Assembly: GCA_963575745.1 (NCBI GenBank)
Contig: CAUYUJ010007469.1
Span: forward strand, 61,716-125,715
DNA length: 64,000 bases
Direction of reading: 5' to 3'
Origin: Prorocentrum cordatum
Taxonomy: Eukaryota; Sar; Dinophyceae; Prorocentrales; Prorocentraceae
The translations under genes and the position numbers were made by a program. Below are positions 1-64,000 of the stretch, piece by piece (the stretch's first letter is position 1; every line of letters starts with the position of its first letter). The notes beneath the pieces were generated by a model. It was given only the letters and a program-made list of their open reading frames with translations, was not told the origin of the DNA and did not search any database.

Positions 1-600
1 GCCATGCAGAGGCCTCCCCGCTCCCCCTCCTTCCCCATTCTCCAGCCCTCCCTCCCCTTCCTTTCCCAGCCTCCCCTCTCCCGTCCCCTCTTCCCTTCCT
101 TTCCAAGCTTTCCAAGCTTTCCCCTTCTCCAGCCCCCTCCTCTCCACTTCTCCCCCTCCCTCCCTGTCCTTTCCCAGCCCTCCCCTCTCCCCCTCCCCCT
201 GCGCATCGTCGTCGTCGTTCATCGCGCTCTTCCTTTGCCTCACCCGCTAGGCCTCGCCCTCCTCGTAGTGCCAAGTCGGTTGTGGACGCGATGCCGGCAC
301 GCGGGTGCTAGCTGAAGAATCCCCTCCCGCCTTCAATATTGACCCCACCGAGCCGCGGAGAACCCCTGGGCGGAGGGGAGACACGCGACAAACCAATATT
401 GGATTCGGGGGCGCGGGGCAGGGACATCGCACGCCACGCTTGCGCTGCTGCACCACCCGTTGGTCGGTTATCGAATCGCGTCGCTCATTCCGCCGGCCCA
501 TGATTGCGTGCCGCTGTCGATTGACCGAGTGGTCTTTCGCGGTGCGGGGCTGCACGGGCGGCGACTGTTTTTTTATGAGGCTTTGCGTTCTGTATGTGAG
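1..600. other. No gene seen; C/T-rich leader region
   Basis: Positions 1-200 are almost pure pyrimidine (CCTCCCC/TTCC runs). The rest is unique sequence with short open frames of no recognisable content. No coding signal was found on either strand. Confidence 0.5.
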
Positions 601-604
601 GCTT

Positions 605-1380
605 CTTGGTGGCTGCTAGGGGGGTCTTGAACGCGTCGCGGGCCGTCTCGAAGCGTTTTGCCTATGGAGACTCTTTTGGGAGTCCTCTTGGTGGCCTCGC
701 GGGGACTCGTAAACGCGTCGGGTCGTTGGCACTTGCTTGCGTGCTCGTGGGGGCATTTGGGGGGCCTCCTGGGGCCGCTTGGGGGCCCCTTGAAAAGGTA
801 GAAACGCCCAACTCTCTCCTAAACCTAATGGGAATCCATGAATTGTACCTCTTGGGGCCCTCCTGGAGCCGCTTGGGGGCCTCTTGGGGGCCTCCTGGGG
901 GCCTGTTGGGGGCGACTTGGGGGCTCTTATGAACCTCTTGGGGGCTCATGGGGCGTTCTTAGGGCCAGGAGCACGAAATGTTGAGTCGTGTTCCCCCCCT
1001 GGGACCTCTCTTGGGGAGCTCTTGGGGACTTCTTGGGGCCGTCTTGGAGGCCTCTTGGGCCGTCTTGGAGCCCTCTTGGGGGCCTCTTGGGTCCTCTTGG
1101 GGCGGTCTGGGGGGCATCTGGGGCCGTCTTGGGGTGTCGGGAAGCCGAAATGGAGGAAACGCCAAAATCTTTCCAAAACCTTAGGAGAAGCAATGCATTT
1201 TGCCTCTTGGGGCCCTCTTGAGAGTGCTCTGGGAGGCGTGTTGGGTCGTCTGGGGGGCATCTTGTGCGTCGTGAAGCGATCTTGTGGCATCTCGGAGCTC
1301 TCTTGTATCATCTTGAGGGGCTCTTGGCGGCCTCTTGGCCTTGCTTGGGGCTCTCTGGATGGCCTCGAAGGCGGCGCCTA
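605..1380 (+). repeat. Fragment of the CTTGG/GGCC satellite
   Basis: Degenerate tandem repeats of the type CTTGGGGGCCTC and CTTGGGCCGTCTTGGAGG. Two copies of an A-rich anchor interrupt them, near 800 and near 1148 (GAAACGCCAAAATC type). The same family fills 12.64-19.9 kb and flanks LINE-3. Open frames on both strands are compositional. Confidence 0.85.
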
Positions 1381-1869
1381 GGAGGAAAACAATCTCTGAC
1401 CCGCAGCGCCCGGGCTTCGCCCGGGGTACTTGTCTTCCGGGGACCCCAGGGGCCGCCCCGCGCGCGCTAAGTAGACTCATTGTAAAGCAGTTACCGGAGA
1501 TCTTAGCACGCCTCAGGCCCGTTGGGCCGGCGAATTAGTGTGTACCAGTGGTGGTTGCCACCTAGTTCTTCCTCCTTGCTCCTTCTTCCCTCCCAGCCGC
1601 ATTCTGCGTCCTCCTGCACCCTATCCAGCCCAGCCCAGAGGCACCCTAGTGGGTCCCCACTCCTGTCATGCAGGGGGACCCCTGGGCAGCGGAGTTAAGG
1701 CCCCTGGGTCCCGCCGCGACCGCCGCCCGAGCTGGCTCACTTTCGGGCATGGCTCCCTTTCGGGCCTGGCCCGAGCTGGCCCACATGTCGTATCAGATGC
1801 GTCGGTGGGATCACTGGAAGGCCCTGGAGGTGCCCCTGGAAGTCCATACTGGAAGTGCTCAGGAGAGAC

Positions 1870-2077
1870 CATGGATCGGTGGCTTCTGCGGGAGCGCCTC
1901 GAGGCTACGTGCGAAGCCCTTTCTGGAGCAGCGTCGTCGGACAAGACCTTGAAGTCAATCGTGCATTCCACTGCGTCTGATGTAGACACAGAGCGCACGA
2001 CGTGGTGGGAGAAGGAAGCTGATGGATCGGTCGATGCATATGGCAAGGTCGGTGCGACGGTGCTCGTAGAGGATTAA
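1870..2077 (+). CDS. Possible short exon or 3' coding end, unknown
   Basis: An open stretch reads MDRWLLRERLEATC... and ends ...GATVLVED before a TAA at 2075-2077, immediately before the family A element at 2082. Its mixed residues (W, charged and polar) are unlike the surrounding repeats, which makes it a coding candidate. No domain is recognised, no splice sites were confirmed, and the frame extends upstream without a clear start. It could be chance. Confidence 0.2.
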
Positions 2078-2081
2078 AGAC

Positions 2082-2240
2082 GTAAACATACACTTTTGGA
2101 GGTCCGCGCGGATTTTGGATCGGCGCTGGCCCACCCATCTTGGCGCGCAGAGCGCGCCAGGGGCGGCGCCGGAGGTACCGCCAGAGAGGCTTGGCGCAGA
2201 TCCGAGCAATGCGCGCAGAGCCCTGGAAGTTCATGTTTAC
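2082..2240. mobile_element. Family A inverted-repeat element, copy A1 (MITE-like)
   Basis: 159 bp. The left arm GTAAACAT..ACTTTTGGAGGTC mirrors the right arm (read in reverse GTAAACAT..ACTTCCAGGGC), with a CGCGCGGATTTTGGATC core. Length and arms match A2 (2917-3076), A5 (45643-45803) and A6 (63477-63617). It has no coding capacity, as expected of a non-autonomous element. The arms of this copy are the most diverged of the full copies. Confidence 0.7.
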
Positions 2241-2485
2241 AGCAGGTGCCCCATGGAGATCTCCTGCCCCCCGATGGCCCTGGGGGGTTCTTGTCCCCCG
2301 ATGGCCCTGGAGGCTCACAGAAGCCATGGAGCACCCTGGGAATCTCAGTGTTCATCGACAAACGTGCCCCAACATTTCTTGATGCGAAATCCGTATAGCC
2401 ACTTTGGTGCAATAGTTTTGGCCTCGGGCCGACGGATCCACCGACCAGCCGCAAGCACCGCAAGCAGGCACCGTAACGTCCAACC

Positions 2486-2905
2486 ATGGCGGCGCGCACA
2501 GGATCGTCGCTTGTCTGCCCCGGAGGGCAGCTGCAGGGAGCGAGGCGGCGAAAGATCGTCTCCTTCGACACGGCTCCTCAGTGCTTCGCACCCCGCGTAA
2601 GCCCCGTCGCTGCCGCTGCGGAGCTCGTCCAGGCGCTGCTGGCCGACGCCGAGTCCGACAGTGACGTGAGCACGGGCTCTCCCGCGGAGTTCGAAGTCCA
2701 GCTGGGGGCTCGGGCAGCCCTGCCCGACGACACTCCGGGCAGCATGGCATCGTCCGTGTTCAGCGACGCCGATGAGTCGCCGGGCGCGCAGGAGGAGGAC
2801 TACCTCGAGCTGGCCGAGATCGAGGCGTTCGCTGACGAGCAGGCCCGGCGGTTCATGCCTCTGGTAGAGAAGCGGCGCGCGCGCCGGACAGCCACCATGA
2901 GGGGA
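2486..2905 (+). CDS. Acidic hypothetical protein, N-terminal exon
   Basis: The ATG at 2486 has a good context (CCAACCATGG) and opens about 140 residues of non-repetitive sequence. The N-terminus is basic (MAARTGSSLV...ARRRK). An acidic serine-rich middle (ADAESDSDVSTGS, FSDADESPGAQEEDYLE) and a helical stretch (LAEIEAFADEQARRF) follow. No family is recognised. The frame stays open through the family A element at 2917 to 3505, but that part is repeat-derived, so I place the end of supported coding, or a splice donor, near 2905. The acidic tracts suggest a nuclear or cytosolic regulatory protein, which is inference only. Confidence 0.5.
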
Positions 2906-2916
2906 GCGAGAGATTC

Positions 2917-3076
2917 CATAAGCGTAACAACTCGGAGGTCCTCGCGGATTTCTCGGATCCGCGCTGGGACCCGCCTCCCTGGCGCGCGGAGCGCGCTAGG
3001 GGCGGCGCCAGAGGCGCCGCCAGGGGATCCCAGCGCGGACCCGAGAACTCCGCGCGGACCTCCGAGTTTTTATGCC
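2917..3076. mobile_element. Family A inverted-repeat element, copy A2
   Basis: 160 bp. The left arm CTCGGAGGTCCTCGCGGATT is mirrored by the right arm (in reverse CTCGGAGGTCCGCGCGGAGT), and both continue into TCTCGG(A/G)TCCGCGCTGGGA. This is the least diverged family member here. It directly follows the exon at 2486-2905, so it could be an intron made by an element (introner). Splice use was not shown. Confidence 0.85.
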
Positions 3077-3350
3077 AATGCCATGTGTAGCTCCCCTAAC
3101 CATCAGCATCGGCCGTGCGAAGCAGGCGGACGGCATCACTTTCCAGCTGAAGACCTCCGCCCTGTGGCAGCGCAGAGGAGCGGCCGGGTGCAGCCTGGCG
3201 GTCCCCGGTCGTGCACGCTGCTCGGTCTTGGGGGCTGCCATGTGAGCTTCCCCCTGTTGGCTGGGAGGCCGGCCGGCGGCAGAGGACCCAGTGGCACAGA
3301 CTCAAGCAGTGCCGAAGCGTCCTGGCTCGCCAATAGGCTTACCAAGGAAT

Positions 3351-3434
3351 GTTCTAAGAACCTTTTGCAGTTTCAACGAAATGTTCTTAGAACATGTCTG
3401 GTTGGTTCTAAGAACGTTGTGCTGTTCTTAGAAC
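3351..3434. repeat. Cluster of four GTTCTWAGAAC palindromes
   Basis: The 11-bp palindrome GTTCTTAGAAC or GTTCTAAGAAC occurs at 3351-3361, 3383-3393, 3405-3415 and 3424-3434. A degenerate fifth half-match, ATTCGAAGAAC, lies near 3444. Spacers are 21, 11 and 8 bp. This could be a binding-site cluster or a decayed foldback element. Confidence 0.8.
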
Positions 3435-4289
3435 ATGTTTGGATTCGAAGAACACTTCGTGGTAGGCCGATAGGAATGCCAGGACGGTCGGCCCCTGCTC
3501 AATAGACCTGCTTGCTTTTTGAAGTCCCCTCTCATCCAGCCTTGTGATCGGATCACTGCTCCTCCTGCTCTTCCATTTCTCCCTCCCATCCGACGGTTTC
3601 CCCCCCCTCCTATCCACGCCCCCTCCTCTCCTGTGGGCGCCGTCCAGATAAAAAGGCGCTTCTCGATTCGTTTTTCCACCCCCCTCGGAGGCCTCGACGC
3701 GGTCACCGGCGGCGCTGGCACGCCTCTATCTGCCACCAGCGCCTCCTGATTTGTGGCAAGTGCGGGGCCCCGCGCGGCGGGTGTGAGGAAATGCCAGGTC
3801 AACCAGCGAGCTCTCGAGCATAGTCGCTTAGGGGATTCGGCAACATGACATGCCAAGCCAAAACTAACTGCAGCGTGGGATGCAGTCCCACCTCAGTCTC
3901 ATGGCCGGAACTGTTTCGGCCTGATGCCCCCAGAGGAAGAGGAGGCGTAGAAAGTCGAGAGAACAGGTGGTGAAGCAGTGAGGATTAGTCGGGGGGGCAA
4001 CTAGCAGTGTCCGCCGGAGCACCTCACAGTGCAACAGTGGGATAGCTCATTGGAGGTGTATTGCGCGGCGCTTCTGTTAGCCAGTCGCATTCATGTTTTA
4101 AAGTTCCCAAGATGTCCTCATATGCGAAGGGCCTGTGTACATATCATACGTATACCAGCGCTCGATCGGGACGCCAGTGAGCGAGGGGCACCCTGGTGTG
4201 CCCTCACTGTCAGTACCCCCCAGTGCTCGCAGTGAGCGGCCCAGCCTCAGAGGAGGCCCTGGTGCCCTGGCCTTCTGGAACCCTCCATC

Positions 4290-4303
4290 CCTATCATCAT
4301 CCC

Positions 4304-4388
<85 letters not shown>

Positions 4389-4608
4389 TTCATCTTCATC
4401 TTCATCTTCATCTTCATGTTCATCTTCATCTTCATCATCATCATCATCATAATCATCATCATCACCATCCTCATCAGCATGAGCATCAGCATAAGGATCA
4501 GCATCAGCATCAGCATCATCACCGTCATCATCATATTCACAAGCATAATCATCATCATCGTCCTCGTCATCGGCATCATCATCGTCATCATGTTCTTCAT
4601 CGTCATCC
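4290..4608. repeat. CAT/CTT trinucleotide array
   Basis: Nearly pure (CAT)n grades into CTTCAT and CATCGT variants and ends directly at the spliced-leader relic at 4609. The same repeat type reappears at about 10258-10290 on the far side of LINE-1. Poly-His, poly-Ser and poly-Met frames here are artefacts. Confidence 0.95.
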
Positions 4609-4630
4609 TCCGTAGCAGTTCTGGCTCAAG
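4609..4630 (+). other. Diverged DinoSL sequence heading LINE-1
   Basis: TCCGTAGC-AGTTC-TGGCTCAAG matches the dinoflagellate spliced leader at 19 of 22 positions; only three of the central five bases differ. It begins at the last base of the microsatellite and lies about 155 bp upstream of ORF1 on the same strand. No GT donor follows, so it is not an SL RNA gene. It is best read as a leader copied from a trans-spliced LINE mRNA. Confidence 0.75.
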
Positions 4631-4785
4631 TGAAAACCTGTGAAGCTAAAGTAACAGCGAATCAGAGATTCGCTTGGCCTGTCCGTTGCCTGGCTCAGGC
4701 TGGCTTGGCTTGCGCGCTGCCTGCTTGTCCCCTCCTCGGATAGATCGATCCTCGCCGCGATGCCAGAGACTGATGCGGCCGTCAT

Positions 4786-5769
4786 GTGAAAAGTATGACT
4801 ACTCAGGTGGAGATGTTCGTCAAAGGAATGCTCGAATTCAAAGATGGCCAGAAGGCGCAGGCGAACGCTCTTGAGGGCCACACGACTCTCCTTGCCCAGC
4901 TCAGTTCACAATTCTCGGAATTGGGTCTTCTCATGAAATCCGTTCAGCAGGAGATTGCAGCAGTGCAGAAGAAAGGGGAGGATAATGACCATCTCTTGGC
5001 TGAGCTCCGTCGTGATGTAAGCAGTGGAGGAAGCTTGAACAGTGATGAGTACGAGGGCTCTGCTCCAGATTGGAAGAAAACTCGTTCTGTGGTTGCTTGT
5101 CCAGATCGTCCCAGAGTTCCTCGGAGGCGAACCACTTCAAAGCAATGTTGGTCGGTTTCAAGGATGAGTTTAGTAAGAAGATTCTTGGGACGGCTGGTAA
5201 TGCGATTCTCTCCTTCTGCGCGGCAGTTGAAGTTCAGCAGCAGAAGAAGGTCACTCCTCAGAGTTTCGCGAAGAAGGTGATTATTGCCTGCCCCTCGGTG
5301 CCGGACGCCCAGGAAACGTTCATATGCTTTCGGAAAAACTTCCCCGACGGCTTTGGTTCCGACACCCCTCTTAGTCAGGTCTTGATCCGTCTGAAGCCGC
5401 TCAGAGTTCAGGCCACCAATGCGCAGTTCAGTGTCATCGGTAGGATCAGGAAGCTGCTCGAACCTCTCATCGACATCGAGTGGGACCTCCGCTCCAGTCC
5501 GCAGAACGGTTCTATGTGTATAAATATATAATGAAAACAAGAAGACAGGTGCGACCCATAAGTTCTTCCAGGTCGAGAAGCCAGGTGTTGACACCTCGAA
5601 GCCGAAAGTCAGTTCGTTCCCGTGCACGTTCAAGGCCCTGGAGATCGAGGAATCGAAACCTCGGGAGATTGTGGATAAGGCAATCGAAGAGTTGCGTCTT
5701 CAGCAGAGCCGCCAACAGCAATGCCTGAGCGAGAGGGTTCCATCACTCTCGAGATCGCCTCTCTCTTGA
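4786..5769 (+). pseudogene. LINE-1 ORF1-like protein, frameshifted
   Basis: ORF1 products of LINEs are usually RNA-binding chaperones. The first part (frame of 4786) begins MKSMTTQVEMFVKGMLEF and forms a helical, coiled-coil-like stretch to about residue 80. Near 5100 the sense shifts to another frame (FKDEFSKKILGTAGNAILSF... to about 5500). It then returns to the first frame at about 5539 (KKTGATHKFFQVEKPGV...) and stops with TGA at 5767-5769. The 3' part is rich in E/K/R helix. No canonical RRM or zinc knuckle is seen, so the ORF1 label rests on position. Confidence 0.6.
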
Positions 5770-5806
5770 GTGCAGGAGATCATGTAGAGGCACCGCGCAG
5801 ACTGAG

Positions 5807-6759
5807 GTGGATCAGTTAGCTTTCATTCCGTCCGTTCTCGCCTGCAACATCGGTGTCTGTTGTGACGTGAAACTCAAGGGGATTATTCGGCAGCGTCTCC
5901 AGCATGCAGCATCGGTCTTGTCAGCGCTGGAAGTTTTTCTCTGGTCTTATCAGGCGTTACCAGATCGCGCGTATCCAGGGATCTCAAGGCCATGAGGGTG
6001 ACCTTGTCTTTTTGCAGAAGGAATTCCCCAGGCATCGTTTCTTCTTCAACCCGCGCCCGCTGAACACTCCTGGTCATGAGGTCCTGTTGTGTATTCACAA
6101 GCGTGTTGCTGGGTGTTTCACCGATTTCCACCATAAAGTTGTGGTTCCTGGGAAGATATGTTATGTCCTCGGCTGGGGTTCCTCTGGGATCCTTGGGATT
6201 GCGGTGGTCCACTTGCCGAACGTTGATGCCGGCGTCGGTCTCTATCGTCATCAGCTGTTCCGCCTGCAATCGTCGCTCCTCTCTGCCTCTCTTGCCACGA
6301 ATCTTATCTTTGGGGACTTCAGCAATTTTGTATTCAGTGGTGAGGGTCGCTTTCAGGTTCAGCCGGGCACCTTCACTCGATGGGGTCGCGGCCCGTCCTA
6401 GGGAGTGGAATCAGCTCTTTGGATCGCTTACAGAACTGCGCCAGCCTCGTGATACTCGTCGGGCTTGCCAGGGGGCGCAGATCGCGGTGACGGCTCGGTT
6501 GGATCGGGTCTACATCAGTACGCGCCCGTCTGTCTTGAATGATTCCGCGATCACTGGTTCCACGATCAGTATGCCTACCGACCTTCAGAACCCTTCGGAC
6601 CACGCGCCCGCCGTCGCCACGGTTGCTCCTAAGCCTCGACCTGGCCCTGGACCGCTCCCGATCCCTGCCTGGGCCCCTCGAACACTTGAGTGCCGGTCTA
6701 TCCTGGCGGAAAGGCTCGCAGAGGTTGACATCAATCTAGGGCCCAAGGATCAGTTGTAA
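5807..6759 (+). pseudogene. LINE-1 endonuclease domain (APE-like), broken
   Basis: Pieces of an exonuclease/endonuclease/phosphatase fold lie in three frames. IARIQGSQGHEGDLVFLQK resembles the QE motif region, with Lys in place of Glu. IFGDFSNF corresponds to GDFN, near 6310. The C-terminal LDRVYIST...NPSDHAPAVATV gives the D-(R)VY and SDH motifs at about 6500-6615. Breaks occur near 5900-5995 and 6380-6400. The domain would nick target DNA to start reverse transcription. It cannot be made intact from this copy. Confidence 0.75.
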
Positions 6760-6829
6760 GCTACCAAGGTGGCGATGCAGAGAGGCCGCTACGATCCGCG
6801 ACCTTCTTCGCTGGAACGCGTCGGCTCTT

Positions 6830-8103
6830 CGTGCGTTTTCATCTGGCCCTTCATCTCACTACCTTCTTGTCCGCGCTGTGCGTGCTTACCCCGCTCTCTC
6901 TGACTTCTTTGATGTCGACGCGCGCGCTCCGTTGGACGACGCGGGCCTCTTCGCACGCGTTGCTTCTCTTAACGGTGCTCTCTTGGCTGATGAAGGCATC
7001 GCGATTGAGCAGGCCACCTTATTCCCGAGCATGAGCTGCAGCGGCGGCGTTCGCGTGCGCAGCGTAATCGAGAACGTCGGTGCACGTGGAATTCCAGTGT
7101 CCGACTTGGTAATATTCTTCATGAGCACGCTGGTGTTTCTTGCGCGTCGCTTGAGCACGCAGGACACGAGCTTGCGCGTCATTGGGGTGGAGTGTTTGCT
7201 TCAGTTGAACCCGATCGCTCTCTCTGGGGCGACTTGGAACCGCTCATTCCGAAGGCTTCGGACGTCTACCCTGGCCTGCAGTGGATCCTGGATCAAGGAG
7301 CGTTTGCCGCTCTGGTGAACGCCGCGGGGGATTCTATGCCGGGTGTCGATGGGGTGCCATATAGCAGTTGGAAGGTTCCAGAAGCTCAGGAGAAGCATTG
7401 CCAGTTCTATCGGCATTGCATCCCTCACCTGGATGAACCCCGCCCCGCCGACTTCCATCGGATGCTCATGGTCTTCCCGGCAAAAGGGGGCCGCTTTACT
7501 GATGCTTCGGCGGTGCCCGCTAGAAAGCCATCCAGTACTCGTCCGCCCTCCATGAGTTGCGCGGACTGCAAGTTGGTCACTCTTGTTGTTGCTCGGCCCC
7601 TCTCTCTGCTGTGCCAGCGTTTTATCTTAGACAGTCAGACCCGTGGTGTCTCTGGTCGCTCGATATTGGATAACATCATCGAGCGTAAAAGATATGGGGT
7701 ATTCGCATACCTTGAGATGCAAGATAAAGCAGCACAGCTTTTTGCTAGTTTTCGCGCCGCTGTACTGAGTTTGATGATCTAATGGTTGCTATTTGTCTTT
7801 AGTAAGGTGCGTATTCCGAGGTGGGCCGTGCAATTCCCCTCAAACCTATATGAGGATAACACCGCCCTGGCCCACTTTTGCGGCGCTGTGTTAGCCCAGT
7901 TCTCGGTTGGGCGCGGCGTTCGCCAGGGGTGTCCCGCGTCGATGCTCCTGTTTGCCCTCTCCCTTGGCCCAGTGTGTCGTTGGCTGAATGCCACGAGTCC
8001 CTTAGGTTTCAGGCTTTCAGGATATGCCGACGACTTGAGGTTCTGGCTGGACAATATCTTTACCGATGTTTGCCTCCGCTCCTTGATATGCTCGGTCTTC
8101 TAG
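6830..8103 (+). pseudogene. LINE-1 reverse transcriptase palm, broken
   Basis: An RT entry region (RVASLNGALLADEG...) in one frame leads to a palm that stays in a single frame from 7192 to 8103, with one TAA at 7780-7782. Recognisable blocks are DSMPGVDGVPYSSW; RPPSMSCADCKLVTLVVARPL; QTRGVSGRSILDNI (the G-R-SI-DN block); a weak motif A (QDKAAQLFASF); GRGVRQGCPASMLLFALSL (motif B); and GYADDLRF, with the intact YADD catalytic pair, near 8022-8045. This resembles L1-clade RTs. Confidence 0.85.
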
Positions 8104-9308
8104 CTGGGGGTATCGTGCCTGAGTTGCACTTTGGGAAGTGCATTATAATATTGGTCTGCCCGCAACAAGTTCACAACTTCTCTCAGCTGCTTCTATCTCT
8201 GGGACGAGGCTGCGGACGTTTCCCTGTGGCCACGTGGTGCAGGCGGCACCTTGGGATTCGCGTGGGCCCCGATGCCCGCCTCCATTCGTTTCCCACGCAG
8301 CTGGATAAATTCCCCCGCAGAGTCTGCAGCATCCGTCTGGTGGGTGCTGGGCGAGCTGAGTCCACGGTTGCCTACAATGTTCGGGCCGTTGCAGTGCCGG
8401 GCTACGTTTTGCAGTTACATAGGCCGACCCCCCCCCCCCCCCCACACCTGCTGCAGACGGAAGAACGGGCTCTTCAGATCTTTCATGCTGGACCGAGGTG
8501 CAGTTTCACTGCAGGAATGATGACGTCTCGCAGGCACGCAGGGTACAACGCTCAATCTATGGCTCTACCTCATGTATCCCAAGCCGCAGCGTTCAGAACA
8601 GCACAGGACTCAAAGGCATGGAGTCGGTACCACAGGCGTCTAGACGGGATTGCGCATAACTCCAATGACTTGCATCCGTGTCGGCTATCTCGCGGCTGAT
8701 TCGCCAACTCATTCCTGTCGCTTATGGCCGAGAACACTGCCGCGCATCTCCCTCGGGCTCGAGAGATTAACCCAACGGCGCCTTTCTTGGTCTCCCATGT
8801 GGAGTTGGCGTCGTCTCCCCGCGCAGACGTTGGCCCCGGCCCCCTTCGTGGCGACGTCGAGCGACGTGTTCTGAAATGGATGCCCCTCCCCTCGCCTGCC
8901 TCTGTTTCGTTCCCCCCCCTCGCTAGGCGTATGCGCGCTGTCTTTAATGCCGTTTCGATGTTTTTAGTGGTCGCCGCCCTGCGGGTTCTCTGTCGGGGGC
9001 TGCGGGCGTCGGCCCGCTGTCACGCCCAACCAAGACTTTGTGCTTTCGTTTGCCTGGGGGCCACAGATGAGCAGTGCCACTACCTGCGCTGCCCGAAAGT
9101 CCTGGAGCTCCTTTCGTCTTGGGCCGCCCCCCTCCTTCCGCTCGATTTCGCCGACCCGTTCTCAGTTCTTTGCTGCGTACACGGTCGAGCGCCCGAGAAG
9201 CCCAGAGACTTGGTACTGTGCGCGTTGCTTGGGTGTTTCGTCCACACCCACTCACAACTGAGAGCCGCTGCCGCGCCTATGGGGAGCCTCGCCTGCGTTG
9301 ATCTTTGA
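8104..9308 (+). pseudogene. LINE-1 RT thumb and C-terminal Cys/His region
   Basis: After a frameshift near 8100 the product continues in another frame. A thumb-like region (LGIRVGPDARLHSFPTQLDKF, then YNVRAVAVPGYVLQL) reaches a TGA at 8697-8699. After it the same frame gives a cysteine/histidine-rich end, CAFVCLGATDEQCHYLRCPK (about 9040-9100). That CxxxC...HxxxC pattern is common at the C-terminus of LINE ORF2 proteins. A 15-C run near 8430 interrupts the frame and is a likely slippage site. Confidence 0.65.
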
Positions 9309-9385
9309 GGGCCGTTTGCGGCTCCTGATGCAGCGGCGCCCTCCTATTCGCACGGCTGCAATAGGCCGGTCGGCCGTTCCGTATG

Positions 9386-9920
9386 CGCGAGGTTCTCGAT
9401 GATGGTCGAGGCTCTTTGTGCAGAGATGACTGTCTCCCAGGGACGTTTTGGGGGCCTTGCTTGTTATCTCTCCTTCCTCTCTGCCGACCCCCCTGTTCTG
9501 CTGCTGCCGCTGGCTGCCGCCGTCGCGTGCGCCGCCGCCGTCTGCCCTCGCGCCTCTCTTGCTCCTCTCGGCCGGTGCCCTGGTGGATGGCTTGTGTGTT
9601 TTAATCTTGTAATTGTTTTATATCGGCCTTTTCACGTCTTCTGGAGTTTATGGTTTGAAATTTTGTCCTGGACCGCCCGCCTCTTTCGCTTCTCTTGCCC
9701 CTCTCGCCTCTCTGCCCTCTCTTGCCCCCCCTGCACGTTCCTGCCTGGTGGAGAGGCCCCCCGCTGCCCGCCCCTCTTCCGCGCTCTCTCGGGGCAGGCT
9801 TCCAGTGGGCTCCGTGAGCCCGCCAGAAGGGTTAACCCAGCTACCAGTGCTGGGCACGGGCACGCCCGCTCTCGATTTCTTTGTACCCGCGCGCGCGAGG
9901 TTCTCGATGATGGTCGAGGT
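9386..9920 (+). repeat. 26-27 bp direct repeat pair, about 508 bp apart
   Basis: GCGCGAGGTTCTCGATGATG followed by GTCGAGG occurs at about 9386-9412 and again at about 9894-9920, identical in both. The pair lies in the 3' non-coding part of LINE-1. A GATC run (GATCGATCGATCGATC) lies near 9993. The interval otherwise holds no recognisable gene. Confidence 0.75.
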
Positions 9921-10256
9921 TCCGCGTGCCGCCCCGCTGGCTGCTTTCCTGGCCGCCCGCCTGGCTCTCGGGTGGCTAGCCTTGCAGCTGCGATCGATCG
10001 ATCGATCGCCTCCTTTTCCCTCCGTGCCTCCGCTCCTTTCTGCCTGCCTGCTTGCTGGTTCTGGCTGGCTTCAGGTTGCATGTCTTCTTTGGCGCCCAAC
10101 CTGCGATTACAAGAGTTGGTTCGGCTTCGTTTGCGCCCGTAGTCTTGCGCTGGTTTCACCCGCCGTCACGCCCTTCGGTCCATCCACCTGCAGTTCAGCC
10201 GTTGTTTTTGTAGTCAGCATTGTGTCCGCGGCTTTACCGAGCCTGGAAGGGAGAAA

Positions 10257-10430
10257 CAAGCTTCTTCATCGCCATCGTCATCATCACCGCCGTAAGCAGC
10301 AGCAGCGGCCCGTCGTCGACGAAGTCCAGGAGAGGAGCGGCAGCCTCCCGTTGGAACTGCCCTCCCCCTTTACTCCCGCGGGTGCCGTCCCACGGAGAGA
10401 CGAGCTCCTCGCGTCCCGCGCTTTTGCCTC
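10257..10430. other. Microsatellite remnant on the 3' side of LINE-1
   Basis: CTTCTTCATCGCCATCGTCATCATCACC at about 10258-10287 (broken here by GCC) repeats the array seen before 4609. It is followed by CAG-rich sequence. It marks the probable right edge of LINE-1. Confidence 0.6.
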
Positions 10431-10442
10431 TTAGAACGAAAC

Positions 10443-10492
10443 GAAAAGCGGCGCAAACATAGTTTCTCTGAGCTCCTCGCGGATCTCCGATA
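10443..10492. mobile_element. Family A single arm (A3)
   Basis: GCGCAAACATAGTTTCTCTG continues as AGCTCCTCGCGGATCTCCGA, matching the left arm of family A. No mirrored right arm follows, so this is a solo or truncated arm. Confidence 0.5.
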
Positions 10493-10509
10493 AGTTATCT
10501 TCACGACGT

Positions 10510-11110
10510 TTATCGCTCCTTTGCCGCACGTTGGCGGACGCGGCCTGCCCGCGACCGGCGTGGCGGCGCGCGAAGCTTCTCCAGCATCGACTGGATCTGC
10601 CTCGCGATCTCCTCTTTGCACGGCCCTTGCTCTCGCAGCTCTTGGCGGAGTGATGTGGCCAAAATGGTGCTTCCATTTTCGGAGGAGGGAACAGCGACGC
10701 CAACACCACCAGAGGGGGCCACCTCCAGCGAGGAGGTCCACGATGCCTCCCCATGCTGGAGGCTGGGGATGTCTCGAGCGAGAGGGGGGGGCCACACCAC
10801 CGGGGAGACCTCCTTGTCTCCTCGCAGCTCTTCGCCTGATCGGTGTTGGTGCCGCCTCTCCTCGTGCCTCCGTTTCTGCTTCTCGCCCCCGCCCCTCTTC
10901 TGCCCCGCGGCGATCTGCGGGCGCCGGCCCCGCCGCGGCCACCGGGCGGGCGCCAAGGCTCTCCGTGCCCTGTGCAGCGCGAGGGCGCGGCGGCCGGCCT
11001 GCTCCCGTGGCAGGTGCGGGGCCATCAGCGCGCGCCGTGCGCGGGGGGGACGCTGGCCGCCCGCGCGGGCAGCCTGCACCGTCAGAGGCGCGGCCTTCGC
11101 GGGAGGTCCC
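10510..11110 (-). CDS. Possible arginine-rich coding segment, unknown
   Basis: The minus-strand frame ending near 10510 contains a charged, helix-prone C-terminal part (LRQELREQGPCKEEIARQIQ then SMLEKLRA) and a basic linker (EKQKRRHEERRHQHRS). Codon third positions are strongly G/C, as expected for coding DNA in this genome, but other frames here are also GC-rich and open. No domain is recognised. It may be the last exon of an unrecognised gene, or chance. Confidence 0.25.
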
Positions 11111-11402
11111 GCGGCGCCGGCACGTGCTCGAGAGAGGCCTGGTTGTGCTCCGTCGCGGCCGTCGAGGCCTGTGGCGCGGCACCGGGTCGCCCGCGGGCTC
11201 GCAGGCCGAGCGCTGGGTGGGGCAGCTCCCAGACACGTTGCGTCTGAATTGCTTTTGAGAGGAGGCGAGCGAAACGTTTTTCGTTTGCCGGCGCCGCGCC
11301 CCGAGAGGCCACCCCCGCGCTGTCTGGCGATGCGCCCATGACCGGCGCATCGTAACAGGCTGCGCAGTGGCTCTCCGCGCACGACGGGCCATCCTTTCCC
11401 TT

Positions 11403-11513
11403 CTCCCCCTCCCCCTCCTCCCCCTCCTCCTCCTCCTCCTCCTCCTTCTCCTCCTCCTCCGAACGGTCCGAACAGTCCGAACAGTCCGAACAGTCCGAAC
11501 AGTCCGATCATCA
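11403..11513. repeat. CCT array joined to a 10-bp tandem repeat
   Basis: (CCT)n at about 11403-11460 is followed by four perfect copies of GAACAGTCCG plus flanking variants (about 11461-11510). Confidence 0.9.
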
Positions 11514-11963
11514 GATTTTTCTCCTCCCCCTTCCTCCCCTCACCTCCTGCTTCCCCGCCCCTCCCTGCTCCTCAGCTCGCAGGGCTGCGGTCTGCGATGC
11601 GGCTTGGCGTCGCGGCCCACAGTCTCTGCGCGCCGAAGGGCCACGACGGGAAGCTGCTCTGGCGAGGGACGGATCTGCCGAGCAGGATTCCTGGAGGGCC
11701 CTGGGCTCGCAGGGGTCTCGTCCGCGGCGCTGCTTGGCTCGACGGCCGACAGGCCCTTGGCGCGGCGCCGCCGCCATGGCCGTTCGAGTCCTGCCGTGTC
11801 TCCGCGTGGCGGCTTCATTTTGGCCCTTGCATGACCCCGTGTCGCCGTGCCCCCGTGCCGCTGAGCCGCGAGGTTGCTGACAAGCTCCACGGTTGGCCCA
11901 CGGAGTTGGCGGGTGTAACTTCTCGCCTCGCCCCCTCCTCCTCTCTCCTACTGTTTGTCTGTC

Positions 11964-12048
11964 TCTCTCTCTCTCTCTCTTTCTCTATCGCCATATGTTG
12001 TTCTCTCTCTCTCTCTATCTCTCTCCCTCTCTCTCTCTCTCTCCAAAT
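11964..12048. repeat. TC dinucleotide tracts
   Basis: Several TCTCTC runs broken by TATC. No gene was recognised in 11.5-12.5 kb. Confidence 0.9.
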
Positions 12049-12496
12049 CTCGTCCTCAACTAGCAGGATTGCGGTCTGCGGCGCGGCTTGGCGCGGCGAC
12101 CCATGATCTTGCGTGTTGAGCGCGATGCCTGGAACGTTCGTGCTCGCATCGTTGCGGTCGTCGACGCGGTTCTTTGCTATGGTTCAAGATCTGCCGTGAA
12201 GATTTGCGGCGCGTCAGCGAAAAAGATCTTACCGCGAAAGTTCAGAGACCATCGACAAAGGTGCCCCAAGATTATTTGGCTTACGCCGCACCGCCGACCC
12301 CTTGGGGGAGAGTCGCTGTTGCGGCTTCTGGGTGCCGCGAGACTTATGTTGTTATCTATATCGAAGACGCCTACGGCGAACGCCCGCCGAGCGTTGTGGC
12401 AAGAGCTCTGCGATTTTTCGGCCTATGTGTTCCCCCCGGCCGTTGCAGAAACCCTTCGGGGATCACTTGGGGGAGGATGGCGGGGAAGATCAGGAG

Positions 12497-12630
12497 GAGG
12501 GGGAGGAGTGGGAGAGGGAGGAGGAGGAGGAGGAGGAGGAGGAGGAGGAGGAGGAGGAGGAGGAGGAGGAGGAGGAGGAGGAGGAGGAGGAGGAGGAGGA
12601 GGAGGAGGAGGAGGAGGAGGAGGAGGAGAA
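12497..12630. repeat. GGA array
   Basis: About 40 consecutive GGA units on the plus strand just before the main satellite block. Confidence 0.95.
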
Positions 12631-14559
12631 GGGGCATCTTGGGAGCCTCGGGGGGCACTCCTGGGGCCTCTTTGGAGCCTCCTGGGAGCCTTTTGGATGC
12701 ATCTTGGAGGCCTCCTTGGGCCTTCGGGGGCTTCTCGGGGGCCTCTTTGGCCGTCTTAGGGCATTCCTGGCCCGCCTGACGCCGTCGGAAGCCGTCTCGA
12801 GGGCCTCTCTGGGCCGACTTGGAGCCCTCTTGGGATGCTCCAGGCCAACTTGGAGGCCATCTTGGGCGTCTTCGAGGCCTCTTGGGCTGGGCCGTCTTGG
12901 GGCCCTCTTGGGACCGTCTTCGGGACCTCTTGGGCCGTTCTGGGGCCATCTGGGAAGGCCTCGTGCGCGATCTTGGGGCAACCTTTGGGGGCTCTTGGTC
13001 CGTCACGGGCCGTCGGAAGCACACACCCAACAAAAGTTCATGATTTGGTCACTTTCGGGCCTTCCTGGAGGCCCTCTTGGAGGCCTCTCGGGCCGTCTTG
13101 GAGGCCTCTTGGGGGCCTCTTGAGCCGTCTTGGGCCATCTTGGAGCCCTCTTGGGCCGACTTGGTTGCCTCCTGGCCCGTCGGACGCCGTCGGAAGCCGT
13201 CTTGAGGGCCTCTCTGGGCCGACTTGGGGCCCTCTTGGGGTGCTCCAGGGTTGTCTTGGCGTTCCTGGCTTGTCTGACGCCGTCGGAAGCCGCCTTGGGG
13301 GCCTGTCTAGGTCGTCTTGGGGCCCTCTTGGGGCATATCAGGGGTTCTTAGAGGCCATCTTGGGCGTCTTGGAGGAATCTTGGGCCGTCTTTAGGGCCTC
13401 TTGGGCCGTCATGGGGCCATCTTGGAGGCCTCGTGGGCGATCTTGGGGGCCTCTTGGGCCGTCTAGAGGCGTCGGAATGCCGAACAAGACCAAATGTCCA
13501 AGTCCTTCAACAGCCAACGGACAATCAATGATTTTGGCATCTTCGGGCCCTTCTGGAGGACCTCTTGGAGGCCTCTTGGGCTGTCTTGGACGCCTCTTGG
13601 GGGCCTCTTGGGCCGGCGCATGCCATCTGGAGGCCATCTCAGGCCGTCTTGGGTGCATCTTGGGCCGTCTTGGAGGCAGATTGTGGCCATCTTAGCCGTC
13701 TTGGAGGCCATCTTGGGCGTCTTGGAGGCCTCGTGGGCCGTCTTGGGGCCCTCTTGGGGGCATCATGGGGGCCTCTTGTGCCGTCATGGGGCCATCTTGG
13801 AGACCTCTTGGGCGATCTTGGGGCGATATTGGGTGCCTCTTGGGCCGTTTAGAGGCGTCGGAATGCCGAACTGGACCAAATGCCCAAGTTCTTCAAGAAC
13901 CAACGGATAATCAATGATTTTGGCAACTTCGGGCCCTTCTGGAGGACCTCTCGGAGGCCTCTTGGGCTATCTTGGACGCCTCTTGGGGGCCTCTTGGGCC
14001 GGCGCAGGCCATCTGGAGGCCATTTCAGGCCGTCTTGGGAGCATCTTGGGCCGTCTTGGAGGCATATTGTGGCCATCTTAGCCGGCTTGGAGGCCATATT
14101 GGGCGTCTTGGAGGCCTCGTGGGCCGTCTTGGGGCCCTCTTGGGGGCATCGTGGGGGCCTCTTGTGCCGTCATGGGGCCATCTTGGAGACCTCTTGGGCG
14201 ATCTTGGGGCGATATTGGGTGCCTCTTGGGCCGTCGGGCGGCCGAAAAGGCGAACATGCTAGAATCCTTCAAAAACCTATGCAAAATCAATGATGTTTGG
14301 CCTCTTCGGGCCTTCCTGGGGGACCTCTTGGAGGCTTCTTGGGCTGTCGTGGAGACCTCTTGGGCCGTCATGCTCTTGGGCCGTCTTGGGCCATCTTGAG
14401 GCTATCTTAGGCCGTCTTGGGTGCATCTTGGGCAGTCTTGGAGGCATGTTGGGGCCATCTTAGACGTCCTGGAGGCCATCTTGCCCGTCTTGGGCGATCT
14501 TGGAGGCCATCTGGGGCCGTCTTGGAGCTGTCTGGAGCAGGAAAACCCTTTGGAACCGG

Positions 14560-14790
14560 GTCTGGAAGATCTTTCCGGGAACCCGGCGGGACGGGCCGAA
14601 GCCCCAGGGGCACCCCTGCGATGACTCGACAGGGGGCGGCGGATCGAAGACGCCTACGGCGAATCACCGCCGCCCCCTGCCTTTATGGAAGCGCCTATGT
14701 GGCCGAACGTTGAGGCCAGACCTGCCAAGCTATCGGACCATGTGTTCCCCGAATCGGTTTGGAAAGCCTTCGGGGAACACGTGGGCATCT
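14560..14790 (+). repeat. Module with conserved hairpin inside the satellite (copy 1)
   Basis: The module has a CGGCGGGACGGGCCGAAG segment and a hairpin of arms AGGGGGCGGCGG and CCGCCGCCCCCT around a 24-nt loop. Next come CTATGTGGCCGAACGTTGAG and a segment ending GGAACACGTGGGCATCTT. Further copies lie at about 15655-15935, 18055-18320 and 18890-19150, with a diverged relative near 12340-12470. The last three copies add TTCTTTTGGAAAAAGAACC. Confidence 0.85.
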
Positions 14791-17609
14791 TGAAGGTCAT
14801 CTCGGCCGTCTGGAGGCCATTTTGACCCTTTCGGGCCTTCTTGGGGGATGTCTTGGAGGGCTCTTGGGCCGTCTTGGAGGCCTCTTGCGCCGTATTGGGG
14901 GCCTCTTGGGGCCGGCTTGGGCCTCTTGGGTGCATCTTTGGGGGCCCTTGGGCCGTCTCGGGCCGTCGGAAGGCAGAAAAGAAGCAAATGCAAACATCTT
15001 TCAAAAACCAAAGGAAAACAACTGATTCTGGCATCTTTGAGCCCTCCTGGGGGCCCTCTTGGAGGTCTCTTGGGTCGTCTTGGGCCAGCTTCGAGCCAAC
15101 TTCGGCCATCTTGGTGGGCTCCTGGCCCGTCTGAAGCCGTCGGAAGCCGTTTGGGGGGCCTTTCTGGGCCGACTTGGGGCCCTCTTGGGGTGCTCCAGGG
15201 CCGTCTTGGAAGCCATCTTGGGCGTCTTGGAGGCCTCTTGGGTCGTCATTGTGCCCGCATGGGGCCGTCTTGGGGGCCTCTTGGACAGTTCCGAGGCCAT
15301 CTTGGAGGCCTCTTGGGCGCTGTGGGGGCGATCTTGGGGGCCTTTTGGGCCGTCTGGGGTCGTCGGAAAGCCGAGGAGAAGCGAATGCGAAACTCTTTTA
15401 AAAAAACCTAAGGGAAATCAGCGATTTTGGCATCTTCGGGCCCTCCTGGAGGACCTCTTGGAGGCCTCTTAGGCCGTCTTGTGCCTTCTTGGAGGCTTCT
15501 TGGGCGAACTTGCAGGTATCTTGGACCCTCTTGGGCCGTCCGGGAGGCCATCTTGGACCATCGTGGGCGAGCTTGAGAGCCATCTTGGCCGTCTTGGAGG
15601 CCATCTTGAGCCGTCTTGGAGAATTTTTTGCGGACGTTGAGGTCGTTTCGGGTCGTGGGCAATCCTTCCGGGACCCCGGCGGGACGGGCCGAAGCCCTAG
15701 GGGGAGTTCTTTTGCGAAAAGAACCCGAACCAAAACCGAAATAGTCTAGCACGCCAGGCACCCCTGCGATGAATCGACAGGGGGCGGCGGATCGAAGACG
15801 CCTACAGCGAATCACTGCCGCCCCCTGCCTTTCTGGAAGCGCCTATGTGGCCGAACGTTGAGGCCAGACCTGCCAAGCTATCGGACCATGTGTTCCCCGA
15901 ATCGGTTTGTAAAGCCTTCGGGGAACACGTGGGCATCTTGAAGGTCATCTCGGCCGTCTGGAGGCCATTTTGACCCTGTCGGGCCTTCTTGGAGGACGTC
16001 TTGGAGGGCTCTTGGTCCGTCTTGGAGGCCATCTTGAGCGTCTTGGAGGCCTCTTCGGCCGTCTTGGTGGCCTCTTGGGGCCGTCTTGGGCCTCTTGGAC
16101 GATCTTTGGAGGCACTTGGGCCGTCTCGGGCCGTCGGATGGCCGACAGAAAGTCAATGCCACAATCCTTCAAATACTCATGGGAAATCAATGATTTGGGC
16201 CGTTTCGGGCCTTCCTGGAGGCCCGCTTGGAGGCCTCTTGGGCCGTCTTGGGCCATCTTAGTGCCATTTTCGGCCGTCTTGGTGGGCCTCTGGCCTGTCC
16301 GACGCTGTCGGAAGCCGTTTGGGGGGCCTCTCTGAGCCGACTTGGGGCCCTCTTGGAATGCTCCAGGGCCGTATTGGAGGCCATCTTGGGCGTCCCAAAA
16401 GCCTCCTGAGCCGTCTTGCGGGCCTCTTGGTGCCGTCTTGGGGACCTCTTGGGCCGTTCTGGGGCCATCCTTGGGCGACCTTTGTGAAATCTGTGGGGGC
16501 TCTTGGGCCGTATCGGGCCGTCGGAAAGCCAACACCTAGGGAACATCAGTCCTTTTGGCCTTTTTTCTGGCCTTCCTGGAGGCCATCTTGGAGGCCTCGT
16601 GTGCCGTCTTGGGCCAGCTTCGAGCCAACTTCGGCCATCTTGGTGGGCTCCTGGCCCCTCTGACGCCGTCGGAAGCCGTTTGGGGGGCCTCTCTGAGCCG
16701 ACTTGTGGCCCTATTGGGGTGCTCCAGGGCCGTCTTGGAAGCCATCCTGGGCCGTCTTCGAGGCTTCTTGGGTCGTCTTTGTGCCCTCTTGGGGCCGTCT
16801 TGGGCCTTCTTGGAGGACTTCTTGGAGGGCTCTTGGTCCGTCTTGGAGGCCATCTTGAGCGACTTGGAGGCCTCTTCGGCCGTCTTGGTGGCCTCTTGGG
16901 GCCGTCTTGGGCCTCTTGGGCGATCTTTGGGGGCACTTGGGCCGCCTCGGGCCGTCGGAAGGCCGACAGAAAGTAAATGCCAAAATCCTTCAAATACTCA
17001 TGAGAAATCAATGATTTGGGCCTTTTCGGGCCTTCCTGGAGGCCCGCTTGGAGGCCTCTTGGGCCGTCTTGGGCCATCTTAGTGTCATTTTCGGCCGTCT
17101 TGGTGGGCCCCTGGCCCGTCCGACGCCGTCGGAAGCCGTTTGGGGGGGCTGTCTGGGCCGATTTGGGGCCATCTTGGAATGCCATCTTGGGCGTCTTAAA
17201 AGCCTCCTGGGTCGGCTTGGGGGCCTCTTGGGGCCGTCTTGGTGACCTCTTGGGCCGTTCTGGGGCCATCTTGGAGGCCTCTTGGGCGATCTTTGGGCGA
17301 TCTTTGGGCGCTCTTGGACCGTCTCGGCCTGTCGCACGGCCGTAAAGAAGCAAATGCCAAAATCCTTCAAAAATCTTAGGAAAATCAATGTTGTTGGCCT
17401 TTTTCTAGCCTTCCTGGAGGCCCTCTTGGAGGCCTCGTGTGCCGTCTTGGGCCAGCTTCGAGCCAACTTCGGCCATCTTGGTGGGCTCCTGGCCCCTCTG
17501 ACGCCGTCGGAAGCCGTTTGGGGGGGGGGGGCCTCTCTGCGCCGACTTGGGGCCCTCTTGGGGTGCTCCAGGGCCGTCTTGGAGGCCTTCTTGGGCGTCT
17601 TGGAGGCCT

Positions 17610-19285
17610 CTTGGGTCGTCATTGTGCCCTCTTGGAGCCGTCTTGCGGGCCTCTTGGGCAGTCCTGAGGCCATCTTGGAGGCCTCTTGGGCGCTGTGGGG
17701 TCGATCTTGGGGGCCTTTTGGGCCGTCTTGGGTCGTCGGAAAGTCGAAAAGGAGCAAATGCCAAAATCCTTCAAACACCCAGGGAAAATCAATGTTTTTG
17801 GCCTCTTGAGGCCCTCCTGGAGGACCTCTTGGAGGCCTCTTGGGCCGTCTTGGATGCTTCTTGAGCGAACTGGGAGGTATCCTGGACTCTCTAAGGCCGT
17901 CTTGGAGGCCGTCTTGGACCATCTTGGGCGGACTTGGAGGCCATCTCGGACCATCTTGGAGGCCATCTTGGGCCAACGTGGTCATCTTGGAGGCCATCTT
18001 GAGCCGTCTTGGAGGATTTTTTGTGGACGCTGAGACGGTTTACGCGGCCTTCTGGGACCCTGGCGGGACGGGCCGAAGCGCCAGGGGGAGTTCTTTTGGA
18101 AAAAGAACCAAAACCAAAACCGAGAGGATTTGACACGCCAGGCACCCCTGCGATGAATCGCCGGGGGGCGGCGGATCGAAGACGCCTACGGCGAATCACC
18201 GCCGCCCCCTGCCTTTCTGGAAGCGCCTATGTGGCCGAACGTTGAGGCCAGACCTGCCAAGTTATCGGACCATGTGTTTCCCGAATCGGTTTGGAAAGCC
18301 GTCGGGGAACACGTGGGCATCTTGAAAGTCATCTTGGCCGCCTGGCGGCCATTTTGATCCTTTCGGGCCTTCTTGGAGGACATCTTGGAGGGCTCTTGGG
18401 CCGTCTTGGAGGCCATCTTGAGCGGAGGCCTCTTGGGCCGTCTTGGGGGCCTCTTGGGTCGTCTTTGTGCCCTCTTGGAGCCGTCTTGCGGGCCTCTTGG
18501 GCAGTCCTGAGGCCATCTTGGAGGCCTCTTGGGCGCTGTGGGGGCGGCCTTTTGGGCCGTCTTGGGTCGTCGGAAAGTCGAAAAGGAGCAAATGCCAAAA
18601 TCCTTCAAACACCCAGGGAAAATCAATGATTTTGGCCTCTTGAGGCCCTCCTGGAGGACCTCTTGGAGGCCTCTTGGGCCGTCTTGGATGCTTCTTGAGC
18701 GAACTGGGAGGTATCCTGGACTCTCTAAGGCCGTCTTGGAGGCCGTCTTGGACCATCTTGGGCAGACTTGGAGGCCATCTCGGACCATCTTGGAGGCCAT
18801 CTTGGGCCAACGTGGTCATCTTGGAGGCCATCTTGAGCCGTCTTGGAGGATTTTTTGTGGACGCTGAGGCGGTTTACGCGGCCTTCTGGGACCCTGGCGG
18901 GACGGGCCGAAGCGCCAGGGGGAGTTCTTTTGGAAAAAGAACCAAAACCAAAACCGAGAGGATTTGACACGCCAGGCACCCCTGCGATGAATCGCCGGGG
19001 GGCGGCGGATCGAAGACGCCTACGGCGAATCACCGCCGCCCCCTGCCTTTCTGGAAGCGCCTATGTGGCCGAACGTTGAGGCCAGACCTGCCAAGTTATC
19101 GGACCATGTGTTTCCCGAATCGGTTTGGAAAGCCTTCGGGGAACACGTGGGCATCTTGAAAGTCATCTTGGCCGCCTGGCGGCCATTTTGATCCTTTCGG
19201 GCCTTCTTGGAGGACATCTTGGAGGGCTCTTGGGCCGTCTTGGAGGCCATCTTGAGCGGAGGCCTCTTGGGCCGTCTTGGGGGCC
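17610..19285 (+). repeat. Recent 834-bp tandem duplication
   Basis: Sequence at about 17610-18450 recurs at about 18450-19285. Landmarks such as AAGTCGAAAAGGAG (17741 and 18575) and GATTTGACACG (18127 and 18961) are exactly 834 bp apart, with only scattered substitutions between the copies I compared. Both units contain the anchor and the hairpin module. Confidence 0.85.
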
Positions 19286-20012
19286 TCTTGGGGCCGTCTT
19301 GGGCCTCTTGGGCGATCTTTTGTGTGCACTTGGGCCGTCTCGGGCCGTCGGAAGGCAGACAGAAAGTAAATGCCACAATCCTTCAAATATTCATGGGAAA
19401 TCAATGATTTGGGCCTTTTCGGGCCTTCCTGGAGGCCCGCTTGGAGGCCTCTTGGCCCATCTTAGTGCCATTTTCGGCCGTCGTGGTGGGCCCCTGGCCC
19501 GTCCGACGCCGTCGGAAGCCGTTTGGGGGGCCTCTCTGGGCCGACTTGGGGCCCTCTTGGGGTGCTCCAGGGCCGTCTTGGAGGCCATCTTGGGCGTCTT
19601 AAATGGCCTCATTGGCCGTCTTGGGGGCCTTTTGGGGCCCTTTTGGGTCGTCTTGGGGCCTTCTTGGAGGCCTCTGAGGCCTCTTGGGGCGATCTTGGGG
19701 GCCTCTTGGGCCGTCTTCGATGTTCGGAAACCCGAAAAGGCGAGAAAGCCAAACACCTTGGACAAAAACTAATGTCAATCAGCGATTTTGGCCTCGTGGG
19801 GCCTTCTTGGGAGGCCTCTTCGAAGCCTCTTGGGGCGTCTTGGAGGCATCTTGGGCCCTCTGGAGGCCATCTTTGGCGCCTTGGGGCGATGATTCGGCGA
19901 CTCGAGGCCCTCGATGCCCCCCGGCAGAATTTCTGGAGCAGAGTCACCCCCTCGGTTGGCCCGGACAGGCCCCCGGTTGGCCCGGATAGACCCCCCCCAT
20001 GCACCCCCAGCT

Positions 20013-20194
20013 CGACTACACGTAAGAGTGACCTTTCGCCGGAGTGACCTTTGGTGCGGACTCAGTGGGCTCCCCCCGATCGCCGAGCGCGATGCGGTAG
20101 AGGCTGCCCGCGCCCTTGGGTTTGGCTCCCCTTCGCCCCCGAAAGCTGCGCACCAAAGGTCACTCTTACCCAGGGTCACTCTTACGTCTAGCCG
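20013..20194. mobile_element. Family B inverted-repeat element, copy B1
   Basis: 182 bp. The left end CGACTACACGTAAGAGTGAC mirrors the right end (in reverse CGGCTAGACGTAAGAGTGAC). Each arm carries a second GTGACC block (GGAGTGACCTTTGGTGCG against CGCACCAAAGGTCACTC). The interior includes CCCCGATCGCC. Copy B2 lies at 53982-54165. Non-coding, MITE-like. Confidence 0.85.
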
Positions 20195-20384
20195 ACCATC
20201 CAACTCGATCGGGCCGGGCTCCCGGGGGAGAGGTTTGGGGAGGGGGAAGCATCTCACACGCCGAAAGGGGTCGGCGGATTTCCTGCTGCGAGAAGTATTA
20301 TCATGTGTGCCTGCTTTGTGTTGTTCCGTCTGCCTCTGCTCCCTGGCGTCTGCTCTCCCCCCCAAACCGAAGGCCAGGAGAAAG

Positions 20385-21030
20385 GAGGATGAGGAGGAGG
20401 AAGGAGGAGGAGGAGGAGGAGGAGGAGGAGGAGGAGGAGGAGAGGGAGGAGGAACGAGGAGGAGGGGAGGATGAGGAGGAAGGAGGAAGAGGAGGAGGAG
20501 GAGGAGAAGGAGGAGCGGGAGGAGGGGAGGAGGAAGGAGAGAAAGGGGGGAGGAGGAGGAGGAGGAGGAGGAGGAGGGGAGGGAGGAGGAGGAGGAGGAG
20601 GATGGAGAAGGAATGAGGAGGTGTAACAGTGGGAGGATGAGGGATGAGGAGGAGGAGGAGGAGGAGGAGGAGGAGGAAGAGGAGGAGGAGGAGGAGGAGG
20701 AGGAGGAGGAGGACAGCGTAGAGAGGACCAGGAGAGGCAGATTCAGGCTGATTCAGAGCATGGGGCGAACTCCATCGCATCCCACGAAAACTCATTAAAA
20801 CCATCTGTGCAGCAAGGAGGAAATTGAGGGACAGGAAGGAGGAGGGAATGGGGTGTCTGAGGGGGAGCGAGAGAGGAAGAAGGAGGAGGAGGAGCAGGAG
20901 GAGGACAGCGTAGAAAGGAGCAGGAGAGGCTGATTCAGGGAGTAGAGGGAAGAGGAGGCGTAAGGAAACGGGTGATGGAGAGGGAGCGAGCCCGGGAGGA
21001 GAAGGAGGAGGAGGCGGAGGAGGAGGGGGA
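20385..21030. repeat. GGA-rich array on the 3' side of LINE-2
   Basis: Plus-strand purine array of GAGGAGGAG with islands. An internal repeat (GACAGCGTAGA(G/A)AGGA... to GATTCAGG) occurs near 20713 and 20905. It ends where minus-strand LINE-2 sequence begins, and the same repeat type resumes at 27497. Confidence 0.9.
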
Positions 21031-21087
21031 ACAGAGGAACAGACCGAGCGCACCCAGGTGCGAAGTTCGGGCGATGCCAAACGCATT

Positions 21088-21838
21088 CTAGCCCTGGCCA
21101 TGAGGGGCGCATGCAGCGGCAGGCGCGGCGGCAGCTGAAATTTCTTCCACGGCCATGCCGTGGGTAGCTGCGCGCAGAAATTTGGTGAGGCCATCCCGCC
21201 CAGCGTGGGCGCGAGAAAAATCTCCCTTATCAATCTTGGCGAGGTTCTCTCGCCCTTTCTTGGTAATGCCTGCGCAGGGTGCGGCGAGGTGGCGTGGGTC
21301 CTCAGTGGCCGTCTTACCGCACCCGCGGCAAAAGTACAGGCGGTACTTCTGCATGAAATGAAGCTTATGGCTGGCGTGCAGCTCGCGGCCAGCAATGGTG
21401 ATGGTGCCCTGTACTGGCACTATCTGGTCGCTGGCGGACGGAAGGGGCGGCTGGTGGGTGCACGGCGTGGCACAGGCCTGGCGTACTTTACACTTGTCAG
21501 TGGTGAGCCCGCACCGAGAGCAGAGATACTTGCCCGCTCTGAGCTCAAAGGCGTGCTGGCTCGATTGCATGGCTAGCTGCAGCTTTGTGAGACGCGGGCC
21601 TTTGGCCTGCGAGGGTCGCTCCGCCACCCAGGGGTCGACTGCAAGCGTGTCAGCTAGGGCTCGGCGCGCCCTCCTGCGGATGAGGGTGCACTGGGCATCG
21701 TGCAGGTCTGTGGGAGGGGCCTGTCCTACGAGCGCTGCCTCGTAGGACTGTTGGGCCGCTACCCCTGCCCATGCATCGGCCGTCGCGTTACCGATAGTGT
21801 GAAAGTATCGCACTGGGTCTGAGGCAAGGCCATGACTC
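21088..21838 (-). pseudogene. LINE-2 RNase H end and Cys-rich tail
   Basis: This continues the RNase H domain after a one-base shift near 21838. HGLASDPVRYFHTIGNATADAWAG supplies the last RNase H catalytic Asp (ATAD). A tail of about 200 residues follows, with CSRCGLTTDKCKVRQAC and later YFCRGCGKTATEDPRHLAAPC, which are probable zinc-binding cysteine clusters. It ends at a stop near 21088. The tail may help bind nucleic acid, by analogy with other LINEs. Confidence 0.75.
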
Positions 21839-22775
21839 CTCGCTGTGTGAGGGCACCCAGATCACCGAGAGCTGCCTACTGCCACGTGCGCGAATTGCTT
21901 TTGCAATACGTGCCCACAAATCCTGATTAGCGCCCTCGCGGGGGCGCAAGTGTCGATTCGACCGCCATCCGTCAAATAACGGGAGGTGGTCTGTGATAAA
22001 GCAGAGGTCACCCTCCCAGTGTTCAAGGGCGAGCGCAAAAGCCAGCAGCTCAGCACGAGGCACAGTCTGAAAGGGGCCCTCGAGGCCCGAAATGATGCCT
22101 CCCCAGGGGACCCACTCCCCGAAGAGGCAATTCATAGCGGCACAGGCGGTCCCCACTCGTCGGCGTCGTGGGTCATCACTGTACTGACCTCCAGAGCCGT
22201 CCCCGAAGAGGGTGAGGGTGCCGTCGCTGCTGACGCAGTCCTCCCAATCCCGCCCAACCCAGCTCCACCCGCCGTCCCCTCCCAATGAGGCAAAGAGCGG
22301 GTCCGTGTCAGCGCACGCAGGCAGGCCGCGGAGCCAGCATGCGGGGGCAGCCTCTGCTCCAGCCAGGGCAAAGGGCATGAGGGCGTCAGAATCCGTGTAG
22401 TCCTCGTGGTCGCGGCTGCAGGGGCACAGCCGGACCCTGTGCATGAGCGTCTCGTCGGCCCCACCGCACCTCGGACAGGTTGGAGTAGCGTTGTACCCCG
22501 CCTCGATGAGTCGGCTTCTGGGCCATTGCGCCCCCGCGACCACGCAGAGGTCGAGGGCCGCCTGGTCGTACTGGCCCTTCCTCGTGAACCTCTCCATCTC
22601 GTTGGCAACTATGTGGACGTCTGGGCCCCCCCGTTGCAGTCCTTCTCCATGTGGGTGTTTGGCAGCATCCCTCCAGAGGCTCCTCTCGAGGGACAGGCAG
22701 AACTCGTGGACGAACTCCGCAGGGTCCACGTCATTGCGCTTGTCTTCCCAGTCGGCTTGTCCACTGTGGGGTAGC
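21839..22775 (-). pseudogene. LINE-2 RNase H domain
   Basis: RNase H degrades the RNA strand of the RNA/DNA hybrid made during reverse transcription. Visible catalytic blocks are LTLFGDGSGG (first Asp), VPRAELLAFALALEH (Glu) and LCFITDHLPLFDGW (second Asp), followed by LSVIWVPSHSE. The last Asp is supplied after a shift at 21838. Upstream of the domain, PTCPRCGGADETLMHRVRLC carries the RT C-terminal Cys/His motif. The frame is the same as the RT and is separated from it only by the stop at 22778-22780. Confidence 0.85.
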
Positions 22776-22777
22776 TG

Positions 22778-25025
22778 CTACTCCTGGGTGTAGGTCTCGC
22801 CTGCCCACGGAGGTCGCGACCACTCCGTTGGCGTCGGGCAGGTCCAGCCTGCGTCCAGGAGGATGGCCTGGATGGCGGAGATGGGCCCTTTGACCTTCCT
22901 CCACTTCTTGCTGCCGTACTTGATCGACTTGTCGTAAATCCGCTTCCACGCCTGCGTGACCCGACTGTGGTGTTCTGGGTGCTGCATCCAGAAGTTGAGC
23001 CACTCGGCGATCGACTGGCGCCTGAGCTCGATCGCGGGGCCCTTCTTCCCCATGACGACGGCGAGGGCTGTAGAGAGACAGCGGCCAGGGACCTTCCCCG
23101 CCGTAGCCTGGACGGCCTGGCGCCTCTGGTCGAGGATGGCCGCTGGGGCGAGGCCCATGATCTGGTGACCGTAGGTCCCCTGTGGCCTGGATCCCGTGCT
23201 CCACAAGCCCTTCGCGATCTTGGCGAGGGAGGCGTGCTTCCTGACCTTGGCGACGATGCGGTGAGTGCGCCTCCTCGCGGTCCTGGCCCTCTTGATTGCC
23301 TTGGCGACAACCCGTCTCTTGGCGCCTCCCACGTCGATGCCAAGGTCGACCGCGCTGTTGGCCACCTTGACGTGGTGGCCCTTCTTCTTGAGATCGTCGT
23401 GCACTGCGTAGGCGATCGTCTGGCTGGAGGCGACGACGGTGGTCTTGGGGGAGACTCGGAGCCCCGCGCCCGTCATACCTTCGAATAGGTCGGCGCCAAC
23501 CCCGATGAGATCCCCGATGACCTGCTTGGTTTGGCCCTCTGCCCTCGCGGCCGTGTCGTCCACGAACGTCCACAGGCCAGCGTGCGTGTGGTTGATGTGG
23601 GCCCTCTGCAGGATCGGCCCCAGGTAGACCTTGGCGAGCTTGCCGCCATTGCAGCTGCCCGCGACTATGGACCTCTCGGCGTCTATGATGTCGCTGACCC
23701 AGCCGTGCATCCGCAAGTGCCTGGGCGCGAGGTAGAGCTGCACCTCCATCGCCACGACAATCGGGGGGAAGTTGACCCCGATCGCGGCGTCGAAGAGGGC
23801 CGCGTAGCAGACCGAGTCGCAGAACTTCTCTACGCCCATCAGCAAGGTCGCGAAAGCAATACCAAAGGTCGCCGCCGTCTCGTCAAGGAGCGCCCTGACT
23901 AGCGCTGCCCTTGAGGCGCTGGAGCCTTTGATGGCGGTGTCCCAGAACTCCACGAGCACCTTGGACCACTCGTCGGTGACACTGGAGCGGACCTTGGCCC
24001 AGGTCTTGGGGATTGTGGGGAGCATGCCCAAGATTCTCTCTTCACCTGCGGGCTTGGGGGCCATGGCCCCAATGGTGGCGCAGAGCTGCTGAGGCCACAG
24101 TCCGTTGGCCTCCACCTGGTTGTAGATCTCGGCGAGCTCCTTGATCCCTTTCTCGGGGAGCCTCTGGATGTCGATGGGGCCGATGTTGTCGACTCCTCTC
24201 GCCTTCTTCGGGTTGGCGGTGCCCACGATGGCCTGTATGTGCTGCGGCTCGATTAACGGGGGGGGGTCCTCCTTCGCGAGTCGCATGGCCTTCTCGTATG
24301 CGCTGATGATCTGCTTGGCGTTGTAGCTGTCGGACGCCCAGATGGAGCGCCAGGTGCCGGCGGAGTGGTTCATGAGCGTGGACGGGTCGCCCACCGTTCT
24401 CTGGGGCTGCTTGTCCTCCAGGCGCGGCGCTTTGGGGTCAGTGACCATGCGGTGCAGGTTGCCTGGTGAGTCCTTCCACGCCTGTTTCGCCCAGTCGAGA
24501 TACAGTTTTCGCGCTCTGTCTGCAGTTTTCGCCATGGCTTTATGGGTCCACTCCATGGTGGTGGCGCTGATGCGGTGCAAGTCAGCCACGTCGCAGTACT
24601 CGAGGGTAACGAGCTGGGTCTTCCACTCTTCGATCTCCTGCGGGTCGGTTTTCCTGCCGAAGAGCTCCTTGGAGAACTCAGGGTTCTCTAGGTCGTCCAG
24701 CTTCTTCATGACTGTCTTGTGGATGTGCTGGCGGGCTTTGGGGTCCTTGCCGTTGGTGGCCAGCGCGGTGCACCTCGCCGCGAGGGTGCTGAGGTGCTGC
24801 CACCATGTAGCCTCGGGGTCCTTGAGGTACGCTCTGCCAGGCGGCGCCTTCATCGTCTGCTTGGTGGTCCTGTGCGCCTCTGCCCTGCCCTGGTACTTGG
24901 CCCTGTCCTCGACGGGGACCGCGTGCGTCTCCAGGAAGGCGAGCTCCAGGGTCGCGACCCACTGCGCGTACTTCGAGTTGATGTTCTCCGCGAGGTTCGG
25001 CGCATGGTTGTGGAAGATGTGTCCT
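22778..25025 (-). pseudogene. LINE-2 reverse transcriptase
   Basis: One open frame of about 750 codons. An N-terminal helical region (NINSKYAQWVATLELAFLET) leads to the RT entry NPKKARGVDNIGPIDIQRLP, then RILGMLPTIPKTWAKVRSSV. Next come the motif A region LLMGVEKFCDSV, the motif B region SIVAGSCNGGKLAKVYLGP, and motif C TFVDDTAARAEG near 23565. Thumb and connection follow, ending in YTQE and a stop. Related dinoflagellate RTs have Asp where this copy has Gly in motif A (M-G-V-E-K-F), which would remove a metal ligand. FVDD is intact. Confidence 0.88.
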
Positions 25026-26110
25026 CTGCCTTGGTGTCGACCTTTGCGCCATCGAACTTCGGGAAGTTGCTGACCTCGTCGGCGGCTGCGTCCCAGTTCT
25101 GCTGGGGGGTGGCGAAGGGGGTGGGGTCCTCCTTGGCCGTCTCGCGGTTGCTGTAGAGGGCGTCGAACTCGTCGCGCAAGTGCTCTGGTAGCCTTTCCCT
25201 CCTGGTTCGCAACGCCTCCGCACGAGCCTTGGACCTTTTGCTGCTCGGGTCCGCGACCTTCTTGGGTCTGGCTCGTGCGGGGAGGGCTTTGGGAACCTTG
25301 GTAGCTTTGTGCTGCCGCGGCTCGGCGGTGCCCGCCGTAATATGGATGCCGCAGTGGGTCTTCCAGGGGACGTCGTAGATGGCCTCGATCCCGACGTGCG
25401 TGGCGATGTCCGCCCGTACGATCGCGTAATCGTACACGGAGCCCGAGCCCTTGTCGCACGTCGCCTCGCAGCTCGGGTCGGTGAGGATGGCGCCGTTCCA
25501 TTGCGTGAGCCACGGCTTGTTGTCCCACCAGTGCGGCTCGTAGTTCCAGTCGGCCAGGATGATCCACGGGTCCATGAGCATGGCCACGAAGGTGGAGATG
25601 GAGACCAGGATGTCCCTGTTCGCGCCTTGGTCCCGTAGGCCAGGGCGCAGGTACGCCGCTAGGGCGACTATGTTGCCGCTCTTGGAGTGGAGGACTGTCG
25701 GCGTGAAGCCCACGAACGGCTGCCTCTTGTGGCGCTTGACGTAGTAGCCCCTGTAGCCCTCGAACGTGGTCGCCGCCGCGTCCCTGCGCGTGAGGATCCA
25801 CTCGCCGCCATGGGTCCCCTTGTCCGATTTGTTGGTGGCCACCGCGGGTGTGGCCGACAGCTTCCAGCCGTCCATGGCGAACTTGCCTATCTGCTCCGTG
25901 ATGCCGTTCGTGTCGACGTGCGTCTCCGCCAGCGCTATGAGGTGGCGCTTGAAGCCTGCGTTGCGACAAAAGTTGGCGGCCTGCGGGCCCCACGCCGTTA
26001 TGTTGTCGAACAGGATCTGGGCCGCCTGCTCGGGCTCCGTGGGTGCACCTGCCGTGGGGAGCCCCCTGGCGCGGTTCCCATGCCCCCTCGGCCGCTGCGG
26101 CCGCTTGCGG
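25026..26110 (-). pseudogene. LINE-2 APE-like endonuclease domain
   Basis: The frame carries ILFDNITAWGPQAANFC, then LIALAETHVD (the QE/ETH motif), YKG-type repeats, DPWIILADWNYEPHWW (the GDFN-equivalent ADWN), SGSVYDYAIVRADI (Y-D-Y/F) and VPWKTHCGIHI (the terminal His motif). This order is typical of apurinic-like endonucleases of LINEs. It is in a different frame from ORF1 (stop at 26111) and from the RT (shift near 25025). Confidence 0.8.
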
Positions 26111-27322
26111 CTACCCCAGCGACGGTGGGGCTCCTGCTGCTGCCGCTGGCGCCATGGTGGCGCCCTTGCCCAAGCCCTTAGCTGCGTGGGCCAGCTCCCT
26201 GGCCCTGGTGGTGGCGGCGATGAGCTCGGCGGCGGCCTTGCGGTCCTCCGCGGAGGGCTCGTCGGCGGCAGGGGCGGCCCCTCCAGGCTGGCGTGGCTCA
26301 GCAGGTGGGGCGGCAGAGCCCCCTGGCGTGCCAGGTTGTTCCTGTCCTCCAGGCGCGGCCGCTGGCTGCTGTTCCTCTGGTGAAGCGGGAGCAGGTTCAG
26401 GATGAGGTTGCTGAGCAGCTGGTTCCTCCCCACACGGCTTCTTCCGCTTCGCTGGGTTGGTGGTGGACTCCTTGGCTTGGCGTAGGAGTTCACGTACTTT
26501 CTCTTGGCCATTGCTGAGCTCGGCCAGGCGCTGGTCGAGCTCTTGCTTCCACTGTTCCATCTGGGCGCGGATGCCCTCGTCGTAGATGGAGAGGTCGTCC
26601 CACATGGAGCTGTCGACCTTGAAGGCTTCCTGAGGTCCCACTGGTGGTGCTCCGCGTGCAGCTCCAGCAAGCTTGGCGCTGTGGTCCGCTTGCGCCTTGG
26701 CGCATGCGTTCTGTGCCTGGACGAGGTCCAGGGCGGCTTGCTCTTGTTTGGCCACGGCGTCGTCGTACCACTGCTTGGCGGCCTCGACGTCGTCGACCGA
26801 CTGCTTGAACTTCTTCTCCCTGTCTGCGAGGACTGACAGCGCCGACTGGAGCACCTGCTCTGCAGTGCGGGCAGGCTGCGGCTTGTCGGGCTGCTGGAGG
26901 GCGTCCTTGAGGTTGCCGACGAGTTCGGCGTGCTTGGTGTCGCTGGGGAGCGTGCTGAGCGTGGCGATGATGGCGTCCCTGGTCGGGGCGACGGCCACTG
27001 GCTGCTCCTTCCACGGCGGTGGCTTGCTGACTCCTGCCCACGCCCCTGTGGGCTGGCGGTGTTCGGCTGGTGATGGGGCCAGCTGCTTGCCACAGTAGAA
27101 GCACTCGGACTTCCCCTTCCACGTCCATCGGTATCGACACTGCTTGCAGACCGTGAACTGGCCAGCGAACCTTGCTGGCGAGCCTCGTCCACCTTCAGGG
27201 CGTGCACGTCGCGGCCTGGTGCCGCCATTGGCGGCAGCTCCTCCGTCAGCAGGGGCGGTCCCTCCACCGCGGTCTGCGGCGGCCATCGTCCCACTGCTTC
27301 CCAGGGAGCTCTGGCGAGCCAC
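26111..27322 (-). CDS. LINE-2 ORF1: zinc-ribbon, coiled-coil protein
   Basis: 403 codons, uninterrupted. After a G/A-rich N-terminus there is a clear four-cysteine ribbon, CKQCRYRWTWKGKSECFYC (residues about 66-84). A long predicted coiled coil follows (LADREKKFKQSVDDVEAAKQ, then KQEQAALDLVQAQNACAKAQ, then QELDQRLAELSNGQEKVREL). A P/A/E-rich tail ends at 26111. ORF1 proteins of LINEs bind the element RNA and multimerise, and this architecture fits. The ATG is about 150 nt downstream of the spliced leader. An alternative upstream ATG at 27468 opens a different frame. Confidence 0.75.
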   Translation of the reverse strand: MARQSSLGSSGTMAAADRGGGTAPADGGAAANGGTRPRRARPEGGRGSPARFAGQFTVCKQCRYRWTWKGKSECFYCGKQLAPSPAEHRQPTGAWAGVSKPPPWKEQPVAVAPTRDAIIATLSTLPSDTKHAELVGNLKDALQQPDKPQPARTAEQVLQSALSVLADREKKFKQSVDDVEAAKQWYDDAVAKQEQAALDLVQAQNACAKAQADHSAKLAGAARGAPPVGPQEAFKVDSSMWDDLSIYDEGIRAQMEQWKQELDQRLAELSNGQEKVRELLRQAKESTTNPAKRKKPCGEEPAAQQPHPEPAPASPEEQQPAAAPGGQEQPGTPGGSAAPPAEPRQPGGAAPAADEPSAEDRKAAAELIAATTRARELAHAAKGLGKGATMAPAAAAGAPPSLG

Positions 27323-27474
27323 GCAAGGGAGGGATATGGACTGGGCGGCAGCTCGCCCCTGAGTGTAGCTGCGGTGGGCGGCAGCTCGCCCGTGGGTGTG
27401 GCTGCAAATACGAAGAGCACTGAAAGCTGTGGGAGCCTACCCCAGATCGGCAGTGAAATGGTCACCATTTTGGC

Positions 27475-27496
27475 CTTGAGCCAAAATGGCTACGGA
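27475..27496 (-). other. Perfect DinoSL sequence at the 5' end of LINE-2
   Basis: Read on the minus strand, all 22 bases match the dinoflagellate spliced leader (T, then CCGTAGCC...GGCTCAAG). It is the first unique sequence after the GGA array and is followed by GCCAAAATGGTGACC, not by a GT donor. It is therefore not an SL RNA gene but a leader on a copied, trans-spliced transcript. Confidence 0.93.
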
Positions 27497-27660
27497 CGGA
27501 GGAGGAGGGGGAGGCGGAGGAGGAGAAGGAAGAGGAGGGGCAAGAGGAGGAGGAGGAGGAGGAGGAGGAATGGGAGGCGGAAGAATGGGAGAAGGAGGAG
27601 GAGGAGGAGGAGGAGGAGGAGGAGGAGGAGGAGGAGGAGGAGGAGGAGGCGGAGGAGCAA
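27497..27660. repeat. GGA array on the 5' side of LINE-2
   Basis: Plus-strand GGAGGAGG array abutting the spliced leader. It continues the repeat type found left of 21030. A further GGAGG stretch lies at 27765-27825. Confidence 0.95.
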
Positions 27661-27829
27661 GCCCACGAGGTGTTGCAGCCCCTTCGTTGTCCAGCTGGTG
27701 GCGACCTTCAGCAGGCGGGTCGCCGTACTTTTCGGCGGCAGCACCGCCCCTTGCCACGAGATGGAGGGAGGGGGGAGGTAGGAGGGAGGGAGGGAGGAGG
27801 AAGAGATGGAGAGGAGCAGGAGGATGATG

Positions 27830-28500
27830 CAAGTTAAGTGCGCTCGCGCCTCATCTAACATCCCATCTCTCCATCCCATCCCTTCCCATTGCGCTGCTGT
27901 TCCCCCATCCGCGGACGCGTGTCACAGCCGTTTCTGCGACTCCCACAGAACGACCACTTCGGTGTACACGCAATCGAAAGGAAAGGTGAGCTGCGTGCAC
28001 TGGAGGAGGAGGTGGCGGGTTAGCAGGTTGATGAGCGGGACGAAAAGGACGAGGACGAACAGCAGCAGCAGGAACTAAAGCGGAATTATCGGGAGGAGCA
28101 GCAGGACCAGGGGAAGGCGGAGGAGGGAGAATGAGGGGGGGGGGACACAGATGAAGGACGATTCGGATTCAGCAAAGCAGCAGGAACTGGAGTTTAAGGA
28201 GCGGGAGGAACAGGAGGACCACGGGCAGGCAATGAAACAAGACAATGAAGCAAGACTCGGATCGAGAAAAGTGGCCCGCGTTGCGGCGAGAGCGCCAGTC
28301 TGAACATGGGGGCAGAGCGCCGGTCCGCAAAGGAGGCCCGCGCTGCAGAAGTACCACCGTTCTGAAACACTGAAAACATTCGGACAGTAAGTACACGCCA
28401 TCAGACAAGCAACTTGTGAAATCCTGTGTATAATAGCAATACGCCGAGGGGGCGGGAGACCTTCTGGATGACTTCAGGGGAGGATGAAGCGTAGTATTCA
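27830..28500. other. No gene recognised
   Basis: Mixed unique sequence with purine-rich patches (AGGAGG, GAGGAACAGGAGG). Only short frames without recognisable content. Confidence 0.4.
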
Positions 28501-28516
28501 TATTGTTTTCTCGTGG

Positions 28517-28912
28517 AGAGGAGGAGGAGGAGGAGGAGGAGGAGGAGGAGGAGGAGGAGGAGGAGGAGGAGGAGGGAGGAGGAGGAGGAGGGAGGAGGAG
28601 GAGGAGGGAGGGGAGCATGACGAGGGAGGAGGAGGAGGAGGAGGAGGAGGAGGGAGGAGGAGGGAGGAGGAGGAGGAGGAGGAGGAGGAGGAGGAGGATG
28701 AGGAGGAGAGAGGAGGAGGGAGGAGGAGGAGGAGGAGGAGGAGGAGGAGTAGGAGGAGGAGGAGGAGGAGGAGGAGGAGGAGGAGGAGGAAGGAGGAGGA
28801 GGAGAGGAGGAGGAGGACGAGGAGGAGGAGGAGGAGGAGGAGGAGGAGGAGGAGGAGGAGGAGAGGGAGGAGAGGGAGGAGAGGGAGGAGGGGGGGGGAG
28901 GAGGACCCCCTC
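28517..28912. repeat. Long GGA/GAG array
   Basis: About 400 bp of near-pure plus-strand GGA with AGGGA interruptions. Frames of poly-Glu, poly-Arg, poly-Gly, poly-Ser and poly-Leu are artefacts. Confidence 0.95.
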
Positions 28913-28915
28913 GCG

Positions 28916-29040
28916 CCGTGAAGTATCTCACGATGGATGCTTGTCGGCAATGTTCGCCCTCTGGGGGGCCCTCGCTGGAATTCCAGGACCTTCGACAAGA
29001 CTGACTACTCAGGATGAAAAGCTGGACCAGAGCGTAAGGT
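28916..29040 (+). repeat. Family D dispersed element, copy D6
   Basis: CACGATGGATGCTTGTC...CTCTGGGGGGCCCTCGCTGG...CTCAGGATGAAAAGCTGG aligns with D1 (34138-34262), although diverged. It lies at the edge of a GGA array. Confidence 0.5.
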
Positions 29041-29102
29041 CATGGATATGATCACGATGCCACCAACTTTTTCGGCCACTGCTCTCAGCACCTGGCGTCC
29101 AG

Positions 29103-29475
29103 GTGCTTGCAACAAGGCGTGAAGCGACCCCGTCCAGGTGCAATCGGCGAGCTGCTCTCGAGTGCAGGGGCGCGCGCGGGTCACTCGAAGAACTTCTCGC
29201 GCCACCGCGCGCGCACGAGGAGGCCAAACGCGATCTCAGTCCGAATCTGGGCCCGCGTCCTCGTCGGGCCCGCCATCCTGGAGAGGTCGCCCGCCAAGCG
29301 CCCGCACGCGGGGGCGAGCGCGTGGAGTGCCGCCTCCCGCGTCGCGGCAGCGGGAGGGCGCCCCCCCCCCCCTTCCGCGCCCTCGGGAAGACGCTCGCCG
29401 AGCTCCTGGGCGGCCTGGCCGCGCACTGCCGCCCCGCCGCGGACTCTGCGGGGGACCTGCTCGGTGTCCTCCTCC
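29103..29475. other. Coding-potential island, strand unclear
   Basis: About 370 bp of non-repetitive, very GC-rich sequence with strongly biased third positions. Plus-strand candidates include FRALGKTLAELLGGLAAHCR (29380-29450) and NAISVRIWARVLVGPAILER (29224-29285). The minus strand also gives a plausible helix (ALAPACGRLAGDLSRMAG). One strand probably holds an exon, but no family is recognised. It is followed by a CCT array at 29480-29575. Confidence 0.3.
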
Positions 29476-29687
29476 GCCGCGGCCTCCTCCTCCTCCTCCT
29501 CCTCCTCCTCCTCCTCCTCCTCTTCCTCCTCCTCCTCCTCCTCTTTCTCCTCCTCCTCCTCCTCCTCCTCCTTTCTTCCTTCCAACAGCCCTGAAGACAA
29601 ACGTCTGAGGTGTCCACTCATGCATACGTCAGCGGTGAGAAGGGCGGCAAGTATAGCGGGGGACAAGGAGAGCAGCAATGGCCAACA

Positions 29688-30266
29688 TCAACCCGACTCG
29701 CAAAATGGATCGAGCGGGGCATACAGATGGGCAGCTGACGCCTCTAACCATGCATCCCCAGGAGGCGTGGGGGCACAGCGTTGCGAGGCGGCCTGAGTGA
29801 TAACAGCAGCGAGGTAGAACTCAACCTGGCTGCTGTCAGGAGGGGCCAAAGTCGGCACGGCATTCAAGAACAGGCACTGACGGTCCCCGATGGGCAGACA
29901 GCTCGACGTGAGTGTCGGAGACAGTGCCGACAGGGAGCGCAGGAACCTGACCTCGGGGACTTTCCAAATACAGGGCATATGGGCTTGCGGAGCAGGTGGG
30001 TTTAAAGTGAGCAAGGTCGCCAGGCCCGAGGACGCCGCACACAGCGACAGCGTCAGTGCCGCCCGAAGGCACGCACTGTCGAGCTCAAGCTCCCTCCACT
30101 CCGAAGGCGACCTAGCTGAAATCCCCCACGGCTCATCGCAGCTCCTTAAAGGCCTGCTTTCTCCACCCTTGGCTTTGCAGCGGGGGGCAGGGTCCCACGA
30201 GGTAAGAGGAAGGTCTGCCAAGAGACCAACAACACGCCCAGACATTATTAAATCGGTAATGAACAA
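29688..30266 (-). CDS. Hypothetical ORF, 192 codons
   Basis: The longest non-repetitive frame in 29.6-30.3 kb. It starts MFITDLIMSGRVVGLLADLP, contains LRAALTLSLCAASSGLATLL (a weak hydrophobic stretch) and ends near 29688. A 129-codon plus-strand frame (29890-30279) overlaps it. No domain is recognised and neither frame is convincing. Further open frames at 30318-31102 (-) are equally unassigned. Confidence 0.2.
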   Translation of the reverse strand: MFITDLIMSGRVVGLLADLPLTSWDPAPRCKAKGGESRPLRSCDEPWGISARSPSEWRELELDSACLRAALTLSLCAASSGLATLLTLNPPAPQAHMPCIWKVPEVRFLRSLSALSPTLTSSCLPIGDRQCLFLNAVPTLAPPDSSQVEFYLAAVITQAASQRCAPTPPGDAWLEASAAHLYAPLDPFCESG

Positions 30267-31337
30267 CAGCTCCCTATGAAATCCCTCGATGCAATTCTGG
30301 AACAGTTCGAGGATATTTCATGACAGAACAAAAACATTCATCCCCGCCGTGGCACTGGAACTCTTCGCTCTATCCTGGATGTCGCCTTGACTCCTGGGAG
30401 CTGTACGGAGGATCATAATGTACTTAGTGCCAGGGGTCCTCCTGCAGAGGGCTCTCCGAAGAAGCCGGGGCAACCTCGCGCGGGACTGCCTGGCCCAGCA
30501 AGGCTCCCTTGCCCCCTGAGTGAGCGGGCTTGGGAGACGCAAGGACAGCTCGCGAGTGGACGCAGGTAGATGGAGATGCTTCCCGTTCTCGGCGCGACCC
30601 AGCTGGGACATGACACGACTCCTGGCTGGCCAGCACTGCCAGCCAGGAATCGTGCTGGGAATCTCTCTGGCCGGCTTCGGGTAGCGCCCGCCACGAGAGC
30701 GGCCAGCATGCAGCGCCCATGAGTGCGCGGGCCGAGCCTGCGCTGAGCCTGGGCCAGCAGCCCAGTCGAATGCGAGCGCGCTCGCGCACCAGCACTGGGC
30801 CACGCCGGAGGCCAGGCGACATCGCAGCACCGCCGCACGGCGCTGATGGAGCGGGCGCGAGGCTCCAGGTCGATGTCGTGGATCAATACATGTTTTAGTT
30901 TGCTTTCCGGAGCTGTGATGTGGCACCTGCTCTGGGGACCTCGAGGGCGGATCGCACCCAAGCTAGCAGGCACCCCTCTACACTTACGTCCGAGCGCGGG
31001 GCTTGGAGAAAAGTATTCCGTGGCACGGTCCACGACTGCAGCATGACGTCCAAGGCCGCCCCCGAGTACGAGGGGAACCACGCCTGCGCTTGGCCCCAGC
31101 ACGTGCCCCCCCCCACACGCATAACGGCAGTGGGAGCCTCACCTGGCCGAAAGATCTCGTTGCCCCCCGCCCCCGCCCCATCTTTCCCCCTCCGCAGAGC
31201 CGTCAGTCCCGCGCCGAGCTGCTCACAACACGTTTCTTGAGGGCCACCCCCCGCCCCCCGCGCTGCCCTCGCAGGGCCGGTCCCGCCAGACCGATATCGC
31301 GCGCTCGCCTCGCCTCGCCTCGCCCGACGAGGAGGCA

Positions 31338-31545
31338 TGGGAGGAGAAGGAGGAGGAGGAGGAGGAGGAGGAGGAGGAGGAGGAGGAGGAGGAAGACCTA
31401 GGAAAAGTAAGAGGAGGACGACAATAACGACGGGTGCGTGGAGGAGAAGAGGGATGAGGAGGACAAGGAGGAGGAGGAGGAGGAGAAGGAGGAGGAGGAG
31501 GAGGAGGAAGAGAGCAACGAAGACGAGGAGGAATAGACGGTGACG
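31338..31545. repeat. GGA array with GAC/AAG variants
   Basis: Plus-strand GGAGGAGG runs broken by unique stretches of 20-40 bp. Confidence 0.9.
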
Positions 31546-31753
31546 AGAAGGAGCGCGTGGGGGAGCATGAGAAGGACGGGGAGCGTGTGGGAGCAGAACG
31601 AGGACGGGGAGGCCCTGAGATCCGACGTCGTGAGATATCAGGACTGCAGCAGTTTTTCGAGCGGGACCGGTCTGTGAGTTTCCCGCGGGGCCCGAAGCTG
31701 GGCGAAAACGCCGGGCTCGAAAGGATTGAGACGCCAGGACCTCTCTGGGCCTT

Positions 31754-31963
31754 CCCGGATGGGGTCCGAGCAGATGGGGTCGGAGGATCGCGCCGCCTCG
31801 CCGATGCATCGGCGATGCGGCTCCATGTGAAGCCCAAATCTATTATTCCATGCCTGCGTCGCCGACACGCCGCGGACGACGCCGACGCATCGCCGATGCA
31901 TCGCCGATGCATCGGCGATGCGGCGCGGTCCTCCGACCCAAGCTGCTCGGACCCCATCCGGGG
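31754..31963. mobile_element. Inverted-repeat element, family E
   Basis: About 210 bp with terminal inverted repeats of about 45 bp. The left arm CCGGATGGGGTCCGAGCAGA continues GGTCGGAGGATCGCGCCGCC. The right arm in reverse reads CCGGATGGGGTCCGAGCAGC then GGTCGGAGGACCGCGCCGCA. Inside the right arm is a perfect 24-bp palindrome, GCATCGCCGATG/CATCGGCGATGC (about 31896-31920). Single copy in this window. Confidence 0.8.
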
Positions 31964-32034
31964 CGGCCCCTCTGACCTCACACAGTGGAGACCCATGCCA
32001 AGAAGCACCCTGCTTGCCACCGGCGTTCCCTGGG

Positions 32035-32170
32035 TTTCGGGGACGTCCCGATTTTTTCAGGACGACATGCCTGGAAGTCCTGGCCCTTTCCCCAGGACCG
32101 GTTTTTCGTCCAGAGTGGTTTTTTGGCCGTCCCGAGGGCCAGCGAGGGCCCCCCGGGGCCGAAGATAGGC
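32035..32170 (-). repeat. Family D dispersed element, copy D5
   Basis: In reverse orientation it carries the family core: TTCGGCCCCGGGGGGCCCTC, a GGGACGGCCAAAA segment, GGACGAAAAACCGGTCC and a CC-rich end. Confidence 0.65.
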
Positions 32171-32814
32171 CAAACACCTCCCGTCCTGACTTCTTGTACG
32201 ACGCGACCATGTCTGGGCTGTGGTCGAGCTCCTGCTGCAGGGGAGGGCACAGAGGCCCCCCGCAGGCGGGCAGCCCGCAGTTTGGGGAAGCCTCGGGCTG
32301 CCGAGCAGCCCGCGAGAGGGGGCGGATGTGGCGGCGGCGCCGGGAGGCGCCGGCCCTGCCCAGGACCCCCCAGAGGTCCGACGCTCCAACTAAAGAGTTG
32401 GAGCAGGTCGTCGTTTTCTGATTCCTTGTTCTGCCGATCGGCCTGGCCGCGCCAGGCGCGCGGGGCGTGGCCCCTCCCCCCTGAGCGGCTCGCTCCCTCC
32501 GCCCCCTCTTCTGGCCGCGTCCTTGCCTCTCCCCCTCCTGCATGGTGGCACAATTCGTTCCAACGGCACCCCCGTCTCGGCTTTTCCGCTGGCGCAGACG
32601 ACCCTTGCCTCGCCGCCGACGCAAAAATGGTTTTGCCGATCGGCGCGGGCCCTCGCACCCCCCCCCCATGGAGTGGATCTCGGCCGTTTTGTTGCGCGCG
32701 TGCTTCAGGCAGGTGGAGTCTCCCCCGCGGGACGCACTGCTGCAAACCGTCGCACAGAGCAGAGGTCCGGAGCCAGACCCATCCCCTCCCCCTCCCCCCC
32801 CACTCTTCGCCCCA

Positions 32815-32915
32815 TGTCGAAACGTTCACCAGGCGGTCTTTGGCTGTGTGCGGCCTCTGGGGGCCCTCGCCGGGCCTCGGGAGTGTCAAAAACACGGCCT
32901 GGGACGAGCAAAGCG
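32815..32915 (+). repeat. Family D dispersed element, copy D7 (partial)
   Basis: GCGGCCTCTGGGGGCCCTCG, CCGGGCCTCGGGAGTGTCAA and AAACACGGCCTGGGACGAGC match the family core. The last of these is repeated in tandem at about 32889-32905 and 32931-32951. Confidence 0.6.
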
Positions 32916-33186
32916 GAGGGGTACCGGTCAAAAACACGGCCTGGGACGAGCAAGGCGGGGGGGGCATGGGTTCCATGTGTTTTTTTTTTCACTGTTCCCC
33001 CCCCCCCCCCCCACAGGAAATGGAGGGCAAATTGGGGCCTTCGGGTTGGGTTGGGGTGCATTGGTGGGTGGTGAGTTTATGAAACAAATGAGAAAAAACG
33101 CGACCCTATAGGGAAGCGGTCTAGCCCTCCGAGGCCCATGCATCGAAAGAAGTGGGAGGCAGCTGGAGGCCTGGGCCCCTGGCGTC

Positions 33187-33325
33187 GTGACAAGATCACG
33201 GCGGAGAGGTTTTTGTGCCGTCTTCGGCCTCCAGGGGCCCCTGCCCGGCCCCGGGGCTGTCAACAGAACAACAAAACGGCTCGGGAGGAAGAACTGGCCC
33301 GGGGGAAGGGGTCCAGACCCCTCAG
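33187..33325 (+). repeat. Family D dispersed element, copy D2
   Basis: GACAAGATCACGGCGGAGAG, TTCGGCCTCCAGGGGCCCCT and CGGGAGGAAGAACTGGCCC align with D1. It lies about 700 bp upstream of the first recognised kinase exon. Confidence 0.65.
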
Positions 33326-33560
33326 GAAGGCTAGTATCGAGTTGGGAGGATGGGGTGGGGAGAAATGGGGATACCACTGCCCGTAGTGGGTCGCAGGCAT
33401 CGCGCATTGCATCTGAATGCTCTGGCTCATGCCCTTCATCCTCCCAGCCCCTTCCTCCCGACACGATAGCTGCTCTCCTCAACCTCTGGGGGTCGACGGT
33501 GTGTCCCCTCCTTGCGCGCGGGCTGGCGCCCCCCGTGTGCGAGGCGGAGACAGTCGTGCT

Positions 33561-33660
33561 NNNNNNNNNNNNNNNNNNNNNNNNNNNNNNNNNNNNNNNN
33601 NNNNNNNNNNNNNNNNNNNNNNNNNNNNNNNNNNNNNNNNNNNNNNNNNNNNNNNNNNNN
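33561..33660. other. Assembly gap (100 N)
   Basis: One hundred N bases next to a GGA array. Upstream kinase exons could be missing here. Confidence 1.
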
Positions 33661-33880
33661 GAGGAGGGGGAGGGGGAGGAGGAGGGGAGGAGGAGGGAGG
33701 AGGACGAGGAGGAGACAGGAGGATGGGGAGGGGGAGGAGGATCGGAACGGGGAGGAGGAGGAGGAGGAGGAGGAGGAGGAGGAGGAGGAGGAGGAGGAGG
33801 AGGAGCGGCATCAGGAGCAGGAGGGAGGGAGGAGGGCGGAGGGAGGAGGAGGAAGAGGAAGTGGAGGAGGAGGAGGAGGG
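33661..33880. repeat. GGA array
   Basis: Plus-strand GGAGGAGG array between the gap and the kinase exon at 33.9 kb. Confidence 0.95.
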
Positions 33881-33901
33881 CGAGGAGGAGCGACGACGCA
33901 G

Positions 33902-33970
33902 CCTGCCGCCCCCGACGGAGGTACGCCTCCGAGCCCCACGCCCGCTTCTACACCGCCTGCGTGCTGCTCG
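33902..33970 (+). CDS. Kinase exon: helix E (subdomain VIA)
   Basis: Encodes (RR)YASEPHARFYTACVLLG. The pattern S-E-P-H-A-R-F-Y-T-A-C is that of the PKG/PKA region just before the catalytic loop. The donor is placed at CTGCTCG|GCTCG; joined to the next exon it gives ...VLLG-LEHLHG. The acceptor is either AG at 33900-33901 or AG at 33919-33920. The later one would start the exon at TACGCC. Almost every codon ends in G or C. Confidence 0.8.
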
Positions 33971-34137
33971 GCTCGTGGGCCCAGCCCGCCCGCCGGCCCG
34001 CCCGCCCCCCGCTCGGGAGCGGGGGCGCCCTCGAGGCCGCGAAGTCCTCGGCGCCTCGCGCTTCGCGCTCGGGTTCCTCTTTTTCGGCGACGAGCGGGGG
34101 GAGAAGCGAGAGAAGGAAGCCAGACCCCCTCGCGTTG

Positions 34138-34262
34138 CGACGAAATCACGACGGGTGTTTTTTCTCAATCTTCGGCCTCCAGGGGCCCTTACCGGGCCTC
34201 GGGACCGTCAAAAGTCGACTCAGGACGAAAAGCCGGTCCCGGGAAATGGGTTAGGGTCTGGG
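34138..34262 (+). repeat. Family D dispersed element, copy D1
   Basis: Reference copy: GACGAAATCACGACGGGTGT, TTCGGCCTCCAGGGGCCCTT, ACCGGGCCTCGGGACCGTCA, CGACTCAGGACGAAAAGCCG and GGTCCCGGGAAATGGG. It lies 168 bp downstream of the kinase exon at 33.9 kb, in the intron. Confidence 0.7.
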
Positions 34263-34721
34263 GGGGAAGTGAGAAGGAGAATGCCATCCCAGAAGGCGGC
34301 GGAACTTCTCAGAAGCCCTTTGGCCTCGTGATGAGTTGTCTTGAGTCTTCGGGAGAGGCTTTGAGAATTTCTCAGAAGGCTGGGGGGATTCCGAGCGTTC
34401 TGAGAAGGCCCGCCCCTATCACTTCCCCCCCTGGCCCGATACCGATTTTTGCGTTGGTCGGACGTTCAGTGCTGTGCTGGCTGCATCCTGTCAGTGCGAG
34501 AGGCCTCAAGGCAGACAAGAAGGCCGACCTGAGGCCCGTGACATCGAAGGAAGGCAGCTGCCGGCGCGGGATTAAGAGGAGTGCAGATAGCAGCGGTAGG
34601 CTCTGGTTCCTCCTCATCCTCCTCTCCTCACCTTGGGGGCGGCGCGAGAGCGCGAAGCTATTCGCGCTTCGCGCTTCGCGCTCTGGCTCCTCTGCGTCCT
34701 CCTCTTTTCCCATGGGGGGCG

Positions 34722-34755
34722 GCGCGAGAGCGCGAAGCTCTTCGCGCTCTCGCGC
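34722..34755. repeat. Perfect palindrome, 16-bp arms
   Basis: Arms GCGCGAGAGCGCGAAG (34722-34737) and CTTCGCGCTCTCGCGC (34740-34755) are separated by 2 bp. A related half-copy with the flanking CCTCC...GGGGGCGGCGCGAGAG lies at about 34636-34662, so the unit is tandemly duplicated. Confidence 0.9.
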
Positions 34756-35297
34756 GAGGCACGAAGCTGGGCGCCCTTGGGGAAGGTCGGACCGACCGCG
34801 CGTGCGATCGGCCGCCGGTGCGCGCGCGCGCAGTCCCGGCGTGCCCGGCGGTCCGGGAGAGGCGCCGTCGCTCCTTCTTCTTTTGGCCTCGGCATCGCTC
34901 GGACATGTGCGTGTTTTCTCGGCGAGAGCCATCGAGGACCATCCTGGACCATCGAGCAACAAAAACACGCACGAAACCGAAACATTCACGGGAAATGGAC
35001 GTCCGAGCGACGGCAAGTGGCTCGACTCGTGGCACACGAAGGTTCATCGTGCAGCCACCCATCCTGCGCCGAGGCCCCCTCCAGGGGCCTCGGGGGGGAT
35101 TCAAAGTTTGGTCGTCCTCCCCGAAGCACCCCCGAATCTCGCTCCCAGCCTCACCCACACATCCCAAGCTAATCCCTGCCGCTCTGGCCCATCAGGGCCG
35201 TGAAAGCCTCGCTGGCGTTCAGGTCGGCGCAGTAGTATACCCATCCATGATAACCCGAGTAAGCGATTAAGGACCCCCCCCCCCCCTCTCCGGTGAG

Positions 35298-35332
35298 AGG
35301 ATAACGCACCCGGCACCCGGAAGCGTTATCCT
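35298..35332. repeat. Hairpin with 10-bp arms
   Basis: AGGATAACGC and GCGTTATCCT with a 15-nt loop. Downstream (35340-35460) is a run of about 9-bp repeats (AGGTCCCAC/GGTCTCGC variants). A duplicated GCGCGGTGCTAATAATA/GCGCGGTGCTAATGATA segment lies at 35546-35620. Confidence 0.75.
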
Positions 35333-36003
35333 GGCACCAGGAGGGGGTACACCAGATCGCACGGGTCCCACGGAGTCCCGCAGGTCTCGCAGGTCCCACA
35401 AGTTTCAAAGTGGTTCCCGTGTGAGGTCCCACAGGTCCCACGGGTGTCGCAGGGGAGGGGCTTCTCATTACAATTCTCATTACAATTCTAATTGGGATGC
35501 CACCCGAGGCGGGGCGCTGGAATTATTTATTTTCCTTCCATTTGCGCGGTGCTAATAATATCGCTCGGCGAAAACCCCCCCAAATAATTATTTAATTACG
35601 GCGCGGTGCTAATGATAACGCCGGGGGGTTCCTTAATTGCTTCTCCGGGTTACTGCTGTGGTGGATGTCGTAATTATTTGGGCATGCTGCGTCGGGAGGG
35701 GTGGTGGTCGTAGAGGAGGAGGGTGGGTGGTGGTCGTAGAGGTGGGTGGGAAGGGCGTCGGGGTTCTGGGAGGGGGGGAGAGTGGACAGGTCTCTGCTCG
35801 GGGGCGCGGGCAGGGGTGGCCGCAGGCCATGCGCCCGCGGCGGAGGCGGGGGCCGCAGGCCTCTGACGGGTGTCGCCGCCAACGTCGTGGGTGCTTAGCC
35901 GAAGAGCAGTACGGGGGGGGGGGTGAGGCGGCTGTGGCCGAGTGCCGCCATCGGCGGGTTGCGTTGCCTCAGGGGCGGAGCCAGTCGGTGAGGACTGAGG
36001 GCG

Positions 36004-38462
36004 CTAGAGGTCGGAGGGGCGTTGCACACTAGAATGTGCGTTGTGTGATGGTGTCGCCAGGAGGGCGGCAGGGCTCGGAAGCCAGGGTCGTCTTGTACCT
36101 TGCTCGAGGCGTGGCGCTGGCGTCGGCTCTGGTGCTGGTGCTGGTGTCGGCTCTGGTGCTGGTGCTGGTTCAGCTGGCGTCGGCGCTGGCGCTGGGTCTG
36201 TTCCCGCTGGTAGAGGTCCCTCTGGTGTGAACTCGGACTCTGGGACTGGCGCACGGTCCTGGTGGCGGCAATGGTGTTGGTGGCGTGTGTGGTGGTGCCG
36301 CTCGTGAGCTCGGTAAGCTGAGTGTTGGTTGCCTGCTGGGCGTGGGGCTGGGCGTGGGGCTGGGCGTAAGGAAGGGCGTCGGAAAGGGCGTCGGGGTGGG
36401 CGTCGGTTTGGACGTCGGGAAGGGTGTCGGGATGGGCGTGAGGCTGGGCGTCGGGGAGGGCGTCGGGGAGGGATCGGGTTGGGCGTCAGGTTGGGCGCGG
36501 GGCTGGGCATCGGTTTGGGCGTCGGTTCGGGCGTCGGGTTGGGAGTAGGTTTTGTCGTCGGTTCGGGTGTCGGGTTGGGCGTAGGGTTGGGCGCAGGGTT
36601 GGGCGTCGGGTTGGGCGTCGGCGGGGGCGTCGGGCGGCGCGTCGGGAGTGGCGGCGGAGGGAGCGTCGGGAGGGGGTGCGTGAGGGGTGTCGGTGGGAGC
36701 ATCGTCGGGGTCGTCGTTGGAGTGGTCGGCGTCGTCGTCGCGGGTGGCTCCGGCCGTTCCAAAAGCCTTGAAATCGATGTTCTGGTAGGTAGCCTCTGGA
36801 TCCGTGAGGTGGTCCGCGAAATTGAAGTCCTTGGAGGCCTTTAGATTGGGGGTGATGTTTGGAATGAAGTTGGTGTCCTTGGAGGGCTCGAAATTGGGGT
36901 CCATGGAGGTCATGAAATTGAAGTGCTTGCGCGCCTCTGCCGCGAAATTGGAGCCCTTGGAGGCCGCGGAATTGACGTCCTTGGAGGCCGTGAAAGTGAA
37001 GTCCTTGGAGGTCGCAGGCGGGGCGTCGCGGGGGGGCGTCGGGTTGGGCGTCGGGAGGGGCGTCGGGTTGGGCGTCGGGAAGGGCGTCGGAAATGGAGTC
37101 GGGAGGGGCGTCGGGAAGGGCGTCGGGTTGGGGCCGGGGATGGGCGTCAGTTTGGGCGTCGGGAAGGGCATCAAGTTGGGCGTCGGGTAGGGCGTCGGTG
37201 TGGGCGCCGAGAAGGGCGTCGGGAAAGGCGTTGCGCGGGGCGTTGGGTGGGGCGTCGGGTTGGGCGCGGGGCTGGGCGTCGGTTTGGGCGTCGGGTTGGG
37301 CGTCGGTTCGGGGGTCGGGTAGTGCGTCGGGAGTGTCGTCGCGTCGGGCGTTCCTCCACACGGTGGCCTGTACAGCGGTCTGGCCGACGTAGATGCCTTT
37401 GGTCTTTGAGTACTGGATGAACTTGTGAAGCGCTTCGTCTGTTTCGAATTGCACGTGGCCCTGTTGGGCGCCTCCTGGGCCCCAGATGACGCGGCAGGTC
37501 TTGATTTTGCCGAAGATGCTGAAAGTGGCGTGGAGAGCGTGGTTGTCGATGTTGCCGATGCCAGAGACGCATATGCCGTTGGGTGTTGCGGATGTTGATG
37601 CTTCTGCCGAGGCCCCCGTGCGGCGAGCGACTGCCTTGTGGTTGGCGTCTTCGATGGTTCCCTAGCCGCATGTCGTCCGGGTAGGCTACGGTAGGCGTAA
37701 ATGTAGTGGTGGGGACCGTTGGCGCCGTAGTCGAAGCAACTCGCCCTTTGGATGCCGATGGTGTTCCTCCAGTCGCTGGTGATGTCGTCGAGGCCTTTGC
37801 GTGGTGTCGCGGGTGCTGTCGTAGCCCCGTCTGCCTGCTTGCAGTCGTGCGTCTCGTGAGCGTCGTAGGTCCCAGAGTTGTCGCGGTCGTGGCGCTGCAG
37901 CGGTTGTAGCGGTGTGAAGGTGGGGGCGTTCGGCGTAGGGTCGAGCGCGATGGATGCTGCCGTCGGCGCGGGTGTGCCGCCTGTGGTGCTCGTCGTCGTA
38001 ACCAAACCAGTAGTCCCGCTGATACCTCCCATGATGATGCCAGTCATGTCGATGCCGTCCCTGCTGCTCATCGTCGTGGTGCCCGTGCCAATGGTCCCAC
38101 TGACTCTTCCCATGATGATGCCAGTCGTGTCGGTGCCATTTGAGCCGATGCCAATCGCCACGGTACCAGTCGCAATGGTGGTGAAATCGGCATTCTTCGG
38201 CGAAGCCGCCGTTGTTGGAGGGCGGTCCGCTGCTACAGAGTATGATGGCCACGTCCTTTGAGTCCAGTGCGAGGCCTTCCCGGGCCGCGTCGGAAATGCG
38301 CGATCTCGCCGCATATATGGGGTCCCACGCCAGCTGTGGGTTACGATCTTTGTGTCGATGCTGTCGGTCTCCGCGCTGTGTGCGGGTACGTCTTGGCGGG
38401 TCGCCAGTGAACTCGTTCATGATGCGGCTCTGGCTCTTGGTCGCGGGCATCCTCTCCGCCAT
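36004..38462 (-). CDS. RRM-domain protein with Pro/Thr repeat tail (interrupted)
   Basis: The ATG at 38462-38460 has an excellent context (GCCGCCATGG). It opens a frame running [20 protein letters not shown] to a His/Trp/Asp-rich duplicated segment ([30 protein letters not shown]). After a frame change near 37.7 kb there is an RNA-recognition-motif-like domain at about 37655-37345: GICVSGIG (RNP2), [26 protein letters not shown] (RNP1), ending [11 protein letters not shown] long tail from a 12-18 bp repeat follows, broken by SKDFNF-type units (about 37020-36760). The frame changes mean introns, sequencing errors or decay. It is probably nuclear or RNA-associated, and it lies antisense in the first recognised kinase intron. 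Confidence 0.55.
36330..37330. repeat. GGGCGTCGGGTT-type minisatellite
   Basis: Units of GGGCGTCGGGTT and GGGCGTCGGGAA repeat in two blocks (about 36330-36660 and 37020-37330) around a 24-27 bp CCTTGGAGG...AAATTGAAG repeat. On the minus strand all three frames remain open: P-N-P-T-P, D-A-Q-P and R-P-T-R-R. Confidence 0.9.
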
Positions 38463-38539
38463 GGCGGCGCCACGCCTGGGCGCGGCCCGGGAGGGGCGCC
38501 GTCCCCGGTTCCTCGGCCAGAGCGCCTCTCCTTCGTCTC

Positions 38540-38679
38540 CTCCTCCTCCTCCTCCTTCTTCTCCTTATCCTCTCTCGCTCGCGCTCTTTCTCTCGTTCTC
38601 AGCTCCTCGCTCTCCCTCTCTCTCTCTCTCTCTATCGCTCTCTCTCTCTCGCTCTCCCTCGCTCTCTGTCTCTCTCTCG

Positions 38680-38716
<37 letters not shown>

Positions 38717-38727
38717 CCGCTCTCGCG

Positions 38728-38758
<31 letters not shown>

Positions 38759-38811
38759 CTAGTTTGTTTAATATATCTCTCTCTCTATCTGCGTCTATGT
38801 GTTCTCTCTCG

Positions 38812-38843
<32 letters not shown>

Positions 38844-38920
38844 GCGCACTGCAGGACGCACCGCAAAGTCGAAATCTCGGAGCGCGCCAATCTTTCTCGC
38901 TCTCTCTTTTGTTTGTTATC

Positions 38921-38951
<31 letters not shown>

Positions 38952-39060
38952 CTCTCTCTCTCTCTTGTTCTCTCCGTTTTTCTATGTTTCTTTCTCTCTC
39001 TCTCTGCCTCTCTGTTTATGTATGTATTTCCTTTTCTTTCTCTCTCCCTCTATATGTATG
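38540..39060. repeat. TC dinucleotide-rich block
   Basis: CTCTCTCT runs separated by short unique stretches, just upstream of the RRM gene start (its strand is minus). The block may include the promoter side of that gene. Confidence 0.9.
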
Positions 39061-39354
39061 CCTCTGTGTCGCAGAGTCTTTCTCTCTTCCCAGCCTGTCA
39101 CTCTTTCTGCTGCTTCGCTCGCGCGCGCGTTCGGCGGTCCAGGCGATCGCGCCCTCCCCCACCCCTCGCACGACGCGGGCACACACGCCCGGAGCACCGC
39201 GCATAGTTCCCGGGCCGTTGCTGGAGCCCCCCCTTGCCCGCCAGCCCTGGCGCCGTCCCCGGCTCGCTGGGGTCGGGGCGGGGTTCGGCGGCGGCGGGCC
39301 TCCGAGCGTGCATGTTCGTGCCGCTCTCTGGGCTTCTCCGTCTCCCTCTATAAA

Positions 39355-39535
39355 GGGCAGTTTTCAATACATTGGATTTTAGAACATATTGGATTTTAAT
39401 ACATGATTAATATATGAATAAATGTATGCATGAACCCATCGTTGTTTTTACGACTAAATCTTCACATCTGTAATACATGATCCGCACGCGGAGCATGCAT
39501 TAAAAACGGCACTGCATATTTTTATGTTTGGAGGG
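39355..39535. other. A/T-rich island
   Basis: A markedly A/T-rich stretch in a GC-rich region. It has duplicated words (ATATTGGATTTTA, AATACATGAT twice) and CATGCATTAAAAAC. No coding frame was seen. It could be a nuclear-matrix or regulatory region, or a relic of an element. Confidence 0.5.
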
Positions 39536-40017
39536 AAGCGGGCCGAACGGTCTTGCACCACCCTCGTGCGCGGTTGAAGCTCAGAGGAGGAAGAGGTACC
39601 CATACCGCCACCCTTCGCCCATCCTCCACCCTTTCTGGGCCTCCCAGCTGGCCCTCGTCGCCACCGCTGGATTCGCCCCGATGTTCTGGTCAGAACGCAA
39701 CCCAGAAGAGTTCCAGGGAGTAGCGGTATCGGTACCTTTCGGATCCCCCAGAAGTAGGATTCCGCGGCGCAGATTCTGCTTGCTCCTTGCTGTTGTCGTC
39801 GTCGTCATCGCCCGCGACCCGCCCGCGACCCACCCGTGACCAGCCCGCGACCCACGCGCGACCCGCCCGCGGCCCATCCGCAGTGCTTTGACGAAAATCC
39901 GGTGTTGTTTATAATAAGTCGACGCCTGCGGCAGGATTCATTGGAGTCTCGCAGACTGCCGACGACCCCGCCGTCGCCCCCTCACTCTTATCCGTAGCTG
40001 CGGGGGCTATGTCTATT

Positions 40018-40086
40018 CTTCCTTTTTCTTCTTCTTCTTCTTCTGCTTCCTCCTCCTTCCTCCTCCTCCTCCTCCTCCTCCTCCTA
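40018..40086. repeat. TTC/TCC array
   Basis: CTTCTTCTTCTT grading to (CCT)n in the kinase intron. Confidence 0.95.
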
Positions 40087-40535
40087 CCAGGGGGTGTCTG
40101 CTAGCGCCGCCCGCCCATGCGCCAGACTTGTGGGTGGGGTCCCTCCCCCGCCCCCCGGCCACGGTTGTCGCATTAATTACCTCTTCCTCGGTATGCAGAG
40201 CGTCCAGGACGGCCCAAGAGGCGCCCAGTATCGCCCCAAAACAGCCTAAGAGCCCCCCACCACAGCCAAGACGTCCATGGAGAAGACGTCCCGTCCTCAA
40301 GGGGACGTCCCGCAATCGCCGCGAGGCTCCTCCTCTGAGCCCCTTCAGGCCTTCCCCCCCCCTTTAAACCACTCCGACCCCGCCCGACGGCCCCGATCTG
40401 CCCTCCATTCCCCGTCGGGGGAGGCGGTGTCGGGGAACACTTCGAAAAAGAAAAAACACATGTGGAACCTGTACCCGCCCACAGCCCTGTATTTGGTTCT
40501 TCGGGCTGGGCTGGGGTTGTCTGGGAGTTAGTCTC

Positions 40536-40643
40536 AAGTCGGGCATGCCCCTCTACAGGAGGAATACCCAAGAACAGTTCAAACATAGTCCGGGAACGCT
40601 CTTCCCTCCCAGATCCCCCCCTGCATGAGGGCATGCCCGACCT
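40536..40643. mobile_element. Family C inverted-repeat element, copy C1
   Basis: 108 bp. The left end AAGTCGGGCATGCCCCTCTA mirrors the right end CCTGCATGAGGGCATGCCCGACCT. It ends 75 bp before the kinase catalytic-loop exon. Confidence 0.75.
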
Positions 40644-40718
40644 GCAAAGGCAGTCGGGCCCCTCGCTCCCCCCCAAGGGGGGGGCCTTCCCGGCGGCGCC
40701 GGCGCCGGGCGCGCCGAG

Positions 40719-40799
40719 GCCTGGAGCACTTGCACGGCCAGCGCATCCTCTACCGCGACCTCCGCATGGAAAACGTGGTGCTCAGCTCGCGGGGCTACG
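40719..40799 (+). CDS. Kinase exon: catalytic loop (subdomain VIB)
   Basis: 81 nt encoding LEHLHGQRILYRDLRMENVV then LSSRGY. YRDLRMEN is the AGC form of HRDLKPEN. The catalytic Asp and the metal-binding Asn are present, and Arg replaces the catalytic-loop Lys. The acceptor is CGCCGAG|GCCTGG; the donor is GGCTACG|GCGCG (GC type), giving ...RGY-G-KLCDLG with the next exon, as in PKG (RGYAKLVDFG). The exon is bracketed by family C elements C1 and C2. Confidence 0.92.
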
Positions 40800-40851
40800 G
40801 CGCGCCCCGAGCGCCGGCCTCGCAGAGGAGATCCAGCGCCATGTGCATTTA

Positions 40852-41013
40852 TTAAGTCGGGCATGTCCCTCTAGGGGAGGAGTATCCAAACATAGTCAAA
40901 ACATAGTCTCGGGGGCGATTGTTCGACTACCTTTTTGACTATGTTTGCCCATTCCTCGTCACTGAACAAAAAATCGCCCCAACTCCGCCTACAGAAGGAC
41001 CTGCCCGACCTAA
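40852..41013. mobile_element. Family C inverted-repeat element, copy C2
   Basis: 162 bp. The left end TTAAGTCGGGCATGTCCCTC mirrors the right end (in reverse TTAGGTCGGGCAGGTCCTTC). An internal TAGTC/GACTA repeat (ACATAGTC ... GACTATGT) forms a nested hairpin. It begins 53 bp after the kinase exon ends. Confidence 0.85.
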
Positions 41014-41065
41014 CCTAAACAGAAACTTTTGACACTCCGCACGGATTTCTTGGCACCGCGCTGGC
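41011..41065. mobile_element. Family A single arm (A4)
   Basis: CTAAACAGAAACTTTTGACA followed by CTCCGCACGGATTTCTTGGC matches the family A left arm, then GCGCTGG. No right arm. It abuts C2. Confidence 0.55.
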
Positions 41066-41577
41066 CCCCTCGATTGGTCGGTCCCTGGGGCCGTTATACT
41101 TGGGCCCGGGACGATGCACACGACGGATCTGGGACGCAGCACTGCTCCTGGGAAGGGGTCGGATTTCTAGGGCCGCGGATTAATAGGCGAAGCATCTTGG
41201 CGGACGTTTGGAAGGGGTTCCTCGGGATGGTCCCATCAAGTCTGCGACGGGACCATTGGGGGGGGGACTGGCGGAGAAGCCTTGTGCTGCCTGGCCCAAG
41301 GGAGGTCCAAGGGGGGAGTATCGCGGAGCCGCCACGAGGACAAGGGAAGGTCCTGGAAGGCAGGGGCTCTGAAGATGCTTCGGCGCCTTCAGGCCCCCTG
41401 CGGCCCTCACAGAAGCGAATCGCAAGAGGAAAAGGGTGGTCCTGGACGGCAAGGGCTCTGGAGGTGTGTCTCGGCACCTTAGGGCTCCCCGTGGCCCCCA
41501 CAGAAGCGGATCGGGATGCAGGACCAGACCTGGAGGGACGCCGCGAGGACCCCTTCCCCTCCCGCCAGTGGCTAACA

Positions 41578-41731
41578 TTAAGTCGGACATGTTCCTCTAC
41601 AGGAGGAATGTTCAAGAATAGTCAAACATAGTTTGGGAACCATTTGACTATTGTTGACAAGTTTGAGAAAGTGTTTGCTATCTCTATTTATTCGCCCAAA
41701 ATCCGCCTGTAGGAGGACACGCCCGACCTAA
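41578..41731. mobile_element. Family C element, copy C3, with 8-bp target duplication
   Basis: 154 bp from TTAAGTCGGACATGTTCCTC to ...GGACACGCCCGACCTAA. The flanking 8-mers GGCTAACA at 41570-41577 and 41732-41739 are identical, a probable target-site duplication. Eight-bp duplications and short inverted termini are typical of hAT-type elements. No transposase is encoded. Confidence 0.85.
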
Positions 41732-42629
41732 GGCTAACAGGACAATAGATGCTTCGGTGGAGGGGCAGGAGGGAAGGAGGAGGACGACAGGCGAGGTGGC
41801 TCCTTTCCGCCGTCGTCGTTCTCCGACCATCGTTCTCCCACCGTCCTCGCCGTACAGGTTGCCTCCACCTCTTCGGGGTGTTTCCGCCTCCTCGTGTGCT
41901 TTTATTTGCCATTCTTCTCCGTTTCCAGTCCCTCCCCTACCTTGCTTCCCTCTGCCTCACCGCCACTCCTTGCAGCCTATGCCTGAAACGTGCTGTCGTC
42001 TACACGTGGCACTACAGTAAACCTGCTCTACGCGTGTCTAACGAGCGCGAGGAGCTCTGCCAGACCTCAGGCCCGAGACACGCTCGGCCTCCTCGCCCCA
42101 CGAGCGCGAGCGAGGGCGCAAGGTGGCGGAGGCGATCTGCGAACCCGAGTCCGATGAGAAAGACCCAGTGGGTCTGGACCAACATCTGGGGCACGGTCCA
42201 CCCGCATGCTAAGGATGGGCAACCCTCCCAACGACATCCTTGCATCCTTGCCTCCTCGGTCCATCCTTGGCCACTCTCGTCGGCCGCGCCCCGCTCGAGA
42301 AGCTTCAACGTGGGCGCCCGAGGCTTGGGCCGGGCGAAAGGGGGGGATTCGGAAAGGGGGGGGGTACGAAATTTGCTGCATGCAGCTGGTTTCGGCCTCA
42401 CCGAAGGGCCCATTCCTCGATACATGGCCGCCTCCGGCGCCGGGAGGCGCCTGGAAAATCAGCTACGTGAGCTGATTCTGAACCCCCCCTTTGCTATCCC
42501 CCCCTTTCGCCCGACCCGAGAGGCTCGTGCATCCCAGCGCGCATCCTCGTGATACGGGCCCACTGGAGCCGCCGCGCTGGGGGGCAGCAGTTGCCCCCCC
42601 CCCCCCCCCCCCGGGCGGCGCTAGCACGA

Positions 42630-42785
42630 GGAGGAGAAGGAGGAGGGCGGAGGAGGAGGAGGAGGAGGGCGGAGGAGGAGGGCGGAGGAGGAGGAGGAGG
42701 AGGAGAAGGAGGAGGAGGACAAGGAGAAGGAGGACGAGGACGAGGAGGAGGAGGAGGAGGAGGAGGAGGAGAAGGAGGAGGAGGC
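42630..42785. repeat. GGA array
   Basis: Plus-strand GGA with AAG and GAC variants in the kinase intron, preceded by a run of about 18 C near 42594-42612. Around it (41.7-43.5 kb) I see only unassigned open frames. Confidence 0.95.
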
Positions 42786-43804
42786 AATGCGGCAATGCCC
42801 TTCTTGGACATGCCGGCCGATCCTCGATCGAAGGCGGGCCGGTCAGCCCAGCCAGGGCCTCCGCACCCCGCGCGGGTGCCGCCCGGCCCTCCGCTCGCGG
42901 CGAGCGGGCCTCGGGGGTGCCAGCGGGGCCCGCACCCGCTCTTGAGGGACCGCACGCGCTCGATGCACAGCAGAGGTGCGTCTGCAGTCGAGAAGGAGAC
43001 GCAGTTCGTTCTTTCTCCGGACTTGCTCTTGACAGCTTGCCTGGCCAAAGATGAAACATGAGGGGTGGTTTTCGGTGGTGGTGGTGGTGGAGGACGACGC
43101 CATTGTGCCAGCAGGCTTTGCTGTCGCCCTACGTCGCCTGCATCGCTATTTGTTTGGCTCTTTCACTCGCAGCTGCGTGCCTGGACAGAAAAAAAAAAAA
43201 CACACATCACCGCCAGGTCCAGTTGTTTGTCAGCGCCGCGATGCACGACTGCAGTGGATGAGGGAGTCGTGCCAATTTGGGTATGTCCCGCAGTGGCACG
43301 CAGGACTGTCGAGTCTAAGGTCGAGTCGAGTCGTCCTCCTCTTCGCTCTCCTCCTCCTCCTCCTCCTCCTCCTCCACCCCTTCACCTAATGCAGTCCCTC
43401 GTTATTCCTGGCTCGACCTCGTCGGCATCCTCGGTGCGCACAGGCAGTCCCTAAAGGGGGGCCGCGCCCGTGGACGCGGTCGCGTGCGCGGAGCCCTTTC
43501 CGCCCAGTGTGAGGACGAATCGGCCGTGAGGTGGGCGTTGGGGGGAGGGCGGAGCAGGAGAAGGCAGACGCCGCCGACCTGGAGAGGGAGGAGGGGGCGA
43601 AGCGGGGAACAGAGGCAATGCGGATGTGTAGACGGAGGAAGGAGGACGGAGGAAGGAGGGGGAATGTGCGGAGAGAGAGAGAGAGAGAGAGAACAAATGA
43701 TGGAAACAGAGAGCGGAATGAGGACGAACAGGACGAGCAGGACAAGGAGAACAGGGTAAGGAGGAGGGGGGCCTGGAGGAAAGGAGGATAATCAAATGCA
43801 GGAG

Positions 43805-44407
43805 GATCACGATGATGATGAACATGATGGGAATGATGATTCGGATGTGTATTGTGGCTACAATGAACATTGGGGACAGGACGATGGCAACGCTGCTGGC
43901 CATGGTATCATGATGACGACGATGTTGCTGATGATGGTGGTGATGATGATGCTGATGATGATGGTGATGTTCCTGCGGCTGATGATGATGACGACGGTGG
44001 TGTTGATGATGCTGGTGCTCAACACAATGGTGATGATGCATATGCTAGTAATGGTGGGGGCGACGATGAAGATGTTGCTGGTGATGAGATTAATGCTGGC
44101 GATGATGATGCTGATGATGATGATGCTGATGATAATACTGGTGGTGGTGATACTGCGGCTGATGATACTGATGGTGACGATGATGATGATGATGATGATG
44201 ATGATGCTGATGATGATGATGATGATGATGAGGAGGAGGAGGAGGAGGAGGAGGATGATGATGATGATGATGTTGATGTTGATGTTGATGATGGTGGGGA
44301 TGATGATGATGATGATGATACTGAGGTGGAGGATGATGAGGGGGTGGAGGGTGAGGGTGACGATGATGACGATGATGATGATGACGATATGATGATGATG
44401 ATGATGA

Positions 44408-44454
<47 letters not shown>

Positions 44455-44458
44455 GATG

Positions 44459-44523
<65 letters not shown>

Positions 44524-44553
44524 TGATGATGATGATGCTGCTGCTGATGATGA

Positions 44554-44639
<86 letters not shown>

Positions 44640-44640
44640 G
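43805..44640. repeat. GAT/GCT trinucleotide array
   Basis: More than 800 bp of GAT-rich repeat with GCT runs at about 44461-44494 and long pure (GAT)n at about 44550-44637, then GGA to 44740. It occupies the intron before the activation-segment exon. The Asp- and His-rich frames are artefacts. Confidence 0.95.
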
Positions 44641-44802
44641 GAGGAGGAGGAGGAGAGGAGGAGGAGGAGGAGGCGGAAGCGGAGGAGAGGGAGGAGGAGG
44701 ACGGGGAGAAAAAGGAGGAGGAGCAGGTTGAGGAGGAGGAGAAGGTGAGGGGAGGAGTCTCAGGGAGGAGGAGTGTCCCTGCACCCGATCCTGCTTTAGC
44801 AG

Positions 44803-44880
44803 GCAAGCTGTGCGACCTGGGCATGGCGCTGCCCGTCTGGTCCAGCACGGCCCGCGCCTTCACGGTGTGCGGCACGCCAG
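44803..44880 (+). CDS. Kinase exon: activation segment (subdomains VII-VIII)
   Basis: 78 nt encoding (G)KLCDLGMALPVWSSTARAFT then VCGTP. DLG stands for DFG, with the metal-binding Asp kept. FTVCGTP corresponds to the PKA/PKG T-loop TLCGTPEY, so the Thr is the expected activating phosphosite. The acceptor is TTTAGCAG|GCAAG. The exon end is ambiguous because CCAG occurs at both ends of the intron; the best joining gives CGTP-AD-MAPEV. Confidence 0.9.
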
Positions 44881-44964
44881 AGTATCCAACCGCGCCTTCC
44901 CCAGCGGCGGGGCCGCCCGAACCCCCATTGGAGCAGGGCCGACCCCTCCCCGCGCGCCTCCGCC

Positions 44965-45035
44965 CCCTCCTCCTCCTCCTCCTCCTCCTCCTCCTCCTCC
45001 TCCTTCTCCTCCTCCTCCTCCTCCTCCTCCTGCCC
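44965..45035. repeat. CCT array
   Basis: (CCT)n with CTT variants just downstream of the activation-segment exon. It is opposite in strand bias to the neighbouring GGA arrays. Confidence 0.95.
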
Positions 45036-45642
45036 CCTCGTTCCTCGCCCCCTCGCCCCCTCGCTGCCCCTGCCGCCGCTGGCCGCTGCTGCTGGTGTTT
45101 CTGCTGTTCCGCCTCCTTCGCCTCCTCCTCCGCTCCCAGACGGCAACGACGACGACGACGACGACGGCCACGACGACGACGACGCGCTCCCGCCGCTGCT
45201 CGCCGCTGGCCGCCTGCCCTCCCGTGGCTTCCAATCCCGCTTCCCCCCGCTCCTGTCGCTGCCGCTGCGCCGCCTCCCTCCCTTGAGCGGAGAGGGCGGG
45301 GAGGGACGAGAGGGAGGGAGGGATCATTGAGAGCAAAAGACACCCTAACCCAAATGATGCGATGAAGACCTGACCTACTTTAGGTCCTCGTCTTCGCAGT
45401 GGGGATGATAGATATTGGCTGCTTGTTCTGAGGTATCTGCAGGAAAGACCCCCCATCCCTAATATTTCTGGCCCTCCTAATTTGGGTCCCTTCCCACAGG
45501 GTTCGAATCCTTTTTATTGCTGATGAAACCAGGAACAGGGAGGAGGGAGGAGGAACGGGAGAGCGGAGGAGGAGGGAGGGAGCAGGAGGAAGAGGGAGGA
45601 GAGGCAGGGAGGAGGGAGGAAGGAGTCGAAGAACAAAATACG

Positions 45643-45803
45643 ACATGGACGTACTTTCTCGGAGTTCCGCGCGGATTTCTTGGATTGGCGCTGGGCCCCC
45701 GCGGCGGCGCCTCCGGCGCCTCCGGCGCCTCCGCGCGCCACGGAAAGGGGTACACCGCCGATCCAAAAAGTCTGCGCGGACCTCCGAGAAGTGGTGTTTA
45801 TGC
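45643..45803. mobile_element. Family A inverted-repeat element, copy A5
   Basis: 161 bp. The left arm ACTTTCTCGGAGTTCCGCGC mirrors the right arm (in reverse ACTTCTCGGAGGTCCGCGCA). The centre has GGCGCCTCC repeats. It lies 190 bp upstream of the APE-motif exon. Confidence 0.85.
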
Positions 45804-45996
45804 TGTTCTTTTCTTCCTTCAGGGAGGAGGGGGGCAGGAGGGGGAGGCAGGAGGGAGAAGGAGGGAGGAGGCAGTGGAGAGGAGGGGAGGAGGCGGGTGG
45901 AGGGGGAGGACGAGGCAGGCAACGTGCAGGCTGAGCCCTTGCACGCTCGAGCCCGGCCGCCCCCTCCCTCCCGAGCCAGGGGGGCGGGAGGGCCAG

Positions 45997-46081
45997 CGGA
46001 CATGGCGCCGGAGGTGGCCTCCCGCAGCGGCTACACGTGCACGGCGGACTGGTGGTCCCTCGGCGTGCTGCTGCACGAGTT
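45997..46081 (+). CDS. Kinase exon: APE motif and helix F (subdomains VIII-IX)
   Basis: About 85 nt encoding DMAPEVASRSGYTCTADWWS then LGVLLHEL. APE and the D-x-W-x-x-G block (ADWWSLGVLL) are intact and follow the AGC pattern DWWALGVLIYEM. The acceptor is GGCCAG|CGGACATGG; the donor is placed at GAGTT|GCCTG (GC type). Codons are almost all G/C-ending. Confidence 0.92.
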
Positions 46082-46104
46082 GCCTGAGGGGGGGGGCGAG
46101 TAAG

Positions 46105-46280
46105 GAACAGGAGGATGGGGGGGATGAGGGGGAGGAGGCGGAGGAGGAGGAGGAGGAGGAGGACGACGACGACGAGGAGGAGGAGGAGAAGGAGGAAGAA
46201 GAGGAGGAGGAGGAGGAGGAGGCGGAGCAGTAGGAAGAGGGGGAGGGGAGGGAGGAGAAGGGGGAGGGGGAAACAGAGGG
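46105..46280. repeat. GGA/GAC array
   Basis: Plus-strand GGA with GACGAC interruptions, starting right after the helix F exon. Confidence 0.9.
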
Positions 46281-46303
46281 GAAGGAGAGGGAGTTCGAGC
46301 ATA

Positions 46304-46375
46304 AGGAGGTGGAGGTAGAGCCTCTACCTCCACCTCCTCCGTCCTCCTCGTCCTCTACAGGTAGAGGACGAGGAG
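46304..46375. repeat. Two adjacent perfect palindromes
   Basis: First: 17-bp arms AGGAGGTGGAGGTAGAG (46304-46320) and its complement (46322-46338) around one base. Second: 15-bp arms CTCCTCGTCCTCTAC (46344-46358) and its complement (46361-46375) around AG. The sequence GTAGAGGACGAGGAGCAGGA recurs about 43 bp further on. Confidence 0.9.
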
Positions 46376-46454
46376 CAGGAGAAGTTGACTGAGGCGAAGC
46401 AGGAGGTAGAGGACGAGGAGCAGGAGGAGGCGATTGAACAGGCGTGGTAGCGAC

Positions 46455-46515
46455 TTAGAGTGAGGAGGAGGAGAAGGAGGAGGAGGAGGATAATCACGAG
46501 AAGGAGGAGGAGGAT
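46455..46515. repeat. GGA stretch
   Basis: Short purine array in the kinase intron. Confidence 0.85.
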
Positions 46516-46854
46516 ATGCAGCTACGCGCATGCGACGCGCCCGCTCTGCGCATACGCGAAACGCTTTTGTCGACTATCAGCTTTTGCGCAGCTGGCGGAC
46601 GCTGCCACTTCTGTCTCCTCCTCCTCTTCCTCATCCTCCTCCTTCTCATCCTCCTCGTCATCCTCGAATGTTTGTATTGCTTTTCCTAGGGGCGTCGGGG
46701 CTGTCACTGACCCCTCGCCGGGACTTCGTCCCTGAGCAGTGTAAAAAAAGGTCCCCTCGGACATGCCCCTGTTGGACTCGTCGAGCATCCCTCTATCTTT
46801 CTCTCTCTCTCTCTTCCCCAGAGTGGCGGGCGATCCTCGAATAAGGGCGGAGAG

Positions 46855-47070
46855 GAGCAGGCTGAGGAGGAGGAGGAGGAAGAGGAGGAGGAGGAGGAGG
46901 AGGAGGAGGAGCAGGAGGACGAGGAGGAGGAGGCGGAGGAGGGAAGGATGGGGGAGAGAGGGGCACGGGAAGCAGGAAGAGGTGGAGGTGGGCGAGGAGT
47001 AGGGCGAGGAGCAGGGCGACGAGGAGAGGGAGGAGGAGGGCGAGGAGGGGGGAGAGAGGGAAGGAGCATC
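46855..47070. repeat. GGA array
   Basis: Plus-strand GGA array ending about 30 bp before the helix G exon. Confidence 0.95.
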
Positions 47071-47096
47071 AGGAGCACAAGTACCAGCGCCCCCAG

Positions 47097-47165
47097 GCTG
47101 CTCACTGGGAGGACCCCCTTCGCGGCCGGGAGCCCCGCCGAGGTCTTCAAGAAGGCGGCCGCCGC
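47097..47165 (+). CDS. Kinase exon: helix G region (subdomain X)
   Basis: Encodes LLTGRTPFAAGSPAEVFKKA, matching the PKA/PKG block A-G-Y-P-P-F-x-A-x-x-P-x-x-I-Y-E-K. The acceptor is CCCCAG|GCTGCT; joined after GAGTT it reads HE-LLLTGRTPF with one extra residue. The donor is not resolved (repeated GC within GCGGCCGCC). The next 15-20 residues of the kinase fold (usually FP...S..) were not found between here and 50.4 kb. Confidence 0.85.
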
Positions 47166-47734
47166 TGGGGGGGGGGGGCCGCGGGCCAGAGGAGTCCGTC
47201 CGCCCACCCCTGGGCCGTGGGGTGGGCAGCACTGTCATCTCGAAATGATCGCTCGAGGAGGCTCTTTACGTCGCAGCGCGGAAGAGGCAGTCCACATGCG
47301 CGTTCAGACGGTCCGGTCAACGGAATGCGCAGACTAACCGGCGGCATGAGGAGGAAAAGGCAGGCGGAAGCAACCGCGAGGCGCGAGGAGGGGAGGGGGC
47401 GGCGTTCACATGGCGGGCGTCGCCGCGGAGTGGCTGGGGCGGCCAGCCTGTGCTGCAACCCTGGCAGCTGGCAGGGGGCGGCGTCGCGGCAACACTCAGG
47501 GGCTGAGGCAGGGGCTGCAGTGCAGGGAGATATCGCTCGAGGACATGCAAGCATGGATTACGGTCGGACCTAAGACAGAATAACCTCCTTCCAGAACAGG
47601 GGACCCTTCGCCGGCCAAAGCACACACAGAACATCCAAGGGCGCCCTCCCCCAGGATGCACAAGAACATCCAACGTATGTAAACGAAGAGCATCGAGGGC
47701 GCCCTTCCCCAACCGACCTCGATCTTACACCTCG

Positions 47735-47910
47735 GTCCTGTACCTCCTCCTCCTCCGCCTCCTCCGCCTCCTCCGCCTCCTCCGCCTCCTCCGCCTCCTG
47801 CTCATCCTCCTCCTCGTCCTCCTCCGCCTCCGCCTCCGCCTCCTCCTCCTCCTCCTCCTCCACCTCCGCCTCATCCTACTCCTCCTCCTCCTCCTCCTCC
47901 TCCTCCGCCT
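47735..47910. repeat. CCT/CCG array
   Basis: CCTCCTCCG units on the plus strand. Upstream (47575-47720) a segment is partly repeated (CATCCAAGGGCGCCCT / CATCGAGGGCGCCCT). Confidence 0.9.
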
Positions 47911-48235
47911 CGGGCACGTGGATTACCGACGGGTCCCGCTTCCATGCAGCATCGTCGCGCTCCAGTGCCACATCGGGCGGCACTGGCCTCATGCTTGGGG
48001 GGCGCCATCCCCGATCCATCGACTTGGCGCAAAAGCGCCAGATCTCAGGAGGGAAAAAACACACAGACACAATGAATCGTCGATCCCCCAGAAAATATGG
48101 GAAACTATGGGCAGTGGGGGGGAAGACAGAGACCCAGGAAATATGGGGAAATATGGGGAATCCTTTTTTGTGTGTATTTACTTGTGTGTCCTTGGGCCCC
48201 TTGAAGATCCATGGGTCCCTCAGCAGACCTCCCCT

Positions 48236-48358
48236 CGCGAAGTGATCACGACGGAATGCTTGCCTTTCTTTCTGGCCCGCGGGGGTTCTCACCGCGACCT
48301 GGGACCGCCAAAGCTCAGTCTGGGCGCAGAGCTGGCCCCGGGGAAGGGGTGGAGACCT
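48236..48358 (+). repeat. Family D dispersed element, copy D3
   Basis: GCGAAGTGATCACGACGGAA, CCCGCGGGGGTTCTCACCGC, GACCTGGGACCGCCAAAGCT and GCTGGCCCCGGGGAAGGGG align with D1. Confidence 0.6.
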
Positions 48359-48359
48359 C

Positions 48360-50460
48360 CAGGTGCCCACGCTGCGCGCAAAAACGCCACGGGGTGGGGG
48401 CGGGAGGAGGAAGAGAAGGCGGGGGAGGGATGAGGACGGGGAGGCGGGGAAGCCGTCGAGCCGAGCCCGTGGGTGACGTGCGTGTGCCCTGCAACGGAGG
48501 CGAACACCACATCAGCGCGCGGCGCTGCGCCGCTGACGGACTCCCCAACGCTGTCCCACGGGAGGCTGCTGGCGCGGAGGAGGAGCACGGCACCCGCTGA
48601 TGAGCCGATTGCACTTTGCAGCGCGCACCAAGCAAAACCAAGACGAGGGCAAACCAGTCGGTTTGGGAGTCCGTGTTGGTTCGTACGGGATTGTGGATGG
48701 CTGAGGAGGGGGGTTCTGAAAGCAGGGCAGGTGCAATCATCTGTGGGGAGGAATATCTGTTAAAGCAAGATGCGGGTGCGATCCTCCTGCTCATCCATCA
48801 GGGCTTCTTCTGCGCAAGATGAGCGGCGGAACGCGCGTTTCATGAAGTGGGCGCCTTCCACTCGATCGCACGCAACGAAACGTGTTGCGGGCCAGCGCAA
48901 CCGCTGGTGCGATTGAGATGCGTTGCGCACCTGCGAGTGCTAGTTCTCGTATCGTTCGTTCGCCCCCCCTCTCTCCTCCTTCACACTGTTCGTCTCTCTC
49001 GTCGTCCGTCCCTTCCCCATCGCCTTCCCTCACTTCGTCATCCTCCCATCCCTTTCCTGGGCTTCTTTCCCAATTGTCACCCATGGATGTTTCAGGCTCG
49101 CTGATTATTTCCTGGCCTGGTGCACTGCCTCTCCGCATTGCCTCCCTACGTGCCGTTGTCCTGTCCAGTCCTGTCCTGTAAAAAAACGGGGTGTTGCAAC
49201 GTGCGAGCGTTAATCCGTTCGAGGGGTCCCGTGCTGTAAGAGCCAATCGGTTCCCAATATAGCGGGTGATTGCCCCACAGAGAGCCTGTTCTAGGGCCGA
49301 TGAAGGCCATCGGAACACAGCGGAAGCCAACCAGTGGGCCCATACCAGTCTGACAGAAGTGCCGCATGAGCCATGAAACATCATGGTATTCTCATCCCGC
49401 GGAGTGCGCAACAGCGATTTGGGGTCAATGCCTCTGCATGGGTCGCGAACTTTAGGGACGGGCACCCTGAGAACCTCCCCGAAGGGGGTGCGAAGGGGCG
49501 AGAGATGGAGGGAGAGGGTGAGGGAGGGCAGGAATGGAGAGGGAGTGTGTGGGAGGGGAATGGAGATGGAGGGAGAGGGAAGGAGGGCGCGAGAGGGGGC
49601 GAGGGAAGAAGGGAGAGGGAGGGCAGGAATCTAGAGGCTGAGAGGGAAGGACGGGGGGTGGGACGGCGGCGCGGAGGCGGACACGAAGGGGGGTGCAGGT
49701 CGAGGAGGACGAGGACTGAGGACAGCACAACCCTGGAACCCCAGCGAGGACGAGGAATGAGGACGAGGAAGGAGGCGGACGAGGAATGAGGAGGAGGAGG
49801 AGGAGGAGGAATGAGGAGGAGGAACGAGGTTGAGGAGGACGAGGAATGAGGACGAGGCATCTGGACAGCACCCCCAGCCAGGACATCACCCTGTCGGGAG
49901 TGGGGATCCTGGCTGGGGGTGGGGGTGCGCTGTGCTGCCCTCCAGGAACCGGGAGGGAGAGGACGGCGGGCGACGACGGGGAGGCCAGGGGGAGGCTGGG
50001 CTGGAGGAGGGCAGCGTCCAGGATCGAGGAGGCGTAAGACTCGAGTGCGCCAGAATTCGAGCTTGCCGACGCTTTTTGACGAGCGCGTCCCGGGTTTTGA
50101 CGGTCTAGTTTTCGTAGCATGTGTGCAGCGGGAGCTCGCGTCAAATTTCAGATCGAGCCTCGTCTTTTCCATGATGGCCCTGTGAGGCCAGTTGGAGGCC
50201 CTCCGAGCCCGTGTCTCGCGTCGCCCAGGCTGGAGGAGGGCTGCTCCTCCTCCACCCCGCCCCTCCCTCCCCGGCGCACGCTGGGCCCCACGTCGCGGGC
50301 GGCCGACGCACCGTGTGCCACCGAGGGCGTGCCGCTGCTCGCGACGGGCCTACTCACAGCCGTCGTCCGAAAGCACACGCGCCTGCTTCGATGTAAGTAA
50401 TGGATTGTACATGCCCCGCGGTGGATCCAGGCCACTTGCGAGTGGTTACTGGACGAGTAG
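48360..50460. other. No gene recognised; purine-rich and unique sequence
   Basis: 48.4-49.5 kb is unique sequence with unassigned short frames. 49.5-49.85 kb is GAGG-rich. 50225-50345 has an AG|GC acceptor-like start and strong G/C third positions (LEEGCSSSTPPLPPRRTLGP), which could be another exon on either strand. All of this would lie within the last kinase intron. Confidence 0.35.
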
Positions 50461-50465
50461 TGTGA

Positions 50466-50640
50466 GGCGGGCCGCCGGTGCCTCCTCGGGATCTTCGCCG
50501 TCGGCGTGCGTCGAAGCGCCCAGCCGTGGGTCGCCACGAGGCGAGGGCTGGCGTGGACGCGCTGGGCCTCCCGGGCGCCCTGCCATGGGCCGACCTGGTG
50601 CGGGGGCTGTGCAAGCAGGAGCCCGCCGCGGGGGGGTGTG
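50466..50640 (+). CDS. Kinase exon: C-lobe end (subdomain XI and tail start)
   Basis: Encodes PPRDLRRRRASKRPAVGRHE then ARAGVDALGLPGALPWADLV then RGLCKQEPA. The order K-R-P-x-V-G-R-x-E-A, V-D-A-L, L-P-W-A-D-L-V, K-Q-E-P corresponds to KRLG...V..H.(F)F...DW..L....PP in AGC kinases. The invariant Arg of subdomain XI is present. The upstream limit is a TGA at 50463; an AG at 50515-50516 is an alternative acceptor that would trim the exon. The hydrophobic-motif tail was not located. Confidence 0.7.
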
Positions 50641-51267
50641 GGGGGGTGGGGGCGGGCAGACGGGGAGGAGATCGGGGGACGAAGGGGGGGATGTTTGCGG
50701 TGGTTCGAGGTTCCAGGTTTTCTGGCGCTTGCCGTTGTTCCGAGGCGGCTTTCCAGCCTCGGGATGGTGTCCAGCACCTGCGCCTCGCCGAGAGCGTTCC
50801 GGGGGTGCTGGAACCGTCCCGATCGGCCGCCGGGGAGCCGAGTGATGACCCGAATGCCCAGACGAGTAGGCGCGAACGAGTAGGCGCCTCTCTGACAGGT
50901 TGTGCCGAGCCGTTGTGGCTACAGGTGGCACATTCTCACATACATGTGTCGCCCAATCGTACTGGCTGACTTCTCCCTGGTGCATCTCTGATTCCAAACG
51001 CTCCCCTGAAGCAGTGCAAACAGAAACAGAGGGGGGTGGGAGAGCGCAGCGTCCAGCTGCGTCAGGTGCGGCCTGATCAGGGGGGGGGATGTGCAAGGCA
51101 GCCGGAGGTCCTGGAGAGCGCCCGCCCGCTCGAGACTGGGTCAGCAGGCTGCTCTGCTATGTGAGGGGGTGGTCTTACCTCGGCCGGGAGGCGCTCACAG
51201 ACAGGCCGGGTGCTCCACCCGCATCCCGAGCTTCAGTCAGTGCCTCGTCTGAGGCGAGGCGGGGAGG

Positions 51268-51335
51268 AGGAGGAGGAGGAGGAGGAGGAGGAGGAGGAGG
51301 AGGAGGAGGAGCGGGAGGAGGAGGAGGAGGAGGAA

Positions 51336-51378
<43 letters not shown>

Positions 51379-51379
51379 C

Positions 51380-51421
<42 letters not shown>

Positions 51422-51458
51422 GGAGGAGGAGGCGGAGGAGGAGGAGGAGGAGGATCCA
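51268..51458. repeat. GGA/GAT compound array
   Basis: (GGA)n to about 51335, (GAT)n to about 51420, then GGA again. Confidence 0.95.
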
Positions 51459-51477
51459 CACAAGTGTTCTGATATGT

Positions 51478-51975
51478 ATATACAGTTTTGTATGCATGTA
51501 TGCATGTGTGCATGTACGTAGGTCTGCATGTCTGTCTGTATACATGCATGCATAGATGTACGTACGTAATAACGTGTGTGTATGTGTGTATGTGTATGGT
51601 GTTATGTGTGTATTCATGTTTATGTGTATATATGTATATGTGTATATGTGTCTGTATTTGTGTATGTCTGTATTTATGTATGTACGTTTGTATGTGTGCA
51701 TGTCTGTCTGTCTGACTGTCTGTCTGTCTGTCTGTCTGTATGTATGTATGTATGTATGTATGTATGTATGCATGTATGTATGTATGCATGCATGCATGCA
51801 TGCATGCATGCATGCATGCATGCATGTATGTGTGTATATATGTGTGTATGTATGTATGTATGTATGTATGTATGTATGTATGTACGTATGTATGTTTGTG
51901 TGCATGCATACGTGCATGCATGCATGCAGGCATGTATGTATGTATCTATGCATGTGTATCTCTGTGTGTCAACAT
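51478..51975. repeat. TATG/CATG tetranucleotide array
   Basis: TGTATGTATG, GCATGCATGC and GTCTGTCTGT blocks over about 500 bp. It is A/T-richer than the surroundings. Confidence 0.95.
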
Positions 51976-52679
51976 ATAACACATATACATATGTATCCCT
52001 TCCCTCCCGCTCTCTGTATGGTTGTACTCCTTAACCCCCCCCCTTCCATTTCCTCTCTGTACCTCTCTTTTTGTCTGCCCTACTTTAGCACATACCTTCC
52101 AACAGATGGCGACTCCTGGGGAGCGGTGCTCCAGTAGTGGCCTGGCCCTGGTCTGCTCAAACCCCCCCGCATGGCCTGCTGGCCCTTGTAGGGGGGGAGG
52201 GCGGCGTCCTAACGACCCGATCGCCATCATTTCACAGCTCACAGGCGGAGGCAGCGGAGGAGGGCCGTGTGGCAACCGTCCTCGGAGGCGGCCAGGGGTG
52301 CCGGGCCCCCCCCGCCCGCGCGCGGCTTCGCGCGCGGCGCGGGCGGCTTCGGACTCGCCCAGCGTTGTGGAGAAGGAGGAGGAGGAGGAGGACGAGGATG
52401 GGAGGATGGGGCGGAGGGGGAAGCGGAAGGTTGTAGCAGGAGCAGGGGGAGAATGATGAGGGGCAGAAGAAGGTGAAGTGAACAGGGTGAGCATGATGAG
52501 GGAGGAGGAGGAGGAAGAGCAGTAAAATTGTAGTGGCGCCGCCGGCAACGGATATTGCGAGCGACGGCTTCAAAGTCAAAACGCCGTGGGCCAAAGGACG
52601 GATTGAAAGGTAAGGTAAGGGGGGTTGGGAGGAGGGAGTATGACAAGCGGGCGAGGTGACAGTTGTCCGATTATTGTGC

Positions 52680-52870
52680 TCTCTCCTTCCCCCTCCCTCT
52701 CTGTCTCTCTTTCTCTTACTCTCTCTCTCTCTGTCTCACTCTTGATTTGTTGTCTCTCTCTCTCTCTCTCTCTCGCCCTGTTATGTGTATATATATGTAT
52801 GTATATATGCGTATGCGTCAAACCGATACTTATAACACATACATATACATATGCGTTATATATAACATGT
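52680..52870. repeat. TC tract and TATATG-rich tract
   Basis: CTCTCTCT at 52685-52775 followed by ATATATGTATG sequence. A 20-nt T run lies at 52920-52939. Confidence 0.9.
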
Positions 52871-52949
52871 AAATATTGGCATCTCTGCTTCTCCATCGCA
52901 TCAAATCCAGTTTTGAGGCATTTTTTTTTTTTTTTTTTATTTTCCTGGC

Positions 52950-53520
52950 TAGGGTTGCTCGTGGATGTTCGTCTTCCGTTGGCCGTTCCTGTCGTCGCTC
53001 CAGTTATTTCAGGAATTCGCGACACGTTCGCCTTTCTGGGTTCGAGCGGCACCGCGCTCACAAACAAACGCCGCATCATCCACCTCATCTGTGCCTACAT
53101 GTATCTCCAGTCGTCTTCACCTCCCGCTGTTCACTCCCTTCTGCAAGTTTACCACATCTGCCGCTTCTACATGGACAGCCTGGGCCTCCACGTCCTCATC
53201 CGCCCATCTTCTCCCGTCCGCCTCCGACCCCCCTCCTTTCCTGCGGCTCCTCTCTCCCCTCGCAGGATCCGCAGCGAGGGCTGAGCGGGACACGCAGCCC
53301 TCCTGCCACGCAGTCCTTCGTTCAGCCGGCACGGCGTCGGAGAGTGCTGCTGCGACGCTCGTGGCAGGGGCCGCGTGTCCAGGCATGGCATCGTTGGCCT
53401 GGCCCGTGCTCAGACTGGCACACAGCAGCATTGGGAGGGCACGAGCCATACACCGCCGGCCTTGGCCAGGCAGATCCTGGGCACATGCATCTGCCTTCCT
53501 GCCCAGGCCAGGAGGGCGTA
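52950..53520. other. Unique sequence, coding unassigned
   Basis: Plus-strand frames are open through 52.6-53.28 kb (PVISGIRDTFAFLGSSGTAL, YHICRFYMDSLGLHVLI) and to 53.6 kb in other frames. No domain is recognised and no start or splice sites are supported. Confidence 0.25.
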
Positions 53521-53565
53521 TACACCGATCCTGGGCCCAGGATGAGCCCGGCCAGGATCGGTGTA
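53521..53565. repeat. Hairpin with 14-bp perfect arms
   Basis: TACACCGATCCTGG (53521-53534) and CCAGGATCGGTGTA (53552-53565) with a 17-nt loop. Confidence 0.85.
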
Positions 53566-53607
53566 GTTCTCTGATGGGCGCCGTGCTATCTTAGATAGAT
53601 CCCCAGA

Positions 53608-53765
53608 CCCACGACGTCGTGGTTGTTGTTCAGAACGTCGACCCCCAGAGGTCTGAATCCCTTCCCTGGACGGGTTTTTCACCCCGAGTGTTTTTTGACG
53701 GTCCCGAGGCCCGGTAAGTGCCACCGGATGCAGAAAATATCGAACATGTTCCCCGCCCTGTTTTT
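53608..53765 (-). repeat. Family D dispersed element, copy D4
   Basis: In reverse orientation: CTTACCGGGCCTCGGGACCG then TCAAAAAACACTCGGGG then GAAAAACCCGTCCAGGGAAG, a close match to D1. Confidence 0.7.
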
Positions 53766-53981
53766 TTCTTTAACGCGAGGGCGGCTGGATCCGATGCAAG
53801 GATGCCGCGCGCCAATGCGTGTGCGCCACGCGCGCGCCTGCGGCGCCTCGCCTCTCGCACAGGCACCCACGGCACGTCTGCCGGCGCTCCGGGGTGGCAT
53901 CAAGAACGTCCAGGCGCTCGGGGTGCAGGGGGCGGGCTGGGCGCGGACTGGGCGAGGGCAATGTTGGGGTGGGTCAAGAGG

Positions 53982-54165
53982 TCGACTAGACGTAAGAGTG
54001 ACCTGTCGCCGGAGTGACTTTTGGTGCGGGCCCACTGAGGTCCCCCGATCGCCAAATGCGAGGCGGCAGTGGCGTCTTGCGCGCTTGTGTTTGGCCCCCC
54101 CGCGGCCCCCAAAAAGGCGCGCACCAAAGGTCACTCTTACCCAGAGTCGCTCTTGCGTGTAGTCG
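53982..54165. mobile_element. Family B inverted-repeat element, copy B2
   Basis: 184 bp. Ends TCGACTAGACGTAAGAGTGA and (in reverse) CGACTACACGCAAGAGCGAC, with the second block GGAGTGACTTTTGGTGCG against CGCACCAAAGGTCACTC. AAGAGG flanks both sides (53976-53981 and 54166-54171), a possible 6-bp target duplication. Confidence 0.85.
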
Positions 54166-54169
54166 AAGA

Positions 54170-56210
54170 GGGGGAAGCATCGATGCTCAATCTCGGCCAC
54201 GCGCAGAGGGGGGTTCATGTAGGCTTCTGGGGAGCACCCCTGCTTCTCAGGAGGCGCGGGCCTTCGCTGAAGACGTAGGGGCCTGGCCTTCTAAGGAGCA
54301 GCCTCCCTCCCCTCCCCTCCCCCTCCTGCCTTCGAGGAAGCCTTCCCCCCTCCCGCCTTCGAAGAAGCCTTCCCCGGCCTCGCTATAGATGTAGGGCTCC
54401 CTCCTTCGAGGAAGCCTTCCCCCCTCCCCCATACCTCTCCTGCGCGCCGCCAGCTATCGCCCACTCATCGCCGATGGGGGCCTGATGGCCCACCCCGCCC
54501 AGGACCGTCCGGATTCGCTGTCGGGCCCCTCTCGCCAATCTATCGGCGGCGTGCTGCGGATTCCAGAGGCCCCGCCCTCCTGTGCGCCCTGTCCCCCCAA
54601 TTGACGCTGTGCGTAGCCCGCCTAGCGTTTAGCAGAAGAGGCTCGCTCTCGCCCCGCAGACCAAACAAGTGTCGCGGATTCCAGGTCGATGCTCCCCCCC
54701 GAGCAGGTGCCCCCATTGATGATTCCCCCTCGAGTGTCCACCTGTGCTCGCAGATCCTGGCCATGCCAAGCTTTGGCTCGGCATCGGCGTGCGCGCCTTC
54801 CGGGCGAGTGCGCGCGCCGATGCCGACACGGAGCCTGGCCCATGTCGCTGCAGGGTGGACGGTCGGATCCGCTTGGCGGTTGGTATTGCGGCAGCGGCGC
54901 GAGGAGAGCAGCCAGCGCCAAGGGGGGAGCAGCCACGGCGGGGATAGCCGGCAATCGCGGGGCGGGCAGCAGGAAGAGGCACGGGGAGCGCTGGCAGGTG
55001 GTATGTCGTTCCTCCTGCTGCCGCTTCTCCTCCCCTGCCCCCCGCCTGGTGCGTACGCGTGCGCGAGCGCGCATCAGTGCACTCGACACTGCGCAGTAGG
55101 AGGCCTGCCTGGCACGATGAGCCGCCGATCGCGACGCAGGCTGGCAGCACCAGTCAGGAGAAGCATCGAGCCCGAACAAAAAGTGGCTCGGGATCCCCTT
55201 CCCTGAAGAGTCTTCCCGCCGCGTGTCGCTGCCCCCCTGGGTGCCGGGGTGGCGCAACCGATGTCACGGGCACCAAGAAGCTCATCCCTGGCGTCCGTAC
55301 CTCGGGTTGTCTCTGCGATCGAAGTTTCTCATCCAAGGAATACCCAAAGACATTCACGGCGCTGGAAGTACTGTGCTGTTGGGGGTGGTCCCCCACCGCC
55401 CTGGAAGAGTGGTGTGCGGGCCCTGGACAAAGACGCGCGCGTATCCACAGAACGCGCACGCTGGCAACAGAAAGCCCTGTAAAGAAGGGTGGGCACCTAT
55501 GGGACGAATGGTCTGGCCTGGTCGCCACACACGCTGCTGGAGCAGGAGTGAGCATTCTTTGCGAGTCTGAGGCAGGACCGGGAAACATCGACTGAGAGCG
55601 CTCACGGAGCGCTCAGCCGCGCTCTGGAATGGCCGCGGCACCCGATATGTCCTGCAGAACTGCTAGATCGCCAGATCAGATTTCAGAGATCCCCGACCTA
55701 TCCCGGACCGATTTGTCCCAGCCGTGACCTCGTCTTACTGCAGTGGTCCCCGAGCGCCCCTCGGGAAGTCGTAGGCATAAACACATATATGCGCGCTATG
55801 TTTGTGAACATGTGGAGGATATTGGAAATATGGGGGGCGAGGACAGATGGAAACATATAGGACATGGGAACATAAGACGTATGTGACAAACATCGGACAT
55901 ACTGTGACAACAAAAGCAGATGAAGAACATGTAAGACACATGGGAAACATTGGAAATGGAGGGGACGACGAACTTCCAGGACACATCTAACACATATGAA
56001 GCTTTCCGGCATATGGGTCGATTTGTTAGAGAGGCCGTGCGACCGGTGCCGCCGTCCCTGGAAGATGACCCTCATTGATGCAGGAGGTGGTATTCTGGAA
56101 GGTCTTCTGGAAGGTCTTCTGGAAGGTGGTAAGGCTCTCAGGAGGTTCCCGAGCGTGCTAGCAGAGAGCTCCGCGATGCCAAAAGCCTTCGACAGGGACT
56201 CCAACGGGGA
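54170..56210. other. No gene recognised
   Basis: Mostly unique sequence. Contains CTTCGAGGAAGCCTTCCCCC repeats (54330-54425) and a triple 12-bp repeat GGAAGGTCTTCT at 56097-56126. Short open frames give no recognisable protein. Confidence 0.4.
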
Positions 56211-56310
56211 GGAGGAGGGGAACAAGGAGGAAACCGAAGAGGAAGAGGAGGAGGAGGACGACGAGGAGGAAGAGGAGGAGGGGGAGGAGGGGGAGGAGGT
56301 GGAGATTCTG
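56210..56310. repeat. GGA/GAA array
   Basis: Purine array on the plus strand. Confidence 0.9.
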
Positions 56311-56599
56311 GGGGGCATGCGTGGATTTGTGTGTGTGGGTGTGTGTGGGTGTGTCCCTGGGCCCCTCTAGTTGTTAGCCCCCCCCACGCCCTCCCGGCGC
56401 GCCGCCCTGCGCCCGGGGGCGCGGCCCCCGGGGAGAGCTGCAGGTCCTCCTCGGCGCCCCACGGGGCCGAGTGCCCGAGGGAACCCGAGGGTGCGCGGGG
56501 TGCCGCCCGCGCGAGCGTCCGGGCGGCTTCTCCTCGGGAGCGGAGCCCCGGGAGCGGGGCGCTCCAGGCTCGGAGGAGCCCCCGACGGGCGCGCCAGGG

Positions 56600-56808
56600 C
56601 GAGAGAGAGAGAGAGGGGCGAGGCGGAGAGACGGGGGAGAGCGTGAGAGGCGAGAGGGAGAGAGATGGAGAGGGAGAGGGAGGCGACAGAGAGACATAGA
56701 GAGACATGCGAAATTCCTTCTCTCCATGTGCAAACACATGTATACATGTACAGATGCAGAGAGAGAGAGAGAGGTACACACATAGGTCGCTTTCTTTCTT
56801 TCTTTCTT

Positions 56809-56844
<36 letters not shown>

Positions 56845-56850
56845 GGGCTT
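56600..56850. repeat. GA, CTTT and CT tracts
   Basis: GAGAGAGA blocks (56600-56700, 56758-56773), (CTTT)n at 56790-56815 and (CT)n to 56841. Confidence 0.95.
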
Positions 56851-56902
56851 CGCCCTCTGCCGCCGGCCCCCCAAGTGTTACTAGTGCGGACGGTTGCGCG
56901 TT

Positions 56903-56990
56903 GGTCTCCTTGGGGCCTCCTGGGGGTCTCCTTGGGGCCTCTTGGGGGCCTCTTGGGGGTCTTCTTGGGGCCTGTTGGGGTCTCCTCGAA
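56903..56990 (+). repeat. CTTGG/GGCC satellite, left flank of LINE-3
   Basis: TCCTTGGGGCCTCTTGGGGG monomers stop where LINE-3 coding begins. The same repeat resumes at about 62450. Confidence 0.9.
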
Positions 56991-57012
56991 TGAAGGGAAC
57001 CGTCGGTGGAGT

Positions 57013-57506
57013 AACAGGCCGCTCAGGAGAAGTATCAGCGTGCGCGGGATGAGAAGGACAGTGCCAAGCCGCACGGCTTGCAGCTCATCCAGGCGCGCAT
57101 CGCAAAAAACGGGGCGGAGAAGGAAGTGGCAGGCCTCCAGGAGGAGGTGCAGCGGCACGGGAAGCAGTTGCCGGAGGCTCGTAAACGCTTGGCAAAGGAA
57201 AAGGAGCAGGCGAAGGCAGCATGTGCGCGAGAGCAGGAGCTCAAGGTGCAGGGTGTTGGAGACGCCTCCCCTGGTTTCCTCGCAGCCATGCAGAAGCAGT
57301 ACGAAAAGGCAGTCGATGGCAGTGGCGTATCCCCGCTGGAGCACCAGCAGCTGTTCGCCCAGTTCGGCAAAGTCATTGCCATCGCGAAGGGCGACGTGCA
57401 AATGGCTCCTACACGTGTGACTCGTGGTGCTGTAATTGGGGGTGGCGGCGGCGACGCAGCAGGAGGTCAAGACAACGGGCCAGAGCTATCCGAACCTGAA
57501 CAATAA
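57013..57506 (+). pseudogene. LINE-3 N-terminal coiled-coil segment
   Basis: AAQEKYQRARDEKDSAKPHG leads into a strong coiled coil (AKNGAEKEVAGLQEEVQRHG, LPEARKRLAKEKEQAKAA). After a less ordered part (YEKAVDGSGVSPLEHQQLFA) the frame ends near 57506. It resembles the coiled-coil region that precedes the endonuclease in related dinoflagellate elements. A stop (TAA) lies just upstream and no ATG fits, consistent with truncation. Confidence 0.65.
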
Positions 57507-57510
57507 TGGC

Positions 57511-58902
57511 TCAAGGCAGGTGGAGTCCCTTCCGATGCCAGCGATGAGCAGAATACGCGGTGGATCGAGGTCTGCGCCAGCCTGGCTGAGCACGCAGCGA
57601 AACGACAGAAGCGTCCCTAACCACGGCGACCGCAAGAAGATGAAGAAGTACGACAAACTCACAGTCTGGGCCTTCAACGGCTCGGGCTGGTGCACCATCA
57701 AGGAGAAGCTGGGCGAGAAGGTGCAGGGAACGTTGCATTGCTACGCAGTGCTGGAGCATTATCTAACCGAGGACCAGTGGCTTGTGGCCACGCAGTGCAT
57801 GAAGGCGTAGGGTTGCCAGCTGGGTGGTGCCGCAGCTGCGTCAACAACGGGGCCAGCAGTTGAGGTGGGCTCGTCTGCGGGGGTTGCATTGGCAGTACCG
57901 AAGCGTGTAGGCATGACCTGCCTGCACGGCCAGGACACGTGGGATATCCCACCGAAAAGGAGCCCAGGACGCACTGCAGCGGCCTGGGTATCGGTGGGCA
58001 AGGGCGTAGTTATCGCGTCGGTGTACCTGTGGACGGCCGAGGGCATGTCGCACCGCAACAGGGAGCTGATCACGCGCATGGTGGGCCAGCTGCAGATGCT
58101 AGGAGTGCCGTGGATCGCGGGCGGTGACTTCCAGGTAGGGCCAGAGATCCCGGCCGAGGTGGAGTGCATGAAGTTGGCGAAGGCGTGCGTGATAGCACCG
58201 CAGGCAGCGCGTGGCACGTGCAGGCGTGCCTATGGCAGCAGCGAGTTCGACAACTTCATCGTGGCCGGCGCGGCCAAGGCGCAGGTGGCAGGCACTCGAG
58301 TGCAGGGGCGGGGGGGGGCACCGACACCGCTCAAGCCAGCGGGGCTATCGATCGAGCCGAAGGTCTTCGAGCGCATGGTCAGGGCGTTGGAAAAGCCGAA
58401 GCCCTTGCAGATATTTCAGATCGGCTGCGCCTCAGCGCCGACGAGGCACGGGCAGGTGGTCAGTTTCAGCTCGCAGACAGCGGCGAACCAGGAGCGGACC
58501 AAGTACAGGCTCAAGTTGGGGAAGGAGGCCTTCGCGATCAGAGGCGCGCAGTGGGCGGGCAATGACCCTCGTGCAGGTGGAGCGGAGGCGCCCGCGTGGA
58601 GGGTCAAACCGCTCAGTTTTGGGGGCGGCGACTTACCGACGCCAGTGTGGCAGGCTATCTGGTGGCGGTGGATTTCGCGCTCCCTGCAGGGCGCGCACCA
58701 GCGGCTGCGCGCAACGACGGAGCAGAGGGACAAGCGCTCGCGCGAGGCGAAGGGGCAGGAGAAGCTGTTCAGGATCAGGGAGCAGCGCGCAAGGCACCTC
58801 ACCACAGACAAGCAAGGAGCGCGGCAAGCACGACGCGAGCTGCTGGTCGCGGCGCCGGAGAAGCAGCGCAGAAGAGAGCGCGCGGCGGGGGTTCTACGCT
58901 GA
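57511..58902 (+). pseudogene. LINE-3 endonuclease domain
   Basis: In one frame: LTVWAFNGSGWCTIKEKLGE (the N-terminal strand, normally ..N-x-x-W), YAVLEHYLTEDQW (the E-H active-site region), a TAG at 57808-57810, then VALAVPKRVG, VIASVYLWTAEGMSHRNREL and VPWIAGGDFQVGPEI (GDF motif), ending SSEFDNFIVAG (D-F/Y). A basic C-terminal part follows, and the frame stops at 58902. The order matches an APE-type endonuclease. A single in-frame stop is the only break inside the domain. Confidence 0.8.
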
Positions 58903-59240
58903 GGCGGAGGCCACGTCCAAGGAGCACTGCCAGCAGCTGATAAATGGGCGACGCGCGAAGTTGGCAGATACTTTGGAGGCGGCAGCTGCGGGCGCGGCGG
59001 GGTGTCTGCGCGGGCTCAGCAAACCTGCGCAGGTTTGGAGGCCGAGGAGGGCGGACGCGATGGATATGTCGGCAGACCCGCTGGAGGCAGCAGGGTTCAC
59101 GCTGCGAGAGCGGCAGGCGATATGGCGGACAAGTGACCCCAGGCAGCAGCAGGTCAAGCCGCGGGAGGTCGAGGCCAGAGAGCAGCTGGGCGACTTCACA
59201 GAGGAGGACGTGGCCCAGTTGGAAGGATTGGCCAGGATTT
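58903..59240 (+). pseudogene. LINE-3 linker between endonuclease and RT
   Basis: The sense moves to another frame: EAEATSKEHCQQLINGRRAK, then SKPAQVWRPRRADAMDMSAD, and EQLGDFTEEDVAQLEGLA. It moves back near 59235 (FQKKMGIGADRWHP). No domain name applies; in this family the region leads into the RT. Confidence 0.55.
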
Positions 59241-60491
59241 CCAGAAGAAGATGGGCATCGGAGCCGATCGGTGGCACCCGTAGTTGCCGCAGGGCGCGTC
59301 CGACGGGGCGTGCGCGACGCTTTCGGACATCTTGCGCGAGGCGTAAAACGCTCGCGTGGCCCGTGCACATCACATGGGCACGCATCTTTTCTTCATGGTC
59401 CCCACGACGTTCACCGCGGATCGGGCGATAGGACTGTTGCCGACCACGATCACAACCTGGGGGATCACGCGCGAGCCGCACATGGTTAAGTGGGCCAAGG
59501 AGAACCAGATGTCTTCGGGCTGCGCAAGTTTTGGGGAGGCGTCGGACGATGCAGCATGGGGCGCGCCGCTCAGTCATGAGATGGACAACCCAGGCATGGA
59601 AGGCGAGCGCACGGAGGCAACGGTCATGGCCGTCCTGGGCCAAGTCAAGGCGTTCGAGCGCGTGCACCTCTTCGTGCTCTGGGAGGCGGACATGCAGCTC
59701 AAGTTCAATGCGGGGGTCTTGGCAGTTGTGCGCTCGTACTTCGCTCTGGCGCGGAGGCTTGTCGCGGGCGAGTCGGTGTCCGATGGGGCGCGCGCGGTGG
59801 CCGCCGCCGTCGCAGCGGGCAAGTTCTCGGTCGGTTCCCCCGAGATGGTCATCCAGTCGACGGTTGGCGTGCTGGCGTTTAAGCAACCCATCGCCAAGTG
59901 GAGGATCTGCGCGTGCGCGCGCGGTCGAGGCATTCGCAGCAGTACGCAGTGCAGGAGTTCAACGAGGCGGTGGACGCATGCTTCGGGGGCTTCGACAAGC
60001 TGGGCCTCAGTTTCTTTTTGGTGGGCGCAGGCAAAGGGGCCGTCATGGCAAGCGCGAGGTGGCTGTGCAAGGCGGTGGCCAAGGATCTGCAACGGCGGGG
60101 TCTACCAGTTGCGCGAGCTTGTCCGCGCTTTGGGGGGCGGGCCTCATCGCGAACGGGACGTCGGCCAAGTCGAAGAGCAAGAAGAGGTTTCATGTTTCAC
60201 GGCATGCTGGCGAGGAACAAACGGCTGGTCAGCCCCAGAGGAGGCGGGCGCAAGATGGCGAGGGGCGCGGCTCTGGCGTGCAAGCGCGGGTTCAAGCGTT
60301 CGGTGCTGCATCGGTGCGCGCGCCTGGGCATGCCCGACAAACGTCTACGGCAGTCACGACGCAAAGCAGGACGTTCGCAACCTGGAGGAAGGGGCGCCAA
60401 GAACTTCCTACTGCAGCTGGCGGTAGCACGAGATGAGCCGACCTTCGAGGTGACCGAGTCGCCGGTCGTAAGATGGGCAAGAGAGGCGTAG
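59241..60491 (+). pseudogene. LINE-3 reverse transcriptase, catalytically dead
   Basis: Blocks in order are GADRWHP...; RAIGLLPTTITTWGITREPH (R-x-IGL-P); MAVLGQVKAFERVHLFVLWE (motif A, Gly where Asp is expected before VKAFE); LARRLVAGESVSDGARAVAA (motif B region, decayed); and, after a shift near 59895, VEDLRVRARS (motif C, VED in place of VDD). A thumb-like part follows (KLGLSFFLVGAGKGAVMASA, LARNKRLVSPRGG) and ends PVVRWAREA at 60491. Two catalytic acids appear altered. Confidence 0.78.
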
Positions 60492-61390
60492 TACGCCGAT
60501 GCTAGACGAGGGCGGCGGCAGGAAGGTGGCGGGCTAAGTCCGGGGCTCAGCTCAGGTTCAGGGTCGCCACTTGCTGGGCGGGCTGAATCACGTCCTGGAT
60601 TTGCCTTAGGCTTAGAGTCGCCGCGTGCTGGGCGGTCAGGAACAAATCCTGGGCATGGCTCAGGTTCGTAGTCGCCGCGTGCTGGACGGCCAGGAACAAA
60701 TCTTGGGCTTGCCAGGCGCGCAGCGCCACGTGCTGGACGGTCGGAGATAGGAGCCAGATGGGGCGACGCGGCGGACGTGCTGATGAAGGCGTGGAGGCGA
60801 CAGCAGCAAGAGGTGGGCGCGCAACCTTCCTGGACGCGAGTTCGGGGACCAGTGGGCGCAGGCATAATGTCGATGAAGGGAGCTGACTGGAAGTGGACTG
60901 CCTTTCGCGCGATGCGCGCGGAGGGTGGCTGCGACCTGGGCCCCAGGGAGGTGCGCCCCATGGACGTCGCGGCGATGCCGCGCAAGGATGTGCCGAGCAT
61001 GCTTTGGGGGGAGTGGGCCGCGGCCGACGAGCACGGCAGTCTCAAACCAGCCCCGTACAAAGCCCCTGCGGTCTTGCAGCCGGCGGCGAGAGGTTTCCCC
61101 GACCACGCCAAAACGCGGCAAAGACGGTGTTCGTGGGAGGCAGCCGGACAATGGGCAAGCTCTGCGGATGCAACATTGTGCCGACGGGCATATGATGGGC
61201 CGTGGACAGGCTGTCGTCACGCCGCATCGCAGAGCGCTCAAGTGCGAGACCCCGAGGGTGCAGAGGCTCGAGGCGCAGGCGGAGTGGCGGCAATTGGTGG
61301 AGCAGCCTAATCTTGGCGCGAGGGCGAACCGTGAGCCCTTAGGCGGACTGTGGTTTCGTAGGTATCAAGGGGGACCAGTGCGAGGGGGCG
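60492..61390 (+). pseudogene. LINE-3 region between RT and RNase H, broken
   Basis: A 60-bp tandem repeat (about 60545-60745) lies first. Then ADVLMKAWRRQQQEVGAQPS and GADWKWTAFRAMRAEGGCDL mark the usual spacer before RNase H, in one frame from about 60777 to 61200. The downstream part is shifted. Confidence 0.5.
60545..60745. repeat. 60-bp tandem repeat, about 3.3 copies
   Basis: Units share TCAGGTTC-(A/G)-G(A/G/T)GTCGCC(A/G)C(T/G)TGCTGG and CAGGAACAAATC(C/T)TGGG. Read on the minus strand it gives a 20-residue repeat (QDLFL..QHAATLNLS). Confidence 0.85.
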
Positions 61391-62090
61391 GTGCTCGAGG
61401 GCGACGACGACCTGTTCACGGGCGACATAGTGCGCGACGGGTCCAAGCTCGGCCACGGCGAGCGGGCGCAGACGGGCTGGGCGGGCACGTCGCCTTCAGT
61501 CGAGGGCAAGCCGAAGGTGCAGCTGTGGGGCCCGCTACCTTGTGCGCTGCCAGTGCATTGGCAGGTCAAGCGAGCGGAGATGTGGGGTTTCCCTTAGTTG
61601 CTCGAGAATGCGCCCCCGCCGTGCAGGATCTACGCGGACCACGAAGGCATCGCCGATGGCCTACAGCGGGGCGCGGGGTGGTGCACAAGCTGGAAGGGGC
61701 CGCGCGTAGATCTGTGGCGGAGGCTCGGGCGCAAGGTGAAGGACATGGGCCTGGACGCGATCGCGGTGCACCGCGTCGAGGCGCACAGGTCCATGACACG
61801 AGATAGCGCAGTTACAGGGCGACGAGCTCACGTTTGCGACAGGCAACGGCGCTGTGGACCTGCTGGCAAAGATGGGCGCGGCAATGGGCGCAAATTACAG
61901 GAGGCAGCGGGCGCTGAGCGAGTTGGGCATGCAGGTGCGCTGGGCGTCGCAGAACATCGGCTGGCGGCGCCAGAAGATGGTCTGCGAGTGTCCCGACGTC
62001 CCCCAGCGAGAGCCAGGAAGGCCGCGTAGGAAGCTTGTCAAGCTGAAGCTGGCGCTGACGAAGCACGAGGTGGCGACGATCGCTCGGTGA
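61391..62090 (+). pseudogene. LINE-3 RNase H domain, broken
   Basis: Pieces of RNase H in order: DLFTGDIVRDGSKLGHGERA (first catalytic block, disturbed by an insertion), VQLWGPLPCALPVHWQVKRA then EMWGF (E-block region), then CRIYADHEGIADGLQRGAGW (the TDH-type Asp block) and WRRLGRKVKDMGLDAIAVHR (followed by V-E-A-H). After a shift, AVDLLAKMGAAMG holds the final Asp. Stops at about 61597 and 62029 interrupt it. Confidence 0.72.
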
Positions 62091-62439
62091 GTGGCTGGTG
62101 CGCGAGACGAGAGAGCGGCCTCCAACCGCGCGCGCAAGAAGTTGTGGGAGTCGGCGTGCCAGCCGCCGCCGTGGAGGTCAACGGGGGCGCGGGGGACTAG
62201 AACCTCAGGGTCGCTCGAGGCGCGCGTGGCCATTGCGGCGGCGGCAGCAGCGGCGGCTGGAGCTCAGGGGGGAGAGAGGCGAAGGAAAAGCAATACCCGC
62301 TGAGCAAAAGCATCGCGTGGGTGTGCACGGGCCGCACGTTGCGCGCGAGGCGCGCGGGGCCCACGCGGCGACCAGGAGAGCGGGGCTCGGGGCAGCCTGC
62401 TCAGGACCGCTGGGGGCCCTGGGGATCAAGCTTCTTTTA

Positions 62440-62965
62440 AACAATAATGCATTTCTGGCCTTTGGGGGGTCTCCTTGGGGCCTCTGGGGGGCCTCTTGGG
62501 GCCTCTTGGAGCCTTCCTGAGGCCTCCTGGGGCTTTCTCGGGGTGGAAAGGTAGAGTTTTCTTTTCGTGGGCTCCCTCTTGGGCCTTCTCTCGGGGCCGT
62601 TTTAGAAGCCTTTTTGGCCGTCTGGAGCGCCTTTTGGATTGTCTTGGGGCCCTCATCGGCCGTCATGGGGGCTTCTAGGACCGTCGTGGGACGATCTTGG
62701 GAACCTCTTGGTCCGTCTCGGAGCGTCGGAAAGCGGGTAAGGCGACAAGGCCAGAAACCTTCGAAAACGTTGGGACATCTTTTTGGTATTGCTTCGCGGG
62801 GCCCTCTTGGGAGGCCTCTTAGAGGCCGTTTGGGCCGTCTTGGGAGCATCTGGGGCCGTATTGGGGCCATCGTGGGGCATCTTGGAGCCGTCTTGGGCCG
62901 TCTTTGCCTCCTGAGGCTCTCTTCGGAGCCTCTTCGTGCAATCTTGGAGGCCTCTCGCCGTGAGA
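62440..62965 (+). repeat. CTTGG/GGCC satellite, right flank of LINE-3
   Basis: GGTCTCCTTGGGGCCTCTGG monomers, with an anchor near 62735 (GGCCAGAAACCTTCGAAAACG), as in the main block. Confidence 0.9.
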
Positions 62966-63169
62966 ATCCTCGGGTGGCCCGGAGTAACCAAGATTTGAGG
63001 TCCCCCCCCCGTTGGTTGCTCAGTTGCGCGGCGGGGCCCGCTAGCAGACAGTAAACAGGAGGCACGAAATTGGACCGGAGAGATCAGAGGCCAAACGACA
63101 CATGACGACAATTGTAGCAAACCGCACACATCTTCGCAGCCTTGCGCCCCTGGAAGGGGGCTGGCGGAT

Positions 63170-63450
63170 ACGTGTATATATATATATATACAATTATTAA
63201 TATATAAATAACCTATATGTATATACATATACATTTGCAGATTCGTATGTGTATATATATATATATATAGTGAGAGAGAGAGAGAGAGAGAAACAAAAAA
63301 GAAATAAACAGAGAGAGAGAGAGAATCCATGTAGCGAGAGAGATAGAGAGAGGAGGAGAGATGCGACGAGAGAGAGAGAGAGAGAAAACAACAAACATAA
63401 AGGGAGAGAAATGGATAACGAGAGAGAGAGAGAGAGAGAAACGATCATGC
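63170..63450. repeat. TA and GA dinucleotide tracts
   Basis: TATATATA at 63174-63190 and 63251-63268. GAGAGAGA blocks lie at 63270-63290, 63310-63325, 63368-63385 and 63420-63440. Confidence 0.95.
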
Positions 63451-63476
63451 ATAACTCGAGGAACGCAGCACATCTC

Positions 63477-63617
63477 CATAAACGTTAACTTTGGGAGCTC
63501 CGCGCGGATTTCTCGGATCGGCGGTGAGCACCCCTGCCGGCGACTTCTGCGCCCCCCATGACGCGCTCCGCGCGCAAGGAAAGGGGGGTCATCCGCCGAT
63601 CCACAAAATATGGGCAT
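63477..63617. mobile_element. Family A inverted-repeat element, copy A6
   Basis: About 141 bp. CATAAACGTTAACTTTGGGA, GCTCCGCGCGGATTTCTCGG and ATCGGCGG at left; CCGCCGATCCACAAAATATG at right. The AAAGGGG(G)GT...CCGCCGATCCA part also matches A5. The right arm is shortened. Confidence 0.7.
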
Positions 63618-63894
63618 ATGTCCATCATTGTATGTGTATGTCATGCTCATTGTTCCTCTCATGGCGGCAGAGCACAGTGCGTACGGTCGGCCGTTTCTAT
63701 ATAGCGTATCGCTCCGCAGGTTCTGGCCCAGCACGCTTCAGCGCGCCATTTTTCCACGTCCCAATCCCCAAGCGACAATGGCGCGAGCCTCTTCCAACCT
63801 CCCGCCCCGAGGAGCGAATCGACACGCCATCCACTCTCAGGGGGTAGCGTGTCGCCAGTGCCGCCGCGGCGACAGGCTGTGCAAAAGTTCCCGA

Positions 63895-63915
63895 CCGCAG
63901 CCCTTCTGGCTCAGG
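63895..63915 (+). other. Possible DinoSL relic
   Basis: CCGCAGCCCTTCTGGCTCAG then G matches the 21-nt leader core at 17 positions (differences at 4, 9, 12 and 20). It lies near the window edge, so what follows cannot be judged. Confidence 0.3.
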
Positions 63916-64000
63916 CTGTCCACGGGCTCGAGGCTGTTCTTGGTATCGCTCGGGCGTGTGTTTTTCTCCCCGGCGGGGATTATTTGAGGAGCATCCTTGA

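Follow-up and report, generated by a model that had tools for sequence, protein, structure and literature searches.

Retrocopies of host mRNAs that carry the spliced leader (SL) are well described in dinoflagellates (PMC6050394, PMC7245778, PMC12014239, PMC8045281; here and below, papers are cited for the particular passages concerned). The mediator of these retrocopies is called unknown in a review that favours LTR elements (PMC6050394), and relict SLs near viral insertions have been linked to LINE activity (PMC10235124). Here we describe a LINE, designated LINE-2, in a stretch of 64,000 nucleotides of the Prorocentrum cordatum contig CAUYUJ010007469.1 (the window). As in the DinoSL-tagged retrogenes of the Slamovits and Keeling model, a genomic DinoSL stands at the 5' end of what was probably a copied mRNA. 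In contrast to those retrogenes, the copied RNA appears to be that of the retrotransposon itself, and the leader is complete (22 of 22 nt) and accompanied by a candidate target duplication rather than being a truncated CCATTTTGGCTCAAG relict. LINE-2 thus shares the exact 5' DinoSL with the tagged retrocopies but lacks their 3' poly(A). No report of a LINE whose own 5' end is the leader was found in the passages of the open-licence PMC literature that were searched.

Several other systems are comparable in part. The trypanosomatid elements L1Tc and ingi are likewise LINEs in hosts with polycistronic transcription and SL trans-splicing. Their common 5' promoter, Pr77, leads to unspliced transcripts, and a 5' HDV-like autocatalytic ribozyme of L1Tc cleaves upstream of +1 (PMC8190864). 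In the inserted LINE-2 copy, by contrast, the SL comes first, and Rfam gave no ribozyme family at threshold. Elements carrying a restriction-like endonuclease have been described to integrate into repeats such as microsatellites (PMC4640811). The two LINEs of the window resemble microsatellite-targeted non-LTR retrotransposons in lying in arrays (one locus per element; CCT on both sides of LINE-2, and ATC upstream of the second element, LINE-1, which probably ends at an ATC-like tract), but LINE-2 carries an AP-like endonuclease. Finally, the dinoRNAV is likewise a selfish element whose RNA bears the dinoSL at its 5' end, and for 6 of 26 endogenous RdRp ORFs there are dinoSLs no more than 500 bp away; unlike LINE-2, it is an RNA virus thought to have been copied in trans and not a retrotransposon (PMC10235124).

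The earlier note on this DNA, made from the sequence alone, had placed all 22 bases of the DinoSL on the minus strand at the end of a GGA array, and both statements were borne out. TCCGTAGCCATTTTGGCTCAAG at 27496-27475 (minus), the first 22 nt of the element, matches the DinoSL consensus (DCCGTAGCCATTTTGGCTCAAG as printed in PMC7245778) at 22 of 22 positions, and the array delimited by TRF (27498-27657) stops one base from it. This is the sole exact DinoSL copy in the window, with both strands scanned. With up to three mismatches, two window sites are found (27475-27496, minus, and 4610-4630, plus). No match at this threshold occurred in 100 dinucleotide shuffles of the window or in 150 third-order Markov windows, the latter giving 0.013 matches per window at four mismatches; on these nulls a chance origin of the leader at 27475-27496 was rejected. 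An Rfam scan at the SL site gave nothing at the curated thresholds and weak unrelated matches below them.

Allowing four mismatches adds a third site, an SL-like 21-mer at 63895-63915 (plus), 85 nt before the window end. Another SL-like site with six mismatches (57495-57515) was dropped as chance (1.7 such sites are expected in one null and 0.87 in the Markov null). Note also that diverged 10-11 nt repeats extend over ~7 kb of the window (12650-19900), with a unit similar to GGCCATCTTGG that resembles the leader core GCCATTTTGG.

The junctions of LINE-2 are marked by a 16-nt direct repeat, TCCCCCTCCTCCTCCG, which occurs exactly twice in the window, at 27512-27497 and 21030-21015 (minus), with identity at 16 of 16 positions. 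The 5' copy (27497-27512) directly abuts SL nt 1, and the 3' copy (21015-21030) starts where LINE-2 ends, opening a CT-rich stretch 57 nt after the last LINE-2 stop. The unit bracketed in this way (27496-21031, 6.47 kb) comprises SL and LINE together, which argues that leader and element were inserted as one unit in a (CCT)n array. The 5' half of this target array (GGA on the plus strand) lies at 27498-27657, and a CT-rich (CCT)n stretch at 20994-21039 forms its 3' part. The 3' end of the element reads CCTCTGT directly before the repeated 16-mer, and there is no poly(A) tail at this junction.

As CCT arrays match one another easily, the repeat was compared with two nulls. Under the loose null, a 16-nt suffix that recurs anywhere in a 130-nt 3' region is present at 47 of 2427 CT-rich positions. 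Under the strict null, which accepts only matches beginning no more than 3 nt from the 3' junction, a match of at least 16 nt is reached by one of 2431 CT-rich minus-strand positions, the SL junction itself; at 14 nt there are seven, three of them being the SL junction and its two neighbours. The direct repeat around SL and LINE-2 therefore looks like a target-site duplication in a low-complexity target. Comparison of the LINE-2 end regions by blastn gave only purine-rich arrays (matches longer than 18 nt) and matches of up to 18 nt; as LTR-like flanking repeats are missing, an LTR element was rejected as the identity of LINE-2.

LINE-2 was read in pieces, and its frames were left unmended (all coordinates of the element are on the minus strand). 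The SL is followed by a 5' untranslated region of 188 nt (27287-27474) with a 33-nt repeat in 1.9 copies (27342-27405, TRF). ORF1 had been placed within 150 nt of the leader; this holds for the open frame, which begins 38 nt after the SL, and not for the first ATG at 27286, after the 188 nt. Counted from this ATG, ORF1 (26111-27286) has a CxxC...CxxC zinc-ribbon-like motif recognised by eye at 27148-27086; its best Pfam match, Unstab_antitox (E=0.0012, below cut-off), was taken as chance. ORF2 contains an AP-endonuclease-like (EEP) domain at 25396-25962 (PF03372, E=1.7e-4; 21.9 bits against a Pfam cut-off of 24.5, in a piece chosen by eye), with the ETH, DWN, D and H residues found by eye. The putative reverse transcriptase core (23552-24208, KKARGVDNIGP ... 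FVDDT) was also recognised by eye. It has no Pfam match in any scan, the position of the expected aspartate of motif A reads Gly, and a single-sequence structure model of it is poor (pLDDT 39.8). Further downstream are a zf-RVT-like zinc finger (22412-22531, E=0.027, below cut-off), an RNase H domain (21842-22216, PF00075, E=1.9e-4, below the Pfam cut-off) and two cysteine-rich C-terminal motifs (21274-21522, seen by eye, with no Pfam match). The element closes with a 3' UTR of 57 nt (21031-21087), in which a CGCAC-CTGG-GTGCG hairpin is predicted at 21062-21049. Both UTRs (188 and 57 nt) are within the lengths reported from A. carterae genes, in which 5' UTRs measure 51-369 and 3' UTRs 42-143 nt (PMC2488372).

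Pfam scans of the whole LINE-2 ORFs revealed no LINE domain, and the domain matches come only from pieces picked by eye. RNase H after the reverse transcriptase and a zf-RVT linker are arranged as in I-like LINE groups, a likeness of domain order only and not a clade placement. PDB searches by sequence gave unrelated matches in one case (best E 0.24) and none in the other, and in a search of viral contigs for LINE-2 relatives two stretches fitted a pattern, with neither confirmed. The frame is broken near 25000-25080 and near 21800-21840, and an in-frame TAG at 22778-22780 interrupts ORF2; with these three disabling lesions the copy is dead. The endonuclease frame stays open for 879 codons (24850-27489, minus), across ORF1 and into the leader, either as an overlapping frame or by chance in GC-rich DNA.

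The second site found with up to three mismatches also belongs to a LINE. A degenerate SL, TCCGTAGCAGTTCTGGCTCAAG (19 of 22 positions; 4609-4630, plus), makes up the first 22 nt of LINE-1 and is separated by a single base from the (ATC)n array that precedes it (4293-4607, TRF). Endonuclease-like motifs, recognised by eye, follow it in sense (two pieces were scanned, with no Pfam match), and after them comes the reverse transcriptase, with VRQGCPASMLLF and YADD motifs at 7894-8040 (plus; RVT_1, E=1.3e-4, 22.2 bits against a Pfam cut-off of 29.6; GCPASMLLF and YADD present). A candidate target-site duplication consists of a 5' copy at 4593-4608 and a 3' copy, TTCTTCATCGCCATCG, at 10262-10277 (both plus). 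It matches at 14 of 16 positions and is weak alone: 39 of 269 positions of the array match equally well, so that this repeat is not significant on its own. Blastn between LINE-1 and LINE-2 found no common run of more than 17 identical nt. Hence, both of the two LINEs recognised in the window begin at a leader or a decayed leader, downstream of a trinucleotide array and in sense. Each has a single leader, and no tandem relict leader was seen in either. LINE-1 also contains two copies of GAGGTTCTCGATGATGGTCGAGG, a sequence with a CTCGA/TCGAG stem inside it, spaced 508 nt apart towards the 3' end of the element (9389 and 9897, plus).

In the remainder of the window, Pfam scans covered 44 further open frames (120 aa or longer), excluding both LINEs, low-complexity frames and frames within 12.45-20 kb, and none matched a reverse transcriptase or an endonuclease. 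One Ribosomal_60s match (E=3.1e-4) and one Ion_trans match (E=1.2e-3) were found among them. Since the endonuclease region of LINE-1 escapes Pfam, decayed LINEs elsewhere in the window could be missed. Two blocks of a 12-nt unit similar to TGGGCGTCGGGT, with about 26 copies per block (36337-36646 and 37021-37331), are both part of an open frame of 748 codons (36170-38416, minus).

Exact-leader scans were extended to other public contigs, giving one contig among viral contigs (L001) and two stray contigs among 84,980 prokaryote species genomes (L002 and L003). L002 (CAJXDJ010000191.1, 1-60) belongs to a marine bacterial MAG, and at the end of this contig (TCA)n runs directly into a perfect SL; it is probably a chimeric assembly with dinoflagellate DNA. 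In L003 (JAKUNN010000063.1, 4334-4354, minus), the leader is followed by a GT donor (CTCAAG|GTACGC). This contig is binned as Dehalococcoidia but by eye carries eukaryotic rDNA with an SL RNA gene in the 28S-18S spacer. Judged by its donor, it is a genuine-looking SL RNA gene and served as a control for the window site. L001 (IMGVR_UViG_3300045993_001077, 1936-2913, minus) is an AT-rich contig of the virus collection with two exact DinoSLs; it is giant-virus-like by eye only, and the stretch upstream of both leaders appears, also by eye, to be duplicated. A 254-aa ORF that is richer in GC and has cysteine motifs lies a short distance downstream of one of these leaders, and the two together resemble a copy of a host SL mRNA within a viral genome.

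Two Symbiodinium genomes, each assumed to be about a gigabase in size, offer a measure of how often such leaders occur. Given this size, the 496 and 244 DinoSL sites in them (Gonzalez-Pech et al., PMC8045281) mean that full leaders are sparse.

The 10 nt directly after the SL of LINE-2 (27465-27474, minus) are a perfect complement of SL nt 8-17, the two arms being separated by 5 nt. A 45-nt piece comprising the SL and the post-SL sequence folds with -18.1 kcal/mol (z -4.0, p about 0.003). A 100-nt piece has a z of -1.6, and the hairpin is one of three inverted repeats of at least 10 nt in 6.7 kb. At the other leaders it is weak (L002, p 0.016 to 0.09), different in kind (L001, p 0.04 to 0.23), absent (LINE-1, for which the canonical leader was used in folding) or not notable (the L003 control, p 0.29 to 0.61), and generality is therefore not claimed.

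LINE-2 is probably a full-length dinoflagellate LINE insertion whose RNA template already carried the host trans-spliced leader as its first 22 nt. This reading is supported by the exact leader, the exact junctions, the direct repeat, the weakly scored endonuclease and RNase H matches together with the reverse transcriptase motifs, and the same 5' layout in LINE-1. Two further points in its favour are the (TCA)n-SL junction of L002 and the established SL-tagged retrocopies of dinoflagellates. An SL-bearing full-length LINE RNA as template had already been proposed in the earlier note, and the 16-nt repeat bracketing the unit and the SL-like start of LINE-1 strengthen this proposal. The note had further suggested a recent insertion or selection on the leader. 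The SL and the repeat are perfect at 38 of 38 sites, which fits a fairly young copy and makes selection superfluous, but with three lesions the copy is not new. Several observations speak against the proposed template or weaken it. The 3' junction has no poly(A), although a mature SL-bearing mRNA is expected to have one, and a tandem relict leader, reported elsewhere as the mark of repeated recycling, is missing. The outcome of the loose null, the non-significant repeat of LINE-1 and the lack of any Pfam domain score above cut-off count against it as well.

The insertion could have proceeded as follows. The LINE pre-mRNA would be trans-spliced by the host, gaining the leader, and then be bound by its own proteins. 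The LINE machinery would nick the (CCT)n array and prime on the nick, and target-primed reverse transcription would then run from the 3' end of the RNA, which would lack poly(A), as far as leader nt 1. Joining of the far end would leave the 16-nt target duplication. New copies, having no upstream promoter, might be transcribed by read-through and trans-spliced again, the acceptor being offered by the leader's own AGs (CCGTAG, CTCAAG) and the upstream array. As the host transcribes gene arrays together, read-through and trans-splicing at an AG could express such copies. In host genes, tandem relict leaders build up (PMC3229502), and use of the leader's internal TAG in every round should make them accumulate in the LINEs as well. 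That neither LINE has one would mean that the AG of CTCAAG is used, or that the source has another acceptor, or that these are first-generation copies. Reliance of LINE-2 on trans-splicing in every generation is a plausible proposal.

Alternatively, the leader could be the element's own DNA, captured once by an ancestor and then transcribed and inherited as element sequence without trans-splicing in each round. The single leader of each LINE, with no tandem relict, agrees with this. Furthermore, an A. carterae gene has a genomic SL exactly at the trans-splice site, so that an SL message is possible without trans-splicing (PMC2488372), and for the 5' dinoSL of the dinoRNAV genome 'molecular mimicry' has been speculated (PMC10235124). 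However, transcription would have to start exactly at SL nt 1 in every new copy, and LINE-1 and LINE-2, which have no detectable nucleotide similarity, would both have to have captured the leader. We consider such an ancestral capture unlikely.

Similarly doubtful is that the LINE-2 mRNA was a passenger, trans-spliced like an abundant host mRNA and retroposed in trans by another retroelement, i.e., that the locus is a processed pseudogene of a LINE. Host SL retrocopies are indeed very common (over 20% of genes; PMC11453091), and a copy with three disabling lesions would suit such an origin. Nevertheless, the missing poly(A) and the short 3' UTR with its predicted hairpin would fit recognition by the element's own reverse transcriptase better. 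A 16-nt target duplication, moreover, is typical of LINE endonuclease insertion, although this would hold also if another LINE had acted.

It is very improbable that SL and LINE-2 are independent, a leader fragment or an SL retrocopy adjoining a LINE by chance. SL relicts are common in dinoflagellate genomes, and CCT repeats match easily, as the loose null illustrates, but the repeated 16-mer brackets SL and LINE-2 as one unit, and the order array-SL-LINE in sense occurs twice in 64 kb. Hardly credible, lastly, is an SL RNA gene at the window site, despite the exact 22-nt leader and a following GC, a donor that dinoflagellate introns can use (PMC7789003): the dinucleotide after CTCAAG is not GT, as the earlier note rightly held in dismissing such a gene and in contrast to CTCAAG|GT in L003, the exact copy is single, Rfam has nothing at threshold, and the 16-mer lies directly upstream.

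For the trans-spliced template preferred here, LINE-1 and LINE-2 can be read jointly, and this wider reading is tentative, a possibility on which we would not insist. Several dinoflagellate LINE families may have given up the internal promoter required by other LINEs and depend on read-through transcription, with SL trans-splicing making the 5' end. The copied leader would carry the acceptor AGs and the trinucleotide, often pyrimidine-rich, arrays would supply the tract, so that every insertion would be expression-ready. The ten leader-complementary bases of LINE-2 may guide trans-splicing, and the SL-tagged retrogenes of the host would be accounted for by this machinery as well. The position of a leader inside the LINE's own candidate target duplication provides anatomical evidence for the ability of LINE-type insertion to copy an SL-bearing RNA to its first base. 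If dinoflagellate LINEs routinely begin at the SL, trans-splicing would be their solution to the promoter problem of retrotransposons, whereas the trypanosomatid elements take the opposite, unspliced route.
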